From contig JASANH010000072.1 of the NCBI GenBank assembly GCA_030248295.1, positions 310,001 through 374,000 on the forward strand: DNA of 64,000 bases. The letters run 5' to 3'. Source of the stretch: Mesodorylaimus sp. YZB2_4. Lineage: Eukaryota; Nematoda; Enoplea; Dorylaimida; Dorylaimidae. The notes beneath the pieces were generated by a model, which saw nothing but the letters and a program-made list of their open reading frames with translations, searched no databases and was not told the DNA's origin. The translations under genes and the position numbers were made by a program. The first letter of the stretch is position 1. Every line of letters begins with the position of its first letter. Of this stretch, positions 1-64,000 are shown one piece after another.

Positions 1-1521
1 TGCCCAGACGAGACAATTGTCTGTGATGTGCAGCCATGCGTAAGTGCCAAGAACGTATGGAATATGCAGAATATGATGTTCTGACATTTCCAGAATCCGA
101 TGAGTCACGTCGAAATAATTGTCAGCGATGTCATGATGAATATCGGATGCATATGGATTCTGGTCAGCCTGGCTTTGGCGATAGTATCTTACTTCACTCT
201 CAGGTAAATCGAGAGGGGTCTTCCGAACACCCATAAGTAAAGGTGTAATCAGATAACTTGGCAGGACATTGAGGTGACTTTCCGAGCAGCTTACAATAAT
301 CTATGAGCATTTTTTTGCTGATCTCGAAAACTAAGATTATGATCTTTTTGCACACTGACTGCACAGAAAATCAGAGAATTTGATGATGCTGCTAAATACT
401 GTATACTCGAAAAAATTAAACTTGGTGGCTCATTTTATAATTGCTTTCGTATAAACAGCAAAGAAAAAGGATTCATGACAAATACGACAGAAGTACATAA
501 AAATGTCATGCAGCATGGTGAATTTTTAGACATCATTATTTTTTGCAAGTTGTTCAAGTCAATCAGGACATCAGTCTCTTCATGGCTCATCTGCTCGTTT
601 CATTTTTGTCGATAAGGAACGATCGCCGTTACAGCCATGTTAGTCGCTACGTGACTATGAAATTTTTTAATCGACATGAGCCCAAAATAACTTTTTGATA
701 CTTTCTTCATTCTAGACTGTTTGCAAGCTGGCAGCCCTCGGCTTGCAGTACTTTTTCTCAGTCACATTTATACTGCAGGGCATTGAGGCCTTGCACATCT
801 ACACTGTCCTAACCGATGTGGTCATGTCGGAGCAGGCCCTGTTTAGCCCAAAACAAGCGTTGGCAGTTGCGTGGGGTGCGTAGAAACCTGCTGATCAAAT
901 TCAAGTTGATTGACTTCTCAACCTCAATTTCAGGTGTCCCGGCTATTATAACTGGGGTGACAGGGGCGGTAGCCTTCGATAGACTTATGTCCAGCTTTTC
1001 GTAAGTCTTTTTCGTGTCCATCAAACAAGCTTTCGCAATATTTTTCCGCCCAGGTGCTGGATCAATTTGGGAGACACAGTTTTCCTGGCCACTTTTCTGT
1101 CCATTGCTGTTGTGGCTTTGCCGACTGTAATTATTTTGGAAGCCACTGGACATGGGAGAACTAAGAGAGAGACGGCTGTAGTTACATCATGCAGGTACAT
1201 AAATTTGTTCCATTTTAAAAACTGTCGGTCAGATTATGCGCTGGTAATTCTAGAGTTGCGCATGGTGGGCTTTGCGCAGTATTCGGGGCCCAGTTCGCAT
1301 CATGGGTTATGTCCGCCACAGCAATTTATTACCAGCGAATTTACATGTTTGCGACAGTTTTTGGACTCAATGCCGCATCGGGAGTATTTATCTTTACTTA
1401 TCACGTATTTTCGAACAAAAATGTATGCACTTCGATGCTTTTTGCAAAACTCCTCATTCCCTTGTCTTTTTAGGCCCGTCTTTTAGCGCGGAAGATGTTC
1501 AATTGGATTAGAATGCGTTAA
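1..1521 (+). CDS. Gene A: 3' part of TSP1-7TM adhesion-GPCR-like receptor (left-truncated)
   Basis: Only the 3' end of the gene lies in the window. Inferred exons are 1-39 (end of a TSP1 module, ending in a Cys codon before GTAAGT), 94-203 (TM1), 530-638 (TM2), 716-875 (TM3), 934-1000 (TM4), 1054-1194 (TM5), 1254-1422 (TM6-TM7) and 1474-1521 (tail, stop TAA). Exon lengths match those of the paralogues in this window, and phases close. Family-B 7TM hallmarks: LQVVQVNQDISL in TM2; CKLAALGLQYFF in TM3; CWI before TM5, whose Cys would pair with the TM3 Cys; and a TM7 ending GVFIFTYHVFSN, like the IFIFHCLLN motif of adhesion GPCRs. The cytoplasmic tail is only about 15 residues (ARLLARKMFNWIRMR). 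It is closest to gene D. The ligand is unknown; role as a plasma-membrane receptor is inferred. Confidence 0.85.
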
Positions 1522-1829
1522 AGGTGACTCTATTTTCAGTTGCCAGCTCACTCATTTGCGTAGTAAGCAAACGTTTCTCACATAGAAATTCAACGAGAAG
1601 CAGGCGCGGAGGAAAAAAAATGCGAATGATATTCACGCTGAGGAAAACGCCGGAGTAAAAAAGATATGTATGCTGTCATGCACCTAGCATATTTTATCCA
1701 CAAAGGCTAACTACTGTGTGAAAACTAATTTACGCACTTCGCGTTGTGATGCTATTTTTTGCATTTGTTGCGGGTATTTGCTTTCGTAAAGCAGTCGAAT
1801 GTGCAATCGCCGGTCGCCGGTCGAATGTG

Positions 1830-1910
1830 CCTTAGCGGGTCAGCAGTAACCCGCAGGTCAAAGCGCCCCCTTGATTCTCAGGCTCGACTCCCTCACCTCC
1901 CAGGTTCTAA
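1830..1910 (+). repeat. tRNA-like (SINE-head-like) sequence, weak
   Basis: An A-box-like stretch (TTAGCGGGTCAGCAG) is followed about 50 bp later by a B-box-like GGCTCGACTCC, the spacing of a Pol III internal promoter. No cloverleaf can be folded convincingly. It resembles the better copies at 3172, 4052 and 60030. Confidence 0.3.
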
Positions 1911-2220
1911 TGGTGAGTCTGCGCACGCCAATAGCAATATCACTGATCCAGGTACTGTGCTCACCATCAGGAGTCTAGGCTGGACAATCGGTGACAGAGG
2001 AGGGAACATCACCATTAACGCTTGTGATAAAATCTCCGATTTCTCGTTTCAATAAGACACTTATCAAGCTTCAATACATTTAGCGCTGCCGTATAGAAGA
2101 ACGGACTATATACTAGGGGATCGACAAAATCGCGTGATCCTATGGTTTATCATTTACAAAGTGAGAAATCACTGTGCCCGTGACCAGTATTTTAATCAGC
2201 GCCTCTCGTCATAACATACT

Positions 2221-2535
2221 CTAGATAATCCTTGCGGTGGCCCCATGCGCGACATTTTTGTAGAGAAGTTCAGTCCACTCGACACAGGCTAAGGGGACTG
2301 TGTAAGAAAGGAGGGAGTGCCATATGAGGTCGTGGGGAACCTAGTCGAACGCCTTTTCGGTTTGGCGCGACTGTGACGACTTTTGGATTAATTGGGCATC
2401 GATTAGTCTCTCAAATATTCTGGTCGAATGATATAGGCGGATAGGATGATGGTTGGAGCATTCGGTCGCGTCTCCTTTGTTTTTCCAAATTGGCATCGTG
2501 ACACTGGCTGACCAAGGTGGGGGAATATCTCCAGC
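2221..2535 (-). pseudogene. Degenerate non-LTR (LINE) reverse-transcriptase fragment
   Basis: One minus-strand frame reads like the start of a LINE reverse transcriptase: a PIWKNKGDATECSN block, then IRLYHSTRIFERLI, then KAFD-stop-VPHDLIWHSL, then EWTELLYKNV. These match the usual order P-x-F/W-K-K-G-D ... C-x-N-x-R-P-I ... K-A-F-D-x-V-P of LINE RTs. The residue after KAFD, usually Arg, is a TAG stop. The segment that normally lies between the R-I-F-E-K and K-A-F-D blocks is mostly missing. The copy is therefore dead and internally deleted. The LINE clade cannot be assigned from this piece. Confidence 0.7.
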
Positions 2536-2834
2536 TTGAAGATGAAAGAGCTACAACTATGTCATGTTTCTCTATCTAACGCGCCGACAGGCATGCCAGG
2601 GTGTGTACAAGAAAGCTTGCTGGAAACCAAGGACATACAAAATCAATTCAAGTTAGGCAACAGTAATTTTGGAGTGAGTGTTGTGATTTTGCGGTGAGCA
2701 TATTCCAACGGAATCGATCGGCATTTTGCTAGTAAACAATCTAGCATTGACATACGAATTCGACCCAGTGTACGCATATATGCATACGCAAACTTGCTTG
2801 CACGCAATACATACCATGCGTATTTTGATGTCGG

Positions 2835-2881
2835 CTACAACAAAGTTAAAAATTATTGCTCGACTTCCGACTTTGTTGTAG
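2835..2881. repeat. 12-bp inverted repeat (hairpin)
   Basis: CTACAACAAAGT at 2835-2846 is the exact reverse complement of the sequence at 2870-2881, with a 23-nt loop. No function is evident. Confidence 0.5.
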
Positions 2882-3171
2882 TACGAGTATCTAGAAGGAA
2901 GGTCTGCCGTACAGTGTACTTTACTTTTGCACCATATTTTTTATTTACTGCACATTTTCGTACTCGGGAATACGAGTCAAATTATTAGTCAGAGGAAGTA
3001 GTCAAATAACTTTAGAAAGTTTACTATACTGCAGAGTTCACTGACAGTAAGTTTGAAAGTTTGCAGCAAAATGCAATAAGTTACAGCTAATTGGTGAAGT
3101 CCAAGCATGTGAGTGTTGTGTTCCAATGCCTATTCTCTGCTGCCGAACATAAACGGAGTAATAAGTGCCGC

Positions 3172-3590
3172 GTCGGTGGTGTAGCGGTCAAGGGGGTCTG
3201 TCACAGTGTGCATAACGGAGCTTGAAGCCAGTCGGCCCTGATTTCGACTCTGACCGTCTGAGAACTTGGTCAAGTCCTCTCTGCGGATGGCACGACTGGC
3301 AGTAGGTGTTTCACCCTACATCCATTCCGAAGTCGATGAGCGAGAAGATGCCTTATTTGGCGGGAGGCTCACGAGTCCGGGTCCCCTGACAGGGCACGGG
3401 CTGGTATGATTGCCCCATCGGGTAACCGCCGTCGTCGCGAGGTAGCGACTAGCACGCGCCCTTGCCCGGCATGCATCACAGTCGATGGCCTGACCCTAGT
3501 CGATGGCAAGACAGGGACAACTAACAAGCTCCCTAGACCCTGGGTAAAGGATTGCACATCGTAGCAGCTGTCCAACAGAGCCATGATGAG
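3172..3590 (+). repeat. tRNA-derived SINE-like repeat
   Basis: A GC-rich island in AT-rich surroundings begins with a tRNA-like head: A-box-like GGTGGTGTAGCGGTCAAGGG and B-box-like GATTTCGACTCTGACC about 60 bp downstream. The roughly 300-bp body shares only general character with the island at 60.0-60.5 kb. A 71-codon minus-strand open frame inside (3369-3584) has no family features and is not called as a gene. Confidence 0.45.
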
Positions 3591-4045
3591 GATAGCAGCG
3601 CGTCAAGTGGCGAACAAATTCAAAGGCGCTTATGCTCAGCAAAACGCAGCCACTAAAAACGGAGACAATTTAATATCGGATATACAAGTACAGTACGTTC
3701 AGAGGGCTTGCGACATCCAGCCACGGTGTAATAGCCTAGGAACGGCCGAGGCGTGCGGGTAACCGAACGATACGAACTAGCAAAGAGCTTTACTGGTCTA
3801 CACAACCGCATGGGCATCCAGACCACATTTGGGATTCCTTCGAAGAGAAAAAAGACCATGAGCGAAGCCCCACGCCTATTACATCGCCTAGCAGCAAGAA
3901 TCTGTTTGGAAGCTTGGCTAAATCATCAATAAAACCCACGGCTATGAATGCAACTTTGACGTCGCCCACAGCATCCTATTCTGAGCTTTCTGGTTTTAGT
4001 GCATCGCTGAAAAGGCCAGATGCATCAGAGAACCTGTCTAATGGC

Positions 4046-4200
4046 CTAACCCACCGGCCTCGTGGCCTGGTGGGTTAGGCGTCTGCCTCTCACGCCAGGT
4101 GCGCAGTTACGGGCGAGTGTTCGACTCGCGGGCCAGTAAATCATTTCGTGTAAAATGTGTCCCTTCACCCTCGAGTGCGCATAAGCGTTTGGTGATGTGG
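4046..4200 (+). repeat. tRNA-derived SINE-like insertion
   Basis: The stretch contains GTGGCCTGGTGGGTTAGGCG (A-box-like), CTGCCTCTCACGCC (resembling the anticodon region of tRNA-Glu) and GTGTTCGACTCGCGGG (B-box-like) with tRNA-like spacing. It interrupts the mucin remnant of gene 2. The motif GTCTGCCTCTCACG recurs near 60050 and 60494. Confidence 0.6.
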
Positions 4201-4202
4201 TA

Positions 4203-4232
4203 AAACATGAACATGAACATGAACATGAACAT
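4203..4232 (+). repeat. (AACATG)n hexanucleotide microsatellite
   Basis: About five tandem copies of AACATG follow directly on the SINE-like insertion, a typical position for a SINE tail repeat. Confidence 0.8.
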
Positions 4233-4444
4233 GGCAACACGTTTCGGTCAGGTAATCAGGGCCTCGCAACAACAACAACAGCGTTGATCAGCTTGGCCAA
4301 TCAAGACCTCCTATCATTTCCTTCAAACTCTTCTGTCGTAAACAAAAAACCAGGACAAGTGCCCAGAGATCAGTTAGCGACGACACCAGGTATGGAATTT
4401 TAGATCAACAGAGAAATCCAATCAACAGATTATTTCTTGCATAG

Positions 4445-4605
4445 ACTTGTGCCTATCCTTGGAATGGGACGCATGGACTTCGTGCAGCGTGACCTGCGGG
4501 TCAGCAGTCAGAATGCAGACCCGGAATCGACTCCCCACAGATAATGGAGCAGCGGCAGATTGTCCCGCTGACTCTCACAAGGAGGCCTGCTATATTCCAC
4601 AATGC
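4445..4605 (+). pseudogene. TSP1 exon of gene 2
   Basis: The 161-bp exon has the WxxWxxC core (EWDAWTSCSVTCG) and six Cys ending in CYIPQC. Length and phase (1 in, 0 out) match genes B and E. This exon itself is intact. Confidence 0.85.
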
Positions 4606-5548
4606 GTATGAGTTTAACCTAAGTTTGTTGCGCCCACGAGCACCGAGTTTCAAAAGTGTGTCTTTTTCAGACTCCGATGACCGAGGTCAAGCAGGAGGCC
4701 ACCCATGTGATGATGAATGTGGGCTGTATTTAAATAATTATGGGTCGTGGCTGTTCTCGGATTTATACAATTCAGGCAAGTGAGCTCTGATAAAATCGCT
4801 ATCTGAAGTCAATGTGGTCCGCCACGAGTTTTTTAGATCCATTAACTACTTGCAAGTCGTTCACGTGAACAAAGACATCAGTTTGTTGGCCGCCCGTCTG
4901 CTCGTTCTCTTTTTTGCAATGAGAGACGATTCCAAGTTCAGCCAAGTACATATGCTGCTGATAGCAAACGACTTTTTTGCGGCGCCATGTACTGTTTTCT
5001 GCCCTTCTAGACTGTATGCAAAGTGGCATCGCTGCGTCTGCAATATTTCTTCACCGTCTGTTATACGTTTAAAGTCCTGAAAGCGCTGGATATTCTCGCC
5101 GCATTGACAAATGTGGTGATAGGAAATAGAGCAATCATAAGTTTAAGTGTAGCCATGGTAATGGGCTGGGGTGAGCGGGATGAGGTTTTTGACTCATTAT
5201 CGAACTAATTGCCTTTGTTGCAGGTCTGCCAGCAGTTCTGATAGCTATCACAGGCGCCACAATGTTCGACAGCCTCATGTCTGATTACTCGCAAGGGATT
5301 CCTTTTTTTGCCATATTCGCAGGAAGAATCAGTCACATTTAGGTATCGGATCAATATCGGCAACACGCCAATTGCGTTCTTTTAGGCATTCCCAATATGC
5401 TTTTCGGCGTGGGGTACTGTTATTTTTCTTGAAGCGACGGGCCATTGGAACGAGTGCAGCAGATCAGACATTATTACCTCCTGCAAGTAGACAACCAGTT
5501 TCTCATTTCTCGATAACACAGCCCGCAAAGTTGAGTAATTATTACAGA

Positions 5549-5552
5549 GGAG
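5549..5552. repeat. Target-site duplication GGAG (left)
   Basis: GGAG immediately precedes the left LTR and recurs at 12722-12725 after the right LTR. Removing the element and one copy restores an exon of 169 bp, identical in length to all four paralogues. Confidence 0.9.
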
Positions 5553-6031
5553 TGTGATGTGGCTTGGATTGAGAACGTCTAGGGGTTTGGTTTATTGATT
5601 ACCACACCACATAAATGATTTATTGCTCACCGGTGACTGGCCGTTGATAAGGGTGAAATCTCTTGAACGAGCGCTTAAACGGGACGACCATCGTCGATGA
5701 AACTTTACTCACAGCCGCCGCACGTGGATACGAAATTGAACAGACTCACCTACACACGAAAATGCGCCTCCTTATATACCTTTCCTAATACACGTGCCTA
5801 TAGAGTACAAGGTCAGACAAACAATGTCATAAAAGAAAAACCAGTATGGTTAGCACAAAACCTGATGCACGCGTGTTAGATCTAGAAACATTTCTGGTTC
5901 CTGTCGCTTGGCCGCTTATGAACTTCGATCCATTTCAGAAACTAGCGCGGCCTCGATGTGGGTGCAAGATACAGGAAAAATGTGCAAACACCAGAACTGG
6001 CGGCAAATTCAAATACGGATGCTTCGTCACA
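5553..6031 (-). repeat. 3' LTR of the Ty3-type element
   Basis: 479 bp. It is identical to the other LTR over about the first 360 bp of plus-strand order, then shows about nine substitutions in the last 120 bp (the 5' end of U3 on the element's own strand). Short plus-strand open frames in both LTRs are chance. Confidence 0.95.
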
Positions 6032-6069
6032 TACGCCCAGGGTTTGAGACGCAAGCGTCCTCGCGCGTC

Positions 6070-9000
6070 TTATTTCTTCTGTTGGCGATGAGATGACCAA
6101 GCTTGATAACGTTGCGTCTGAGGTGGATTCGTCCTCAATCCATGGCCACGAGTCCTGACGGGTACAGTCTCTTGGGACGTCGCTGACTTCATTGTTGGAG
6201 CTGCCATAGTTGAACTGGAGGTGGCTTGGCTCTCAGCGTATTGTTGATTCGACTGTGTGGGTCCATCTGTCGTGGTGTTACTGGTTGATGTCGGTGCTGG
6301 TACTTGCGATTTCTGAGCTTGATCTAACTCGGTTTGAGACGACTTTGTCGTTGGTACCATTGACTTTGGTGCAGACGGCATCGACGAGACGGCAGTAGGA
6401 CGGGCGGGCGAAGATGGCGGCGTTGTAAAAGCAGGTGAACTTGATCGTGGTTCGTCGTTTGAGCGGATCGGGATCTCTTGCGCTGCTGAATCCATTCGTT
6501 CACTCGATTCTTGGACTGGTCTCGTCTCTGGAAGCTGTGGCATGTCGTGGGCTTGTTCCTGTGCGACTCGCGGGACCGGTGTCGCAGGTATCGCAGGTAA
6601 ATCCTCATCTTCGTCGTCGTCCACTGGTGGCAGTTGCCATGGTGCATAGCATTTCTTCAGACGGTTATTATGCACGAGCTTTGATGTTGCTGTTGGGTTT
6701 GTCCATTCCCTGATAACACTATCGACTTTCGTTGGCTTGGCTAATATGACATACGGACCTTCCCACTTTGGTTGCAACTTAGCTCCCATGCCTTTTGGAA
6801 CTCTTTGTAACCATACTAAGCTATTAATTGGGAGTTCGATGTCGTTGCTACTCCGATCATAGTCCTTTTTCTGTCGTTCCTGTGCTTCCAGCAGGTTCTT
6901 CCTGATCACTGCTTTCATGAGGTTCAACCCAGCTGCGATTTCATCTGCGAATGTCTTTGGGGTAGCAGGAGTTATTGGTTGTACGGACAGTTCCCCTGGA
7001 ATACGTGGCTCTCGTCCAAACATGATCCTGTAGGGCGAGTACTTCAATGACGCCTGGATTGATGACCGATACGCAAAAAGGATGAATGGGAGAACAGTAT
7101 CCCAAGACTGGTCATACTGTTTCATACAAATACCCAGCATGTTGCCTAGGACTTTGTTAAATCGTTCCGTCAACCCGTTGCACATGGGATGGTATGCAGT
7201 TGTGTTCTTTTTAGTGATATTGCAAAGCCTGCATACCTCCTGCATCAAGCTGTTCAAAAACTCAGTGCCTCGATCAGACACCAGCTCGTTGCAACTGCCA
7301 TATCGACACAAAATGTCGCGAATGAAGACAGCAGCTACTGTCTTCGCTTCTTTATTGGGGATTGGTGTTGCCTCAACCCAGCGCGTGAAATAGTCTGTGA
7401 AAACGATAATGTACTGATTGCCTCGTTTTGTGGTTGGCAACGGCCCAAAAAGGTCTACTCCGACGCGCTCCCATGGTCCAGCGGTTGGAGGCAATGGGTG
7501 CAATGGTGAAACCTGCTTATGCGTTGGGTCTTTAAACTGCGCGCACAGAGGACACTGTTTGACGTAACGCTCGACATCTTGAAAATATCCGTCCCAGTAG
7601 TATCGTTGTGCTATTTTGTCAAAGGTCTTTCCTATGCCAAAATGTGCCGCGAATGTATCGCTATGGCATTGATGTAGGATATCGCCTTTCATGCTGTGCG
7701 GGACAACTATTTGGAAAACTGGTTCGGCATTCTTGCTCCAGCGCATCAGATGTACCAAAATACCATCTTTCATTAAGTATCTCGGTTTCTCGAGCAGAAA
7801 TTGTTTAGCTATATTCTCGTCCATTGGCAATATGCCTTGCTCTAAGAACTCGATTCGAGCTCTCAGACCTGGATCTGCCCGTTGATGCTGCGACAGATCA
7901 TACAGCCGTGCGTTTGCTTCCCATTTACACAGATCGACTTGCGACACTTCTCGTTCGATCGCTGCGAAGGCTGCTTCGTCAATGCTGGCTCGTGATAGAG
8001 CATCCACGTTTCCGTGTTTTCTTCCTGGCCGATACTTGATCTGGAAATGCATGCCTGTCATATTTGCAATCCATTTAGCAAAACGTCCATCGTGAGTTTT
8101 ATTTTTGAAAATGTAGACTAATGGCAGATGGTCAGTGATGATCGTGAATTTCTGACCGTAGATATAGGGCTTGAACAGTTTGACTGCCCAGTAGACAGCT
8201 AAGCCTTCCAACTCAGTTACCGAATACCTTGTCTCGCTAGGTAACAGCGTTCTGCTAGCATAAGCCACAGGGTGCTCGACGCCATCATTGTCCTCACCCA
8301 TGATTATGGCTCCTAGTCCTTCTCGACTGGCGTCTGTCAATATTGTGAATGGGCGTTTGAAATTTGGATACATTAAAATTGGCGCAGTAGTTAACTTTTT
8401 TTTTAATTCTTCAAACGCTTGCATCGCCTCCCTTCCAAAATCGAATTTTACATTTTCTTTTGTCAACTCGTAAAGAGGGCGAGCTATCCTCGAGAAGTTT
8501 TCGATGAAACGCCTGTAGAATGAACACATGCCGAGAAAACGACGAACAGTTTTCCTATCTTTTGGGATTGGCATTTCTGATACGGCTTTCACTTTGCTGC
8601 TGTCTGGCTTCAACCCTTCCGCTGAGACGATGTGACCCAGGAATGGAATTTCCTTTCGCAAAAAGTTGCACTTAGAAAGCTTGCATCTGAGGTTTACTTT
8701 ATGCAATCGTTGCAAGACGGCTTCTAGTCGTTTTTGGTGTTCCTCGAAGGTGTCCGCAAAAATCAGGACATCGTCTAAGTAGACTAAACATCTGTTCCAC
8801 ATGATTCCGGATAGCACTGCGCTCATGACACGCATGAAGACTGCGGGTGCATTGGTCAACCCGAAAGGCAATACCTTCCACTGGTAGTGACCACCACCAG
8901 GTACTCTGAAAGCTGTCTTCTCTCTGTCCCTTTCTTTCAGCTTTATTTGCCAATAGCCTGATATGAGGTCCAGTGTGGAAAAGAATTTGGCTCCTGATAA

Positions 9001-11472
9001 CGAGTCTAATAAATCGTCAATGCGTGGCAAAGGAAACTCGTCTCTGATAGTAATTTCATTTAGCTTCCTGAAATCCACGCAGAACCGGTATTCGTTCGAC
9101 TTCTTACGTACAAGACAAATGGGACTGGCCCAAGGACTGTGTGAGTCCTCGATTTGTTCACCTTCTTTCATTTCTTGGATCATTTTATCGACTATCTGTC
9201 TTTGGCAGAAGGGTAAACGACGAGGGGGTTGGTGGATCGGTGGATGTGATCCTGTATTGATAGCATGCTCGATTTCAATGTCGGCTGGCTTTAAACTGAG
9301 GGTGCTGGTTGCGAAAATACCCTTCTTCACCCAATCCGTTAGAAAACTTTTCATGCTGACCTTTTGTTTCTCCGTAAGGTGCGGATTATCAAATTTTATT
9401 GTCTGGACTTGCTGTACCAGATCCTTTTTCTTTTCGGGCTCATTGACTAAATGCAAATCCGTTGGCAGTATTTCCGCAACTTCCTCTATGTGGCCCAGAA
9501 TCAAGCCGACTGGTAGATTGACCGGATTTTGTGAGCAGTTCATGACTTGGATGGGGATGCGTCCATTCCTGACTTTGTTCGTGGAATGCGCTATCAAGAT
9601 AGCCATGTCGTTTGATGGCGATGTGAAATCAGCTGCGAAGCACACGTCTTTCCCTTCATGCTGTTCTGACAGGGATTGTCCCCAGATAAACTTCTCAGTG
9701 TAAGGTGGGATGGTTGTTGGTGTTCCCACTTCGATGGCATCCATGTGCTCTTTTCCTGCACTTGTGCGAATTTCGCTGCACTGCTCGATAATTGCTGCAC
9801 TAACCGGCATCTTTTGTGAAAAGTCGAAACATAATTTGCCCATCTTGGCCATCATATCCCGTCCTATGATCATTGTGACTGGCAGACCATCCAAGACATG
9901 GAGTGGATGGGTGATCGTTTTTCCCATCACTGCCACTTTGCACGTGACCAGGGTGCGAGCGACGGCTGCCGTGCCGTTGATCGATTTCATCGGGGCAGGT
10001 TTGCAATGTTTTACATCCAGCGTGGGATTGCTTTCCACCAGTGCACTCAACAATGGCTCGCTGATAAAACTTTTTCCTGCGCCTGTGTCTAGTAGGGCTT
10101 TGGCTCGTATGTTACTACTGATGAATTCCACCCATGGGACTGCTGCAGGCACAATTGATTCTCCTAAATTTGCGCCTATTACTTCATCTGGATTTACTTC
10201 TCGGTTTCTTTGCCTCCTGTGTTTCCGGCGTGCATATTTTCTTATTTTTATTTGTCCCATATTAAATTCGCCGAGAACGGCCCGCATAAGTGGCAACCCA
10301 CTTAGCAGACCCAAACAAAGGTTAATAACTGGCAAGAATGTCATCGTGGCACAAACCAAAAATGTCAGTATTCCGCCAAGCACAAACGGTCTCTTCATCA
10401 TTTCATATCGTTGTTTGACCGTTCGTTGCCTTGTCTCGCCTTCTCTTATTCGATGCGCAGACGTTGGTCCTGAGGGCCATTGGGCTCCAACTGATTCGGA
10501 TTGCCGCCACCAGGCAAGACCACGGCCTACGGTGAATATAAAGACCGCATCAAGCCATGACAATGAGAAAAACACTTTGAAAAGGCTTACATTATTCTGT
10601 CGTTGATCTCCATTGGCTGGCGCTACAGGCGCGACTGGTTGATTATTTGGCACATTTCCATTGGCCAGGGCACCTTGATCCGGCTGAACGATTGGCGCAC
10701 TCCTGTTGACTGGTGCGGCAACTGAATTCACTGGCTGAAAATCATCACATGAAAACAGCTCCCTATTGACGTCTGTGATGTTACACTCAGCATTCCAAAA
10801 ATCTTCCGATGGAAAGTATTCTTCGTTCTCTTCCTCCAGGGCGGCGTGATGATTACCCCCTGGTTGGGACTCACGCTCACCTACGTTGTGATTTCGTTTA
10901 TTGGCATGAGGACGCCCACTCTGTTCACGATTAGGTGCGCCTCTGCCTCTATGACTATGATTGGTTCGACTACCCAGATTATTGGAGAAGCTACCCGCCT
11001 GTGAACCTTTTTGGCTGGGGTTTGACCGATTACTGACCTGGTAGTTCCGCAAGGACATGGGTTCTTGCCCATTCATTCGCCGTTTGGACGCTTGATAATG
11101 CACGCAATTTTGCCGAATGTGGCCCATGTTGCCACAATGCTCGCAACCTTGACCATTGGACTGGCTGTAGCGTTGATGAGACGAGGCCAACAAACGACAA
11201 TCTTGGGTCGTGTGGTTCGTGAAACCATCGAACTGGCACACTTGACGTGGCTGATCTTGATTGCCGGATCCTTGCGACTGGTTGATTTGTGATCCGCTGC
11301 CACGGCCTTTGGAACCGTTCCGAAAACTTCCGCGGCCTTGACCGAAAGTGGCATTCAACGTTGATGATAAATCGCCTTGTATGATGACGGCTGAAGAATT
11401 TAAGGAAAACATGCGTTGAGTCAACTCAGTGGCTGTGACAGCTGCTACAACCTCATCTAAAGGTTTAGCCAA
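6070..11472 (-). CDS. Gag C-terminus/Pol polyprotein of the Ty3-type element
   Basis: A 1,800-codon open frame, in the same frame as the upstream Gag segment. Approximate residue positions: a CCHC zinc knuckle (CEHCGNMGHIRQNC, about 110-123); two hydrophobic segments (about 296-315 and 362-400); aspartic protease with LLDTGAGKSF (about 461-469); reverse transcriptase with YLDD (about 898); RNase H with TDAS (about 1046); integrase HHCC finger (about 1259-1310) and D,D,E residues at about D1341 (VDLFG), D1400 (VSDRG) and E1437 (LTERF). The last 200 residues are Pro/Ser/Thr/Gln-rich. All catalytic motifs are intact, so the enzyme could be active. It would make the proteins for cytoplasmic particle assembly, reverse transcription and integration. 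Confidence 0.93.
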   Translation of the reverse strand: MAKPLDEVVAAVTATELTQRMFSLNSSAVIIQGDLSSTLNATFGQGRGSFRNGSKGRGSGSQINQSQGSGNQDQPRQVCQFDGFTNHTTQDCRLLASSHQRYSQSNGQGCEHCGNMGHIRQNCVHYQASKRRMNGQEPMSLRNYQVSNRSNPSQKGSQAGSFSNNLGSRTNHSHRGRGAPNREQSGRPHANKRNHNVGERESQPGGNHHAALEEENEEYFPSEDFWNAECNITDVNRELFSCDDFQPVNSVAAPVNRSAPIVQPDQGALANGNVPNNQPVAPVAPANGDQRQNNVSLFKVFFSLSWLDAVFIFTVGRGLAWWRQSESVGAQWPSGPTSAHRIREGETRQRTVKQRYEMMKRPFVLGGILTFLVCATMTFLPVINLCLGLLSGLPLMRAVLGEFNMGQIKIRKYARRKHRRQRNREVNPDEVIGANLGESIVPAAVPWVEFISSNIRAKALLDTGAGKSFISEPLLSALVESNPTLDVKHCKPAPMKSINGTAAVARTLVTCKVAVMGKTITHPLHVLDGLPVTMIIGRDMMAKMGKLCFDFSQKMPVSAAIIEQCSEIRTSAGKEHMDAIEVGTPTTIPPYTEKFIWGQSLSEQHEGKDVCFAADFTSPSNDMAILIAHSTNKVRNGRIPIQVMNCSQNPVNLPVGLILGHIEEVAEILPTDLHLVNEPEKKKDLVQQVQTIKFDNPHLTEKQKVSMKSFLTDWVKKGIFATSTLSLKPADIEIEHAINTGSHPPIHQPPRRLPFCQRQIVDKMIQEMKEGEQIEDSHSPWASPICLVRKKSNEYRFCVDFRKLNEITIRDEFPLPRIDDLLDSLSGAKFFSTLDLISGYWQIKLKERDREKTAFRVPGGGHYQWKVLPFGLTNAPAVFMRVMSAVLSGIMWNRCLVYLDDVLIFADTFEEHQKRLEAVLQRLHKVNLRCKLSKCNFLRKEIPFLGHIVSAEGLKPDSSKVKAVSEMPIPKDRKTVRRFLGMCSFYRRFIENFSRIARPLYELTKENVKFDFGREAMQAFEELKKKLTTAPILMYPNFKRPFTILTDASREGLGAIIMGEDNDGVEHPVAYASRTLLPSETRYSVTELEGLAVYWAVKLFKPYIYGQKFTIITDHLPLVYIFKNKTHDGRFAKWIANMTGMHFQIKYRPGRKHGNVDALSRASIDEAAFAAIEREVSQVDLCKWEANARLYDLSQHQRADPGLRARIEFLEQGILPMDENIAKQFLLEKPRYLMKDGILVHLMRWSKNAEPVFQIVVPHSMKGDILHQCHSDTFAAHFGIGKTFDKIAQRYYWDGYFQDVERYVKQCPLCAQFKDPTHKQVSPLHPLPPTAGPWERVGVDLFGPLPTTKRGNQYIIVFTDYFTRWVEATPIPNKEAKTVAAVFIRDILCRYGSCNELVSDRGTEFLNSLMQEVCRLCNITKKNTTAYHPMCNGLTERFNKVLGNMLGICMKQYDQSWDTVLPFILFAYRSSIQASLKYSPYRIMFGREPRIPGELSVQPITPATPKTFADEIAAGLNLMKAVIRKNLLEAQERQKKDYDRSSNDIELPINSLVWLQRVPKGMGAKLQPKWEGPYVILAKPTKVDSVIREWTNPTATSKLVHNNRLKKCYAPWQLPPVDDDEDEDLPAIPATPVPRVAQEQAHDMPQLPETRPVQESSERMDSAAQEIPIRSNDEPRSSSPAFTTPPSSPARPTAVSSMPSAPKSMVPTTKSSQTELDQAQKSQVPAPTSTSNTTTDGPTQSNQQYAESQATSSSTMAAPTMKSATSQETVPVRTRGHGLRTNPPQTQRYQAWSSHRQQKK

Positions 11473-11496
11473 ATTTTTGTATGCGGCTTTCCAAAG

Positions 11497-11976
11497 TTAA
11501 GCGTTGCTATGGTTAGGGTCATTGACTTTTAGACCTGCTATGAAACGTTCTTTTAGCACGACTTTTTGAGCCTCATCTCCTATACCAACGTGAGCTTTCT
11601 TTACCAGATTTCTAAGGTCACGCAGGTAATCGGCTACTGTCTCATCAGGCTTTTTAGTCCTATTTTGTAATTCCTGAAGCCATATTGCTACTTGAATCGG
11701 ATTTGACAAATTATTGATTAAAAACGCTTTGGCATTATCATAGGAATTTTTAGCATTTGCTTCTGCGCTACGAAAAACTTTCAGAGCTCTGCTTTTCAAA
11801 CATTTTTTCAATTCCAAAAACTTTTGGGCATGGTTTAGGCCATTCACTAATTCTGCCTGATACTCGAAATCCTCAAACCATTCAAGAACATCTTGCTCTG
11901 TGTTGCCTGTCAAAGGGTTAGTGTCCCAAATGCGATAGAATGGTTGATTTACTATTGCTTGCAAAACTTCTGCCAT
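11497..11976 (-). CDS. Gag N-terminal segment of the Ty3-type element
   Basis: 159 codons starting MAEVLQAIVNQPF, with the retrotransposon Gag pattern (DVLEWFEDFEYQ, the core around VADYLRDLRNLV). It ends at TAA (11497-11499). The next frame is in phase and continues as LWKAAYKNLAKP, so the stop falls inside Gag, before the zinc knuckle. This is either a nonsense mutation in one copy or a site of stop-codon readthrough. Confidence 0.85.
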   Translation of the reverse strand: MAEVLQAIVNQPFYRIWDTNPLTGNTEQDVLEWFEDFEYQAELVNGLNHAQKFLELKKCLKSRALKVFRSAEANAKNSYDNAKAFLINNLSNPIQVAIWLQELQNRTKKPDETVADYLRDLRNLVKKAHVGIGDEAQKVVLKERFIAGLKVNDPNHSNA

Positions 11977-12219
11977 GACTGATGATTATTAGATTGGACA
12001 ATCAACAACGTCGGGTTTTGACCGATCGGTTATGATGAGTACACGGGTTGTGGCCCAGTACGGTTTGCTAACCTCAGTTGACAGTTGTGCTGCCCGCCTG
12101 AGTGAACAACCACAGTGTCCTTGGGACTGCCTGGGTTTATTGTCTGATTGCAGACTGCCTGAGAATACTCAGTAACCGATTGCGGTTTGCCTGAGTTGAT
12201 TGCCAACCTCTCTCCCCTG

Positions 12220-12242
12220 GTAAGACCTGAGCGGCCCCCAAA
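12220..12242 (-). other. Candidate primer-binding site of the Ty3-type element
   Basis: On the element's strand the LTR ends in CATCACA and is followed by TTTGGGGGCCGCTCAGG. The part from TGGGGGC, two bases in, starts like sites for a tRNA whose 3' end is GCCCCCA (tRNA-Pro type). Only the first seven bases fit, so the assignment is tentative. Confidence 0.35.
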
Positions 12243-12721
12243 TGTGATGTGGCTTGGATTGAGAACGTCTAGGGGTTTGGTTTATTGATTACCACACCAC
12301 ATAAATGATTTATTGCTCACCGGTGACTGGCCGTTGATAAGGGTGAAATCTCTTGAACGAGCGCTTAAACGGGACGACCATCGTCGATGAAACTTTACTC
12401 ACAGCCGCCGCACGTGGATACGAAATTGAACAGACTCACCTACACACGAAAATGCGCCTCCTTATATACCTTTCCTAATACACGTGCCTATAGAGTACAA
12501 GGTCAGACAAACAATGTCATAAAAGAAAAACCAGTATGGTTAGCACAAAACCTGATGCACGCGTGTTAGATCTAGAAACATTTCTGGTTCCTGTCGCTTG
12601 GCCGCTGATGAACTTTGATCCATCTCAGAAACTGGCGCGGCCTCGATGCGGGTGCAAGAAACAGGAAAAATGTGCAAACACCAGAACTGGCGGCAAATTC
12701 CAGTACGAATGCTTCGTCACA
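12243..12721 (-). repeat. 5' LTR of the Ty3-type element
   Basis: 479 bp, paired with 5553-6031. It ends TCACA directly against the GGAG target duplication and the remaining TM6-TM7 exon of gene 2. Confidence 0.95.
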
Positions 12722-12725
12722 GGAG
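12722..12725. repeat. Target-site duplication GGAG (right)
   Basis: Second copy of the 4-bp duplication; sequence of the TM6-TM7 exon resumes at 12726. Confidence 0.9.
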
Positions 12726-13083
12726 CCCACGCTGGATTGATGTCCGTCCTCTTAGCGCAGTTCGCTTCATGGCTTATGACGTTCTTGGGAATTTATTACC
12801 ATAACATTGCCTACTTCACAACTATTTTTGGTATCAATGCAGCTCTTAGCGTATTGATCTGCATTTATCAGTTTCTAGCTAATCAGAAAGTAAGCCGGGG
12901 AATAATTCAATCATAATTGATCACGAGATCGATGACTTGCCGCAACGCAAATGTGTCTCCAATCTGCAAACGGAAAAGGAAGCTCGTACGTTTCTGCATA
13001 GTGCCTTGACTTTTCAGGTCAGAGCATTCCTCACGAAGACGTTGCTTTCCAAAAGACGAAATCGTGATTTAATGAAATCTTAA
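12726..13083 (+). pseudogene. 3' remnant of gene 2: TM6-TM7 and tail exons
   Basis: 12726-12889 continues the exon begun at 5548 and reads HAGLMSVLLAQFASW and GINAALSVLICIYQFLANQK. 13018-13083 is the tail exon, starting VRAFLTKTLLSKRR and ending TAA. Both are open, though the element separates them from the rest of the gene. Confidence 0.85.
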
Positions 13084-13669
13084 GAATACTAAATACATAC
13101 TTTATTTACGTTTGAAGTGTAGTCTGCCATTACGTACTTGTCTATTTGTGAGCACACAGCCCCCTCGAATGGTTGCATGACTGGCTCGGTATGCGCCTGG
13201 TTGTTTTGTGACACAAACTTGAGTTTGGAAAAAATGCTTCTTGAAATTGAGAGTTTTGGTGAGATTTTGCATTTTTTGCAATTTAGGCTCTATGCTTATT
13301 GACGTCTGCCTGTCCACCATGGCACATTGGAAAGGGATGCACCTCAGTCATTATAATTGGTAGATTGCTTAGTGCACATTACTAGCTGCAATGGCAGCCA
13401 TATAGCACTCTACTGTCTGGTGCCATCGATGAAAGCCTCACTTTTTTGTCGACGAAATTTACCTCACGGGGTTTGGGGCTTTTTTGAGGGAAAAACCTAA
13501 AACTCGAAGCCCGAAACCCAAGAACCGACCTTGCAGAGAGCCCTGCGTGTTTTTCTCGACGCTCGGCTTCCTCACAACACAAAAATTCAGAAATACGCGG
13601 GCTTTGGGCGCTGACCGCGGCTGACCAGTTGGCCATACGCCCCTAATCTTTTGCTAGTGCTAGAAATGA

Positions 13670-13800
13670 CCTCAAGGTCGAGGTTAGAATCCTGTCGAAA
13701 ACCTGATTGACCGACCCTTGGTCAAAGGTCAGGTGAAAGGTCAGAAAATATTTTGGGGTCCGGTCAAGGTCAGGGTCGGATCAGAATTTCTTGCACCCCG
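13670..13800. repeat. GGTCA-rich repetitive stretch
   Basis: There are many near-copies of GGTCA, including GGTCAAGGTCAGG, and a related stretch at 15280-15345 contains the same 13-mer. This looks like a degenerate dispersed repeat. A similar GACCA/TGACC-rich stretch lies at 24550-24760. No gene lies in any of them. Confidence 0.4.
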
Positions 13801-13883
13801 TCAAAATATTCTGACAGTGAAAGAAAGTTAATTTAGTGCAAAGTTGGTGAAAAAAATTTTCAAGCTGCTGCCTTCCTGTATGG

Positions 13884-14700
13884 GGATTTGAGGACAGTTT
13901 CACAGTTCTAAATGCCGAGGCATGTCCTGAATTCTAGGACAGTCCTAAGACCATTGCTTAATCAGCTTGGTGTCCCACCAAAGGACACCAAGCTGTCTTA
14001 AGTTTAGGAGGACCTCGACCATGTCCCGACACTTTGTGTTGTCTTCATTTCCCAGCAGCGCTGCCAGGCGCAGGGCCATTGCCCTTGATCTATGGCAATT
14101 TTAACTGATCTTTCTAGAGCAATTTTTTGGGCAATCTTTGGGCGTCTTGAGACTTTGCCATTTTGCCATAGCTCTCTCGACCCGTAATCACGGTTCTTTT
14201 TCAGCTGAACTAAAATTCTGTCGTCCTTATTTAGCCATTAGGGCCAAAAAGGGACGACAAAATGTTATCATCATCAGTTTACTCCTTACCCAAGCAAATA
14301 CATGCACTTGAAAGGGGAGGGGGACACACATGTACGTTAATTAATCAAATTTTACACGCGAGATCAAGTAACTACCAAGCATAATCCCATTGGACGGAAT
14401 CCCGTAAAACAGTCGCAGAAAACACAAAACTGTGTATGTGAACTCAAAATTATGACTTGAAAAACCCAAATGTTGTGGTTCACACAGTCGCCTAAACAAG
14501 ATAAAGAGATCCTGTCTTACTGTGAAGCAAGATGAGGTCTGTCTCAGGACGCGCCAAAATCTACGCATAAGGCACTCTTGGACAGCCATTGTGACATGTC
14601 CGAAATCGGTGTCTCAGCGATGTCCCAAGTTGCTGTCCTAAACAAGGCCCTGAATTCGCACCCGTCCTGAAATTAGGATCGCACTGTGAAACTGGCCCCT
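13884..14700. mobile_element. Possible foldback/TIR DNA element
   Basis: CAGTTTCACAGT at 13894-13905 is inverted exactly at 14683-14694. The flanking bases (GGGGATTTGAGGA on the left, GGCCCCTGC on the right) are loosely inverted, and GGACATG/AGGACAG motifs recur inside both ends. A strong internal hairpin lies at 13963-13995. No transposase frame is present, so if real it is non-autonomous. Exact ends are uncertain. Confidence 0.4.
13963..13995. repeat. 13-bp perfect hairpin
   Basis: CAGCTTGGTGTCC (13963-13975) is reverse-complemented at 13983-13995 with a 7-nt loop. Confidence 0.7.
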
Positions 14701-15279
14701 GCTGATTGTCTGTGCTATTGCAATTATTTTACTCGTCCAAGCCCCTACCAGCCCAGCTGCACAGACCGATGTGTGCCAGCGTAGTGCATGCTTGCGTATG
14801 CCATCCATCCGTGGCAGCCGCTCTCTCTTCCCATTTTTTCTTATCCAAACTTGGCTTCACTAGCGCAAGGTATTCTTGCTGAACTAGCCACTTCCAGCCT
14901 CGGAAGGCGCCTTTTCTCGCAACCAGCATTGCGATTGGTGGGAAAAGTTTCGATTAACAGAAATCGATCATGCGGAGGCAGTTGGAGCAGGAATTGATGT
15001 TACAAAGAATGGGTTTATTTTCGATTTTTATTGAGTGTCATTTTCTCTAGTTTCCCCAAAGCCATCAAAAAAACAGCTTTGCATATCTTTTTGAGCTTGA
15101 TAAAAATTCAGTTTCTTGGACTGCCCGTGAAATTTCACGTAATGCCAGAAAATTGTCAACTGGAGTGAAATTTCTTGGTGAAATTGCAAACACAGAGATG
15201 CTTTGTTGCTGGTGCCGGCTGAGCAAAATTTTTGTCCGATCACTGTCAAAGTCAGAGCCAGAAAACTTACAATTCTTCG

Positions 15280-15345
15280 CAGGTCAACGGTCATGTCAGA
15301 AAGTTTTTTGGTTCGGTCAAGGTCAGGTCAGACCGTGAAAAACTC
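15280..15345. repeat. Second GGTCA-rich stretch
   Basis: Contains GGTCAAGGTCAGGTCAG, sharing a 13-mer with 13770-13782. The rest of 14700-16399 holds nothing recognisable apart from a short signal-peptide-like frame at 15474 (MGCFFFAALPLASASS), which cannot be joined with confidence to gene B. Confidence 0.35.
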
Positions 15346-16399
15346 TGGTCATTAGAACACTATATTTTGCACAGAGCTTTCTCTTGCACCTAAGAACATA
15401 CTACAATTTTTGGTTTTGCAAAGTTTAAGAGAACGGTCGGTGATGTTCCATGTAAGAGTACTCACCCCGTAGAATGGGTTGCTTTTTCTTCGCAGCTCTC
15501 CCGCTGGCTTCAGCCTCCAGCCCTGCCGTTTTCCCTGCTTTCACGTCGATGGACAACTAACGCCCGAAATGTGCATCAGGAAAGTTTTCAAAAACGTTTC
15601 AGGAAACCAAGAGCCTCCGAAGAAGACCTAGCGACATTTTTATTTTTTAGGTCGATTTAGCTTAGGAGAATGCAAGGGCGTGTCTGCCCTGTCGCCTTGG
15701 CTCCGCTCGGAGAAACGTGTTAAATTCTGTCAAGTGAAGTGAAAAAAGAAAACGTATACAGCCCCACTATGAAGGGGTGACAGGTTTCTTACAAAAATTC
15801 TCCATTGAATTATCACCATGGGCGAACACCGTCTGCTCTTTAATTGTGTAATTATTGACATGTTCAGTGTATGCTATCAAAAATTTAGTGTATTCTGCTC
15901 ACGATTAGTAACTGGTCGCGTCCGTCAATTGTGATACAGTGGCCTATTTTAATTTGTCTTCTTGGTGGGAGCGAATAATTGTGCCGTTTCTGCACAATGG
16001 CAAGAAGGTTGAAGTTCCACAGCGACAGAGGTTCTCTAAGGGAACAGTCTCGACGACTACCTTTTCTCATACAATACTTCACACATACACCATAGTGAAA
16101 TTAATGTGATCGAGGAGGGATAAAATGATGGTCATAGTCCCAGACTGGAGCTCTGCCTGCCCCTAGCTAAGAAATGGGTTTTTTCCAGTTGTAAAAACTC
16201 TTTTTTCTGATCACTTTTACGAGGATGTGGTCACTCAGATTGGTATGCTTACTGTCCATGCTTTGCTCGGCTAGATCCGCTGCTGCAAATACCAGCTTAG
16301 CATGCCCAGGGACGGGTGCGGGCAGGGATGACAACGAGCGATGTAAGTAACTCTCGGTGTCATGCATGTCGTGTGCTGCAAGCTGACTATGCGCTCTAG

Positions 16400-16909
16400 G
16401 TAAGATAACTTCGTGCGCCCAGTATCAAAAAAAAAATATGGTCACCTACCTTCGCAACAACAAATGCTACGGACTGTTCAATGCGAAGGATTCGTGGCAA
16501 GCGAGCTATAAAAACTGCGACAACCTGACCACGGCATTCTATCCATACATGAACCACGGCCGAGCAGCGGTCTTCGCTAATTTGAACGAGTTCACCGAAG
16601 TTATTGGCCAAATAATGAAGCTAGCTGATAATCAACAAGTGACTAATGGCCACCGCGCCACAATCGACATCAATAAACCCATTTGGTTGGGCGCCGAGTC
16701 TATTTCGGGTGGCGACAAAATATCCGATTATTGTTGGATGAGCACATCATGCCAGATGGGCTCTCAAGTGTCAAATCAGCAAGCGAACATTTACACAACA
16801 TTGGCAAATTCCACGCCATCCTGCCTCGCAGTCGACGTCGCTGAGGGTCAGCCTGAAAGGTTTCGGGGCGAAAATTGCGATGAGCAGAATTTCATGCTCT
16901 GCGAATTCG
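16400..16909 (+). CDS. Gene B exon: CTLD type I
   Basis: 169 codons, phase 1-1. It contains SCAQYQ, then NNKCYGLF, WLGAES, ISDYCWM and a terminal MLCEFG. This is the C-Y ... W-L-G ... C-W ... C-E spacing of a divergent C-type lectin fold. It is closest to the gene D exon at 38297 and the gene E exon at 50825. No canonical Ca-binding EPN/WND triplet is evident. Confidence 0.8.
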
Positions 16910-19900
16910 GTAAGAGAGAATTTCGATTTATCGATAGCACCGCTCAGGGTTTCTGTTAGTTTTTAAGGTTGCGATCTGAATTCGCCGCAGGCAGTATGCC
17001 CAGCTTCAACACAGACTGCCCCTCTCGCGCCGCAAGCTGCACAAGATGGCTTTACTAATCAGACTAAATGCCCAGAACTTGGCGTCTGTGCATTCGATCC
17101 ATGTAAGGACCCTCTTTTTTGCTTTATGTAAAAGACTGAAGTGTAGGACCTTTTATTTGGCCTTACGCCATATGATCACATATCAAATTTCCATGACCAT
17201 CACAACCTCTGCCTCTCCAGCGGCGTGTAATGACGATCCCCAATGTGGCTCGCCTAAGCACTTGTCTACGGGCTCGGGTTCTCAGGGGCTTCAGGTTGTA
17301 GTATGAGAACTCACAACCCGGAACCGAACTCACCAAGCGCGCACAGACTACGATGAGCCATACTCGATTATTGACCACACAGATATCCCCCAAACGCACG
17401 TACACTACCTTGGTGATAGTCAACCAACAGTCTCCCTAGCAAAGCAATGCACACGCCCGACAAGAAGTATGCAGCATTACACTATACAGTACACACAAAG
17501 ACGCTCGCTATCATTCCAGCACAGCTTCATCACAAGCGGCTGTATATTTTTTAATTTGGGAAGCGCCTGACGATCGGATATTCGTAGATTCTAAGAATAT
17601 TTATCTGATAAGATATCTGCATACGTCAGCCAGACTGACTGGCCAAAAAAAAGTATTCGAATCTGATATGTGTGTCGTGCACGTAAATCAGATGGGTACA
17701 ATGCAGATACGCCCTACACTTTATATATGTTCTTTACACAGCACCATGATCGCCAGTGTCATGGCGTCAAAGGTGCGTATAATATGCGCCTAACCTGCAG
17801 TATTACCCTGTCAAATGCACACACACACAGCTCTGATCGAAGAGCCTTTTGAGCTATCACGCCAGATTTTTAATATCGCATGTATTGTATTTGTGTTGGA
17901 GCCAGACTGAAATCATTTTAAGGAAAAGTGCAAATCCAGCAAAAACGCCCACTCATTTTCATCCTATTCAATTTTGTTCAAGTTTTAGTGACTGTTTGAG
18001 GTTCATCTTTTATGTGCGCAGGTAATGTCACAGCGAGCTGCACTGGAGACCAAGATACGATCACTTACATGCACAACGACATTTGCTATCTGATCCGTTT
18101 AAATGAGAAAGATACGTGGGAGGAGGCAGCCAAAACGTGTCCAGTTCTTGCCAGTGGATATTCCCGCCCCGCCGTTTTCACCAATACCAGCGACTATCTT
18201 TACGTTACTGCAAATCTGAAACAAAAGATGGATGGAAGTGGCCAAGGCGGCAGTCTAGTCTGGATAGGAGCGCAGGCGAGATCTGGTGGCAGCCAACTTT
18301 CAGACTACTGCTGGATGAAAACAACGACAGCAACTGGATCTCAAGTTACTTCCAAGTCAATTTCAGTCAACATGACTCTGTCGAAAAATAACGTCAACAC
18401 CCCTTATTTTCTCGCCGCTGATCTCTCGCAGCCATTGAACTTTTTCTCTGTCGAAAACGATGGGGAAATGCTCCCAATGATCTGTGAAATAGGTAAAATG
18501 ACAAGCTCTTAATAGGACAAAGTCAACGAGGCCTTTTCTTGATTGCAGGCTGCAGTTCTATGTCGATTGATTGCCCGCCCACTCCGCCAGCAGAGGCGTG
18601 TGATGGGAGCGCATGTTCATTTGGGATATCTGATACCACGACAACATCGACCAGCACAACGACCCTGAGCACATCTGCAAGCGATACGCAGTCAGCCAGC
18701 ACAACGACCCTGAGCAAATCTGCAAGCGATACGCAGTCAGCCAGCACAACTACCCCGAGCACATCTGCAAGCGATACGCAGTCAGCCAGCACAACTACCC
18801 CGAGCACATCTGCAAGCGATACGCAGTCAGCCAGCTCAACGACCCCGCGCGCATCTGCAAGCAGCGCACATTCAGCAAGCAGACCAGCATACACGAGCAG
18901 CTTACCAAGAGCCGGCGTATTGTCAAACATCTTTATTCTTGCTAGCGTGACTGAAGCTGCTAGTCACAAGGCTCCAAACACTTCGTCGACCATTAAGATG
19001 GCAATAAATGCGGATGCGATTTCGACAAAGAATTGTACAAGAGTACAAGTGTCCTCAGCGCCCACCACCACGGCATCGCGACCATCATGTAAGTCAGGTT
19101 CATAACTTAAGGAGATGCTCTCATCAGATTTCATTTTTCTTGCGAACAGGTGATGCAACAGCGGCCTGCAAGGCTGCCACATTTCCCACAGTGTACTACA
19201 ATGATGCCTGTTATATGCTGGCCAATCTGAATTTATCTTGGGAAGCGAGCTACAGCACCTGTGAGAGCAGCTTTGGAAAGGAACATTTCGCCTCGCCCAT
19301 GAATTATGGTCGGATGGCCGTGTTCTACAATCATACTATGTACACTGAAATAATGCAGCAGCTGCACATCGCGGCAAACAACACTGGCCCAGTATGGCTC
19401 GCTGCGCGCACCTCCAATTCGAGTAAGGGAGCTGACCTCTCCGAATTCTGTTGGATGACTAGCCAGTCGCAATATGGCTCACAACTCAGCGATCAATTCA
19501 TGACTCTCAAGCCACCTCTGTCGGATCCTGCGCCCTACTGCCTTATAACAAAAATTGAAAATACGCAGCATTTTATCGCAGCATCCTGCTCTGAAATGGG
19601 GTTCAAAGCTTCAGTAGTATGTGAATTTGGTGAGTGTTGATGCCTCCCTTCAAACACATGAGAAAACAGAAAGGTCAATGCACTTCATTGTAGGGTGTAA
19701 TCCTCCGCAAGATGCCACGTGCCCAGGTTCATCAAGCTTAAACCCAATGTGCCCACGGGGCGTTTGCGAAATAAAGCCGCCATTGCCAACGACCACAATT
19801 TCACGAGAAACCTCAACGTCATCCACGTCCAGGAACGATACCACAACTATTGCAACGTCAATTTTTGGCATTGCATCCACGCATTCGATTTCAACTTCAG

Positions 19901-22900
19901 CCATACCTGGTACGTCTTCATCGAGAACAATTTCAACTAGCGCGACGCCGACTACCAGCACCGTATCTACTGCTTCGAGTTTTATCTCATCAGCTTCAAC
20001 CAGTACCTCTCCATCCTCAACTTTGAGTTTGTCCTTAACGCACACTGCTAGGATATCATCATCGCTTGCACTTACGACCTCGATTCATCTCCTAGCTCAT
20101 ACCACCGCAATCCCTTCCATCGCAATCCCACCAAGCAATCCACCCCTGACAATTTCGCTAGAGGCAGCACCATCGACTGCATCGCAGCCAACCACAACAA
20201 TGTCTTTGACTGCCCCTAGCTCAGCCACGTTCAGCTCTTCATCCGCATCCGGTTCCACCACTAGCATGTCCGCATTAACGAATACATTTCCTTCACCAAC
20301 TGCTAGCACAAAAATGTCAATAGCACCAACTGAAACCATCAGTCACTCATTTTTATCAAGTGGCCTTACCAAAAAACCAACAACCTTCTCACAGACCCCC
20401 GCCATAACGACTTTTTTCTCTTCAAGGCCCACAACATCCCAAGCTGTATTTCTAGCCAAAGCGGCTAGCCCTTCAAAGCCTGTGGCCAGTAGGTCCACGA
20501 CGCCTGCCATGGCACCAGCCCTTGGCGTAAGTTCATCAACGACGCCGCCGCTTCATCTAACAACAGAAGCGATCTGGCCAAACAAAGCCTCTGACTCGAC
20601 AACAACTTCGTCGTCGACGTCAGCCGCTAGGAACCCCGAAAAAACGACTGCTACACTGATTAATTCAACGAAGGCGACAACAAGCAATAAAAATCCAGCA
20701 GCTGGAAGGCTCTATATTCAAACGAAAGAGGTGCAATCGACCACCACCGCCACAATATCAAGAGCTCCAATTATAACGATGTCTAGCACTACTGGTACAA
20801 CGACGCCACCCAGTCTGACCAAACCTCTTACAACCTCTTCTCTACGCTCAAGCAGCGCGTCAAAACTTGACCGGATGAATGTTTTGACGTCTTTGCTGCT
20901 GCCATTAGACGCAGGCAGCCGTACTTCGACTCCTCGCGCAGCTCCTGAAGTCTTGACTTCGTCGACGCTCACCTCCAGCTCAACTTCTGCACTCCACACT
21001 ACCACAGCGACAATGGCGAGGGCAACAGCAGACACAACCACGAAGTGGATCGCGGCAACGCAATCCTCAAGCGCAGGCGAGATATCCATTAAGCCATCAA
21101 ATTTCAAAATCGTACCCGCAAAAGCCGCTACACTGACCACTTCATCGAATGCAACAGCACCCAATGAAAAACCGACTATTGGACTGCTCAATATTTCAAC
21201 GGAAACTGCAACAGCGATGCAATCGAATACCTCAAAGGAAAGAGCGAGAGCTCTGAGTTTAATGATATCTAGCACTACGGATACACCGACGCCTCCTAGT
21301 TCGACCAAATTTCTTACAACCACTTCTCTATCCACAAGCATTGCGTCAAGTTCTAAAAAGGGAAGAAGAATAACGCCTTTACTGCCGCCACCAGCGACGG
21401 CTAGTGATTTTTGGACTCCTTTAACAACTACCGCTTTGACTTCTTCGCCACTCGCTTCCAGCTCAACTTCCACATTCCCTTCTAGCACAGCGACGATGAT
21501 GAGGGCAACAAGAGACACAACCTCAAAATGGATCGCGGCAACGCAATCCTCAAACGCAGGCGAGATACCCACTAAGCCATCAAATTTCAAAATCGTACCC
21601 GCAAAAGCCGCTACACTGACCACTTCATCGAATGCAACAGCACCCAATGGAAAACCAACAATTGGACTGCTGAATATTTCAACGGAAACTGCAACAGCGA
21701 TGCAATTGAATACCTCAAAGGAAAGAGCGAGAGCTCTAAGTACAATGATATCTAGCACTACGGATACACCGACGCCTTCTATTTCGACCGAACTTCTTAC
21801 AACCACTTCTGTATCCACGAGCATTGCGTCAAGTTCCAAAAAGGGAAGAATAACGCCTTTACTGCCGCCACCAGCGACGGCTAGTGATTTTTGGACTCCT
21901 TTAACAACCACCGCTTTGACTTCTTCGCCACTCGCTTCCAGCTCAACTTTCAAATTCCTTTCTAGCACAACGACGATGATGAGGGCAACAAGAGACACAA
22001 CCTCAAAATGGATCGCGGCAACGCAATCCTCGAGCACAGGCGAGATATCCACTCAGACATCAACTTTCAAAATCGCACCTGCAACATCTGCAACGAACGC
22101 ACTAGTCACCAACCCGCCAGTGCAGGTGATATCGATAGAGCCGGAAATTTTCGTTCCATCGGTTACATATCTACCCCTCGCACAAGCCCCTGGTGACATA
22201 CCTGCAACGAGACCAAGCCCTACAACATTGATGTCAACAGCGGCAGAAATAGCTGCTGCTCCCACAATTGAAACCATAGCTTTGTCCGCATCAGTAGGAA
22301 GCAGTACTGGAGTCTTGCTAGCCACAACCAGCGGGATCAGTACAATAACTGAGCATACGATGACTTTGTCCACCATGACTCATAAGTCTGCGAGTCTGTC
22401 ATCAATCTCGGCTACCACAAAAACAAACAATGATCACGAGACAAGTACCACAACGCTAAGGTCGTTCAAGCAGTCCAGTGCACTGGACCATGTAACTAAC
22501 AGACCCACTCACGCTCCAACAACAATATTACTAGAAAAAAGAAGCAGCACTCGCTCAACCCGGAGTATATTTGAGACTTCCGCTGCCGAAACTCAGAGGC
22601 TGGAAGAAACTGTCACGACAACCTCACCCGTAATCTCTCACTCGCTTTTTCATAGCACGACTTCTCCAAATTCTACAACGACTCTCAGAAAGCTCGCAAC
22701 TTTAATCTCTCCTACAGCCACGACTACTGATTTCATTGAAAAATTCTTCACAGAGCAGCAAACTACCGCACCAGCTGCAATGATGACAGTGCAGCATACT
22801 GCCATCGCCTCTTCAACAGCCGCACCAGATAATGTCATGCCCTCATGCACAGCACATGATGAAGTAGTGAATAACCCAATACAAACAGATATAATCGCAC

Positions 22901-25900
22901 ACAGTACCTCAATGCAAGCCACCAATACCTATTCAAAGCGGGTGGATTCAAGAACAGTCACAGCGGCGAGGATCATTACTATCCGATCCTCCAGAGTAGG
23001 CGAAACGGCCTCTCAGCAATCAACATTCAAAATCCTACCTGCAGATGCTGCATCTGATTCTACTTTTGATCAAAGAGTCTACGAAGAACGAGCGTCTTCT
23101 GAACCATCAACTCTCAACTCGTTCGTCGGTCAAGCTGATCGAATGCTTGAAGAGGGCACGTCTCTCACAACAGAGTCACAAAAGGCCAATCCTGGATACA
23201 GTCCAGTCACGACTAATGCCGCAGGCGAAACAGTAGGCAGGCAAGAAAGACCCACTCCCTTTATGGCCAATATACCTAGCGCCAGCACCACTTCACATAC
23301 CGCAACATTGTCCCAACCACCATTTGAAGATACAACCCGCAGTTTTGAAGTTTCAAAAATTGGTTTAACCACTTCCTATTATTATCAAGATGAAGCAGAA
23401 GGTCATGCTTTAAAAGCACACAATCCTCAAAGCACTTGGTCACAACTTCTACCGCCAACAACGATCACACAAAGAATGGACAAACGAGGGTTCTCAGCAT
23501 CAAAGCGAGAACAGCTCACTGAAGTGCCACCCATCCCCTTCATCATGGCCCTCCTTTCGAAACAAACCGTCGCTGCCCATTTCCTCTCCACGCAAGAAAA
23601 AACTTTGCAAACTGTAGGAATTTTAAGTGGTTACACCGATAATATACCGGCAGCAATAATTAACATGGCCGCTATATCTGATGCTCTAAACTCTGACACC
23701 AGCCAAACATCTGACGTTGGAGTAGTCGCAGATCAGAGGAGATCACCAGCAGAATATGGCACAGATCTTACGATGCCCGCTACGAAAATCGATGGAGCTA
23801 CGCGTACAATGGAGAACCCCTCGTCAGGCACAGACGCCATATCGAAGAGTACTCCCCGCTCTCATAAAACCTCGATCAAACTATTCAAAACTGCAGAGTC
23901 TCAAATCAGCTCATCATCATTCACCTTAACTGAAGCGTCAAGAAGGTTATCGACGCCTACTTTGTTGCTGTCAGCTCCGTCATCGTCAGCCCAAACAGTA
24001 TCCCATTCGCACTTTATCAGTTCCATCGCATCGATAAACAACTCGACTTCATCAAGCATATTCTCCAACACTCGGTTGTCGACTAGTCAGCATCAAGTGA
24101 CTAACACAACCGCAAAGGCTCCAGTGAGCAGCAGCAGCTCGAAGATTAATTCTCAAGCCTCTGGAGTAGAGGAAGCATCATCCCCAGGTAAGATTGTTTG
24201 TTTGCCTCCTTACCTACGAGATTATACAATAGAGGAGACTGAATTTGGGGCATAGTGGGTCAGGGGTCATTGGCTGCTCTTGTCACAAAAATAGCAGCTC
24301 TTGGCAGCTTCCCGCCAAGGAAGAGCGTCCTGCTTCTGTAGCAGTCGACTTTGCGGCGCCGCGGTCCGATCATCCACTGTCTCCACTGTGCACGCTCGAC
24401 ACTTTCCAAACCGCCCTCGTAGCATAAAATTGATGAGGCGTGCGTCTTTTGATCCGACAACGATACTTTTAATCAGTACTCACCAAGACCAACACTTTTA
24501 GCTTTTCTTAAAAAAATACTGGTCATTGATCGGTATTAGCCGATTAGACATCTGCAACGTGACCAGGCGACCGGACGATAGACCAACCCCCAAGGGTCAT
24601 TGCCCATAGGGAAGTGACCACCGCCAGAATGAGTGACCAGGTGAAAATGTCCGAATGAGGACATGCCTGGACACTCCACTGACCAGACAAACAGACCAAG
24701 TGACCACAGTCCGCTGGTGGTGACCTCGCGCTGACCCGCTGACCACGAAATGCACATACTACTGACAGAAAATGACTTTATCTTAATGTTTAGGATGATT
24801 CTAGAAGAACGCAAGTTTTCCTCGACTCGAGCGGCATAGATTTAGCGACCGAGCGTATCAGAGACGCAGCACAAGCGCACATGCCCACTCATACTGTCTT
24901 AGCTCCACATCAAGGCTCTGTTGTAGTGCTGCTCGCTGAGGCCTTACACAAAGAAGCGCTGCTTGAAAAAGTCCCATTTCAATCTTTAATGGCTATCACC
25001 ATACTCTGTCCTAGATTTCAGGGCAGCCTGAGCTCAAGCGCCAATATGAAGGAACGAAAGTTAGCAGAACGAGCATGAAGGCAAAGAGGCTCGCAGTAGA
25101 CCTGGAACTACTGTAGGTGTGTGATTACTGTCCCTGAACGCTCTGTCACCGCGTTTCGGGAAAAGATTTTTTTATTGCGCAAAAGCAATTGACTCCTTAG
25201 TTTTTACAGCTTGTTGTAAAAACTAGAATGTAGAGCGCTAGAATGTAAATGTTGGAAACTGGATTGTTTCAGGAAAAGCCGTGAGAAAGGTTACTGAGGT
25301 TAAAAAGGTAATGTGGTGAATGGAAGGTCATAATCGGGTGAGTCGCGCGCGACACCTAGTCTGCTCCCTCACGTCTAGGCCGCCACAGTTGGCAGCTCCT
25401 CCTTGCACGACAGGTTGGTGTTCGGCAAAACGCAAAATCGGCGCTTTGTAGCGATTTTTCACTCCGAATACTTACTAATAACCCAAATTGTTCGTTCGCG
25501 TGAATTCCGTAGAACAAATGTGAGTTATCCAGCTGATGTGATTTCGAGGCTAAATTTTGTTGTTTCAGTTCCTAAAAGATTTTCTGTGACTTTTTTTGAT
25601 GCGAATAAAAAGCTGTTTTACAAATCGCACGAAATCGATGAGCGTTAAAAAGGAGGCTGGTCAAACACAAGACAGCTTGGCGTTTTTTATTGCTATTAAC
25701 ACACGTTACCGCTGAAATCTCTGAGAAATGAGCGTCAGTAACTGTCAGAGGCGCAAAAACTGCGCTATAAGGAGGCACTGCGAAAAAATTTTTTTCTTAT
25801 CACAAAGCCCATTAAAAATACCAAAAACCTTAGAAGCATTATTCGATTGCAAGCTTTTTTATAGATGCCTGCATTTCATTGGAATGGGGCCCATGGACAC

Positions 25901-28585
25901 AGTGCAGCGCGACCTGCGGATCAGCTCTTCGGACCAGAAGCCGAAATCGACTCCCCGCAGAGAACGCAACGATAGATAAATGTGCAGCTGAATCACTTAC
26001 ATTAGCTTGCGATATTCCCCCATGTGTGAGGGCTCATTATTTGACCATCCATCATTGCCCTGCAAAGCTGGCCTGTTTTACAGACCCCACTGACTGAAAT
26101 CGAACAGGTGGCCACCCAAGTGATGATGAATGTGGGATGTATTTGGATTCTAGCAGGTCTTGGCTGCTCTATTCTCGCCTTCTTTATTTTCAGGCAAGTG
26201 CGCACTGGCACACAAGTACAGTAGGCAGTGATTGAGGGGCGACAAAGCGGAAGCGATTGTTAAAATGTGAAGAAACCTTTTTCCCACCGCTTCCTTAGTT
26301 TTCCGCACAATTTTTTGAATTTCGATAAATTTGAAAAATTCAAAATCAACATCGTTATTCATTTACAGATCAACCTATTATCTGCAAGTTGTGCACGCCA
26401 ACGAAGACATCAGTTTGTTAGCTGCTCATCTGCTCGTCCTCTTTTTTGCCATGAGGGACGATTCAAAATTTAGCCAGGTAGGTAAGCACTCCGATCGCGC
26501 AGTGAGTGAGGTTCTGCAACGCCGAGTTCAGTAAATTAGTAGCCCTTCCACGCAGAATGTATGCAAAGTGGCTTCGCTGGGTCTGCAATACTTCTTCACC
26601 GTCTGTTACACATTCAAGGCCCTGGAGGCTCTGCACATTTTTACAGTACTTACAAACGTCGTGATGGGAAATGGTGTTTTCATTCCATTGAAAATGGCCA
26701 TGGCCCTCGGCTGGGGTAGGCTGATGAAGCTTTTCAGTGTATTATCGCTTCATAACATCAATATATTCAGGTCTGCCAGCTTTTCTGACAACCATCACAG
26801 GCGCCACATTGTTCGACAATCTGATGTCCGATTACTCGTAAGAATTTGTGTGCCCCGAATGCATTCACAGGGACAGGTCGGTTACATTCAGGTGTTGGAT
26901 TAACATCGGCAACACACCCGCCCTGATGTTGGCAGCATTGCCCATCTGCACGATCGCTTGGATCACTGTGATCGTTCTGGAAGGAGCTGGAAATTGGAAC
27001 GAGTGGGGTGAATCAGATGTCATCAATTCGTGCAAGTAAGATGATGTCATTTCATGGTTTTCTTATCACGCGAGCAATAATTATAGAGTGGCTCGTGCTG
27101 GATTGGTTTCAGTCCTCTTCGCACAATTCGCATCTTGGTTTTTGACTTTCCTGGCCATATTTTACCAGCACGTTGCGTTTTTTGCGATTGTATTTGGCAT
27201 CAACGCAGCCCTCGGCATATTTATCTTCATATATCACATGCTCTCTAATCAGAAGGTGAGCTAACGATAAGCAATGAGGCTCTGTATGTAAGATACTAGC
27301 AGGAAAATGGGTAGCATCTTTTGTTAAAGCCAATGGCCATTAGAAATTCATTAGTTCAAAAGTGGGCAAACAACAGCTTCCCGCTAAATAAAAGGTGCTT
27401 CGAAAATGCTTGCGCAGCATTGATGTTGAAACCAACATGATATACAGATTCAGCACTGATGGTTTAATAGGGGCGGCTGAAATTCTGGACTGACAGAACC
27501 TTTGCAAAGAAGTTTGAAATTCTCAATTGCGAAGGCCACACTTGGGAAACGTAAAGCCGAAAGTGCAGTTCGATGAAATGCGTCAAATAAGCGTGCGATG
27601 CGTCACTTTAGAGGGCGCTGACGGAGGCGTGCGGCAATGGCTACAAACTCTAAATCAGTAGCAGAATCACTCATACTTTCAAAACGCCGATAATCAGAAA
27701 AAACGAAGAAGAATCACGTTTATTTTGCCCAACGCTCTCGCAACTGCCGCACGTAACTATACTATAGAGCAGCATATGCATTGCATCGCAAGGGACAATT
27801 TGATCGCATCGCAGGGATTTAGCAATTTGACGCATCGAAACGCGACGCATCGCAAAACTTTTCGTCGCGTAGCACACAGCACGTCGCGTAGTATCGAGCT
27901 ATAGTACGGCCTTAAATATCGACTTCTTAAGACCTGGTGTCTGTAAGAATCGACCCTTTGACCCCATGATTTTTGTGCTTAGTAGTAAGCACCTCATGCG
28001 TGTATGATTACGCAAAAGTCAGAAATGTTTCCCGCCCCCTCCCTATGGAAATAAGCAAAAAAACGCGTTCCTTGGTCGATATCGCCTATATCTCCCTGAC
28101 CCTGGTCCTGGACTGATCTAGAATGAATTGGAGTTACCGCGAGATGATTACTATCGAATGCCGTTTTCAAAATTTCTCTAGATCCTTCCGTTGGTGAGAC
28201 ATTCCCGCCAGAACTCGAATTTAAAATTTTCGCTTGCAGCCATGGGTTTTTAGCTTGAACTTGAGCTTGAAACCGCCAGCGATTTTTTGATCGGATCGTT
28301 TTATTGCAATTATCTCGTTTCTATGCACTGCTAATGTATGTAAAAGGCGTATATTTTCTGAATCTATGCAATGATAGGAATGCTTAAAAATATCGCTGGC
28401 GAAATACAGAAGTCCGATCAAAAATTTTGGAGGGGCACTTTGTCTTGCACGAAGAAATGTTTTTAGACGGAGAAAAACAACTGCAAATGCTCTTTCAAGT
28501 GACTGGCATGATTGCTGGCGACGCTTTTCAGGTCAGAGCCCTGGCGAAGAAGACATACCGCCGTTGTATTTCGAGAAAGGAATGA
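16400..28585 (+). CDS. Gene B: CTLD-mucin-TSP1-7TM receptor (first exon not located)
   Basis: Fourteen exons are inferred: 16400-16909, 16968-17102, 18022-18492, 18549-19088, 19150-19629, 19694-24187, 25865-26025, 26084-26193, 26369-26477, 26556-26715, 26771-26837, 26892-27035, 27087-27255 and 28532-28585. They sum to 7,604 nt, one base short of 2,535 codons, so a phase-1 signal-peptide exon is expected upstream as in genes D and E. Domain order: CTLD I, Cys linker, CTLD II, short mucin with 15-aa repeats, CTLD III, a 1,497-codon mucin region, TSP1, 7TM, short basic tail. The intron after TM1 has a GC donor (GCAAGTG). Predicted to be a heavily O-glycosylated cell-surface receptor; ligand unknown. 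No GAIN/GPS is visible. All exons are open, so the gene appears functional apart from its unlocated start. Confidence 0.85.
16968..17102 (+). CDS. Gene B exon: Cys-containing linker
   Basis: 44 codons, phase 1-1, starting GCDLNSP and ending TKCPELGVCAFDP, with the next Cys completed across the intron. Homologous exons are 39045-39179 (D) and 51790-51918 (E). The module is not recognised outside this window. Confidence 0.75.
18022..18492 (+). CDS. Gene B exon: CTLD type II
   Basis: 156 codons, phase 1-1, with NDICYLIRL, TWEEAAKTC, GYSRPAVF, VWIGAQ, LSDYCWM and a terminal MICEIG. The W-E-E-A...C helix and W-I-G motif are the most typical CTLD features in the locus. Related to 40297 (D) and to 49743 and 52601 (E). 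Confidence 0.82.
18549..19088 (+). CDS. Gene B exon: Cys head plus short mucin with 15-aa tandem repeats
   Basis: 179 codons, phase 1-1. It begins GCSSMSIDCPP and ACDGSACSFGIS (Cys head shared with the giant mucin exons of D and E), then carries about five tandem 15-residue repeats of the type TTTPSTSASDTQSAS (18658-18882), then ordinary Ser/Thr-rich sequence. Confidence 0.8.
18658..18882 (+). repeat. 45-bp coding minisatellite (about five copies)
   Basis: Units of 45 bp share the core ACATCTGCAAGCGATACGCA. The first four are nearly identical, the fifth diverged. The repeat is in frame (15 aa), so copy-number changes would not break the gene. Confidence 0.85.
19150..19629 (+). CDS. Gene B exon: CTLD type III
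   Basis: 159 codons, phase 1-1, with YYNDACYML, SWEASYSTC, VWLAAR, LSEFCWM and a terminal VVCEFG. It is more diverged than the other two CTLDs and has no close counterpart in genes D or E. Confidence 0.78.
19694..24187 (+). CDS. Gene B exon: giant mucin-like region
   Basis: One 4,494-bp exon (1,497 codons, phase 1-1). After a short Cys head (GCNPPQDATCP, PMCPRGVCE) it is dominated by Ser, Thr, Pro and Ala and probably forms an extended O-glycosylated stalk. Three tandem units of about 160 residues lie between roughly 20590 and 22100. The last third is less Thr-rich but has no recognisable fold and no GPS motif. Long open frames on the complementary strand here are by-products of the codon bias. 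Confidence 0.85.
20590..22100 (+). repeat. Tandem 160-aa (480-bp) repeats in the gene B mucin exon
   Basis: The marker WIAATQSS recurs at about 21046, 21529 and 22009 (spacing 483 and 480 bp), as do ISSTT-TPTP and PLLPPPATASDFW. Two units are nearly identical at the DNA level; the upstream one is diverged. A partial, older echo (FKILPADAAS) follows near 23030. Confidence 0.85.
25865..26025 (+). CDS. Gene B exon: TSP1 module
   Basis: 161 bp, phase 1 in and 0 out. The core is EWGPWTQCSATCG, then RTRSRNRLP and six Cys ending CDIPPC. This is a typical thrombospondin type-1 repeat with the W-x-x-W and C-x-x-x-C-G motifs, lying directly before the membrane domain. Confidence 0.9.
26084..28585 (+). 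CDS. Gene B exons: 7TM domain and tail
   Basis: TM1 26084-26193; TM2 26369-26477 (LQVVHANEDISLLAAHLL); TM3 26556-26715 (CKVASLGLQYFF, LEALHIFTVL); TM4 26771-26837; TM5 26892-27035 (CWINIGN); TM6-TM7 27087-27255 (GINAALGIFIFIYHMLSNQK); tail 28532-28585 (VRALAKKTYRRC). The TM3 Cys, the CW motif after TM4 and the TM7 F-I-F-x-Y/F-H...N-x-K-V-R string match family-B adhesion GPCRs. The donor at 26194 is GC. Confidence 0.88.
27560..27900. repeat. Cluster of GCATCGCA / GACGCATCG oligomers
   Basis: Several near-copies of an 8-9 bp CpG-containing motif, in both orientations, lie within 340 bp of the last intron of gene B. Confidence 0.4.
27960..28260 (+). repeat. Dispersed repeat, copy 1
   Basis: About 300 bp, matching the reverse complement of 32095-32365 in several blocks (for example TACGCAAAAGTCA, CCTATATCTCCCTGA, ATTCCCGCCAGAA). 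It lies in the last intron of gene B. No coding capacity. Confidence 0.6.
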
Positions 28586-28960
28586 GCTTTAGACGTGCAG
28601 AGTTAGCAACATATTGCGTCCAACTGCTGTGAGCCTTGACGTTTGTGTGAGCTCAGTAATACGATTTGGTTTGCAGTGCTGATGCAGTAGCTCACGTATA
28701 TTCTGCATTAGATTTTTTGTTTTATTAAGCACATTTTTCAAATTCAGTTACGTATTTGGGTCATTCAGTAAATTTAGTTTGCTGAAAACATCTTGAGCGC
28801 GCAGATTCGCGGCGCCAATTGTGCTCTGCACAAAGGCACCAAATTGATTTTGTGAAGATTGCCGATCTTCGATGATCCACGCTATCCTTTGAGAAATTAG
28901 ACTTGCTTTATTTGTATGCTTTGTTTTTGAAACTATGACATTCAACTTCGACCACATTAA

Positions 28961-29034
28961 CAAGCTGACATCTGATTTTCATGTTTTCTTGACAAACGAC
29001 AGTTCTTTTGAGGCGCGAATGAACGTAACAATTT
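28961..29034. repeat. 75-bp direct repeat, copy 1
   Basis: AAGCTGACATCTGATTTTC and the following bases to GCGCGAATGAACGT recur at 30412-30486 with few mismatches. Confidence 0.75.
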
Positions 29035-30179
29035 CGTCTCCAGCTCGGCGTCCGCCGCGACTGTAACCACCACGAATGCTCCTGTTTTCTACTGCCAGCA
29101 TTGCCTTGCTTCGATTACCTTCCCGGTGTTCAATTACGAGTTCTCGAACGCCCGTGCGTGCTTAAAGTACGGAAGACCATCATGTAAGACACCTTTACCA
29201 AATTCGGACTTCGTTACAAGACCTTCCAATCGTTCCCTCCCGCACCTCTGATTACCGCTCCAAAACGTGATTGTTCTCCCGCTCCTCCAAAACCACCACT
29301 GCCGTGAGAAGCGATTGCGTGGCCGCACCCCCAACAATCAGTATAAGGGGCTGGCGGAGTTTCAAGCCCCTGACAATAGCATTGGTCACGCCGCGACATA
29401 ACACGGTTGTAGCCTAAAGACAGGACGCATAGCGAGATATTACGAGCTTATACACAATCTGTGCCACTGGTACAAGTCTTGGTAATATCATTCACATTGA
29501 ACCATGGATTGAATTTAGTCGGGCCCAAATTATCCCCCTCAAAAATAATTTGATCGCTTACATGCTGCAAACCAGTATGACCACAAATACAAGACACGGA
29601 ATCCGAAAGACGCCTAAACTAAGGGCAGTCGCACAAGTTTTTGATGCACCTCCCGCGACCAACGCCCTCCACGTCGATTTCGTCTTCATTTCCGGCCATT
29701 TCCTTGCCGACAGTCTTCCTAAAAGCAGACAGGTACCTCGCGCTATGTAAATAAATGGGCATGAGCCCATACGGTATCACAGTACTCATTGTTCCCTTCA
29801 AACAACAGTAAAGACTGAAATAGAAATCATACCTTAAAAATTTACCAAAAGTAACAAATTCAAAATGTGTATATATATTTGCTTTCGTGATTTGTTCATA
29901 CAAAATTCTGCTGATGGCTTCGATTCGATACGATTCTTTCACGATAATAATACGTCTGAGCGCCAACCGGAACCACCACAAGCAATCACACGGTAAAAGT
30001 AAGTTTCAGTTTTCAGACTGCTCATGACAAAAGACAATGATAAAAGGCAAAGATAAAATCAGAAAATCATTTTGATTAAATCAAAGTTTCTGCATTGTTC
30101 ATTTCAATATGTGTGCGAACTAAGATTCTTTCGACGAGGTAAAATAGGAAAATCAAAAAACGAGAGATATAATGTTACT

Positions 30180-30330
30180 TTTACGCACATCCTTTAAAAA
30201 ATCAAAAGTTGTTTGATTTTTTCGATTAAATCAAACTTTTTGAAAAAAATCACAAAATTTTTTTGATTTAATCAAACTTTTTTGATTAATTTGCTGCACG
30301 CGTGCATTTTGATTTTGTTGTACAGCTAGT
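30180..30330. repeat. AT-rich foldback stretch
   Basis: Repeated GATTAAATCAAAC and its complement make several overlapping palindromes. The stretch is very AT-rich and has no gene. The whole of 28586-32396 holds repeats but no supported coding exon. Confidence 0.5.
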
Positions 30331-30411
30331 TAGCCCATTTTGACGAGATATAAATCAAAAATCAAAAAACAGAGATATTTTGAAAAAGGCCCCTTTGGGC
30401 CACCGTTACAT

Positions 30412-30486
30412 TGTCAAGCTGACATCTGATTTTTATGTTTTCTTGACAAACAACAGTTTTTTTTGAGGCGCGAATGAACGTCATAA
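30412..30486. repeat. 75-bp direct repeat, copy 2
   Basis: Second copy of 28961-29034, same orientation, 1.45 kb away. Confidence 0.75.
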
Positions 30487-31279
30487 TTTGTCCTGTCATC
30501 ACCCAACTATCTCGATCAGCTGACAATAAAATCGGTAAGCCAGGCGACAATAAGTCCTACTGTAATTAATTTGAATTTTTGGTTCACGCTTTACAGTATC
30601 TCGAAATTGCATCTTGAGGCTGGAAATTTTTTGCGGTTTCTAGCTGCCACATATCAACCAATACTTTGAATTTGAATCTCCCGCCATCACTTGGGAATAT
30701 CTGGACCGCATATGCCTCAATCGGATATTCTAAGCCTAATTTTAGCTTAGAGTGCTATGTTTTTCCATTGTCATATCTAACAATTCATAAAATCATTTGA
30801 TTAACCAAAATGTGACGCTTTCTGTTCGGGCGGAAGCAAAAGATCTTCCCAGTCAAGAGCTTTTCGACAATTAATCTTGAATCGTCAGTCTCAAGAAGTC
30901 ACATCCGTCAGCTTAGATTCGAAGAAAGTGCGGAATATATTTTGAATTCTAACTGGTGCTATGAAGATATAGCCAAGCGATTGGAAAATAATAAACACCT
31001 TTCAGAAGTGGATCGGAGGCTGAAAGCGATCTAACCATTGTATGCTGGAGCAAACTCTGATCGTGAGTATGGCGGCTCTCTGATGTGATCATAATTACTG
31101 TATGTAGTCGTCATTTAGAAATGCACATGGCTCACTTATAAGCCGTGCTTGCTAGCTCGCGCCTTCGTTCCTATAGTGCGTACTCCTCTTTTACTTGCTC
31201 GCGCTTTTTTTTTTTGAAAGCATTCTTTGGATGCGCTCTATTTGCAGCGCTCTTTTGGCGTCAAATCCGTTCGAAAGTG

Positions 31280-31380
31280 TTTTTTACAGTAGGTCCCTCC
31301 GTTCGTGAGATATTCCCGCCAAAAATTAAGATTAAAAATTTCCCTCACATACTTGAGCGAATAACCCGAAACAGAAAATC
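31280..31380 (+). repeat. Dispersed repeat, partial copy 2
   Basis: TCCGTTCGTGAGATATTCCC and CCCTCACATACTTGAGCGAAT match parts of the copies at 27960 (same strand) and 32095 (opposite strand). Confidence 0.5.
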
Positions 31381-32094
31381 GGACCCCCAACTGAAAATTT
31401 CACCATGCTTGCACCTCAATACCCGCCTTAAGCAAATATAGGTGTGTTACGTACTTTGTCTTACATCTTAGCGTCAAAATCGCAAAAGATCTTCATAATT
31501 GCTGATGATGTTTTCATTCCACGAGCTTTCGGGCTCGATCACAGGCTGATACCGCCATCAGACATAGCTTATCTTGTAGAGCAGGAAAAAAATGCTATGA
31601 ACTGAGACGTTCAGAAGTCACAAAGCACCGCCTACAGGATGTATATTTCTGAAGAGCGCATTTCATGGTGCGAGCGGTCGGCGAGGCGCTCGCGACTGCT
31701 TGGAGCTGCATCGAAAGCATGTGCGCGATCGCAGACTCTCAGAAAAAGTCGCGGACTCGTACTTAAGAGCCGCACAACCGCAATGTTTTCATACTTTAGA
31801 AATAAACTTCGTGTAGGCGGTTCTTTTATGGTTTCTGAAAATAACACATAAGTATTCTTGCAGCATTTTTTCTGCTCCACAAGATCGGCCGTGTCTGGTG
31901 TCGGTGATAGTCTGCAATGAAATTTGAAAGATCGTGAAATTTGCCAGTTGGTAATTTTGCTAGTTTTTTGCTATTTTGACCCTAAACATGTAAAGACAAA
32001 GTGTATAACATACCTACTGAATATTTTCTGAAAGGGGATATGGGGCACATATGGGCAAATTTTTTGGGTGTGTTTCCTATTTTTTTTTTTTTTT

Positions 32095-32365
32095 GAGTTA
32101 TTCGCTGGAATATGTGAGGGAACTTTTGAATTCTGCCTTCTGGCGGGAATATCTCCCAAACGGTAAAACCTGGAAAAAACTCAAAAAAGCATTCGATTGC
32201 TCATTATTTTCTGGTCATTTTGATTTATTCAGATCATTGCAGGACCGAAGTTTAGGGAGATATGGGTGATATCGCCCGAGCCACACAGCTCCCACATAGG
32301 GATTGGGGGGGGGGGGGGGGGAAGGTGAGAAACATGACTTTTGCGTGACCATACACACATGTATT
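32095..32365 (-). repeat. Dispersed repeat, copy 3 (inverted)
   Basis: Inverted relative to 27960-28260. Contains GGCGGGAATATCTCCC and GAGATATGGGTGATATCGCC. It lies directly upstream of the LTR element. Confidence 0.6.
32305..32321. repeat. (G)17 homopolymer
   Basis: Seventeen consecutive G. The length is likely unreliable in the assembly. Confidence 0.9.
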
Positions 32366-32396
32366 TTCACTTGGCAAGTTAAGATTCGTATGGGTC

Positions 32397-32648
32397 TGTA
32401 AGGGGGAATGAAGACCAAGTTATGCAAATGAGAGTGACCTCGTTGGATGTAAGGCCTGTTCGGTATCATTTGGTGATTGCTGTGTTTGGAACTGGTCTCC
32501 CTTTGTCTAATGTGTGTTGTTTGTTTGTTCTGTGCCGGTGCACTCTTGCTCTCTGGGTAGATGCTCGTCCTGACTAATCAGTGTCATGCCTGCGTGTACT
32601 CGGTGCGGTCGAGTGGTAAACCTTCTCTATAAGACAAGTGGTCTTACA
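32397..32648 (+). repeat. 5' LTR of the Gag-protease element
   Basis: 252 bp, TGTAAGGGGG... ending GTGGTCTTACA. It differs from the 3' LTR by only a few bases, implying recent insertion. Confidence 0.93.
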
Positions 32649-32649
32649 T

Positions 32650-32676
32650 TGGTTCCCATTGCCGGTCTCCAACCCG
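32650..32676 (+). other. Primer-binding site, tRNA-Glu type
   Basis: TGGTTCCCATTGCCGG begins one base after the LTR and is followed by TCTCCAACCCG. It corresponds to the complement of a tRNA-Glu 3' end (TGGTTCC...CCGGGAATCGAACCCG in general eukaryotic form), with mismatches beyond the first 16 bases. Confidence 0.6.
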
Positions 32677-32779
32677 TGTGAGCCGTGCACCCTATCCACC
32701 GATTCTTCATCTCACTCCCGCCCGATACCAGCCAGGCTTTGCAAGCCACTCATCGATTTCGCCATTTATTCTGCCCGAA

Positions 32780-33337
32780 ATGGCCGATCAGCCGCCAAAT
32801 GCTGATCAGGTCACTGACGAGAATCCCGTCGAAGAGTCTACTGTTCAGATCACGGCCGTCGATCCGCCCCCCGATGAGCGTGACCAATTACCCCCCGCAG
32901 CTCGACGACAGCTCATCTCGGTTGAACAGGCCAAACAACTCCGCCAAGAAGTGTCCGAGTCGTATGAACGTGCCGTTGCTGCAGTCGTGGAGGCAGACAG
33001 TGCCAGGCGTCATGCTGAGTCAATACGAAGTGCCATTGAACGACGGGAGCAGCAATGGGCCGAGGAACGAACGAAATTCGCGCAAGATCGCCTACGATTC
33101 GCCATGCTTGAATCCCAACTTCAAGCAATGCAGACCGAACTGGCCAGGTCGAAAGCAGAGCAGAGTAAGCAACTTGATGTCCGTTCCTCTGCTCAGGGTG
33201 GTCACCAACCCAGTACTGGAGTCATCCCGGTGTGCCCCGCCTATTCCCGCTCCAATCCAGATCCCCGTGCCAATGACCCGCCACACAGTCCCAAGAACGG
33301 TTCGACCCGCTTGACGTCCCCCCCGTCAAGATTGTAA
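32780..33337 (+). CDS. Gag N-terminal frame of the Gag-protease element
   Basis: Starts MADQPPNADQV (a further in-frame ATG lies at 32678). A helical coiled-coil stretch rich in Glu, Arg and Ala (about codons 50-130) is followed by a Pro-rich end. It stops at TAA 33335-33337 shortly after a run of seven C at 33318-33324. The next Gag frame is -1 relative to it and is open before and after that run. Confidence 0.7.
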   Translation: MADQPPNADQVTDENPVEESTVQITAVDPPPDERDQLPPAARRQLISVEQAKQLRQEVSESYERAVAAVVEADSARRHAESIRSAIERREQQWAEERTKFAQDRLRFAMLESQLQAMQTELARSKAEQSKQLDVRSSAQGGHQPSTGVIPVCPAYSRSNPDPRANDPPHSPKNGSTRLTSPPSRL

Positions 33338-35472
33338 CCAGTGACTGGTTCTCGTGGTCACAATTCGAATGGTACGACAGCCTTCGCTTTTGGCGGAATG
33401 TGCTCCGTTCATTGGTTCCTCAAGCACCCCCTGAACCTGGCAATGAAGATGACGTCGACGCACTTCGCCAAGCAGTGTCATCCGCGGCCCTCGCCCGAGC
33501 GCAGTCCGATTTGGATCACACGTTTGGCCCAGAAACCGATTTGATGCAATTCTGGCTCAATAAGATCATGACGACTTATTCTACAGGTTGGGTTTTTGTC
33601 GATTTCTATATAACCATCCCTCTCGATGTCAGGTACTTACATCCCGTCACGAAGCAGCCACTCGTGTATGACGCCCGTGCGCAAGCATGGGGTCTGCCAA
33701 CGGACAGTCAGCAGAAAGTCGGAACCCCGTCGAGCTCAAAGCCCGACGTTGCTACCAGTCAACAGGCCTCGTCCTCGGGTACTGGCTTGCAGCCCCAACA
33801 ACGCCACGTTCAGTTCACTGACCCACCAGTACAAGGTCAGATAATCGTCCCGCCCCCTCCACCAGCCGACGACCTGTCTCAAGTTCCCCGCGAGACACTG
33901 ATCGAATGGTGTCAGGCGCAAGATAACGAGCTGTCATTGGCGTCCTATGAAATCACTGATATGCAGAGGAAGGACAAGGAGCAAACCGCAATGATCCAAC
34001 GACTTCAGCGGGAGAACGAACAGCTGCGTCGGAATCCTCCTCAACCAACTGATCCACCAAAGCCGACGCTAGTCCAGGTTACTCCGCCAGTTCCAACGGC
34101 CTCTTCCAACCCACCGCCCGATCTACAAGCGATAATCAAGGAAACCATGCAAGCCACGATTGTTCCTGCCTTATCCGATCTGGCAAAAGCAATCTCCTCT
34201 TGTGTCACCAACCTAGCTGTGCCAGCTACGGTCGCACCAACTGGTAACAACATCGACCAATCAACCGAAAGTATCGACCTTGCAACGTACGAGCGTCGAC
34301 AAGCCCACAATGCAAATGCACCCCCACTCAGTCAGCTACAACACGCACAGCAGAATACGTTGGCCGGCTCGCGCATCAAAGTAGCCTTGGACAAAGGAAA
34401 GGCGCCGCAACTAAACCTCAAACCATTCGCTGGAGATCCCGATTCTCCCCCTCTCGACGAATGGTTGGACGACTACCACGCACGAATGGCGTCCTTCAAA
34501 GCGACATCAGATGCGGAATTGCTGACGGTGCTGCCCCTGTACCTGTCAGATAAGGCTGCACGGTGGCTGCGCAATTTTATGAAACAACAGTCCAATCGTG
34601 AAGCGGTAACATGGGCCCAGTTGACGGAGGCCATGTGTTCGTACTTTCTAATACGTGAACGATCTTATCTGTATTCTCTCTTCAGAAAAACGAAGCCACA
34701 GCCGAACGAAAGTCTGCAGAATTATGCTCATCGACTGCAGCATGCCGCTCAGAAAGCAATGCCCGATTCTCTGCCCGCCGATCGTGACTGGCATTTAGCG
34801 GACACATTTAAACAAAACGTGCCCGCCCCTCTACGTACTGCTCTCGATGGATACATTCTGGCGAAAGATCAACCTCCTTCATTTGACGATCTAACCAAAT
34901 ATGCAATCAAATGGGAATTGGCGTCGCTTGAACAGACGTCATCAACCAGTTCGCTGCCATCAAACGCCAATGCGATCGCCGCTGATCGTGCTACCTCAAT
35001 GCCAACACCATCAGCCTCAGTCAAATTAGCGACAGCGACACAACAAGCCAATCAAGTGCCAAACCAGGCTCGAATGAACAATCAATCCCACCCATCACAG
35101 TATGTTCGACCACCGCGTGGAATTGGCGACCGTGTGTATCGGTGCCCGATCACTCGCTATCAATACGATACCACAATGTCGATTCCTCCACCCGCCGATG
35201 TAGCAACAAGAAAGTGCTCCGATTGTCATGCAGTAGGACATGTTCCAGCTCATTGCCCTAGTCGTCCGCCCTGTACTACGCCTGGATGTGGACGCACGCC
35301 TGGTCATGGTCCATTTCGATGTCCATTTTTGTACGCTCAAGATGTCGCCGCTGTTCAAAATGGCAATTCATGCATACAACAGCAAGCTCCCTCAACTTCC
35401 GCTTTGGTTCACAGCAATGTCGTCAGTCAGCCGCCTAATCAGGGTAATGTTTTTCCTTTTATATGCTGGTAA
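33281..35472 (+). CDS. Gag capsid and nucleocapsid frame
   Basis: Open from just after a TGA at about 33276. Reads FDPLDVPPVKIV and WFSWSQFEWYD, then Pro-rich and coiled-coil sequence, then a retrotransposon capsid (LNLKPFAGDPDSPPLDEWL, LYLSDKAARWL, NESLQNYAHRLQ). It ends with a CCHC zinc knuckle (CSDCHAVGHVPAHC) and a second atypical Cys/His cluster (CTTPGCGRTPGHGPFRC). The first ATG in this frame is at 33400, so entry by -1 frameshift from the upstream frame is likely. Confidence 0.8.
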
Positions 35473-35488
35473 CTTTCCACCTTTCCAG

Positions 35489-36475
35489 AAACAGCCATCG
35501 CCTGAAAACGTTATCGGCATCAATGGTCGACAAGTGCAAGTCACAATCGATACTGGCGCTCAAGTTTCAGTCATGTCCAGCAAGACGTACAATGATATCC
35601 ATCCACATTGGAACGGTCAGTGCATGCAACCAAGTTCACTCCTGATCACACGACTGGACAACAGTGTCGTTCAAATTTTGGGCATCCAATATGTTTGCCT
35701 CACGTTCGGTACAACAACAATTTTGCATCCAGTCGCTATTTTGAATGACCCTGCGGGTACCATCACCATGCTCATTGGTCAAGACATTGGTTCCGTGTAC
35801 AAGCATACACTATGCGAATCGAGTCAAACGGTCACATACAACAATGGAGCACTCGCTGGAGTCAAGATTCCATATGTCAGCCAATCCAGTCAAATCGACA
35901 ATTCCGACTCTCAAATTTTGATGCCAATCGTCTCCTCTCCAATCGACTACGAATCAGCTCAGGTCAGTCGTTTGGTATGCGCTCAATATTATTCAAATGC
36001 TACCCCCGGTGTCCAAAGTGGCGAGGTAGTCAACAAATCTGCTTCGACAACCACGCGTCATGAAAATCGCATTTTCGTGCAGTCTGCGGCTGTCGCTCCT
36101 AAAGCGAACCCCTGTCCGAAACAACCTCAATCGGTAGTATTGACGACGAAATACGACAATTCGAGACTTCGAAGCACTTCTGACCACGTTCCGGACACTA
36201 CTCCAAAGAAAGCGAAAAGACGAAAGAAAGCAAAACCATGCAATCGACCAATATCTCGTGATCAAATACGCGAAATCGACATCAAGTCAATCGATACGAG
36301 CGATATCCCATCAACTACAGCGCCTGTGGCAATGCGATCAAGCTTCCCCAAACCACGATTCAAATCCAACTTTCAAACTACCAATTCGATTCAATCCTGG
36401 CCAAGATCCGAATCCGTTATCTCAATCAACGCCATTCCGACTATCCCATTGCATTCTCGCCATTGCATGGCGTAA
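35489..36475 (+). CDS. Aspartic protease frame of the Gag-protease element
   Basis: ENVIGINGRQVQVTIDTGAQ, the retropepsin D-T-G-A active-site loop, is followed by SVMSSKTYND and a later MLIGQDIGS, the second half of the fold. About 200 residues of Ser/Lys-rich sequence follow, then a stop. It is in another frame from Gag. A 67-bp intron 35422-35488 (GTCAGT...TTTCCAG) would join the two in phase; a frameshift is the alternative. Confidence 0.75.
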   Translation, partial: KQPSPENVIGINGRQVQVTIDTGAQVSVMSSKTYNDIHPHWNGQCMQPSSLLITRLDNSVVQILGIQYVCLTFGTTTILHPVAILNDPAGTITMLIGQDIGSVYKHTLCESSQTVTYNNGALAGVKIPYVSQSSQIDNSDSQILMPIVSSPIDYESAQVSRLVCAQYYSNATPGVQSGEVVNKSASTTTRHENRIFVQSAAVAPKANPCPKQPQSVVLTTKYDNSRLRSTSDHVPDTTPKKAKRRKKAKPCNRPISRDQIREIDIKSIDTSDIPSTTAPVAMRSSFPKPRFKSNFQTTNSIQSWPRSESVISINAIPTIPLHSRHCMA

Positions 36476-37213
36476 CTCCACCTCATCGATTCTCTCCAAG
36501 CTCATCTTATTCAACTCATTCTCGGCTTCGTATTATGGCTCTACTTTCGCATTGCACTGGTATGTACTGTGTGGCTTTGCAAATCGTGTCCCCTCTTTTT
36601 TTCATTTCATAACTGTTTTTCTCGAATTTTCTAAAAATCGTTTTCTCATTAATTTTTCTTCCGACCGCGCCGTAGTGTTCACCTCACCAACTTACGCATT
36701 CCATTTGTTCAATTCCGTTTTTTGCCAATATGTCACGTTATACGTTTGTGTTTACAGTTTGCACTCTGCACCGAGCATCACCCACTTTCCCCACCTTTTT
36801 CATTGCAATTCTTGCTAGTGATGACTTTTTCTCATGCCTTATTGACGAATGTGCTGTATGATCTGCTTTACTGTTGGCGTCAGGATAGTAATGCTCAGGG
36901 GAATGAATATGCACATGTCCGTTGTTAGGTTCCTGAAGCTGGCACTCCTGCTGGATCACCCGCGGATCTATGGCAGTGCACGACCAAGCCATAGGGTGTG
37001 AAACTGGGTTGCTGGTAGATGGGCCCTAGGTTCTGATTTTCGGAAATTAGGTCCTTCTTTGTGTCATGTGTTCATTTCATGTTACCGATTGATTTTTGCA
37101 CTTTGGTGGGATGCGTTGTGTTTCGTTTATTTTCGGGTGAGACCCTGTGCCAGGGTTCCCGCAGATCCATCACCCCGGACAGTGGAAGTCCGTCTCCATC
37201 GGCGAGGTAGTAA
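36476..37213 (+). other. Non-coding 3' interior of the Gag-protease element
   Basis: About 740 bp between the protease stop and the 3' LTR. The open frame 36258-36818 has no Pol motif, no YxDD, no TDAS and no integrase signature. There is no clear polypurine tract before the LTR. Confidence 0.6.
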
Positions 37214-37465
37214 TGGAAGGGGGAATGAAGACCAAGTTATGCAAATGAGAGTGACCTCGTTGGATGTTAGGCCTGTTCGGTATCATTTGGTGATTGCTGT
37301 GTTTGGAACTGGTCTCCCTTTGTCTAATGTGTGTTGTTTGTTTGTTCTGTGCCGGTGCACTCTTGCTCTCTGGGTAGATGCTCGTCCTGACTAATCAGTG
37401 TCATGCCTGCGTGTACTCGGTGCGGTCGAGTGGTAAACCTTCTCTAAAAGACAAGTGGTCTTACA
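37214..37465 (+). repeat. 3' LTR of the Gag-protease element
   Basis: 252 bp, ending GTGGTCTTACA, followed by GGTC target duplication and, five bases later, the ATG of gene D. It could supply a promoter or 5' UTR for gene D. Confidence 0.93.
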
Positions 37466-37474
37466 GGTCGCCCC

Positions 37475-37565
37475 ATGCAGAGACCCTTTCTTAAGAAAAA
37501 CCTGACCTTTCACGACAAGACAGCGGTGTTTCTGCTTGCAGTGGCTGTATTGGTTTTTTTCTCTG
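37475..37565 (+). CDS. Gene D exon 1: signal peptide
   Basis: 30 codons plus one base (phase 1). A basic N-terminal stretch is followed by about 15 hydrophobic residues (AVFLLAVAVLVFFS). Donor GTGAGG. Confidence 0.8.
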
Positions 37566-40500
37566 GTGAGGATTAACGAGGATTCGACGTTTAACTGACT
37601 TGCTGTACTATTATTCCTTGTGCAAAAACGTCTAGAATATTTAAAGTTTCCTGACTCAGAAACGTCAAGATGAGAAGATCAACTTCTGAGTAAAGATTTC
37701 TATTGAAAATTATATCCACACAACGAAAGCTCTTTTCGTATGTTCACAAAGTGAAGCAGTGATTTATTAGAAAGCCAGATTATGATGAAAAATTTTTTAC
37801 ACCCGCCCCCTCTTGCTGACTAAAATGCTTCCGTTGGATACAGTCGCTACGCTTTTTGCCACTTTTATCTTCCGAAGGTGCATTATTGCGGACCATTTGT
37901 TGCTCAGAGTAACATTGTGTCAGAGATGGATCCTTCGGCTACATTAAGATTAATTTCGTATGGTTTGCTGTTTACCGAACATCGTGCCGAATTACAGTAA
38001 TCGTGAAAGAGCTGGGATGAGGGATTCTTGTCACTGACAGTGTGACGCCTGCCTTTTATCCAGCTGCTAGTGGAAAAATGTGTTCTTATTTACATGCTTT
38101 CATGCCACTATTCCTCACTATGCCATTTATCGAAGGGAAATCGTCATTAACACCAACTACGTTTTTCCCGCCATCTTCCGCTTGCTCTAACGTTAGTAAC
38201 AATAAGTCACCAGTCACAAGCAAAGCCGGAAATCAGGGGCAGTGTATGTGTTTAGATTATCATCTTGTGCACTAAGCTCTGAATTGAGTGTTTCAGGCGA
38301 CATAAGCTCGTGCGCTCAGCATCGAAATGATGATATGGTCACCTATCTACACAACAATAAATGCTACGGAGTCTTCAAGGAAGAGGCTACTTGGCAGCTC
38401 AGCTATCAAAAGTGTAGCGACCTCACCGCGGCATTTTCCCCGACTATGAACTATGGCCGAGCAGCGATTTTCACCAACTTTAGCGACTACATGGAGGTTA
38501 TCACAAAAATTACAAAACTAGCTGAGGACGAAAAAGTCCCTAATGGTCACAATGCTAAAATCACAATCGATAGAACCGTCTGGTTGGGCGCCAGTTCTTC
38601 GTCAGGAGGCGACAAAATATCCGACTACTGTTGGATGAACACAGCATGCGAAAGGGGTTTTCAAGTGTCAAATCAGCAAGCGACCATAAAAGCGGAAAAG
38701 GCGAATGTGACATTATGCCTCGCAGTCTCTGACATTAAAAAAAAGCCTGCAGAGTTTGATGGCCATGAGTGCGATGACAAAAATGTTATGCTCTGCGAAT
38801 TCGGTAAGAGAAAGAATTATTATTTAGCACAGCAGCATAACAAATTGTTGGGTATGGGCATGAGCAGGGGGCGTCGTGCAAGAATATGTTAAGTCTACTT
38901 TACAAATGTGTAAAAGTTATGTCTTATCGTTAGTGCATAGTTCCAATTCAAAACTCGTTACAGCTCAATCCCAGGGTAGCGCCCCAGTCATAGTTTATCT
39001 CTCGCGAATCATTTCACGCACACAAGATGGAGTTGCCGTTTCAGGTTGCAGTCAGACTTATCCACCGGAAACATGCCCACCTCCCGATAAAGCCAGCGCG
39101 GCTCCGCCACCGGCTGAGGGTATTGGTCCGACAGCTCAGACTAAATGTCCAGGGAACGGCGTTTGTGCATTTGATCCATGTAAGAATTCTCTCTTTGAAT
39201 GATTCCCTCTACTTGCAGCCCTAGCACATTTTATGTTGCTGCTTCCTTCTCCCTTTTTGATGTAGCCCAGCGAAAAGGTATTAGTGTGTGTAGGCCAACA
39301 GACATTGGGATAGAGAGACTAGCTGGAAGCCGAGTTTGGCACCTGGAAATCTGGCTGATCCAATGGTTTTTAACTCGGATTGAGAATTCGCAGAAAGATG
39401 GAAATATCACGGTCAAAAAATTTTATCTCCGCGTGGATGTCCAGGTTACTGAGGCTCATTGCTTTCCCTGACATCAGGCCGAAATCGGTACGCAATTTCG
39501 ATATCTTGACTTTAATAACGAGCTTATCTCAGAAATTCCTAAAAGAATGGCATATAAACTGTGTTTTTAGTGATTTTCTAAGTGCCCAATGCCTGGCTTT
39601 TTTTCATAGACTTTGCAGTTTGTGGACTCAAAGATGTCAAATGGCAAGCTTATAATATTTGAAATACTGGTTCATAGCTTTGCGAGCTCCTATTGCCTTA
39701 TCTGCTGCTAACTAATGCCCCGATTCACGTTAATGCATTCGTTTTTTTCCGATACCTCTACTGTAGATATCCATGATCATCTCTATCTCTACCTGCACGC
39801 ACTTCGCTGATATTACTGTCAGTCTGGTACGGTAGGGATGCGCATTTTCTGCAGAGTAGCTTTGCGCCACATTGAAAGTTTCGGCCCGAGTAGACGGGTT
39901 TCGCTACACACAGCATACCTCACAATTGATGGTATTGGGGTGTCCAGCAGGCTCACGATCAGCTTCCTCTTTGGTCTGTGGCTGCTTAGCTGCGTAGCTA
40001 CCAACAGGAAGGCCTTTTTTAGATAATCTAGATTTTTCACTTCATTCGGAATTAAAATGACTAGCAGGGTGTTCGAATTTTTCTGAACCCCATACTAATA
40101 GTAATGCCGTTATGTTGGAATACAGAATGCATGTATGAGAATCTTCACAGGGCTACAAAAGTTCTGGCTATCGCTTATCTAAAGGCTTCCTCTCCACCAT
40201 TTGTTTGCCTCCGTTTGCGTTTTCAGTTTTGCCTTCTATCTGCTGATATTCAGCTGCCTGTATGTCTCCACCACACGCAATGAAGTATGTGCACAGGTAA
40301 CGCCACCGCAACTTGCGCTAGTGTCAAAAATCATCTGGTCACGTTTTTGTACAACGATATCTGCTATGCGATCAGTTCGAATGCAGAAGATGAATGGGAA
40401 AAAATTGTCAAGAATTGTCAAGACATGACTCATATCCCCTTCTACGGATATTCCCGGCCTGCCGTCTTCAAGAACACAAGCGATTATCTCGAGGTCATGA

Positions 40501-43500
40501 TGAGTCTAAACGAGAAGATGAACTCACCATTAGTAGATAAACTTGCAAACACTCTATTCTGGCTGGGAGCAAAGACAACTAATGGCACTGGTGGGCAGCT
40601 GTCCAATTACTGCTGGATGGTTGATAAAGAAAATCAGGGATCACAGGTTACATCGATGTCTATCTCAGTAAACACAACACTCTTGAAACAAAACGCCAAG
40701 GCCCCTTATTATCTCGTTGCGAATATCTCGCAGCCATTTAACTTTTACTCAGTCGAGAAAGGAAACGGAAAGAAATATCATACGATCTGTGAATTAGGTA
40801 GGTATTAGTTCTCCTCAGCGAGACATTCGTTATACAGTATGTACTTATTGGTTTTTCACGCCTCCTTAACTTGTTGGCTGCAGGCTGCGGGTATAAATCA
40901 ATTGATTGTCCACCCTCTCCACTCGGGGGTGCATGTGATGGCACTGCATGTCCATTTGGAATTTCTGATACTACGACCACATCGACTAGCACAACGACCC
41001 AAACCACATCTACGAGCAGCTCCACAGCAACGAGCACACCGGCAACCAACACAACAACTCAAAGCACATCAGCAACAAGTGCACGAACTGCAACAACAGC
41101 ATTAACGAAGAACACAAGCCACGCCAGCGTGACTTTGTCGACAACCTTAATGAACGCCCCGACGAGCTCCCCTGGAAGCACCACCAGCTTCATTTCAACC
41201 ACTCCCACGGTCACAACTATTTTAACAACCAGAGCGCTTCCACCTAGCACTACACAAGCTGCATCATATTCGCCCACAGCTGAAGCAAGTACATCAACTC
41301 TTCCGAGCAACAGCCCCTCTTTATCAACAATATGGATTCTGCAAACCACAATTTTGTCGCAGTCATCATCCTCCACGATCTCAACCACAACTCCAGTCAC
41401 TACCGGTGAAGAGACAACAGCCACAAGCGCGCCGTCAACAGATTCAACGACTGCCCAGTCAGCTTCTGAAAGCTCACATATTCCCACGAGATCACCACCT
41501 ACAGAGCTGCCAACTACTCAGGCACTGCCAACAGCCAGCACAGCACTTTCTAGTACCACCAGCGCAACGATCTCTTCTGTTCCCGCGGCAACTACGTCAG
41601 AAGAGGTAACTCAAGGGCCTTCATCACAACCGACACAGACAACCAGTGGTACTTCCACTCCCCTGCCGACTTCATTCTTGATGAACCTTTACACTAGCGC
41701 AACGTCTAAGGCGTCTTCGTCCACATCGATGACGAGGAGTACAAGTATAGGCACACTCGCAAAGCAGACAACGATCAGTCAATCCTCTACTACGTATGAG
41801 GCCACGACCCAATCATCTACCCATACACCGACTCTCCTGACGACAATCTCAATCCTCTCAACTAGCTCAGCATCTGCAATGTTTTCGCCCACAGCAATGA
41901 AGACGAGCGCCAGTACAGACACGCCCACAAAGCAGACCACGATAAGCTGGTCATCGACTTTAACTGTTCTCACATCCCCTTCGTCTTCTATAGGAGTCCC
42001 ACCTTCCTCCGGCAGTTCGACCACAGTTCCGACGGAACAGTCAATGGGGGAGGTAGAAACGTCGACTCCGTCTTTCCAATATTCTCCCGCAACTTCAACC
42101 ACCACCACGCTGACTTCTGGGGAGATAAGAACCTTCACGAGTCTTGTGACTACAGCCGCTTCAAACATCATGCCATCGAAATCGACAGAAACAGAAACAG
42201 CTGCTGGTCGTACACCTTTGTCCACATCAAAAGAAAGCAGTGTCCCAGTCGGTCTGGGCACAACATTTAAATATTTGTCCACTCCAGCTGTCGATACATC
42301 GGCTTCCAGCCTGTTCACTTTCTCCTTTCTGCCCACAACAGAAATTAACAATGGTAACAAAACAACGAGCGCATCGCTGGGGGTGACCAAGCAAATCAGC
42401 ACAGTAAACAGCACATCCTTCTCACTCTCCCCCACTGCTACAGCGTCAATAACAAGTGCACCAGAGATCTCCACTGCGCAAGAATCACAACTGTTGAAAA
42501 CAACTGTCACATCAGCAATGGCAGCTTTGACATTGTTGCCCGCAGATACTTCTTCCTCTTCTATTTCCTTTTATAAGCAAGATGTGGGCGGAACCATAGG
42601 CGGAAAAGTAAACGGAACCACAACCCCTACTGGTCCACCCCCAGAAACGACCACATTTGAGGACTCAGCGTCAAGCTTTGTCTTAAAGCAGCCTACCACA
42701 AAGCTTCCATCTCTGGTAGGAACAAATAACATCATTCAAGATCGCCCTGTGACGAAGGAAGCTGCACAGACCATTGCAACACTGACAGCAAGCGAATACA
42801 CTGGTGAAATTTCGACTACAGCGGCGCAGCTACTCGATTCGTCGGACTTCCAGAACTCCAAGACCAGCCCTATAGACCATAGTGAACGCACGACAGTTCA
42901 TGAGTCAATCTTATGGACGAGTCCACCTGGCATCACGGAAAGTGCGCCACAATCACCAGTCAGAGCTGACACAGATGAGACCACACTCATACCCTTCTAT
43001 TATGAGGTAGTGCGAATGCGACCAGCAGCATCTCCCATTTTGACGAGCAGAAGCACAGTCCAAGCAGCCAAGCACACGAGGACGAGTTTGATTGACAGTA
43101 TTTCTGGCCAGCAGCCGAGCACACTCGACAGTTTCTTGGATTCGAAAACCATCTTAACTTCAAATCAATCGTACAAATTCACCTTAGCTGACCCCATATC
43201 CCAGATAGCATCATGGAACATGCATGAAACCACTTTTTTAAGCAAATTGCTGCAAGGAACGTCGAATGTAATTAACACATTCCCCGCAATTCTAGAGCAA
43301 TGGAGACTCAATGACACAGCGACCATGGTCAACGATACGCGTAACTGTCTACTTGTGTCTACATCTCTTTTTTAGCTATTCCTTATCTCATACATATTTT
43401 TAACGACTATCAGCTCAACTTTTCAGAGTTTTGCAACAGCATTGCCTGGGAGCCGTTTAGCGCATGCACAGCAGAGTGCGGGTATTCGGTGAAAATTCGC

Positions 43501-46039
43501 CAAAGAATACGGACTGGTTTGATTGATCCTGATGTTTTTTGCCCCAACGAAACTGTCGTCTGTGATGTGCAGCCATGCGTGAGTGGAAATGAGCCACCCA
43601 TGATTTAGCGTTTTAAATGCTTGCAGATTTTCTAGAACCCAATGACAGACGTCGAAATTATTGCCAGCGATGTCATGATGAACATCGGATGCATATGGAT
43701 TCTGGTCAGCCTCGCGTTAGCCATTGTCGTTTTCTTTGTTCTCAGGTAAATTAAGAGGCTCGTGTCAGGTTTTTACACACAGCTGTACGAGCCAGGTACA
43801 GTATTTGGGCATGAGCACGTGGGCCAATGTGGATTGTAGGCTAGTTATTCCTGTCACACACAGAGGGTTTGACATAAAAACGTCTGATCTAAACTTGCTA
43901 TCCGACAACAAGCAAGAATAGCTTGGTTGCTCGATAGTTCGCATTTTCTTTTGTTTTGAATACATGAGCACTAACGGTTTTTGTGCTTTTTGCGCATGGA
44001 TTCTAGTGTATCTAGTCTAGTCTTTCTAGTACCTATATATGTTTTTGCGCGTTCATTTTCGCACGGGACAACGAGCGGAAGGGCTAACGTGCTATAAGAC
44101 TGCTGCAGCGACACACGCGAGAAATTTAAAACTGCAAGCTGCCGAAACTGTGACTTGGTTTATTGGATGGTGCTGTCTCAAAACTCTGCAGCAACATTGT
44201 ATTGGCTCCTTCACTTACCAGCGCCGCATCAAAATTCAGCTGACCTCATAATCAAACCAGCATCATAGAACCCAGAGCCCCGACTTTCCTGGCTGTACTC
44301 GCACTGTGGCCCGTGCTTGATGCCTGGTAAGGTCCCCCTCGTACCCAATACCAACCAAAAACTCGAATTTGGCAAATTGAAGCTTAAAAAACTTTTTTCG
44401 AAAAGCTCTGTTCGATACCGAACCAAGGCTTTCTCACTATTTGAAAATATGAGTATGTCCAACTGGCCCTGAAGCAAAAAGTGTACATCAACAGCAACTT
44501 ATCACTCAAATCATTGTAAAACTCGATACGACTGCTTTCAGTGCCATACCCGTACCGCTGTACCAGGGGGTTTTACAGTACGGCTGGTACGGTGGTGCGG
44601 TCGACCCTGGCACAGACCATGCACGAATCCACATTTTTAGCCAAGTGCTGCAAAAGAGCAAATTCACTTTTTCTGATTTACATAGGAACTCTTTTCGCGC
44701 TGGATTATTTCACAGATCTCCTACAAGAAAAAATTTAAATTTCCCGCCGCAAAGCCGCTCATGACAGTTTTACATAGATGAATAGTTTATCACTCCAACA
44801 CTTGCGCGCGCCCCGTTCTTAAAAGATTTTTTTAACAAAATGGAAACAACTTCTGTACACTTTTTGAATAGAAAACCGATTTCAGTAAAGCTATGAATCA
44901 GGAAAACTGTCAACCAAAAATTTCTGTCATTACTACTAGCACGCAGGTTTTAAAGTGAGGGACTTTTTGACTATGTAAAATTGTCATAAGCGGCTTGAAG
45001 CAGGAACTTTGAAATATTCGATGTACGAAGCCTGTGAAATGCATAGCATGTATCTTCAGAGATCGGTCTTATTTACAAGTTATCCATGTCAGCGAGGATA
45101 TCAGCCTGTTTATAGCACATTTGTTCGTCTTATTTCTGTCAATGAGGAACGATCGCCGTTACAGCCATGTAAGCATTTCGTCAACAATTTTTTAACGATT
45201 AGTGTTTTTATCTCTTAGAAATATGTTTAGGTGGTGTGCAAACTGGCAGCTCTCGGCTTGCAATACTTCTTCTCAGTGACATTCATATTGCAAAGCTTGG
45301 AGGCCCTGCACATCTTCGCTGTGCTCACCGATGTGGTCGTGGGAGAGCAGGCTTTATTGAGTGCAAAGAAAACCATGGTGATTGCGTGGGGTGCGCATTA
45401 GCTAGGCTGGTGATTGTTTTTGTTCAGTAATCTTCTAATCGCTCATTTTAGGCGTTCCTGCAGTGATAACGGGCGTGACTGGCGCAGTTGCCTTTGATAG
45501 ACTTATATCCAGTTATTCGTAAGACTTTCATCCTCGTGCCATCAAAAATGATGACAATACATTTTGTCTAGATGCTGGATTAATATGGGAGATAGTGTCC
45601 TCCTAGCCAATTTCGTGTCTGTTGTTTTTGTGGCTTGGCCGACTGTAATTCTTTTGGAAGCCACTGGACACGGGAAAACGAATAGGAAAGCACCCGTCGT
45701 TACATCATGCAGGTACAGAACTTTTTTTAAGTGTTTAACTTTCTATGTAGGCTTTAGATTTTACAATTTCAGAGTTGCGCATGGTGGACTTTGCGCTTTA
45801 TTCGGGGTCCAGTTCGCATGTTGGGTTGTGTCCGCCACAGCTATTTACCACCAACGAATTTATATATACGCCACAGTTTTTGGTCTCAATGCCGCGTTGG
45901 GTGTATTCATTCACATGTATCACGTTTTTTCGAATAGAAAGGTACCCATTTGCTGCTGATATCAATCGTTTTCAAAACTACCTCGGTTTTTTAGGCCCGG
46001 ATCGTCATAGGAAAAGCGTTCCGTTGGTTTCGAGGCTGA
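37475..46039 (+). CDS. Gene D: CTLD-mucin-TSP1-7TM receptor (complete)
   Basis: Thirteen exons: 37475-37565, 38297-38803, 39045-39179, 40297-40797, 40884-43340, 43427-43578, 43636-43745, 45060-45168, 45231-45390, 45452-45518, 45572-45712, 45773-45941 and 45995-46039. The sum is 4,644 nt, exactly 1,548 codons including TGA. Exon 1 codes a signal peptide or signal anchor (MQRPFLKKNLTFHDKTAVFLL and a further hydrophobic run). Order: CTLD I, Cys linker, CTLD II, mucin, TSP1, 7TM, 14-residue tail (ARIVIGKAFRWFRG). All exons are open and spliced with GT-AG. The start is supported by an in-frame stop (TAA 37445-37447) upstream. Predicted cell-surface receptor of the same subfamily as gene A. Its native promoter has been displaced by the LTR element. 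Confidence 0.88.
38297..38803 (+). CDS. Gene D exon: CTLD type I
   Basis: 168 codons, phase 1-1: NNKCYGVF, TWQLSYQKC, YGRAAIF, VWLGASS, ISDYCWM, MLCEFG. Nearly colinear with the exon at 16400. Confidence 0.82.
39045..39179 (+). CDS. Gene D exon: Cys-containing linker
   Basis: 44 codons, phase 1-1: GCSQTYPPETCPPP at the start and KCPGNGVCAFDP at the end. Same length as the gene B linker. Confidence 0.78.
40297..40797 (+). CDS. Gene D exon: CTLD type II
   Basis: 166 codons, phase 1-1: YNDICYAI, YSRPAVF, FWLGAKT, LSNYCWM and a terminal TICELG. Confidence 0.82.
40884..43340 (+). CDS. Gene D exon: mucin-like region
   Basis: 818 codons, phase 1-1. Cys head GCGYKSIDCPP and ACDGTACPFGIS, then Ser/Thr-rich to the end. 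The donor is CGC|GTAACT; the frame stays open to a TAG at 43373-43375 if not spliced. No GAIN or GPS is seen. Confidence 0.83.
43427..43578 (+). CDS. Gene D exon: TSP1 module
   Basis: 152 bp. FCNSIAWEPFSACTAECG, then KIRQRIRTG and CPNETVVCDVQPC. Six Cys, with WEPF in place of the WxxW of genes B and E; the same variant as the fragment in gene A. Confidence 0.87.
43636..46039 (+). CDS. Gene D exons: 7TM domain and tail
   Basis: TM1 43636-43745 (MMNIGCIWILVSLALAIV); TM2 45060-45168 (LQVIHVSEDISLFIAHLF); TM3 45231-45390 (CKLAALGLQYFF); TM4 45452-45518; TM5 45572-45712 (CWINMGD); TM6-TM7 45773-45941 (GLNAALGVFIHMYHVFSNRK); tail 45995-46039. Exon lengths equal those of gene A base for base. Confidence 0.9.
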
Positions 46040-46274
46040 CTATACTAGCTGTCAGCTCGAAGGAAATTATGGATGCACACTGTAGAAAATTTAGGGGGAC
46101 TGAAAACCCGGGACGTTTGATGTGAAACTGTTAATGCACGACGGAGGGGGAAGGTGGATGTGAACGCTTAGTTGCACCCACATTTTGTCTGCTCTCTGGA
46201 GCATTGCTGTGCTTCTGTGTTGCTTATCCTTTTCCAAATCTTTTCATCTTAAAAAAAACAGCTGTCGTATTATA

Positions 46275-46280
46275 AATAAA
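46275..46280 (+). promoter_or_regulatory. Possible polyadenylation signal of gene D
   Basis: AATAAA, 236 bp after the stop codon; the first good match downstream. Confidence 0.4.
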
Positions 46281-48318
46281 AAGTCATCAGCATGCATAAA
46301 ATATAACTTTTGGAATTTTCTCGAACGCTCAGCGTTGGATATGACGGAAAACAGTATTGCTGCACCCTTTTGATTCGCAATACCTGGAGAGCTAAAATTC
46401 AAAAGCAGTATGCTCTTCATCATTTATTTTTAAGCAGGGAGAGCCCGAAAAATTTTTGCTACAAATTTTGCTGATAGCAGCCGCGATTCACCCATCGTTT
46501 GGATAGATCGGTTCGGGCAAAGAGCGAAGCTTTTTTAAAGCGAATACTTCCTGTATGGTCCGCCGAAGTGGGCGTTTTTTTTTTAGGGGATATAGGCGAA
46601 ATGAATGAGAAGTGTGTAGGGGGTTACGGAGTCAAAACAACGCAGTTTTTGATGCACGTCCTTTGATATAAATGGTCAAACATGAAGCGTTGTCGGCATC
46701 AAAATTTATTGCCTTCTATTCATATACAGTACGTTATTTCGCACTTATCCGCGTGAAATACTCGATATCGAGATATTGATCAAAAGCGTCATCTAAAGTG
46801 TGGACCCTGTAGAATATGGGTGCGCAAATTAAAGCAGCGGGAGAGGGGAGCTCTAATATGGTCTATTGGATCAAATTCTTTTGTAAAATCATGACATTGC
46901 AGGTAAGACTTTGGAAAATCGAATTAGCTCGAATCGAATCGTTAGCTGAATTAGACCACCTGACAATCAGCAATCTGGATCCTAGCAAGGCCTTGATGGT
47001 TGCTAAGTGACTTGACAATGGCAAGTTCGCGCCCACGCAGGGTTTCCGAAGCGATTAAAATAATGTACCTCTGAAAACTTCAATTCAGGAAGGCCGTAAC
47101 TGATTGTGAGTATGTGCTTATGTTAATTGCGTAAAACATACAGTATACGTGGGAGTAATCTGACTGAGTCTCTGGCTTACTGTTATTTGTAATATTCGTT
47201 GTGGCAAAGAGGACGAACAAACAAGTTTCCTCTAAATGCACATGGATGTGGATAAAGGACATTCTCGGCCTTATAGGAAATTTGATCTAATCGGGTGCCT
47301 AGTCAGACTGAGGCTACAAATGGGAAAAAAGTCGCTAGAACCGCAGAGGGTCATATTTAGTTTGCATTCAGACCCATCACACGCAGCAGGGCTGGAAGTA
47401 ATAGTTGTATCTTGATGTAATAGTGAAGTTGTTATCGTAATATAACGTTATGTCAAGTGAGATCTAGTTTGCATATCACGATATAGGTCGACAGGCATAT
47501 TTATAGCGTTTCTGATTCGAAGTTTGCGAGAACAGAAGAAATGGGTATAAGCCATAAAAAAATATATTTGGAAACCATTCAAAGACTTTGATTACGTCGA
47601 AAAAGTATACTGCCGCATTTTTGATCACTCACAAGACCTGTTTGAAAGCAAAGTCTAACACAAGATTGAAGAGCAGCCAGAGCACTGTACTGTACTATTC
47701 ACTCCTTACGTAACCGCTCCAGCGCACTAAGATCGTGGGACACACAGGAAATATAGCATAAGCAGCTCAGTCAAAGGCACAAGCAAAGTTCAAAACAAAA
47801 ATTATTTCTGTGCATACAGCCAGCAGTACATATCATTCTTTGGACGAGCAGACACACAGTATTTCCGACTAGCTAACAGTATTCATAAGCAGAAGACTTG
47901 TGTCAGTTTCCATAATCTTCTGCATCTTTCCAGACTCCATCTAATCGAGTTCGAATTGATCCTTTTCTCAGCAGTAAAGCCTAATGAATGTGAGCAACAG
48001 CAACAAAAAAGATTAGGTGTATGGATTAATAATTTGTCACAAAAGCATACTCTGTTGCTTGGCGCAACGGCCAGTCAACCACTCTTTCATGGTATTGGAA
48101 TGAAATACTTGTTCTAATGGATTTCGTATTGAATTTTCCGACACGGAGATTCTTGATAAAGTTTGTGACCCAGAGAGGATTTTAGCCATTTTTGTGTGTG
48201 CAGTAGACGAACTGTACGAGGGCTGTGGGAGGGGTTCACGTGTGACCGATCCGACGGAAGTGGCTTACAGATCGATGGGCTGATTCTGTCATCCAGCATG
48301 ATACATGTTCAGGGCAAC
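46281..48318. other. Spacer between genes D and E
   Basis: No coding exon or recognisable repeat family. There is a short A-run near 46255 and a T-run at 46575. The 64-codon frame at 46816-47010 has no family features. Confidence 0.5.
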
Positions 48319-48379
48319 ATGATCAGATTTCTTGTGGTTGGCGTAGTAATATTTTCGAGCAGTAACTCTGGCGAAGCTT
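48319..48379 (+). CDS. Gene E exon 1: signal peptide
   Basis: 20 codons plus one base, donor GTAAGTG. A hydrophobic core (FLVVGVVIF) precedes small residues. It is the only ATG in the region that joins in phase (1) to the first CTLD exon. Confidence 0.75.
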
Positions 48380-51300
48380 GTAAGTGTTGTTTAAAATAGA
48401 GCACTTTCATCACAACAAGGACAATTACAGAATGACCATAAAACTTGTGTCCCCATTCACTTGTCACAGTCATATCCTATGAAACCCAATAGCTCTCACT
48501 TTTGCTGGGTGGTAAATAAATATGTAATGTTGGGAGATATATTTGAAGCACCCATTCTCCGATTTTTCTGCAATAATTTTGTTCTTTGACTTTCAATCGC
48601 ATGTAACAAAAATGCGTTCTATCAGGCCTGTTTGGCGGCGACATATGAGCGCCGGGGTCTGTACGCGAACATACTCGCCGAACCCGCTCAGACCAATGCC
48701 CATCGCTCACTTATATCCTTTTGTCGGGTCCCTTTCAACTCCAGTGCACCCAGAGTAACAAGTGAGGATTGACGGTACTGTACGTGCGATATCGGGCACT
48801 ATCAAATGTGATCAGATATAAATCCCACGTTTGCGACGGCTTCATGAGTTGGGCAACAATTGTCTATCGTTTTAATGATTATGAGCTTGTTTAACGGTGA
48901 TAATTTGTCATCTATGAGGATAGCTCGACGGCGGAGTCAGTTAGGTCTCATTCGATAATTGAGGAAACGAGCTTTGGAAACCTTGTGCGGGTAATGCCCA
49001 AGCTGAGCTTACGATCTTTCGGACCGACCAATCGCTGATACTAATCGATTTTGTCATCGATTGAACTCAAACTGATCCACTTTCGAACGATATCCCGCTA
49101 TCTTACTAGTCGGAAGATTCTTAGGCAGTCCTTAATTTAATCAATCGTTCGACGGCGTCAGATGCAGAGGCAAATTAAAGAGCTCAACAACCTCAACCAT
49201 GATAGTGAGACGGCTGGGCACACCTGGAATCGGCGGGGAGAGCGACTGATTTTCGCTAAATCTGATCTGATCGTGAGTGCCAGAGAGGCAGAACACGAGG
49301 AAGTGATCTACGCGTTGGAAATACTCAAGTCAAATAAGGAACACTGACACACTGGGTGGGGTTGCACAGAAATTTTTCAGTGGATTGCACTTTGTTTGTC
49401 CATTTATGTCCAGGGGCAATCCAGGGGTAGGAGAAAACTTAAGGTTAGTATCGATGGGGATATAGGATACGATAAGAAGATTAACTTGCTTTGAGAGGGT
49501 CATACTCAATTTAGCATAGGACAAAGCAAGAAATTCTAGTTTCCCCGCTAATACTTTGCTAGTGATTGACCAGGGCTGTCGCTTTTCACTTGCATGTACA
49601 GCAGTCACATTCGCAATTCGGAACCGTGTCTACCCCTCAGAGATTTGCCGCCCTTGTGACCAACAGCAGGTAATCTCTCAGAAAAGCCCGAGAAAAAAAT
49701 TTGATTGCACTATTTGATCATTACATATCTTGGCTGTTGCAGGTAACCTATCTACAGTATGCACTGGGACCGCCGAAAGAGTCACCTACCTGTACAACAA
49801 CGTCTGCTACATGATTCAGTTGGACAAGGTTGGCACGTGGGCTAACGCAGCCTCTAGCTGCCCCCAATTCACTCTAGGTTACTCTCGTCCAGCAAATTTC
49901 GAAAACACGAGCAGTTATCTAAAGGTCATTGAAAATCTACAATCAAAGATGAGTGGGACCGGCCTTGCTGGCAGTCCCGTTTGGTTAGGAGCCCTAGCAT
50001 CGACTGGTGGCGGTCAACTGTCAGATTACTGCTGGATACTCGGCGCGGCAACCAGTGGGTCCCAGGTCACTTCGGAGTCGATTTTAGTCAATACAACTCT
50101 CTTAAATCCTGGATTGTCGGCTAATGCACTTGCTACAAGTCTCTTTCAACCATTTCATTTTTACTCTGTTAGAAACGACGATACAGGTATCGGAAAAGAA
50201 TTTCCTATGATCTGTGAACTGGGTAAGCATGTATTACAGAAAAAGAGCTTTCGACTGAAAGGTTGTCTCTTGACCATAGGCTGCGGTTTTTCATTGAACA
50301 AATGCCCTGAATCGTTAAATGAAGCGTGCGATGGGACCACATGCCTGTTCGGAACTCAAAGTACCACATCGACTAGTGGAAGAACATCAAGCACGACGAG
50401 TTCGCTGACTACAGTAACATCCAAGATCAACGCGACTGCTGCAAATTCGACTGTCTCATCGACCCATATGACTTCACCCCAATGTGAGTACTCCCTTGAA
50501 ATAAGCGATGTGGAACTCGGGGAATGAGAAGCAGTTTTCTTCCTGTTCACGGTAATGTTCGACCGAACCGTCGACCTCGACCTCAAGGAAAAACCAAGAG
50601 TCTGCTGCTTTTTCATGCCCACCGATGCTGATATAAGTATTTTCAGATAATGGGTCAGCACAACCAACCACAGACCTCGCATGCGGAACATCTGATAGCT
50701 GCCTGCCGCCTGGAGGTCTCAATAAAAGCACATCGTGCCCAGGCGCAGGCGCAGGCAAAGATGGATTGCTTTCATGTAAGTATTTCTTGCTCTTTCAATG
50801 CTCACTCATGCAGCTAATTCCTAGGTAACGTAAACTCATGCGCGAAGTACGAGAAAAATGATATGGCCACCTATTTATACAAAAACAAATGTTACGGATT
50901 GTTCAACGGAAAGGCTTCGTGGCAAGACAGTTACACACGATGCGACAACCTAACCAAGGCATTCTCGCCATACATGAACTACGGCCGAGCAGCTGTCTTC
51001 ACTAACATCAGCGACTACATTGAGGTTATGAGTAAAATACTGATCTTAATTAATAAGGAAGTAGTGCAGAATGGCCATCCAGCATCATTCTCTGTCAGAG
51101 GTCAAATCTGGTTGGGTGCCGAGTCGACTTCAGGTGGCCGAATGTTGTCCGACTACTGCTGGAAGAGTACATCATGCGAAACAGGCTCGCAAATATCAGC
51201 TCAGCCAGCAACTATTCAAGTCAACAAACCTGCGACAAGCTCCATGCCTTCCTGCTTGGCAGCCAATGGCATAAAAAAACCAACAGTGCTTGAAGGAAAA

Positions 51301-54300
51301 GATTGCAGTGGAAACTTCTTCATGCTTTGCGAATTTGGTAAGGAAAAGCTGGCTAAAATAATTTTTCGATATATCACCGCATGATAATTACCCCTTGCGG
51401 TAGAAAGCAGGGAAAATATTGTGGTGGAGAAAAACAGAATATAAAATTTTCTAGGGAAATGTATAAGGCATGTCTTCTGAAATTTTGGTGCCAAGCAAAA
51501 GATCTTGTGGAATATGAACAAGAAATTTGAATTCATCGAGGTCGATAAAACGTTATTGACTGCTTTCCGCTCGAAGCTGACACCCCCCTCCCCCCACCCT
51601 CCGGCATGGGTCGACCTGGACGCTCTAAAAGTAATGTTTATAGAGCGTCCAGGTCAACCTGTGCTGCCCCACATCCACACCACATTGGGTCGCGTAATAC
51701 ACAAACGTGCATGTAGGAGACATCTTCCCGTTGCATCGTGTAGCTTTTTTCTTTTGGCACGCTGTGGATAGCGGACAATGCCTTTCCAGGTTGCGATTTG
51801 TACTCTCCACCAGCAACATGCCCACATTCGGATCAAACAACCACACTCGCTGTGCCAGCCTCAGCATCAGCACTTCAAACAAAATGCCCAGTACCAGGCG
51901 TATGCGCATTTGATTTATGTAAGTAAACACTAGCGTTAGCCCACCTCCACGTCCTAAGTAAGGACTAATCTCACCACATTGTGAGCTCCATCTTGAAAAA
52001 GGGGGGCTGCTGAAATCTTGTGGACGAAACCGGGTTGAAGAGTAATTAATCCCATTACGTCGAGAGTGCTCCTCCACGCTTGGGCTTTGCAAGAACTTTC
52101 TAAGGTTATTTAGGAAAAAACACACATCTTACCTCTAAAAATGTTTATTTTCGAAGCGCTTCCTTTATGCAAAAACTTTTTGGGAATTCACTTTTTTTAA
52201 AATGGTTGATATGCATTGGTATGGTAAGTGTATGCGTCATTTTCGGATAACTAGCCCGTGAATCGTGTACAAACAAGTCGTGTTTTATTTTTGGTCGGAA
52301 CCAAAACTCCTTTCGCGAAAGGTCTCTTCTAAAAAGTTAAAAGTTCTACATGCGCTGAAATCTGACGTGAATATGTACACTAGATATGAAGTTACATTAT
52401 GTGTGCACATATTCTGTTTTTGCTTCATGTTTTATGCCACACATGTAGCTGAGCAGTTTAGTGGAGAGCAAAAGCGAAAGGTTGAACAGTGTGGTGGAGA
52501 TTTTCTTTCTTCAGAACTTGTTGTCCGCCTGGCCCTTGGCTTTTGAGCTTGGAAAACGCACACACACGCAGGCAGTAGGTACATTTGTTTACTTGTACAG
52601 GCGATGCAAAGACGTCGTGTGTTGAAGACGTGAATACCATCAGCTACTTGTACAATAATGTCTGCTATCTCATTCGTCTGGACAGAATAGAAAATTGGAA
52701 AAATGCAGCTGGACATTGCCCGCTGCTTGATCATGGATACTCTCGTCTAGCTGTTTTTGAAAGCACGGAAGACTATCTCAACGTCATCACGAATCTAAAA
52801 CAAAAATTGGATGGAACCAACTTGGCTGGCAGTCTAGTCTGGTTAGGAGCACAGACAACTAATGGGTCTGGCGGGCAGCTATCTGATTACTGTTGGATGG
52901 CTGACTCAGGAACGGTTGGATCTCAGGTTACCATGGAGTCAATGTCAGTTAATACGACTGTATTGAAAATTGGTAACGTTGCATCAGAAAGAAATCCGTT
53001 TTCACTCGCCGCTGATCCATCAGACCCATTCAGGTTTTACTCCGTCGAAGAGGGTAGTAGAGATGCGGAAAAGAAATTTCCGATGATATGTGAATTAGGT
53101 GAGTGCTCTGTCTTTCCGATTGTTAAACATGACCATGGCAACTGGTAACTTTTGTCTGCAGGCTGCGGTTATGCATCGATTGACTGTCCGAGCACGTCAC
53201 CTTCAGGCGCATGCGATGGGACAGCATGTTTGTTTGGCATTACAGAAACCACCCTACCCACCGTGGCGATACAAAGCAGGGTTACAATGCCAATTATCAC
53301 ACCAACAATAAGCACAGGGAAAACAACCAGTAAATCCATAGAAACTTCGTCCTTTAGCCTTATCCCAACTTCCATGACCGAATCTGTGCAATCAACCTCG
53401 ACTCCGCCTCAGTATCTAACCTTGTCGACAACACCTATTAGTCCTTCGAGTACATTCTCTGCGTCAAAGTCAGAACCTTCGACCTCTACAGCCGCTATGG
53501 CCCTATCAACGGAAGGTTCTTCTACCTCAACCAAAAGCTTCATTGTCAACACTACCACAGTAACCACGTCTACGAATTTAACATCTCTTCCAAAAACTAG
53601 TTCGATTTCATTCATTACGCCGCATTTACACACTACTTCAGCCTCACCCCTCATAAGTTCGCCTAATACTCCCAGCAGCAAAATTTTATCCTTTTCCACA
53701 GCCAAAGCCTCAACCATCGCCTCTCAAAGCTCCGCCACCACTAACTCGGCTTTCTACGTTCAGGAATCCACTACCTCATCTAAAGCGCTCACCACTAGAT
53801 CTGTCACGTATCCTCCTACAACATCAGCAGTTACAACCCTCTCCAGCAGCAGCTCCTTGTTGCCCTCGATAACGCCTCTGCACACAACTTTGATCGAGCC
53901 ATCATCCTCCGCCACTCTAGCAACTTTATCCACGACTTCAGACACCGCGAGTACAGCTGTTACAAAGACAGAAACCACCAAATCAAGCACTTCAATAAGC
54001 TCTTTATCGACAAAACTAACGACTGCACAGGTTGCAAAAATGTCAAGCGCAGTTCTCTCTAGTACCATTAGCCCAATGACCTCCTCAGCTACTGGAACAT
54101 CAAAACAAGCAACGACAAATCGAAAGACAACGACTGCAACCCTGATTTCAACAGCGCCACTGATGACCCAATCAGCTCCTGAAACCACAAGATCATCATC
54201 GACAGCATTGATAACTACAAAGGCACTGAAATCAGCAAGTACAACCATCTTTAGTACTACTAGCGAAACGATCTCTTCTGCTCCCCTAACAACTACGTCA

Positions 54301-57300
54301 AAACGAGAGACTCAAACGCCTTCGTCACAGCCGCTAGAACTATCTAGCAGTGCATCGACTTCTCTGCCGACCCCTCCTTTGACAACAGCACCAGCAATCA
54401 CCATTAGCTTAACCTCTGCGACGTCCTTGCCCGCAGCAATGACGTCGAACGCAAAGCAGACTACAGTGAGTCAGTCTTCGACTACAGAGAAGGTCACAAC
54501 AGGCGCAGAAATCGTTCCGTCAACAAGTTCGCCTACTGAATTGCTGGCAGAACAATCGGTTGAAGCAAAAATCTCAGAGATAGAAGCCACAACTTCACCG
54601 TTCATACATTCGCCCCCAACATCGAACCTCGTTAGAGTGACTCCTGCTCTTCTGACCTCGACTGCATTGCAGACATTGTCAGCACTCACGACTGGAACAA
54701 CCTCCGCTGCGTTTTTGTCCACAAGTCCAAACCTATCCATGAATTTCACAACTGCAGTAGCAGCATCAACGCCATCCAAACAACCTGCCGGAGCAACCAC
54801 AAGAGGATCAACTGGAAGTGAGAGTCTGGTGACTACATTTGCTTCACAAGCCACCACATCGAAACGTGGGGTCTTAAGAATTCGGACTCCTTCACCGCCG
54901 CCGCAACTCGCAGACACAAGCAGCAATACTTTTGTGCATCTTTTGCAAACTAGTATCATGACGACTTCTCACTTTTTTAAAACAACAATGGCGAGCATAA
55001 GTACTGACACAACCACAGAAATGCCAACATCAATGTCAACCAAAGGGGCCGACAGTACCACGCAAGCTGATACGGAAGGATTAACCACAAAAACGAGCAC
55101 TGCTTATCCAAAAACGACCACATCAAAACGTGCAGTGAGGAGAATTCGAACTCCTTCTCTCTTGCCACTAACAACGAGCAGTACCACACATCTTGTCTCG
55201 ATTCCAATCATATCGACTTCTTCCATCGTAGAAACGACGTCTGCCCCGAGTGCTGAAGAACCCGCTGCAAGATCCTTATCCACTTCAGCCAAGTCGGCGA
55301 CACAGCTCCCGCCACAAGATGAGATCCTTGCCCAATCATCTTCTCACAAAATCTTACCCTCAACAACCGCATCGAATAAACTATTTATGCAAGACCCCAT
55401 GAAAACGACAGTCTCAGAGACAGAAACACTTCTGCAGCCCATTTATTCCTACAAAACATCAGATTTCAACAGACTGACTTCTACAGAGGCAGAAACCTCC
55501 ACGAGAGCGGTACCTACACTAGAGCCAATGTCACTATTATTATCAGCTTCAGAAACGAGCCTGTCGTTGTCAAGAGGAAGCACCAAAACTACAAGGGGCA
55601 ACTACATAACATATTCAACACCTAACAGAACCAGATCAGCCCCTCACACCAGGAGAGCATCTGCTGATACGGAGACTTCTAAATTTGATTTTCCGTCCTT
55701 GCCTACAACAAAACTGAATCAAGGTCCCCGCAGCACACGACAAAGTTCGCACAGACAATCTGGTATGCTCGAGCTCACGGCTGATCCACTCACCCTAACA
55801 TCACATTCAGCAACAAGCTGCAGCACTTCTTCAACTTCCAAAGATTCAACATTGGAAGATATTCCCCCTGCGAAAACTAGATCTTCATCTGTAAGCCCTT
55901 CTACCACAACTTATGCGAGGTCTTTAAAGACTCAAGGAATTCTCAGCACAACCGCCACCTTAGCTGCCTCATCTCTGTCCACTCCTACCCCAGTATACAC
56001 CAGAAGAACACATGCTTTCATGCTTGATACCACAACTCATGCTACATTTACCGCTAACGAGCAGACATTAACCAGCAGTTATTGGAAAGCCTTAAAGAAA
56101 AGAACAGCCAATGTGCCCATAGCCAACCCGACTTTTCCCACACTTGCAGCAGGATTATCTGATGAGACAAATCCCAAACAAAACGCAAACCAGCTGGTCA
56201 CGACTGACTTAACCTTAGTCAGTGAAACAGGAGGCAATCTAGCAAAATACGCTACTTTTATTGATGACATACTCTCCATCAATTCCAGCCCAATTGACAC
56301 GCCATTCCAGGCAATATCGGAAAGTACAGTTGCTCATGAGAGCTATCGTGAGGATGGGGTCGCAGGTCCAGAGGCAAAGGAGCGCATAGGCACTGATCCC
56401 ATGCCTCAAAAAGCAGCCTCGATAATTGGAGAAATGTCAAATTCAGTCACACAAGTAAAACCCATCAGCCTGCAGCCTGTCACCAGAGTCCAGCCCCCTG
56501 CAGAGACAACCGTTTACGTCCAAAAGTCCCCTGCCACTCAGCGAGCTGCAGTGACAAGGGCTAATGTCAATGAGGTTCCGAAAACAGAGGCAGAGTTTCG
56601 CACATTGTCAGACCTCGAATACCATTCAAACAACCAGAAAGATGACAGCGAAAGCACAATTAATCAGAGTCGATCGTTGTCAACGGAGCCTGATAACACT
56701 TCCGGCCAACAGGGCCCCTTGAATGCTCCAGACATTACTGGACGAGGCCAGCAGGGCCCCTTGAATGATCCCGACATTACTGGACGGCCCTTCTCTGTAG
56801 ACGTCGAAGCAAGATTTGAAATTACTGCTGATCGTGAGTCTAAAAAGACTACGAGCGATGAACCCGCACCTATCTCAAAAGAAAGCAGTTTACTGACGGA
56901 AAGCGCCATGAACACGCTTAAAAGATCTCCACCGTCGCAGTTGACCACGCCATTTTCAACCAAAGCATCCTCTAATGCACAGATTTCTAGTGCAACGCTA
57001 AACAAAGAAGGAGTGTCCTTGAATTCTTTGAGTATATTGCTTACAAACAGTCAGAACCTTACTGACAGACCGACCGTTTGGCCCAATCACGAGCTATTAA
57101 CAGCAGCTTCAAGGGCTCCTAGCGTCAAGAACCCGACGCTGGCGCCCCAAGGTGACAAAACGACGACACCAGGTACAGTATGACTTCTTTCTACAATACA
57201 GGTCTCTTATCGATACCTACTCTAACATGCCTAGACGTTTGCTTGTCATTGGAATGGGATGCATGGACCCAATGTAGTGTCACGTGCGGATCATCTATCA

Positions 57301-59073
57301 GAATAAGAAGCCGAAATCGACTGCCCACGGAGAATGCAACAGTTGAAGACTGTCCAGCTGAATCACAAAAAGAGACCTGCGATATTCCGCCATGCGTAAG
57401 AACCTCTGATTTTACGTGATCATAAACGGGATAATTATCTTTTATAGACCCCGATGACTGACATCGAGCAGGAAGCCACCCAAGTGATGATGAATGTGGG
57501 CTGTGTCTGGATTATCTTCGGTCTAGCCTGCTCTATTCTCGGATTCATCATCTTTAGGTAAGTTCCTTTGCTGAGGGCTAACACAGCAGAGCGTTACCAC
57601 GCCTGCTGAATTCATGTGCTTCAGGTCGACCTACTATCTGCAAGTCGTGCACGTCAACGAAGATATCAGCCTGCTGATCGCCCATGTGCTCGTCCTCTTT
57701 TTCGCCATGAGAGACGACTCCAAGTTCAGCCAAGTATGCAAGTCCAAACGGTAGAATCTATTCTTGAATGCGCTGCTTCTTTCCAGACTGTCTGCAAAAT
57801 GGCCTCGCTGGGTCTGCAGTACTTCTTCACAGTCTGTTACACGTTCAAAGCATTGGAGGCGCTGCACATTTTCACTGTTTTGACCAATGTGGTGATGGGG
57901 AACGGTGTCCTTTTCAACCTGAAAACGGCTATGGCATTGGGATGGGGTAAGGCAAATAAGGTTCAGTGTGTTGTCAAAAGTTCATGCTATTTGCTGCAGG
58001 TGTTCCGGCAGTACTGACGGCCATCACGGGAGTCACAATGTTCGACAGCCTGATGTCGGATTATTCGTAAGGGGTTTGCTGATGCCATTTCTGCCTCCAC
58101 AGGATTCAAATTGGACGCATTTAGGTGTTGGATCAACATCGGCAACACGTCGGCCATGTTTCTGTCAGCATTGCCCATATTCTCTTGCGCCTGGAGTGTT
58201 GCCATCCTTCTCGAAGCGACTGGCCATTGGAACGAGTACAGTAAATCGAATGTAATAAATTCCTGCAAGTAGGCACTTGGAGTTTTACTTTTCTCAGCTT
58301 CGAGGAGAAAAAAGATTGTTGTAGGCTAGCCCGTGCTGGATTGTTGTCTGTCCTCTCGGCGCAGTTTGTTTCGTGGCTTATGACTTTTTTGGGAATATAT
58401 TACCAACACGTTGCTTATTTCGCAATTATATTCGGTATCAACGCAGCTCTCGGCGTATTCATCTTTATGTATCACTTTCTCGCCAATCAGAAGGTGAGCT
58501 TAAGTTTATAGGGCACGGGCTTTTCTCGAATTTTGGCTTCGCGGACTCTAGCAGACATTTGGCGGTGCGAAATGGATGGCGATTGACCTGTTCAAGTAAG
58601 CGTGTGAGCGCCTAGCATGACGTCATGCGAGGCCCGTGACGAAATATAATAAAAAAATTCCCGAATAATTTATTAATACATTGAATTCATTCATTCAATG
58701 GACAACAAGAATAAAATTTAAGCAGATGAGTTCACCTTAATTCAAATTCATTTTTTGAACAGCTTTTCACTTTATTTTATTTCAATTCATTTCGTCGCCA
58801 GCCTCGCATCACGTCATTATACTAGGCGCGCACACGCTGACTTGGATAGGTCAATCGCCATCCATTTCGCAACGCCAAATGTCTGCAAGAGCCCGCGAAG
58901 CCGAAATGAGAGAAAAGCCGTGCCCTAATCTTTGTCGTTAACCTTATTCCTCACTCAGATGAATGCATACCCTGAACAGAACTGTGTCCATCAATTTATC
59001 GACTTTTTAGGTTAGACAACTTATTTTAAAGACATACCACTTTTGTTTCCCGAAGAAGGAAGCTGCGACTTGA
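48319..59073 (+). CDS. Gene E: three-CTLD mucin-TSP1-7TM receptor (complete)
   Basis: Sixteen exons: 48319-48379, 49743-50222, 50280-50483, 50647-50775, 50825-51337, 51790-51918, 52601-53098, 53162-57172, 57235-57395, 57448-57557, 57625-57733, 57787-57946, 58000-58066, 58125-58268, 58325-58493 and 59011-59073. The sum is 7,008 nt, exactly 2,336 codons with TGA. Exon 1 codes a signal peptide (MIRFLVVGVVIFSSSNSGEA). Order: CTLD II, short mucin, Cys exon, CTLD I, Cys linker, CTLD II, 1,336-codon mucin region, TSP1, 7TM, 20-residue tail (VRQLILKTYHFC then basic residues). All exons are open. The CTLD order differs from genes B and D. Predicted glycosylated surface receptor; ligand and signalling partner are not deducible. 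Confidence 0.9.
49743..50222 (+). CDS. Gene E exon: CTLD type II (first)
   Basis: 159 codons, phase 1-1: YNNVCYMIQL, TWANAASSC, GYSRPANF, VWLGALA, LSDYCWI and MICELG. Closely related to the exon at 52601. Confidence 0.83.
50280..50483 (+). CDS. Gene E exon: Cys head plus short mucin
   Basis: 67 codons, phase 1-1: GCGFSLNKCPES, ACDGTTCLFG, then a short Ser/Thr run. Counterpart of 18549-19088 in gene B but without the 15-aa repeats. Confidence 0.72.
50647..50775 (+). CDS. Gene E exon: small Cys exon
   Basis: 42 codons, phase 1-1, with LACGTSDSCLPPGG and TSCPGAGAG. It has no counterpart in genes B or D. The phases fit and it has good splice sites (TTTTCAG, GTAAGT), but it is called on position and frame alone. 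Confidence 0.6.
50825..51337 (+). CDS. Gene E exon: CTLD type I
   Basis: 170 codons, phase 1-1: KNKCYGLF, SWQDSYTRC, YGRAAVF, IWLGAES, LSDYCWK and MLCEFG. Confidence 0.83.
51613..51655. repeat. 14-bp perfect inverted repeat in an intron
   Basis: GACCTGGACGCTCT (51613-51626) is reverse-complemented at 51642-51655 with a 15-nt loop. It lies in the intron between the CTLD I and linker exons of gene E. Confidence 0.7.
51790..51918 (+). CDS. Gene E exon: Cys-containing linker
   Basis: 42 codons, phase 1-1: GCDLYSPPATCPHS at the start, TKCPVPGVCAFDL at the end. Counterpart of the linkers in B and D. Confidence 0.78.
52601..53098 (+). CDS. Gene E exon: CTLD type II (second)
   Basis: 165 codons, phase 1-1: YNNVCYLIRL, NWKNAAGHC, GYSRLAVF, VWLGAQT, LSDYCWM, MICELG. 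Confidence 0.84.
53162..57172 (+). CDS. Gene E exon: giant mucin-like region
   Basis: 4,011 bp (1,336 codons, phase 1-1). Cys head GCGYASIDCPS and ACDGTACLFGIT, then Ser/Thr-rich. Two short basic islands (KRGVLRIRTPSPPP, KRAVRRIRTPS) recall KKGRRITPLLPPP in gene B. A 14-residue unit GQQGPLN[A/D]PDITGR occurs twice near 56703-56790. The end is TTTPG before GTACAG. Confidence 0.85.
57235..57395 (+). CDS. Gene E exon: TSP1 module
   Basis: 161 bp: EWDAWTQCSVTCG, RIRSRNRLP, six Cys ending CDIPPC. It is followed only by TPMTDIEQEATQVMMN before TM1, so no GAIN domain can fit. Confidence 0.9.
57448..59073 (+). CDS. Gene E exons: 7TM domain and tail
   Basis: TM1 57448-57557 (GCVWIIFGLACSILGFIIF); TM2 57625-57733 (VHVNEDISLLIAHVLVLFF); TM3 57787-57946 (CKMASLGLQYFF, LEALHIFTVL); TM4 58000-58066 (GVPAVLTAITG); TM5 58125-58268 (CWINIGN); TM6-TM7 58325-58493 (GINAALGVFIFMYHFLANQK); tail 59011-59073. 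It matches the adhesion-GPCR pattern throughout. Confidence 0.9.
58511..58925. mobile_element. TA-flanked foldback (MITE-like) element
   Basis: 415 bp in the last intron of gene E. Terminal inverted repeats of about 135-138 bp (58511-58648 and 58788-58925) are about 85-90% complementary and begin GGGCACGG. Both ends are flanked by TA (58509-58510 and 58926-58927), the target of Tc1/mariner-type transposases. An AT-rich 140-bp centre has no coding capacity. Confidence 0.82.
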
Positions 59074-60027
59074 TCAACTTGATATTTAGAATATCTTATT
59101 TTCGTGCTTATTACAAGCACAAATGCGTATTTTTGCGCGTCTGATCGTGACCATAGAAAACATTGCACCAAAATGACATAAGATTTTGGATGACTGGATG
59201 TTTTGCATGCTGTGTCCTTTGTATCAGTGATATGCTAGCTAAACCGCAACTCGTTACCGTAATAACGCGTTATCTAAAAATGAATATCGTCACCGTTTCC
59301 ATTAATATCGGCCAAAAAGATGTCGTTACCGCGTTAAAAATCGGTAAGGTTAACGTTCATCAACACTACTTGTGGCTTCTAAATGTGATGGCACGGTGCG
59401 AGAGTGATTGGCTTACAAACTGTGCAACGAATGATAAGTTTGACTGCTTTTAACTTCGATGCTCCCTCTTTTGTGACAGCTCCCAGTCGCCCTTGATACT
59501 ACTCGTGAATCTGATTCGATTGATTGCACAACCCCTGCAAATGTTCTCGAAACCGACGCACAAATTAGAAAACAAGCCACAACTGACTTTTCACTTCATG
59601 CGACTCGATAGTATCCCAGTTTTATTTTGATATATCATTTCATTAATGAAGCTGAAACCAAAGGAATCAATGAATCGATTAGAGGACGACCATCCCCGCT
59701 CGCTGTGAGATCCCCAAAGACCTTTCAGCGCACGCACAGGCGAGTTCCTTATCCTTGTTTAGTATATCCATGACCCACTCGGTATTCAGACTAGGCAGCA
59801 CCATAAGAGCCAATGCTCTCTAGATATCTTCAGTATGTATTCCACACTGCTAGTAAGTGCACCGAAGGAAAGTACAGAGCCCTAGCAATCCAAAGCTGTT
59901 AGTAAAAAAGCATCGAATCGCAATAGCAAGTTGGTATCAAATCGTTCTTCAATGCCTCTCTGACCTTCTAGGAACCCTGCCAGGCGATAAATCAGCAGTT
60001 CACCCCGCACCCCGATCTCTGATAACT

Positions 60028-60165
60028 AGTGTCGGGTCTAGCGGGTCAAGGCGTCTGCCTCTCACGCCTTTTTTTGTATGCCGAAACCCGTTTTACCCGT
60101 AGCCGGCTAGCAGTGAAACCTTATAATCAGGGCTGTGCGGGGACTGGCACACACAGCAGCGTCCC
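60028..60165 (+). repeat. tRNA-like SINE head
   Basis: GTCGGGTCTAGCGGGTCAAG (A-box-like) and GTCTGCCTCTCACGCC, followed by a short T-run. The same block occurs at 4052. Confidence 0.5.
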
Positions 60166-60389
60166 TCTGCGTGTCTCCACTAGGAGCACCTCCAAGCGGG
60201 AGCGTCCTGGACAGGACACCCTCTTCCTCGAACGATGGCGGGTGGGCTTTGCACCCAGTCGGTGTTCGACAGCCGAGACTGTCTACTCGTTTGGGGTCCA
60301 TCTCTCCACTCGGAGCTCCTACGAGGTGGGACAGGGTGAGTCACCCACAGCCTGGCGTGAAAGTTTAGCGAAGGTTTACGGTCCGCAAA

Positions 60390-60490
60390 CCGGCCTCCAT
60401 CACCGGGGATCGAGCCCGGGACGAGTCCAGCCACTCGCTCCCAAGCAATACGGAGAGACGAATGCCGAACCGCTGCACCACCACGGCCCC
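60390..60490 (-). repeat. tRNA-derived SINE head, minus strand
   Basis: On the minus strand: GGCCGTGGTGGTGCAGCGGTTC (A-box-like), then GGGCTCGATCCCCGGTGATGG (B-box-like) about 60 bp later. The surrounding 60150-60480 is GC-rich and probably the SINE body. The overlapping open frames here are not called as genes. Confidence 0.55.
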
Positions 60491-60496
60491 TTGTCT

Positions 60497-60542
60497 GCCT
60501 CTCACGTTGGGTGCACACTCAAGTGCACCCAACGTGAGAGGC
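60497..60542. repeat. 20-bp perfect palindrome within SINE-like sequence
   Basis: GCCTCTCACGTTGGGTGCAC (60497-60516) is reverse-complemented at 60523-60542 around a 6-nt loop. It is followed by GTTCGACTCCCGCC, a B-box-like stretch. Confidence 0.85.
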
Positions 60543-60830
60543 GTTCGACTCCCGCCTCGGTAAAACATGATTGCCCAAATGTGTTCCTTAGCTCTCGAGC
60601 GCGCTATACAGTATGGGTATCGGCATGGATAAAGTATAACATGACCTAAGAATTATTTGAAAATATTTGCAGATACTGTAGTTACTACACGGTAAAAACC
60701 AGAAGTAGGTACGAAGTACTGATCTTGGCAAATTGCCCAACCTTCTCGGATGCTATCGACAAAGGCGATCGGTTGATAAAGCACGTGTTTCACTTTCAGA
60801 CAAGATTGCACTGCACATTCGCAAGATTCA

Positions 60831-62171
60831 CTACGATCGCTCCTTTCTTGCACCTTCATTCTCGCCTAGTTTTCGATGGCTTGTGGCTCGGTTTGCTGCT
60901 GCCCGCTTTCCCGCAGCCCTTTTTGGGCCCGCTGCGTTTGCCTCGCGTTTTCCAGTTGGAGCGCCATCGGCGTTCATTTGTGGCTTTGGTTTCGAAGCGC
61001 TCATTTTTTTGTTTTTCATCTGATCGTCGGCACCTGACTTCTGCCTTTTGCGGGTTCGAAATACGACCGCGACGATGACACTGACCAGAATCAGTGCGGC
61101 GACGAAACTGTTCAGAAAAATGGCCTAGATGGGAAACGACGAGTCACTGTCCTCCGAGTCTGCATTGGTGGTTGGAGGAACAACACGGGGACCCGTCGGG
61201 CCCGTTTTCGGGTCTGGCGAAAATCCAGGACGGCCATCTGTCTTTTGACCAGGACACTCGGTTTGCTTTGTCTTTAGACAGTTTTCATGGACCAGTTTGT
61301 GTTCTGGCCGTCCAGGTGGGGGTCCATCGCAACTGATGGTCACAGTCTTCCCAGCGTCTGTGCTCTGGCATTCTGTAGCTTGCCATCACCATTTACGACA
61401 AATGTCGCTGCAGTTGCTCGGGTGGCATTGGGCCGTGTTTTGGCTGGGAGGACTGTTGGTGCACTTGTCATCACCGAGTCTTGGCTGCCACCAACCAGGC
61501 CCGCAGTTGCCTTCGTTCGAATCGTGGAAATGGCACACTTCATCGTAGCGGCAACTGATGTGGTGCGTGATCTTGTCCAGGATGTTAGACTTTAGCTCGC
61601 TGTAGCTGCTGAGTTTAAATGATTCATCGCCAGTGAGCTTTTTGATGTGGTATTCGAACCCGGCGTCACTCTTGACAGGAATGTAGACAACATAGATTAG
61701 CGTGTTCGCTTTTCGAAGCTCATCGGCGGCCTCTTCAGCTGCTGGGCTGACAAACTTCTGGTCCGACTCCGACGTCCCATCAGTGATCACGATAATGACT
61801 TTCGTTGCACGCCTTCGAGCCATGATGAACATTTTGTTTTTGGTATTCTGGAGAGCGAGATCAAGTCGGAAGTCGCCTCCGCCAGTACCCATCGCTAGAG
61901 TTCTGACCAACGTTTCATTTGGGGTCAGATTGAGAAAAATTTGCGCGGACACAAAGTACTTGGCCGCGCCCACTCGAGAGTGATCGTCGTCCATGTCAAT
62001 GTGGTCTGGCGCCGCGTTCGCAATTGCCATCATGTGCACAAAGTCCTTCAGAACGCTGGCCGATTGGTCCAGGAGAAAGACGATGTCGCACGGGGCCTCG
62101 AATTTTTTGGCCTTGCAGCTGGGAGCAGCCAGAAAAGCGAGAACGGCCACGCACATCATCGAACGCTTCAT
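60831..62171 (-). CDS. VWA-domain type I membrane protein (two in-frame stops to be explained)
   Basis: Start MKRSMMCVAVLAFLAAPSC gives a signal peptide. A von Willebrand A domain follows (about residues 26-205) with MIDAS residues DQSAS (35-39) and ITDGTS (D131) and a GTGGGDF loop near residue 96; it should bind a divalent metal and a protein ligand. Seven Cys lie between about 207 and 258. The frame meets TGA at 61386-61388 and TAG at 61125-61127, but codes on in the same frame: more Cys (TISCDGPPPG, ENCLKTKQTECPG), a Pro-rich stretch, a transmembrane helix (IFLNSFVAALILVSVIVVAV), and a basic tail of about 70 residues ending at 60831. In-frame introns could remove both stops: a 39-bp GTAAAT...CACAG for the first, about 57-60 bp ending ATCTAG for the second. 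Otherwise it is a recent pseudogene or a shorter secreted protein. Divergently placed relative to gene E. Confidence 0.7.
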
Positions 62172-62244
62172 TTTGATTTTTCTGCTTTCTGTACTCGACT
62201 GTTTCGCCCGAACATGCGTTGGTTCTTTGATCTATGAAAAAAGA

Positions 62245-62286
62245 GACTGCATCCAACCGCGCCGTCACGCTGCCAGATTTTAAAAT
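62245..62286 (-). promoter_or_regulatory. Possible core promoter of the VWA gene
   Basis: On the minus strand TTTTAAAATC (62275-62286) lies about 30 bp before TGCAGTC (62245-62251), a TATA/initiator-like arrangement about 75 bp upstream of the ATG. Composition alone could produce it. Confidence 0.25.
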
Positions 62287-62299
62287 GAAGCCACCCCGT

Positions 62300-64000
62300 G
62301 AATAGACATGCAATTGTGAGTGAGAGTGTAAAGTGGGCAGCCTGTTGTGATTCAAAGAAAGGTGAAGAACAGTGCGTTTTGCATTTCCGTGCTAGCCATG
62401 GACCAAAGTGGTATCGTTTAAGGGATAGTTTAAGGGATAGTAGAGTGAATAGGCGAGGCGAGTGTTAAATGTTGCCTGGGGCCCTATTAGCTTGTTTCAG
62501 GAGCATATTTGGCAGGCTCCATATGGTATGTTCGGTTTTTTCTTTTTTGGCGCTCTACAGCCCTGTTTGTTTCTAGTCGTACAGTGCGCTGTCACTTTCT
62601 GGCCAAGAATGAACCATCATGATGATGATGGCAGCGACGGATGGCCATGATGAGGTGGACCATGAGTGATGAGTATACTCGTACATACTGTAAATCGGAT
62701 GATATTCGAATATAAGATATATCCACGTCACGACATAAAGATGCAGCGACGGGTGTAGAGAACTGATGATCGTTGTCAATGTCGCGAGCAGTGGAGGCAA
62801 AGTTTAAATTATAGGTGACAAAATCATAGCAGCGAGGGGTTATGCCGAGTAGAGTGTTCTGAATCGTACGTACTGCTACAAATTTTTGTTGGTTTTTGTG
62901 CAGGAAGAAACCGCGCGTCTAAAGAGGTAAACAGCGGGAGCGATCATTATCTCTGTTTTGTGCCATGCTGTGGAGTACTTTTTTGTCGAATTTTATATTT
63001 GACTGACTTTACTAATTTTAGCAAGTTTGTGGATAAAATTTTTAGCGGATTGCGAGAACGTTGCTATGTAGAATAGAATGCCCGTCTTCTGATTTTGCCT
63101 AATTTTCAAGGTGATCGTCGTTCCGCCATTCCGCGTATTCCCTGGTCACTCAGGCAACTCGTAATCATCTCCGCGAGGTCATTTCGGTTTTTGCCTCCCC
63201 GCTCCTACATTTCGCGAAATGTCTGGTGCTGGTCAGGCATTACGCGGAATCACATTTCGACTTTTTTCGCCAGCATCCAGACGCGTGCTTAGAGCTAAGA
63301 AAAACCTCACTATAGTCTACTTCATGTACAGTAGGCAACATACTGCACACCTGCTTAGAGGCTATTTGCAGCAATATTGTAAAAAGCCTTCGTCGCCCAA
63401 ATGCATGACGGAAACACGTGGATACTGTATGTGCGGACTGACACCAATGCTCAGGCAGCGTGTGTACGTGGATTTGTTAGAGAGGAAACGTGGCAGAAAA
63501 AGTGTTCCTTGCTCCATCACAAAATCAAAGGCCAGGTAATTTTAAAGGACAAAATCGTTAGTGTGAATGAGCCGTGCTAGGACTCTGAATGTAGCATGTT
63601 GGCCTAGTCATCACAAATTATGTGACGGGTTCAAGTCATTTCGGACTCTTGACAAACACCCACAAGTGTTTCCAAGCGACAGAAATCATCTTTTGTAAAG
63701 CCTCGATGCTGGAAAGTGGTGATGACTAAGAGCCTGGTGCTTACCCCCTTTATTCCGTAATTGCTGCACGTGGGCGAAATCTGCTGTAGTTCTCAACACA
63801 AAAAAAATAATTCGCTGCGCGTGAAATATTCTGGAGGCGGTAATGACCGACCATCAAGGCTATAGACCATTCTTGTTTCTATCAAATTTGATCAAGGTCC
63901 GCTACAGTAATCTCCTCCTCGGCCACCCAAAAAATTTAAATATGTCCTCACTATCCAGTGCGCGTCATTTTTGCGCAGGACCATGACCAGAAAGGTTAAC
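62300..64000. other. Right-end spacer
   Basis: No supported gene. Around 63590-63660 a GGCCTAGTCATCAC...GGGTTCAAGTC pair looks weakly like Pol III boxes. The open frames at 63095-63539 have no family features. Confidence 0.4.

What the first reader, a model, noticed from the sequence alone, without database searches (positions are those of the whole stretch)
37475..59073. A tandem family of lectin-mucin-TSP1 receptors with an adhesion-GPCR 7TM but no GAIN/GPS
Seen: genes B, D and E each code CTLD-like domains, a huge Ser/Thr-rich stalk, one TSP1 module and a 7TM with family-B motifs (TM3 Cys, CW before TM5, F-I-F-x-Y-H...N-Q-K-V-R at the end of TM7). Only about 11 residues lie between the TSP1 and TM1. 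Known: adhesion GPCRs normally carry a GAIN domain with a GPS Cys/Trp/HL-T/S motif just before TM1, supplying the tethered agonist. Inference: a lineage-specific receptor class that signals without autoproteolysis, with a mucin stalk and lectin head replacing the GAIN unit.
Basis: partly seen in the sequence, partly recalled or inferred. Interest (0 to 1): 0.88.

Follow-up and report, generated by a model that had tools for sequence, protein, structure and literature searches.

The report
Nematode lectin-mucin-TSP1 receptors lacking GAIN
This nematode genome carries a large family of cell-surface receptors that look like adhesion receptors in the membrane but lack the self-cutting, self-activating module such receptors normally have, so they are a natural test of whether that module is needed for signalling.

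Summary
Genes B, D and E share one layout: CTLD-like exons, an 818-1497-residue Ser/Thr stalk, one TSP1 exon, then a class-B 7TM in six exons with matching splice phases. At 15 of 15 family loci where both exons were held, the TSP1 exon stops at its last Cys codon, an intron follows (at most 72 nt in 13), and the TM1 exon opens with a short linker, [NT]P[ML][TS] in 14: no room for a GAIN domain. GPS and GAIN searches find none on this contig, while six other loci pair GPS with 7tm_2. dN/dS of 0.10-0.21 shows constraint. Pfam misses the heads; an AlphaFold model matches CTLDs, without sugar-binding motifs. The genome looks nematode. Listed rows hold 39 TM3-exon places (6 doubtful) and 13 single-exon places; five of the 13 were read and have EGF-like modules before TM1, again no GAIN. 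C. elegans has three adhesion GPCRs; ADGRA1 is called the only aGPCR lacking GAIN. No transcripts; signalling without a tethered agonist is inferred. New variant of a known kind.

The parts
37475..37565 (+). gene D signal-peptide exon (MQRPFLKKNLTFHDKTAVFLLAVAVLVFFS)
   Evidence: best hydrophobic ATG exon with a phase-1 GT donor in the scan
38297..38803 (+). gene D CTLD exon 1
   Evidence: phase 1-1 exon; row of the alignment used for the fold model
39045..39179 (+). gene D Cys-rich linker exon
40297..40797 (+). gene D CTLD exon 2
40884..43340 (+). gene D mucin-like stalk exon, 818 aa, S+T 42%
43427..43578 (+). gene D TSP1 exon
   Evidence: TSP_1 21.0 bits, cut-off 21.6
43636..43745 (+). gene D TM1 exon, opens NPMT; intron to TSP1 57 nt
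45060..45941 (+). gene D TM2-TM7 exons (45060-45168, 45231-45390, 45452-45518, 45572-45712, 45773-45941)
   Evidence: no tail exon found for D
48319..48379 (+). gene E candidate signal-peptide exon (MIRFLVVGVVIFSSSNSGEA)
   Evidence: less certain than D
49743..53098 (+). gene E CTLD exons 49743-50222, 50825-51337, 52601-53098 with Cys or Ser/Thr linker exons between
   Evidence: the folded sequence is 50827-51336
53162..57172 (+). gene E mucin-like stalk exon, 1336 aa, S+T 37%
57235..57395 (+). gene E TSP1 exon
   Evidence: TSP_1 E 1.9e-9
57448..57557 (+). gene E TM1 exon, opens TPMT; intron to TSP1 52 nt
57625..58493 (+). gene E TM2-TM7 exons
59011..59073 (+). gene E cytoplasmic tail exon VRQLILKTYHFCFPKKEAAT-stop
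   Evidence: same-frame matches at E<=0.01 to ORFs behind 4 of the 10 other loci compared (L023, L024, L026, L028)
16400..19629 (+). gene B CTLD and linker exons
   Evidence: no signal exon found
19694..24187 (+). gene B mucin-like stalk exon, 1497 aa, S+T 37%
25865..27255 (+). gene B TSP1 and TM1-TM7 exons (the TM1 exon is followed by a GC donor)
28532..28585 (+). gene B tail exon VRALAKKTYRRCISRKE-stop
1..1419 (+). 3' part of gene A0; its TSP1 exon spans the window's left edge
4447..12889 (+). gene A1, decayed copy: stop codons in the TM1 and TM5 exons and a retrotransposon-like stretch inside

Best explanation
An expanded nematode family of adhesion-class (class B) 7TM receptors with no GAIN/GPS module and no recognisable tethered agonist. 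A TSP1 module is joined directly to TM1 by a short conserved linker; CTLD heads sit far out on a long, probably O-glycosylated stalk. Shown: the layout, the absence of GAIN/GPS, constraint on the TSP1-7TM unit, and its recurrence in many paralogues. Inferred: the CTLD heads bind surface or environmental ligands; binding or pull is passed through the stalk and TSP1 to a 7TM that keeps adhesion-receptor features (ECL2 Cys-Trp, TM6 Trp, FI..YH...N end of TM7) and couples to G proteins by basal activity tuned by the ectodomain, without self-cleavage.
For: Identical phases at every TSP1-to-TM7 junction in B, D and E; 15 of 15 loci with both exons show the same TSP1|GT...AG|TM1 junction; GPS, 8 matches genome-wide, and GAIN, 1 match, none on contig C83; 4 of 4 GPS loci read in the same genome carry CNHLTxF and a hydrophobic strand; dN/dS 0.10-0.21 over TSP1-7TM in the 7 pairs chosen of 55 possible; best PDB match ADGRD1 over TM1-TM7, E = 8.1e-12; CTLD fold; 60 of 64 CTLD-exon matches on contigs that also bear 7TM-family matches. 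[quoted passage not shown]
Against: No transcripts. No proof of G-protein coupling. D's TSP1 falls just under Pfam's cut-off. The TM1-TM2 intron of B needs a GC donor. The conserved [NT]P[ML][TS] linker could itself be an agonist. In BAI3, HBD and GAIN are required for NFAT signalling (a section heading of PMC13322242), so loss is not without cost there. No signal exon was found for B and no tail exon for D, A0 or A1.
Confidence: 0.68

Rival explanations
1. A GAIN-free tethered agonist: the conserved linker after the last TSP1 Cys acts as an uncleaved built-in agonist released when TSP1 tilts under load.
For: The linker opens [NT]P[ML][TS] in 14 of 15 loci, including those whose TSP1 differs strongly.
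Against: It lacks the TxFAVLM-like pattern seen in this genome's own canonical receptors.
Confidence: 0.15
2. A non-signalling adhesion or scavenger protein in which the 7TM is only an anchor.
For: Very short tail in B and E; huge adhesive ectodomain.
Against: 7TM dN/dS of 0.09-0.20 in the 7 pairs tested, and class-B features kept in the 11 loci aligned.
Confidence: 0.12
3. Separate genes: a secreted or anchored CTLD-mucin-TSP1 protein next to a 7TM gene.
For: No RNA evidence for the joins.
Against: Same phase-0 GT-AG intron at 15 of 15 loci, 52-72 nt in 13 of them; if the TSP1 exon is not spliced, a stop follows after 7 residues in E and 9 in D.
Confidence: 0.03
4. A canonical adhesion GPCR whose GAIN exon was missed.
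For: Gene B has a 1677-nt intron before TSP1; two family loci have 232-233-nt TSP1-TM1 introns, long enough for a GPS-sized exon.
Against: D and E have 86- and 62-nt introns before TSP1; 13 of 15 TSP1-TM1 introns are at most 72 nt; no GPS or GAIN match on C83 or C39.
Confidence: 0.02

Closest known systems
Canonical adhesion GPCRs (class B2), e.g. ADGRD1, ADGRL3, CD97
   Same: 7TM sequence; modular long N-terminus
   Different: no GAIN, no GPS, no tethered agonist found; TSP1 abuts TM1. [quoted passage not shown]
BAI/ADGRB receptors
   Same: TSP1 modules in an adhesion-class receptor (PMC13322242, passage)
   Different: BAI3 has HBD and GAIN between its TSP1s and TM1; an engineered HBD+GAIN deletion of BAI3 resembles the natural layout here
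ADGRA1/GPR123
   Same: stated to be the only aGPCR lacking GAIN (PMC12922695, passages)
   Different: one receptor; its short N-terminus is recalled, not checked; here a huge ectodomain and many paralogues
Bursaphelenchus xylophilus protein Bu_11124
   Same: nematode, two CTLDs plus a latrophilin-like 7TM (PMC9085898, passage)
   Different: keeps a GPS; the word thrombospondin does not occur in that paper's main text
Amphioxus and sponge adhesion receptors
   Same: amphioxus: C-type lectin domains in N-termini (PMC2246102, passages); sponge: 12 of 40 without GPS (PMC4302439, passages)
   Different: the sponge cases may be incomplete models, as its authors say; no TSP1 fused to TM1 is described in the passages seen

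Membership tests
Adhesion GPCR (class B2) | class-B/adhesion 7TM | tested here: met
   Pfam 7tm_2 3.7e-15 to 8.9e-14; ADGRD1 8.1e-12. The single-exon EGF type stays below the 7tm_2 cut-off
Adhesion GPCR (class B2) | GAIN domain with GPS before TM1 | tested here: not met
Adhesion GPCR (class B2) | tethered agonist TxFAVLM-like strand | tested here: not met
   linkers of 15 loci, by eye; no H[LMIV][TS]xF in B, D or E
Adhesion GPCR (class B2) | long modular N-terminus | tested here: met
Adhesion GPCR (class B2) | G-protein signalling | not testable with these tools
   needs cell assays
C-type-lectin-like domain | CTLD fold | tested here: met
   one exon modelled from 10 aligned: pLDDT 85.3; Foldseek best 1.5e-6
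C-type-lectin-like domain | Pfam Lectin_C profile | tested here: not met
   no hit in 4 exons scanned of 8
C-type lectin (sugar binding) | EPN/QPD and WND motifs (recalled as markers) | tested here: not met
   none in 8 of 8 CTLD exons of B, D, E
TSP1 repeat | six Cys, W-x-x-W/F start, Pfam TSP_1 | tested here: met
   B and E above cut-off, D 21.0 vs 21.6 bits; six Cys in each
Mucin-like stalk | long Ser/Thr-rich segment | tested here: met
   S+T 37-42% over 818-1497 aa; glycosylation itself not testable

The most novel reading that the evidence does not exclude
A GAIN-free branch of adhesion-class receptors has expanded in a nematode into a recognition-receptor superfamily: variable CTLD heads on stalks, with one of two interchangeable small modules (TSP1 or EGF) set directly on the 7TM, signalling by a mechanism that needs neither autoproteolysis nor a Stachel peptide, perhaps as an environmental or immune sensor set beside the usual nematode chemoreceptors.
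Probability: 0.4. Interest if true: 0.8.

Novelty: new variant of a known kind. Interest (0 to 1): 0.62.

Why it matters
GAIN plus tethered agonist is the textbook account of how adhesion GPCRs work, and a 2026 report argues that one of them, BAI3, does not need either for several functions (PMC13322242, abstract). A family that lacks both in nature, stays under selection and has dozens of copies makes the question testable without engineered deletions. It also widens the picture of nematodes, where C. elegans has three adhesion GPCRs (PMC13197933, passage).

Tried and rejected
Missed GAIN/GPS exon: rejected by intron sizes and genome-wide searches. Pseudogene family: rejected by dN/dS, except A1, which is decayed. 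Pfam detection of the CTLDs: failed; replaced by fold prediction. Relatives in the protein collection: full-length E searched on its TSP1-7TM region gave 0 at E<=0.001 of 952 candidates; the TSP1-7TM alignment A4 gave 0 of 7997 scored; the EGF-7TM alignment gave 2 of 5327: P0001 at 41% identity, and a lobster protein aligned over 14% of the query, whose listed Pfam domains include EGF families. Length and word limits make these absences weak (even known adhesion GPCRs did not come up), and nematode-specific databases were not available. Structure of the EGF-7TM set: pLDDT 51, poor; its Foldseek matches (CD97, ADGRL3 and other class-B receptors among the 50 listed) are only suggestive. Species identity: only nematode, not further. 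Paper searches for GAIN-less, CTLD-bearing or expanded adhesion receptors; no title or abstract start listed described this layout. Of 9 papers I saw passages (one of them, PMC13322242, also abstract, section list and part 1 of the discussion); the Ciona paper PMC2396169 (passages) added nothing used here.

Full report
Setting. The window is part of contig C83 (310001-374000) of a 145-Mb, 1067-contig genome. Col_cuticle_N gives 133 matches, Srsx chemoreceptors 150 and Str only 7 (lower bounds, and Srsx may also catch other rhodopsin-type receptors), and COX1 fits invertebrate code 5 by eye. That these Pfam families mark nematodes is recalled; on that basis the genome is a nematode's. The species is unknown.

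Gene structure. From three-frame readings I built models of B, D and E with no internal stop. D runs from a signal exon through two CTLD exons, a Cys linker exon, an 818-aa Ser/Thr stalk, TSP1 and 7TM. B and E have three CTLD exons and stalks of 1497 and 1336 aa. These models reach the end of TM7. A further exon, VR...FPKK-like, lies downstream of B and E; of 11 downstream stretches compared, 8 are linked by such matches at E<=0.01 and D, A0 and A1 are not. The E tail ends at 59073. Splice phases from TSP1 to TM7 (1-0, 0-2, 2-0, 0-1, 1-2, 2-2, 2-0) are the same in all three. One donor, after TM1 of B, is GC, not GT.

The junction. Profiles of the B, D and E exons were run over 16 loci. The locus C83_411k was cut before its TSP1 and TM1 exons. 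In the other 15 of 15, one of them the decayed A1, the TSP1 exon ends on its last Cys codon followed by GT, and TM1 starts after AG; in one, C56, the AG lies 6 nt before the profile start. Intron sizes are 52-72 nt in 13 of 15 and 232-233 nt in 2 of 15. The linker is [NT]P[ML][TS] in 14 of 15; C56 reads NVMS by eye. Introns before TSP1 are 62 nt in E, 86 in D and 1677 in B. The last 350 residues before TSP1 have no Cys, no H[LMI][TS] and no CxC in any of the three genes.

Controls for absence. GPS gives 8 matches in the genome and GAIN 1, none on C83. Comparing, six of the 8 GPS matches lie close to a 7tm_2 match on the same strand (C58, C72, C130, C249, C16, C2). Of four GPS loci that I read, all carry CNHLTxF followed by a hydrophobic strand. 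So the genome does contain canonical receptors and the GPS search sees them; GAIN was seen at only one of them, so the GAIN search is the less sensitive.

Class of the 7TM. Pfam 7tm_2 is found in all three. The best PDB match is ADGRD1 over TM1-TM7, 8.1e-12; GLP1R reaches only 2.8e-5 over a shorter stretch. The alignment of 11 loci keeps the TM3 Cys, ECL2 CW, TM6 W and the FI..YH...N end of TM7 in all 11; that these are class-B landmarks is recalled.

Selection. In the 7 pairs that I chose of 55 possible, dN is 0.03-0.15 and dS 0.26-1.21 over TSP1-7TM, ratios 0.10-0.21; TSP1 alone gives 0.06-0.27. Seven CTLD pairs of 28 give dN 0.30-0.40 and dS 0.78-1.91, ratios 0.19-0.38, so the heads seem to change faster but are still constrained; high dS values are uncertain and not every CTLD pair need be equivalent.

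Heads. Pfam finds no lectin domain in the 4 CTLD exons scanned of 8, only sub-threshold hits to unrelated families. The AlphaFold model from 10 aligned exons has mean pLDDT 85.3, and Foldseek gives NKp80, Mincle, LOX-1 and other CTLDs. EPN/QPD and WND are absent in 8 of 8. In the genome 64 CTLD-exon matches were found, 44 on C83 and C39 and 60 on contigs that also bear 7TM-family matches (counted by hand).

Family size. One search gives 166 matches, not all listed. In the rows listed, counted by hand, 39 places match the TM3 exon of intron-bearing copies; six of these, at 33-38% identity and not checked (C2, C22, C3, C441, C206, C589:19791), may be other class-B receptors. Another 13 are single-exon 7TMs at 22-27% identity, some perhaps assembly duplicates (C130 and C885 are near-identical). 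Five of the 13 were read: C24, C130 (two places), C253 and C885. They have one or two EGF-like modules just before TM1 and no GPS; Pfam EGF families support this for the three scanned, one above an EGF cut-off. One of the five also shows the end of a CTLD-like domain and a Pro-rich stalk (by eye). P0001, from another source, has the same order in 588 aa with a CTLD-like start by eye; Pfam gives only sub-threshold EGF there and no 7tm_2. 7tm_2 is below cut-off or absent for the EGF type, so its class-B status rests on similarity to E and on a low-confidence model.

Mechanism. Shown: anatomy, absence of GAIN/GPS, constraint, expansion. Inferred: ligand capture by CTLDs, reach given by the stalk, TSP1 as rigid cap on TM1, and signalling without cleavage. 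The nearest experiment is BAI3, whose tethered agonist mutations and HBD+GAIN deletion left axon and dendrite control intact, with a partial synaptic effect of the deletion (PMC13322242, abstract and part 1 of the discussion); a section heading says HBD and GAIN are required for NFAT signalling.

Known and new. Adhesion receptors with C-type lectin heads are known in amphioxus (PMC2246102) and in Bursaphelenchus xylophilus with a GPS (PMC9085898). Receptors predicted to lack GPS are known in a sponge, 12 of 40, where the authors allow for incomplete models (PMC4302439). Choanoflagellate ones nearly all keep GAIN (PMC12716839). A review calls ADGRA1 the only aGPCR lacking GAIN (PMC12922695). 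[quoted passage not shown] I read passages only of these. What seems new, in the searches named in Tried and rejected, is a large, multi-copy, selected family with a big ectodomain in which TSP1 is fused straight to TM1.

Verdict. The defining GAIN/GPS feature was tested and not met, so I do not file these as adhesion GPCRs proper: they are adhesion-class 7TM receptors without GAIN, a new variant of a known kind.

Noticed in passing
window 6070-11985 (-): Retrotransposon frames, Gypsy-like by eye (gag-like 11497-11985, pol-like 6070-11496), lying inside the decayed receptor copy A1 between its TM5 and TM6-7 exons.
   Followed up: partly
window 32633-36475 (+): A second retroelement-like stretch by eye, gag-like and aspartic-protease-like frames, between receptor genes B and D.
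   Followed up: no
window 61386-62231 (-): A frame that by eye looks like a von Willebrand factor A domain protein with a signal-like start, just beyond gene E.
   Followed up: no
L030, L035, L038-L040: Single-exon 7TM genes with EGF-like modules directly before TM1 and no GAIN; three near-identical copies lie about 0.8 kb from contig starts (C130, C253, C885).
   Followed up: partly
L012 (C18): A GPS-bearing receptor-like gene with, by eye, a TSP1-like segment and Ser/Thr stretch before the GPS: a possible intermediate in layout.
   Followed up: no
G000 genome: Str chemoreceptor matches are few (7) while Srsx matches number 150, an unusual balance compared with what I recall for C. elegans.
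   Followed up: no
L036 (C73) and other contigs: Fifteen COX1-like stretches, 14 of them partial and 7 with TAA or TAG codons, suggesting nuclear copies of mitochondrial DNA; COX1 itself looks very divergent.
   Followed up: no
window 53162-57172: The gene E stalk holds two near-identical basic motifs (SKRGVLRIRTPS and SKRAVRRIRTPS) that resemble furin-type cleavage sites and could allow shedding of the head.
   Followed up: no
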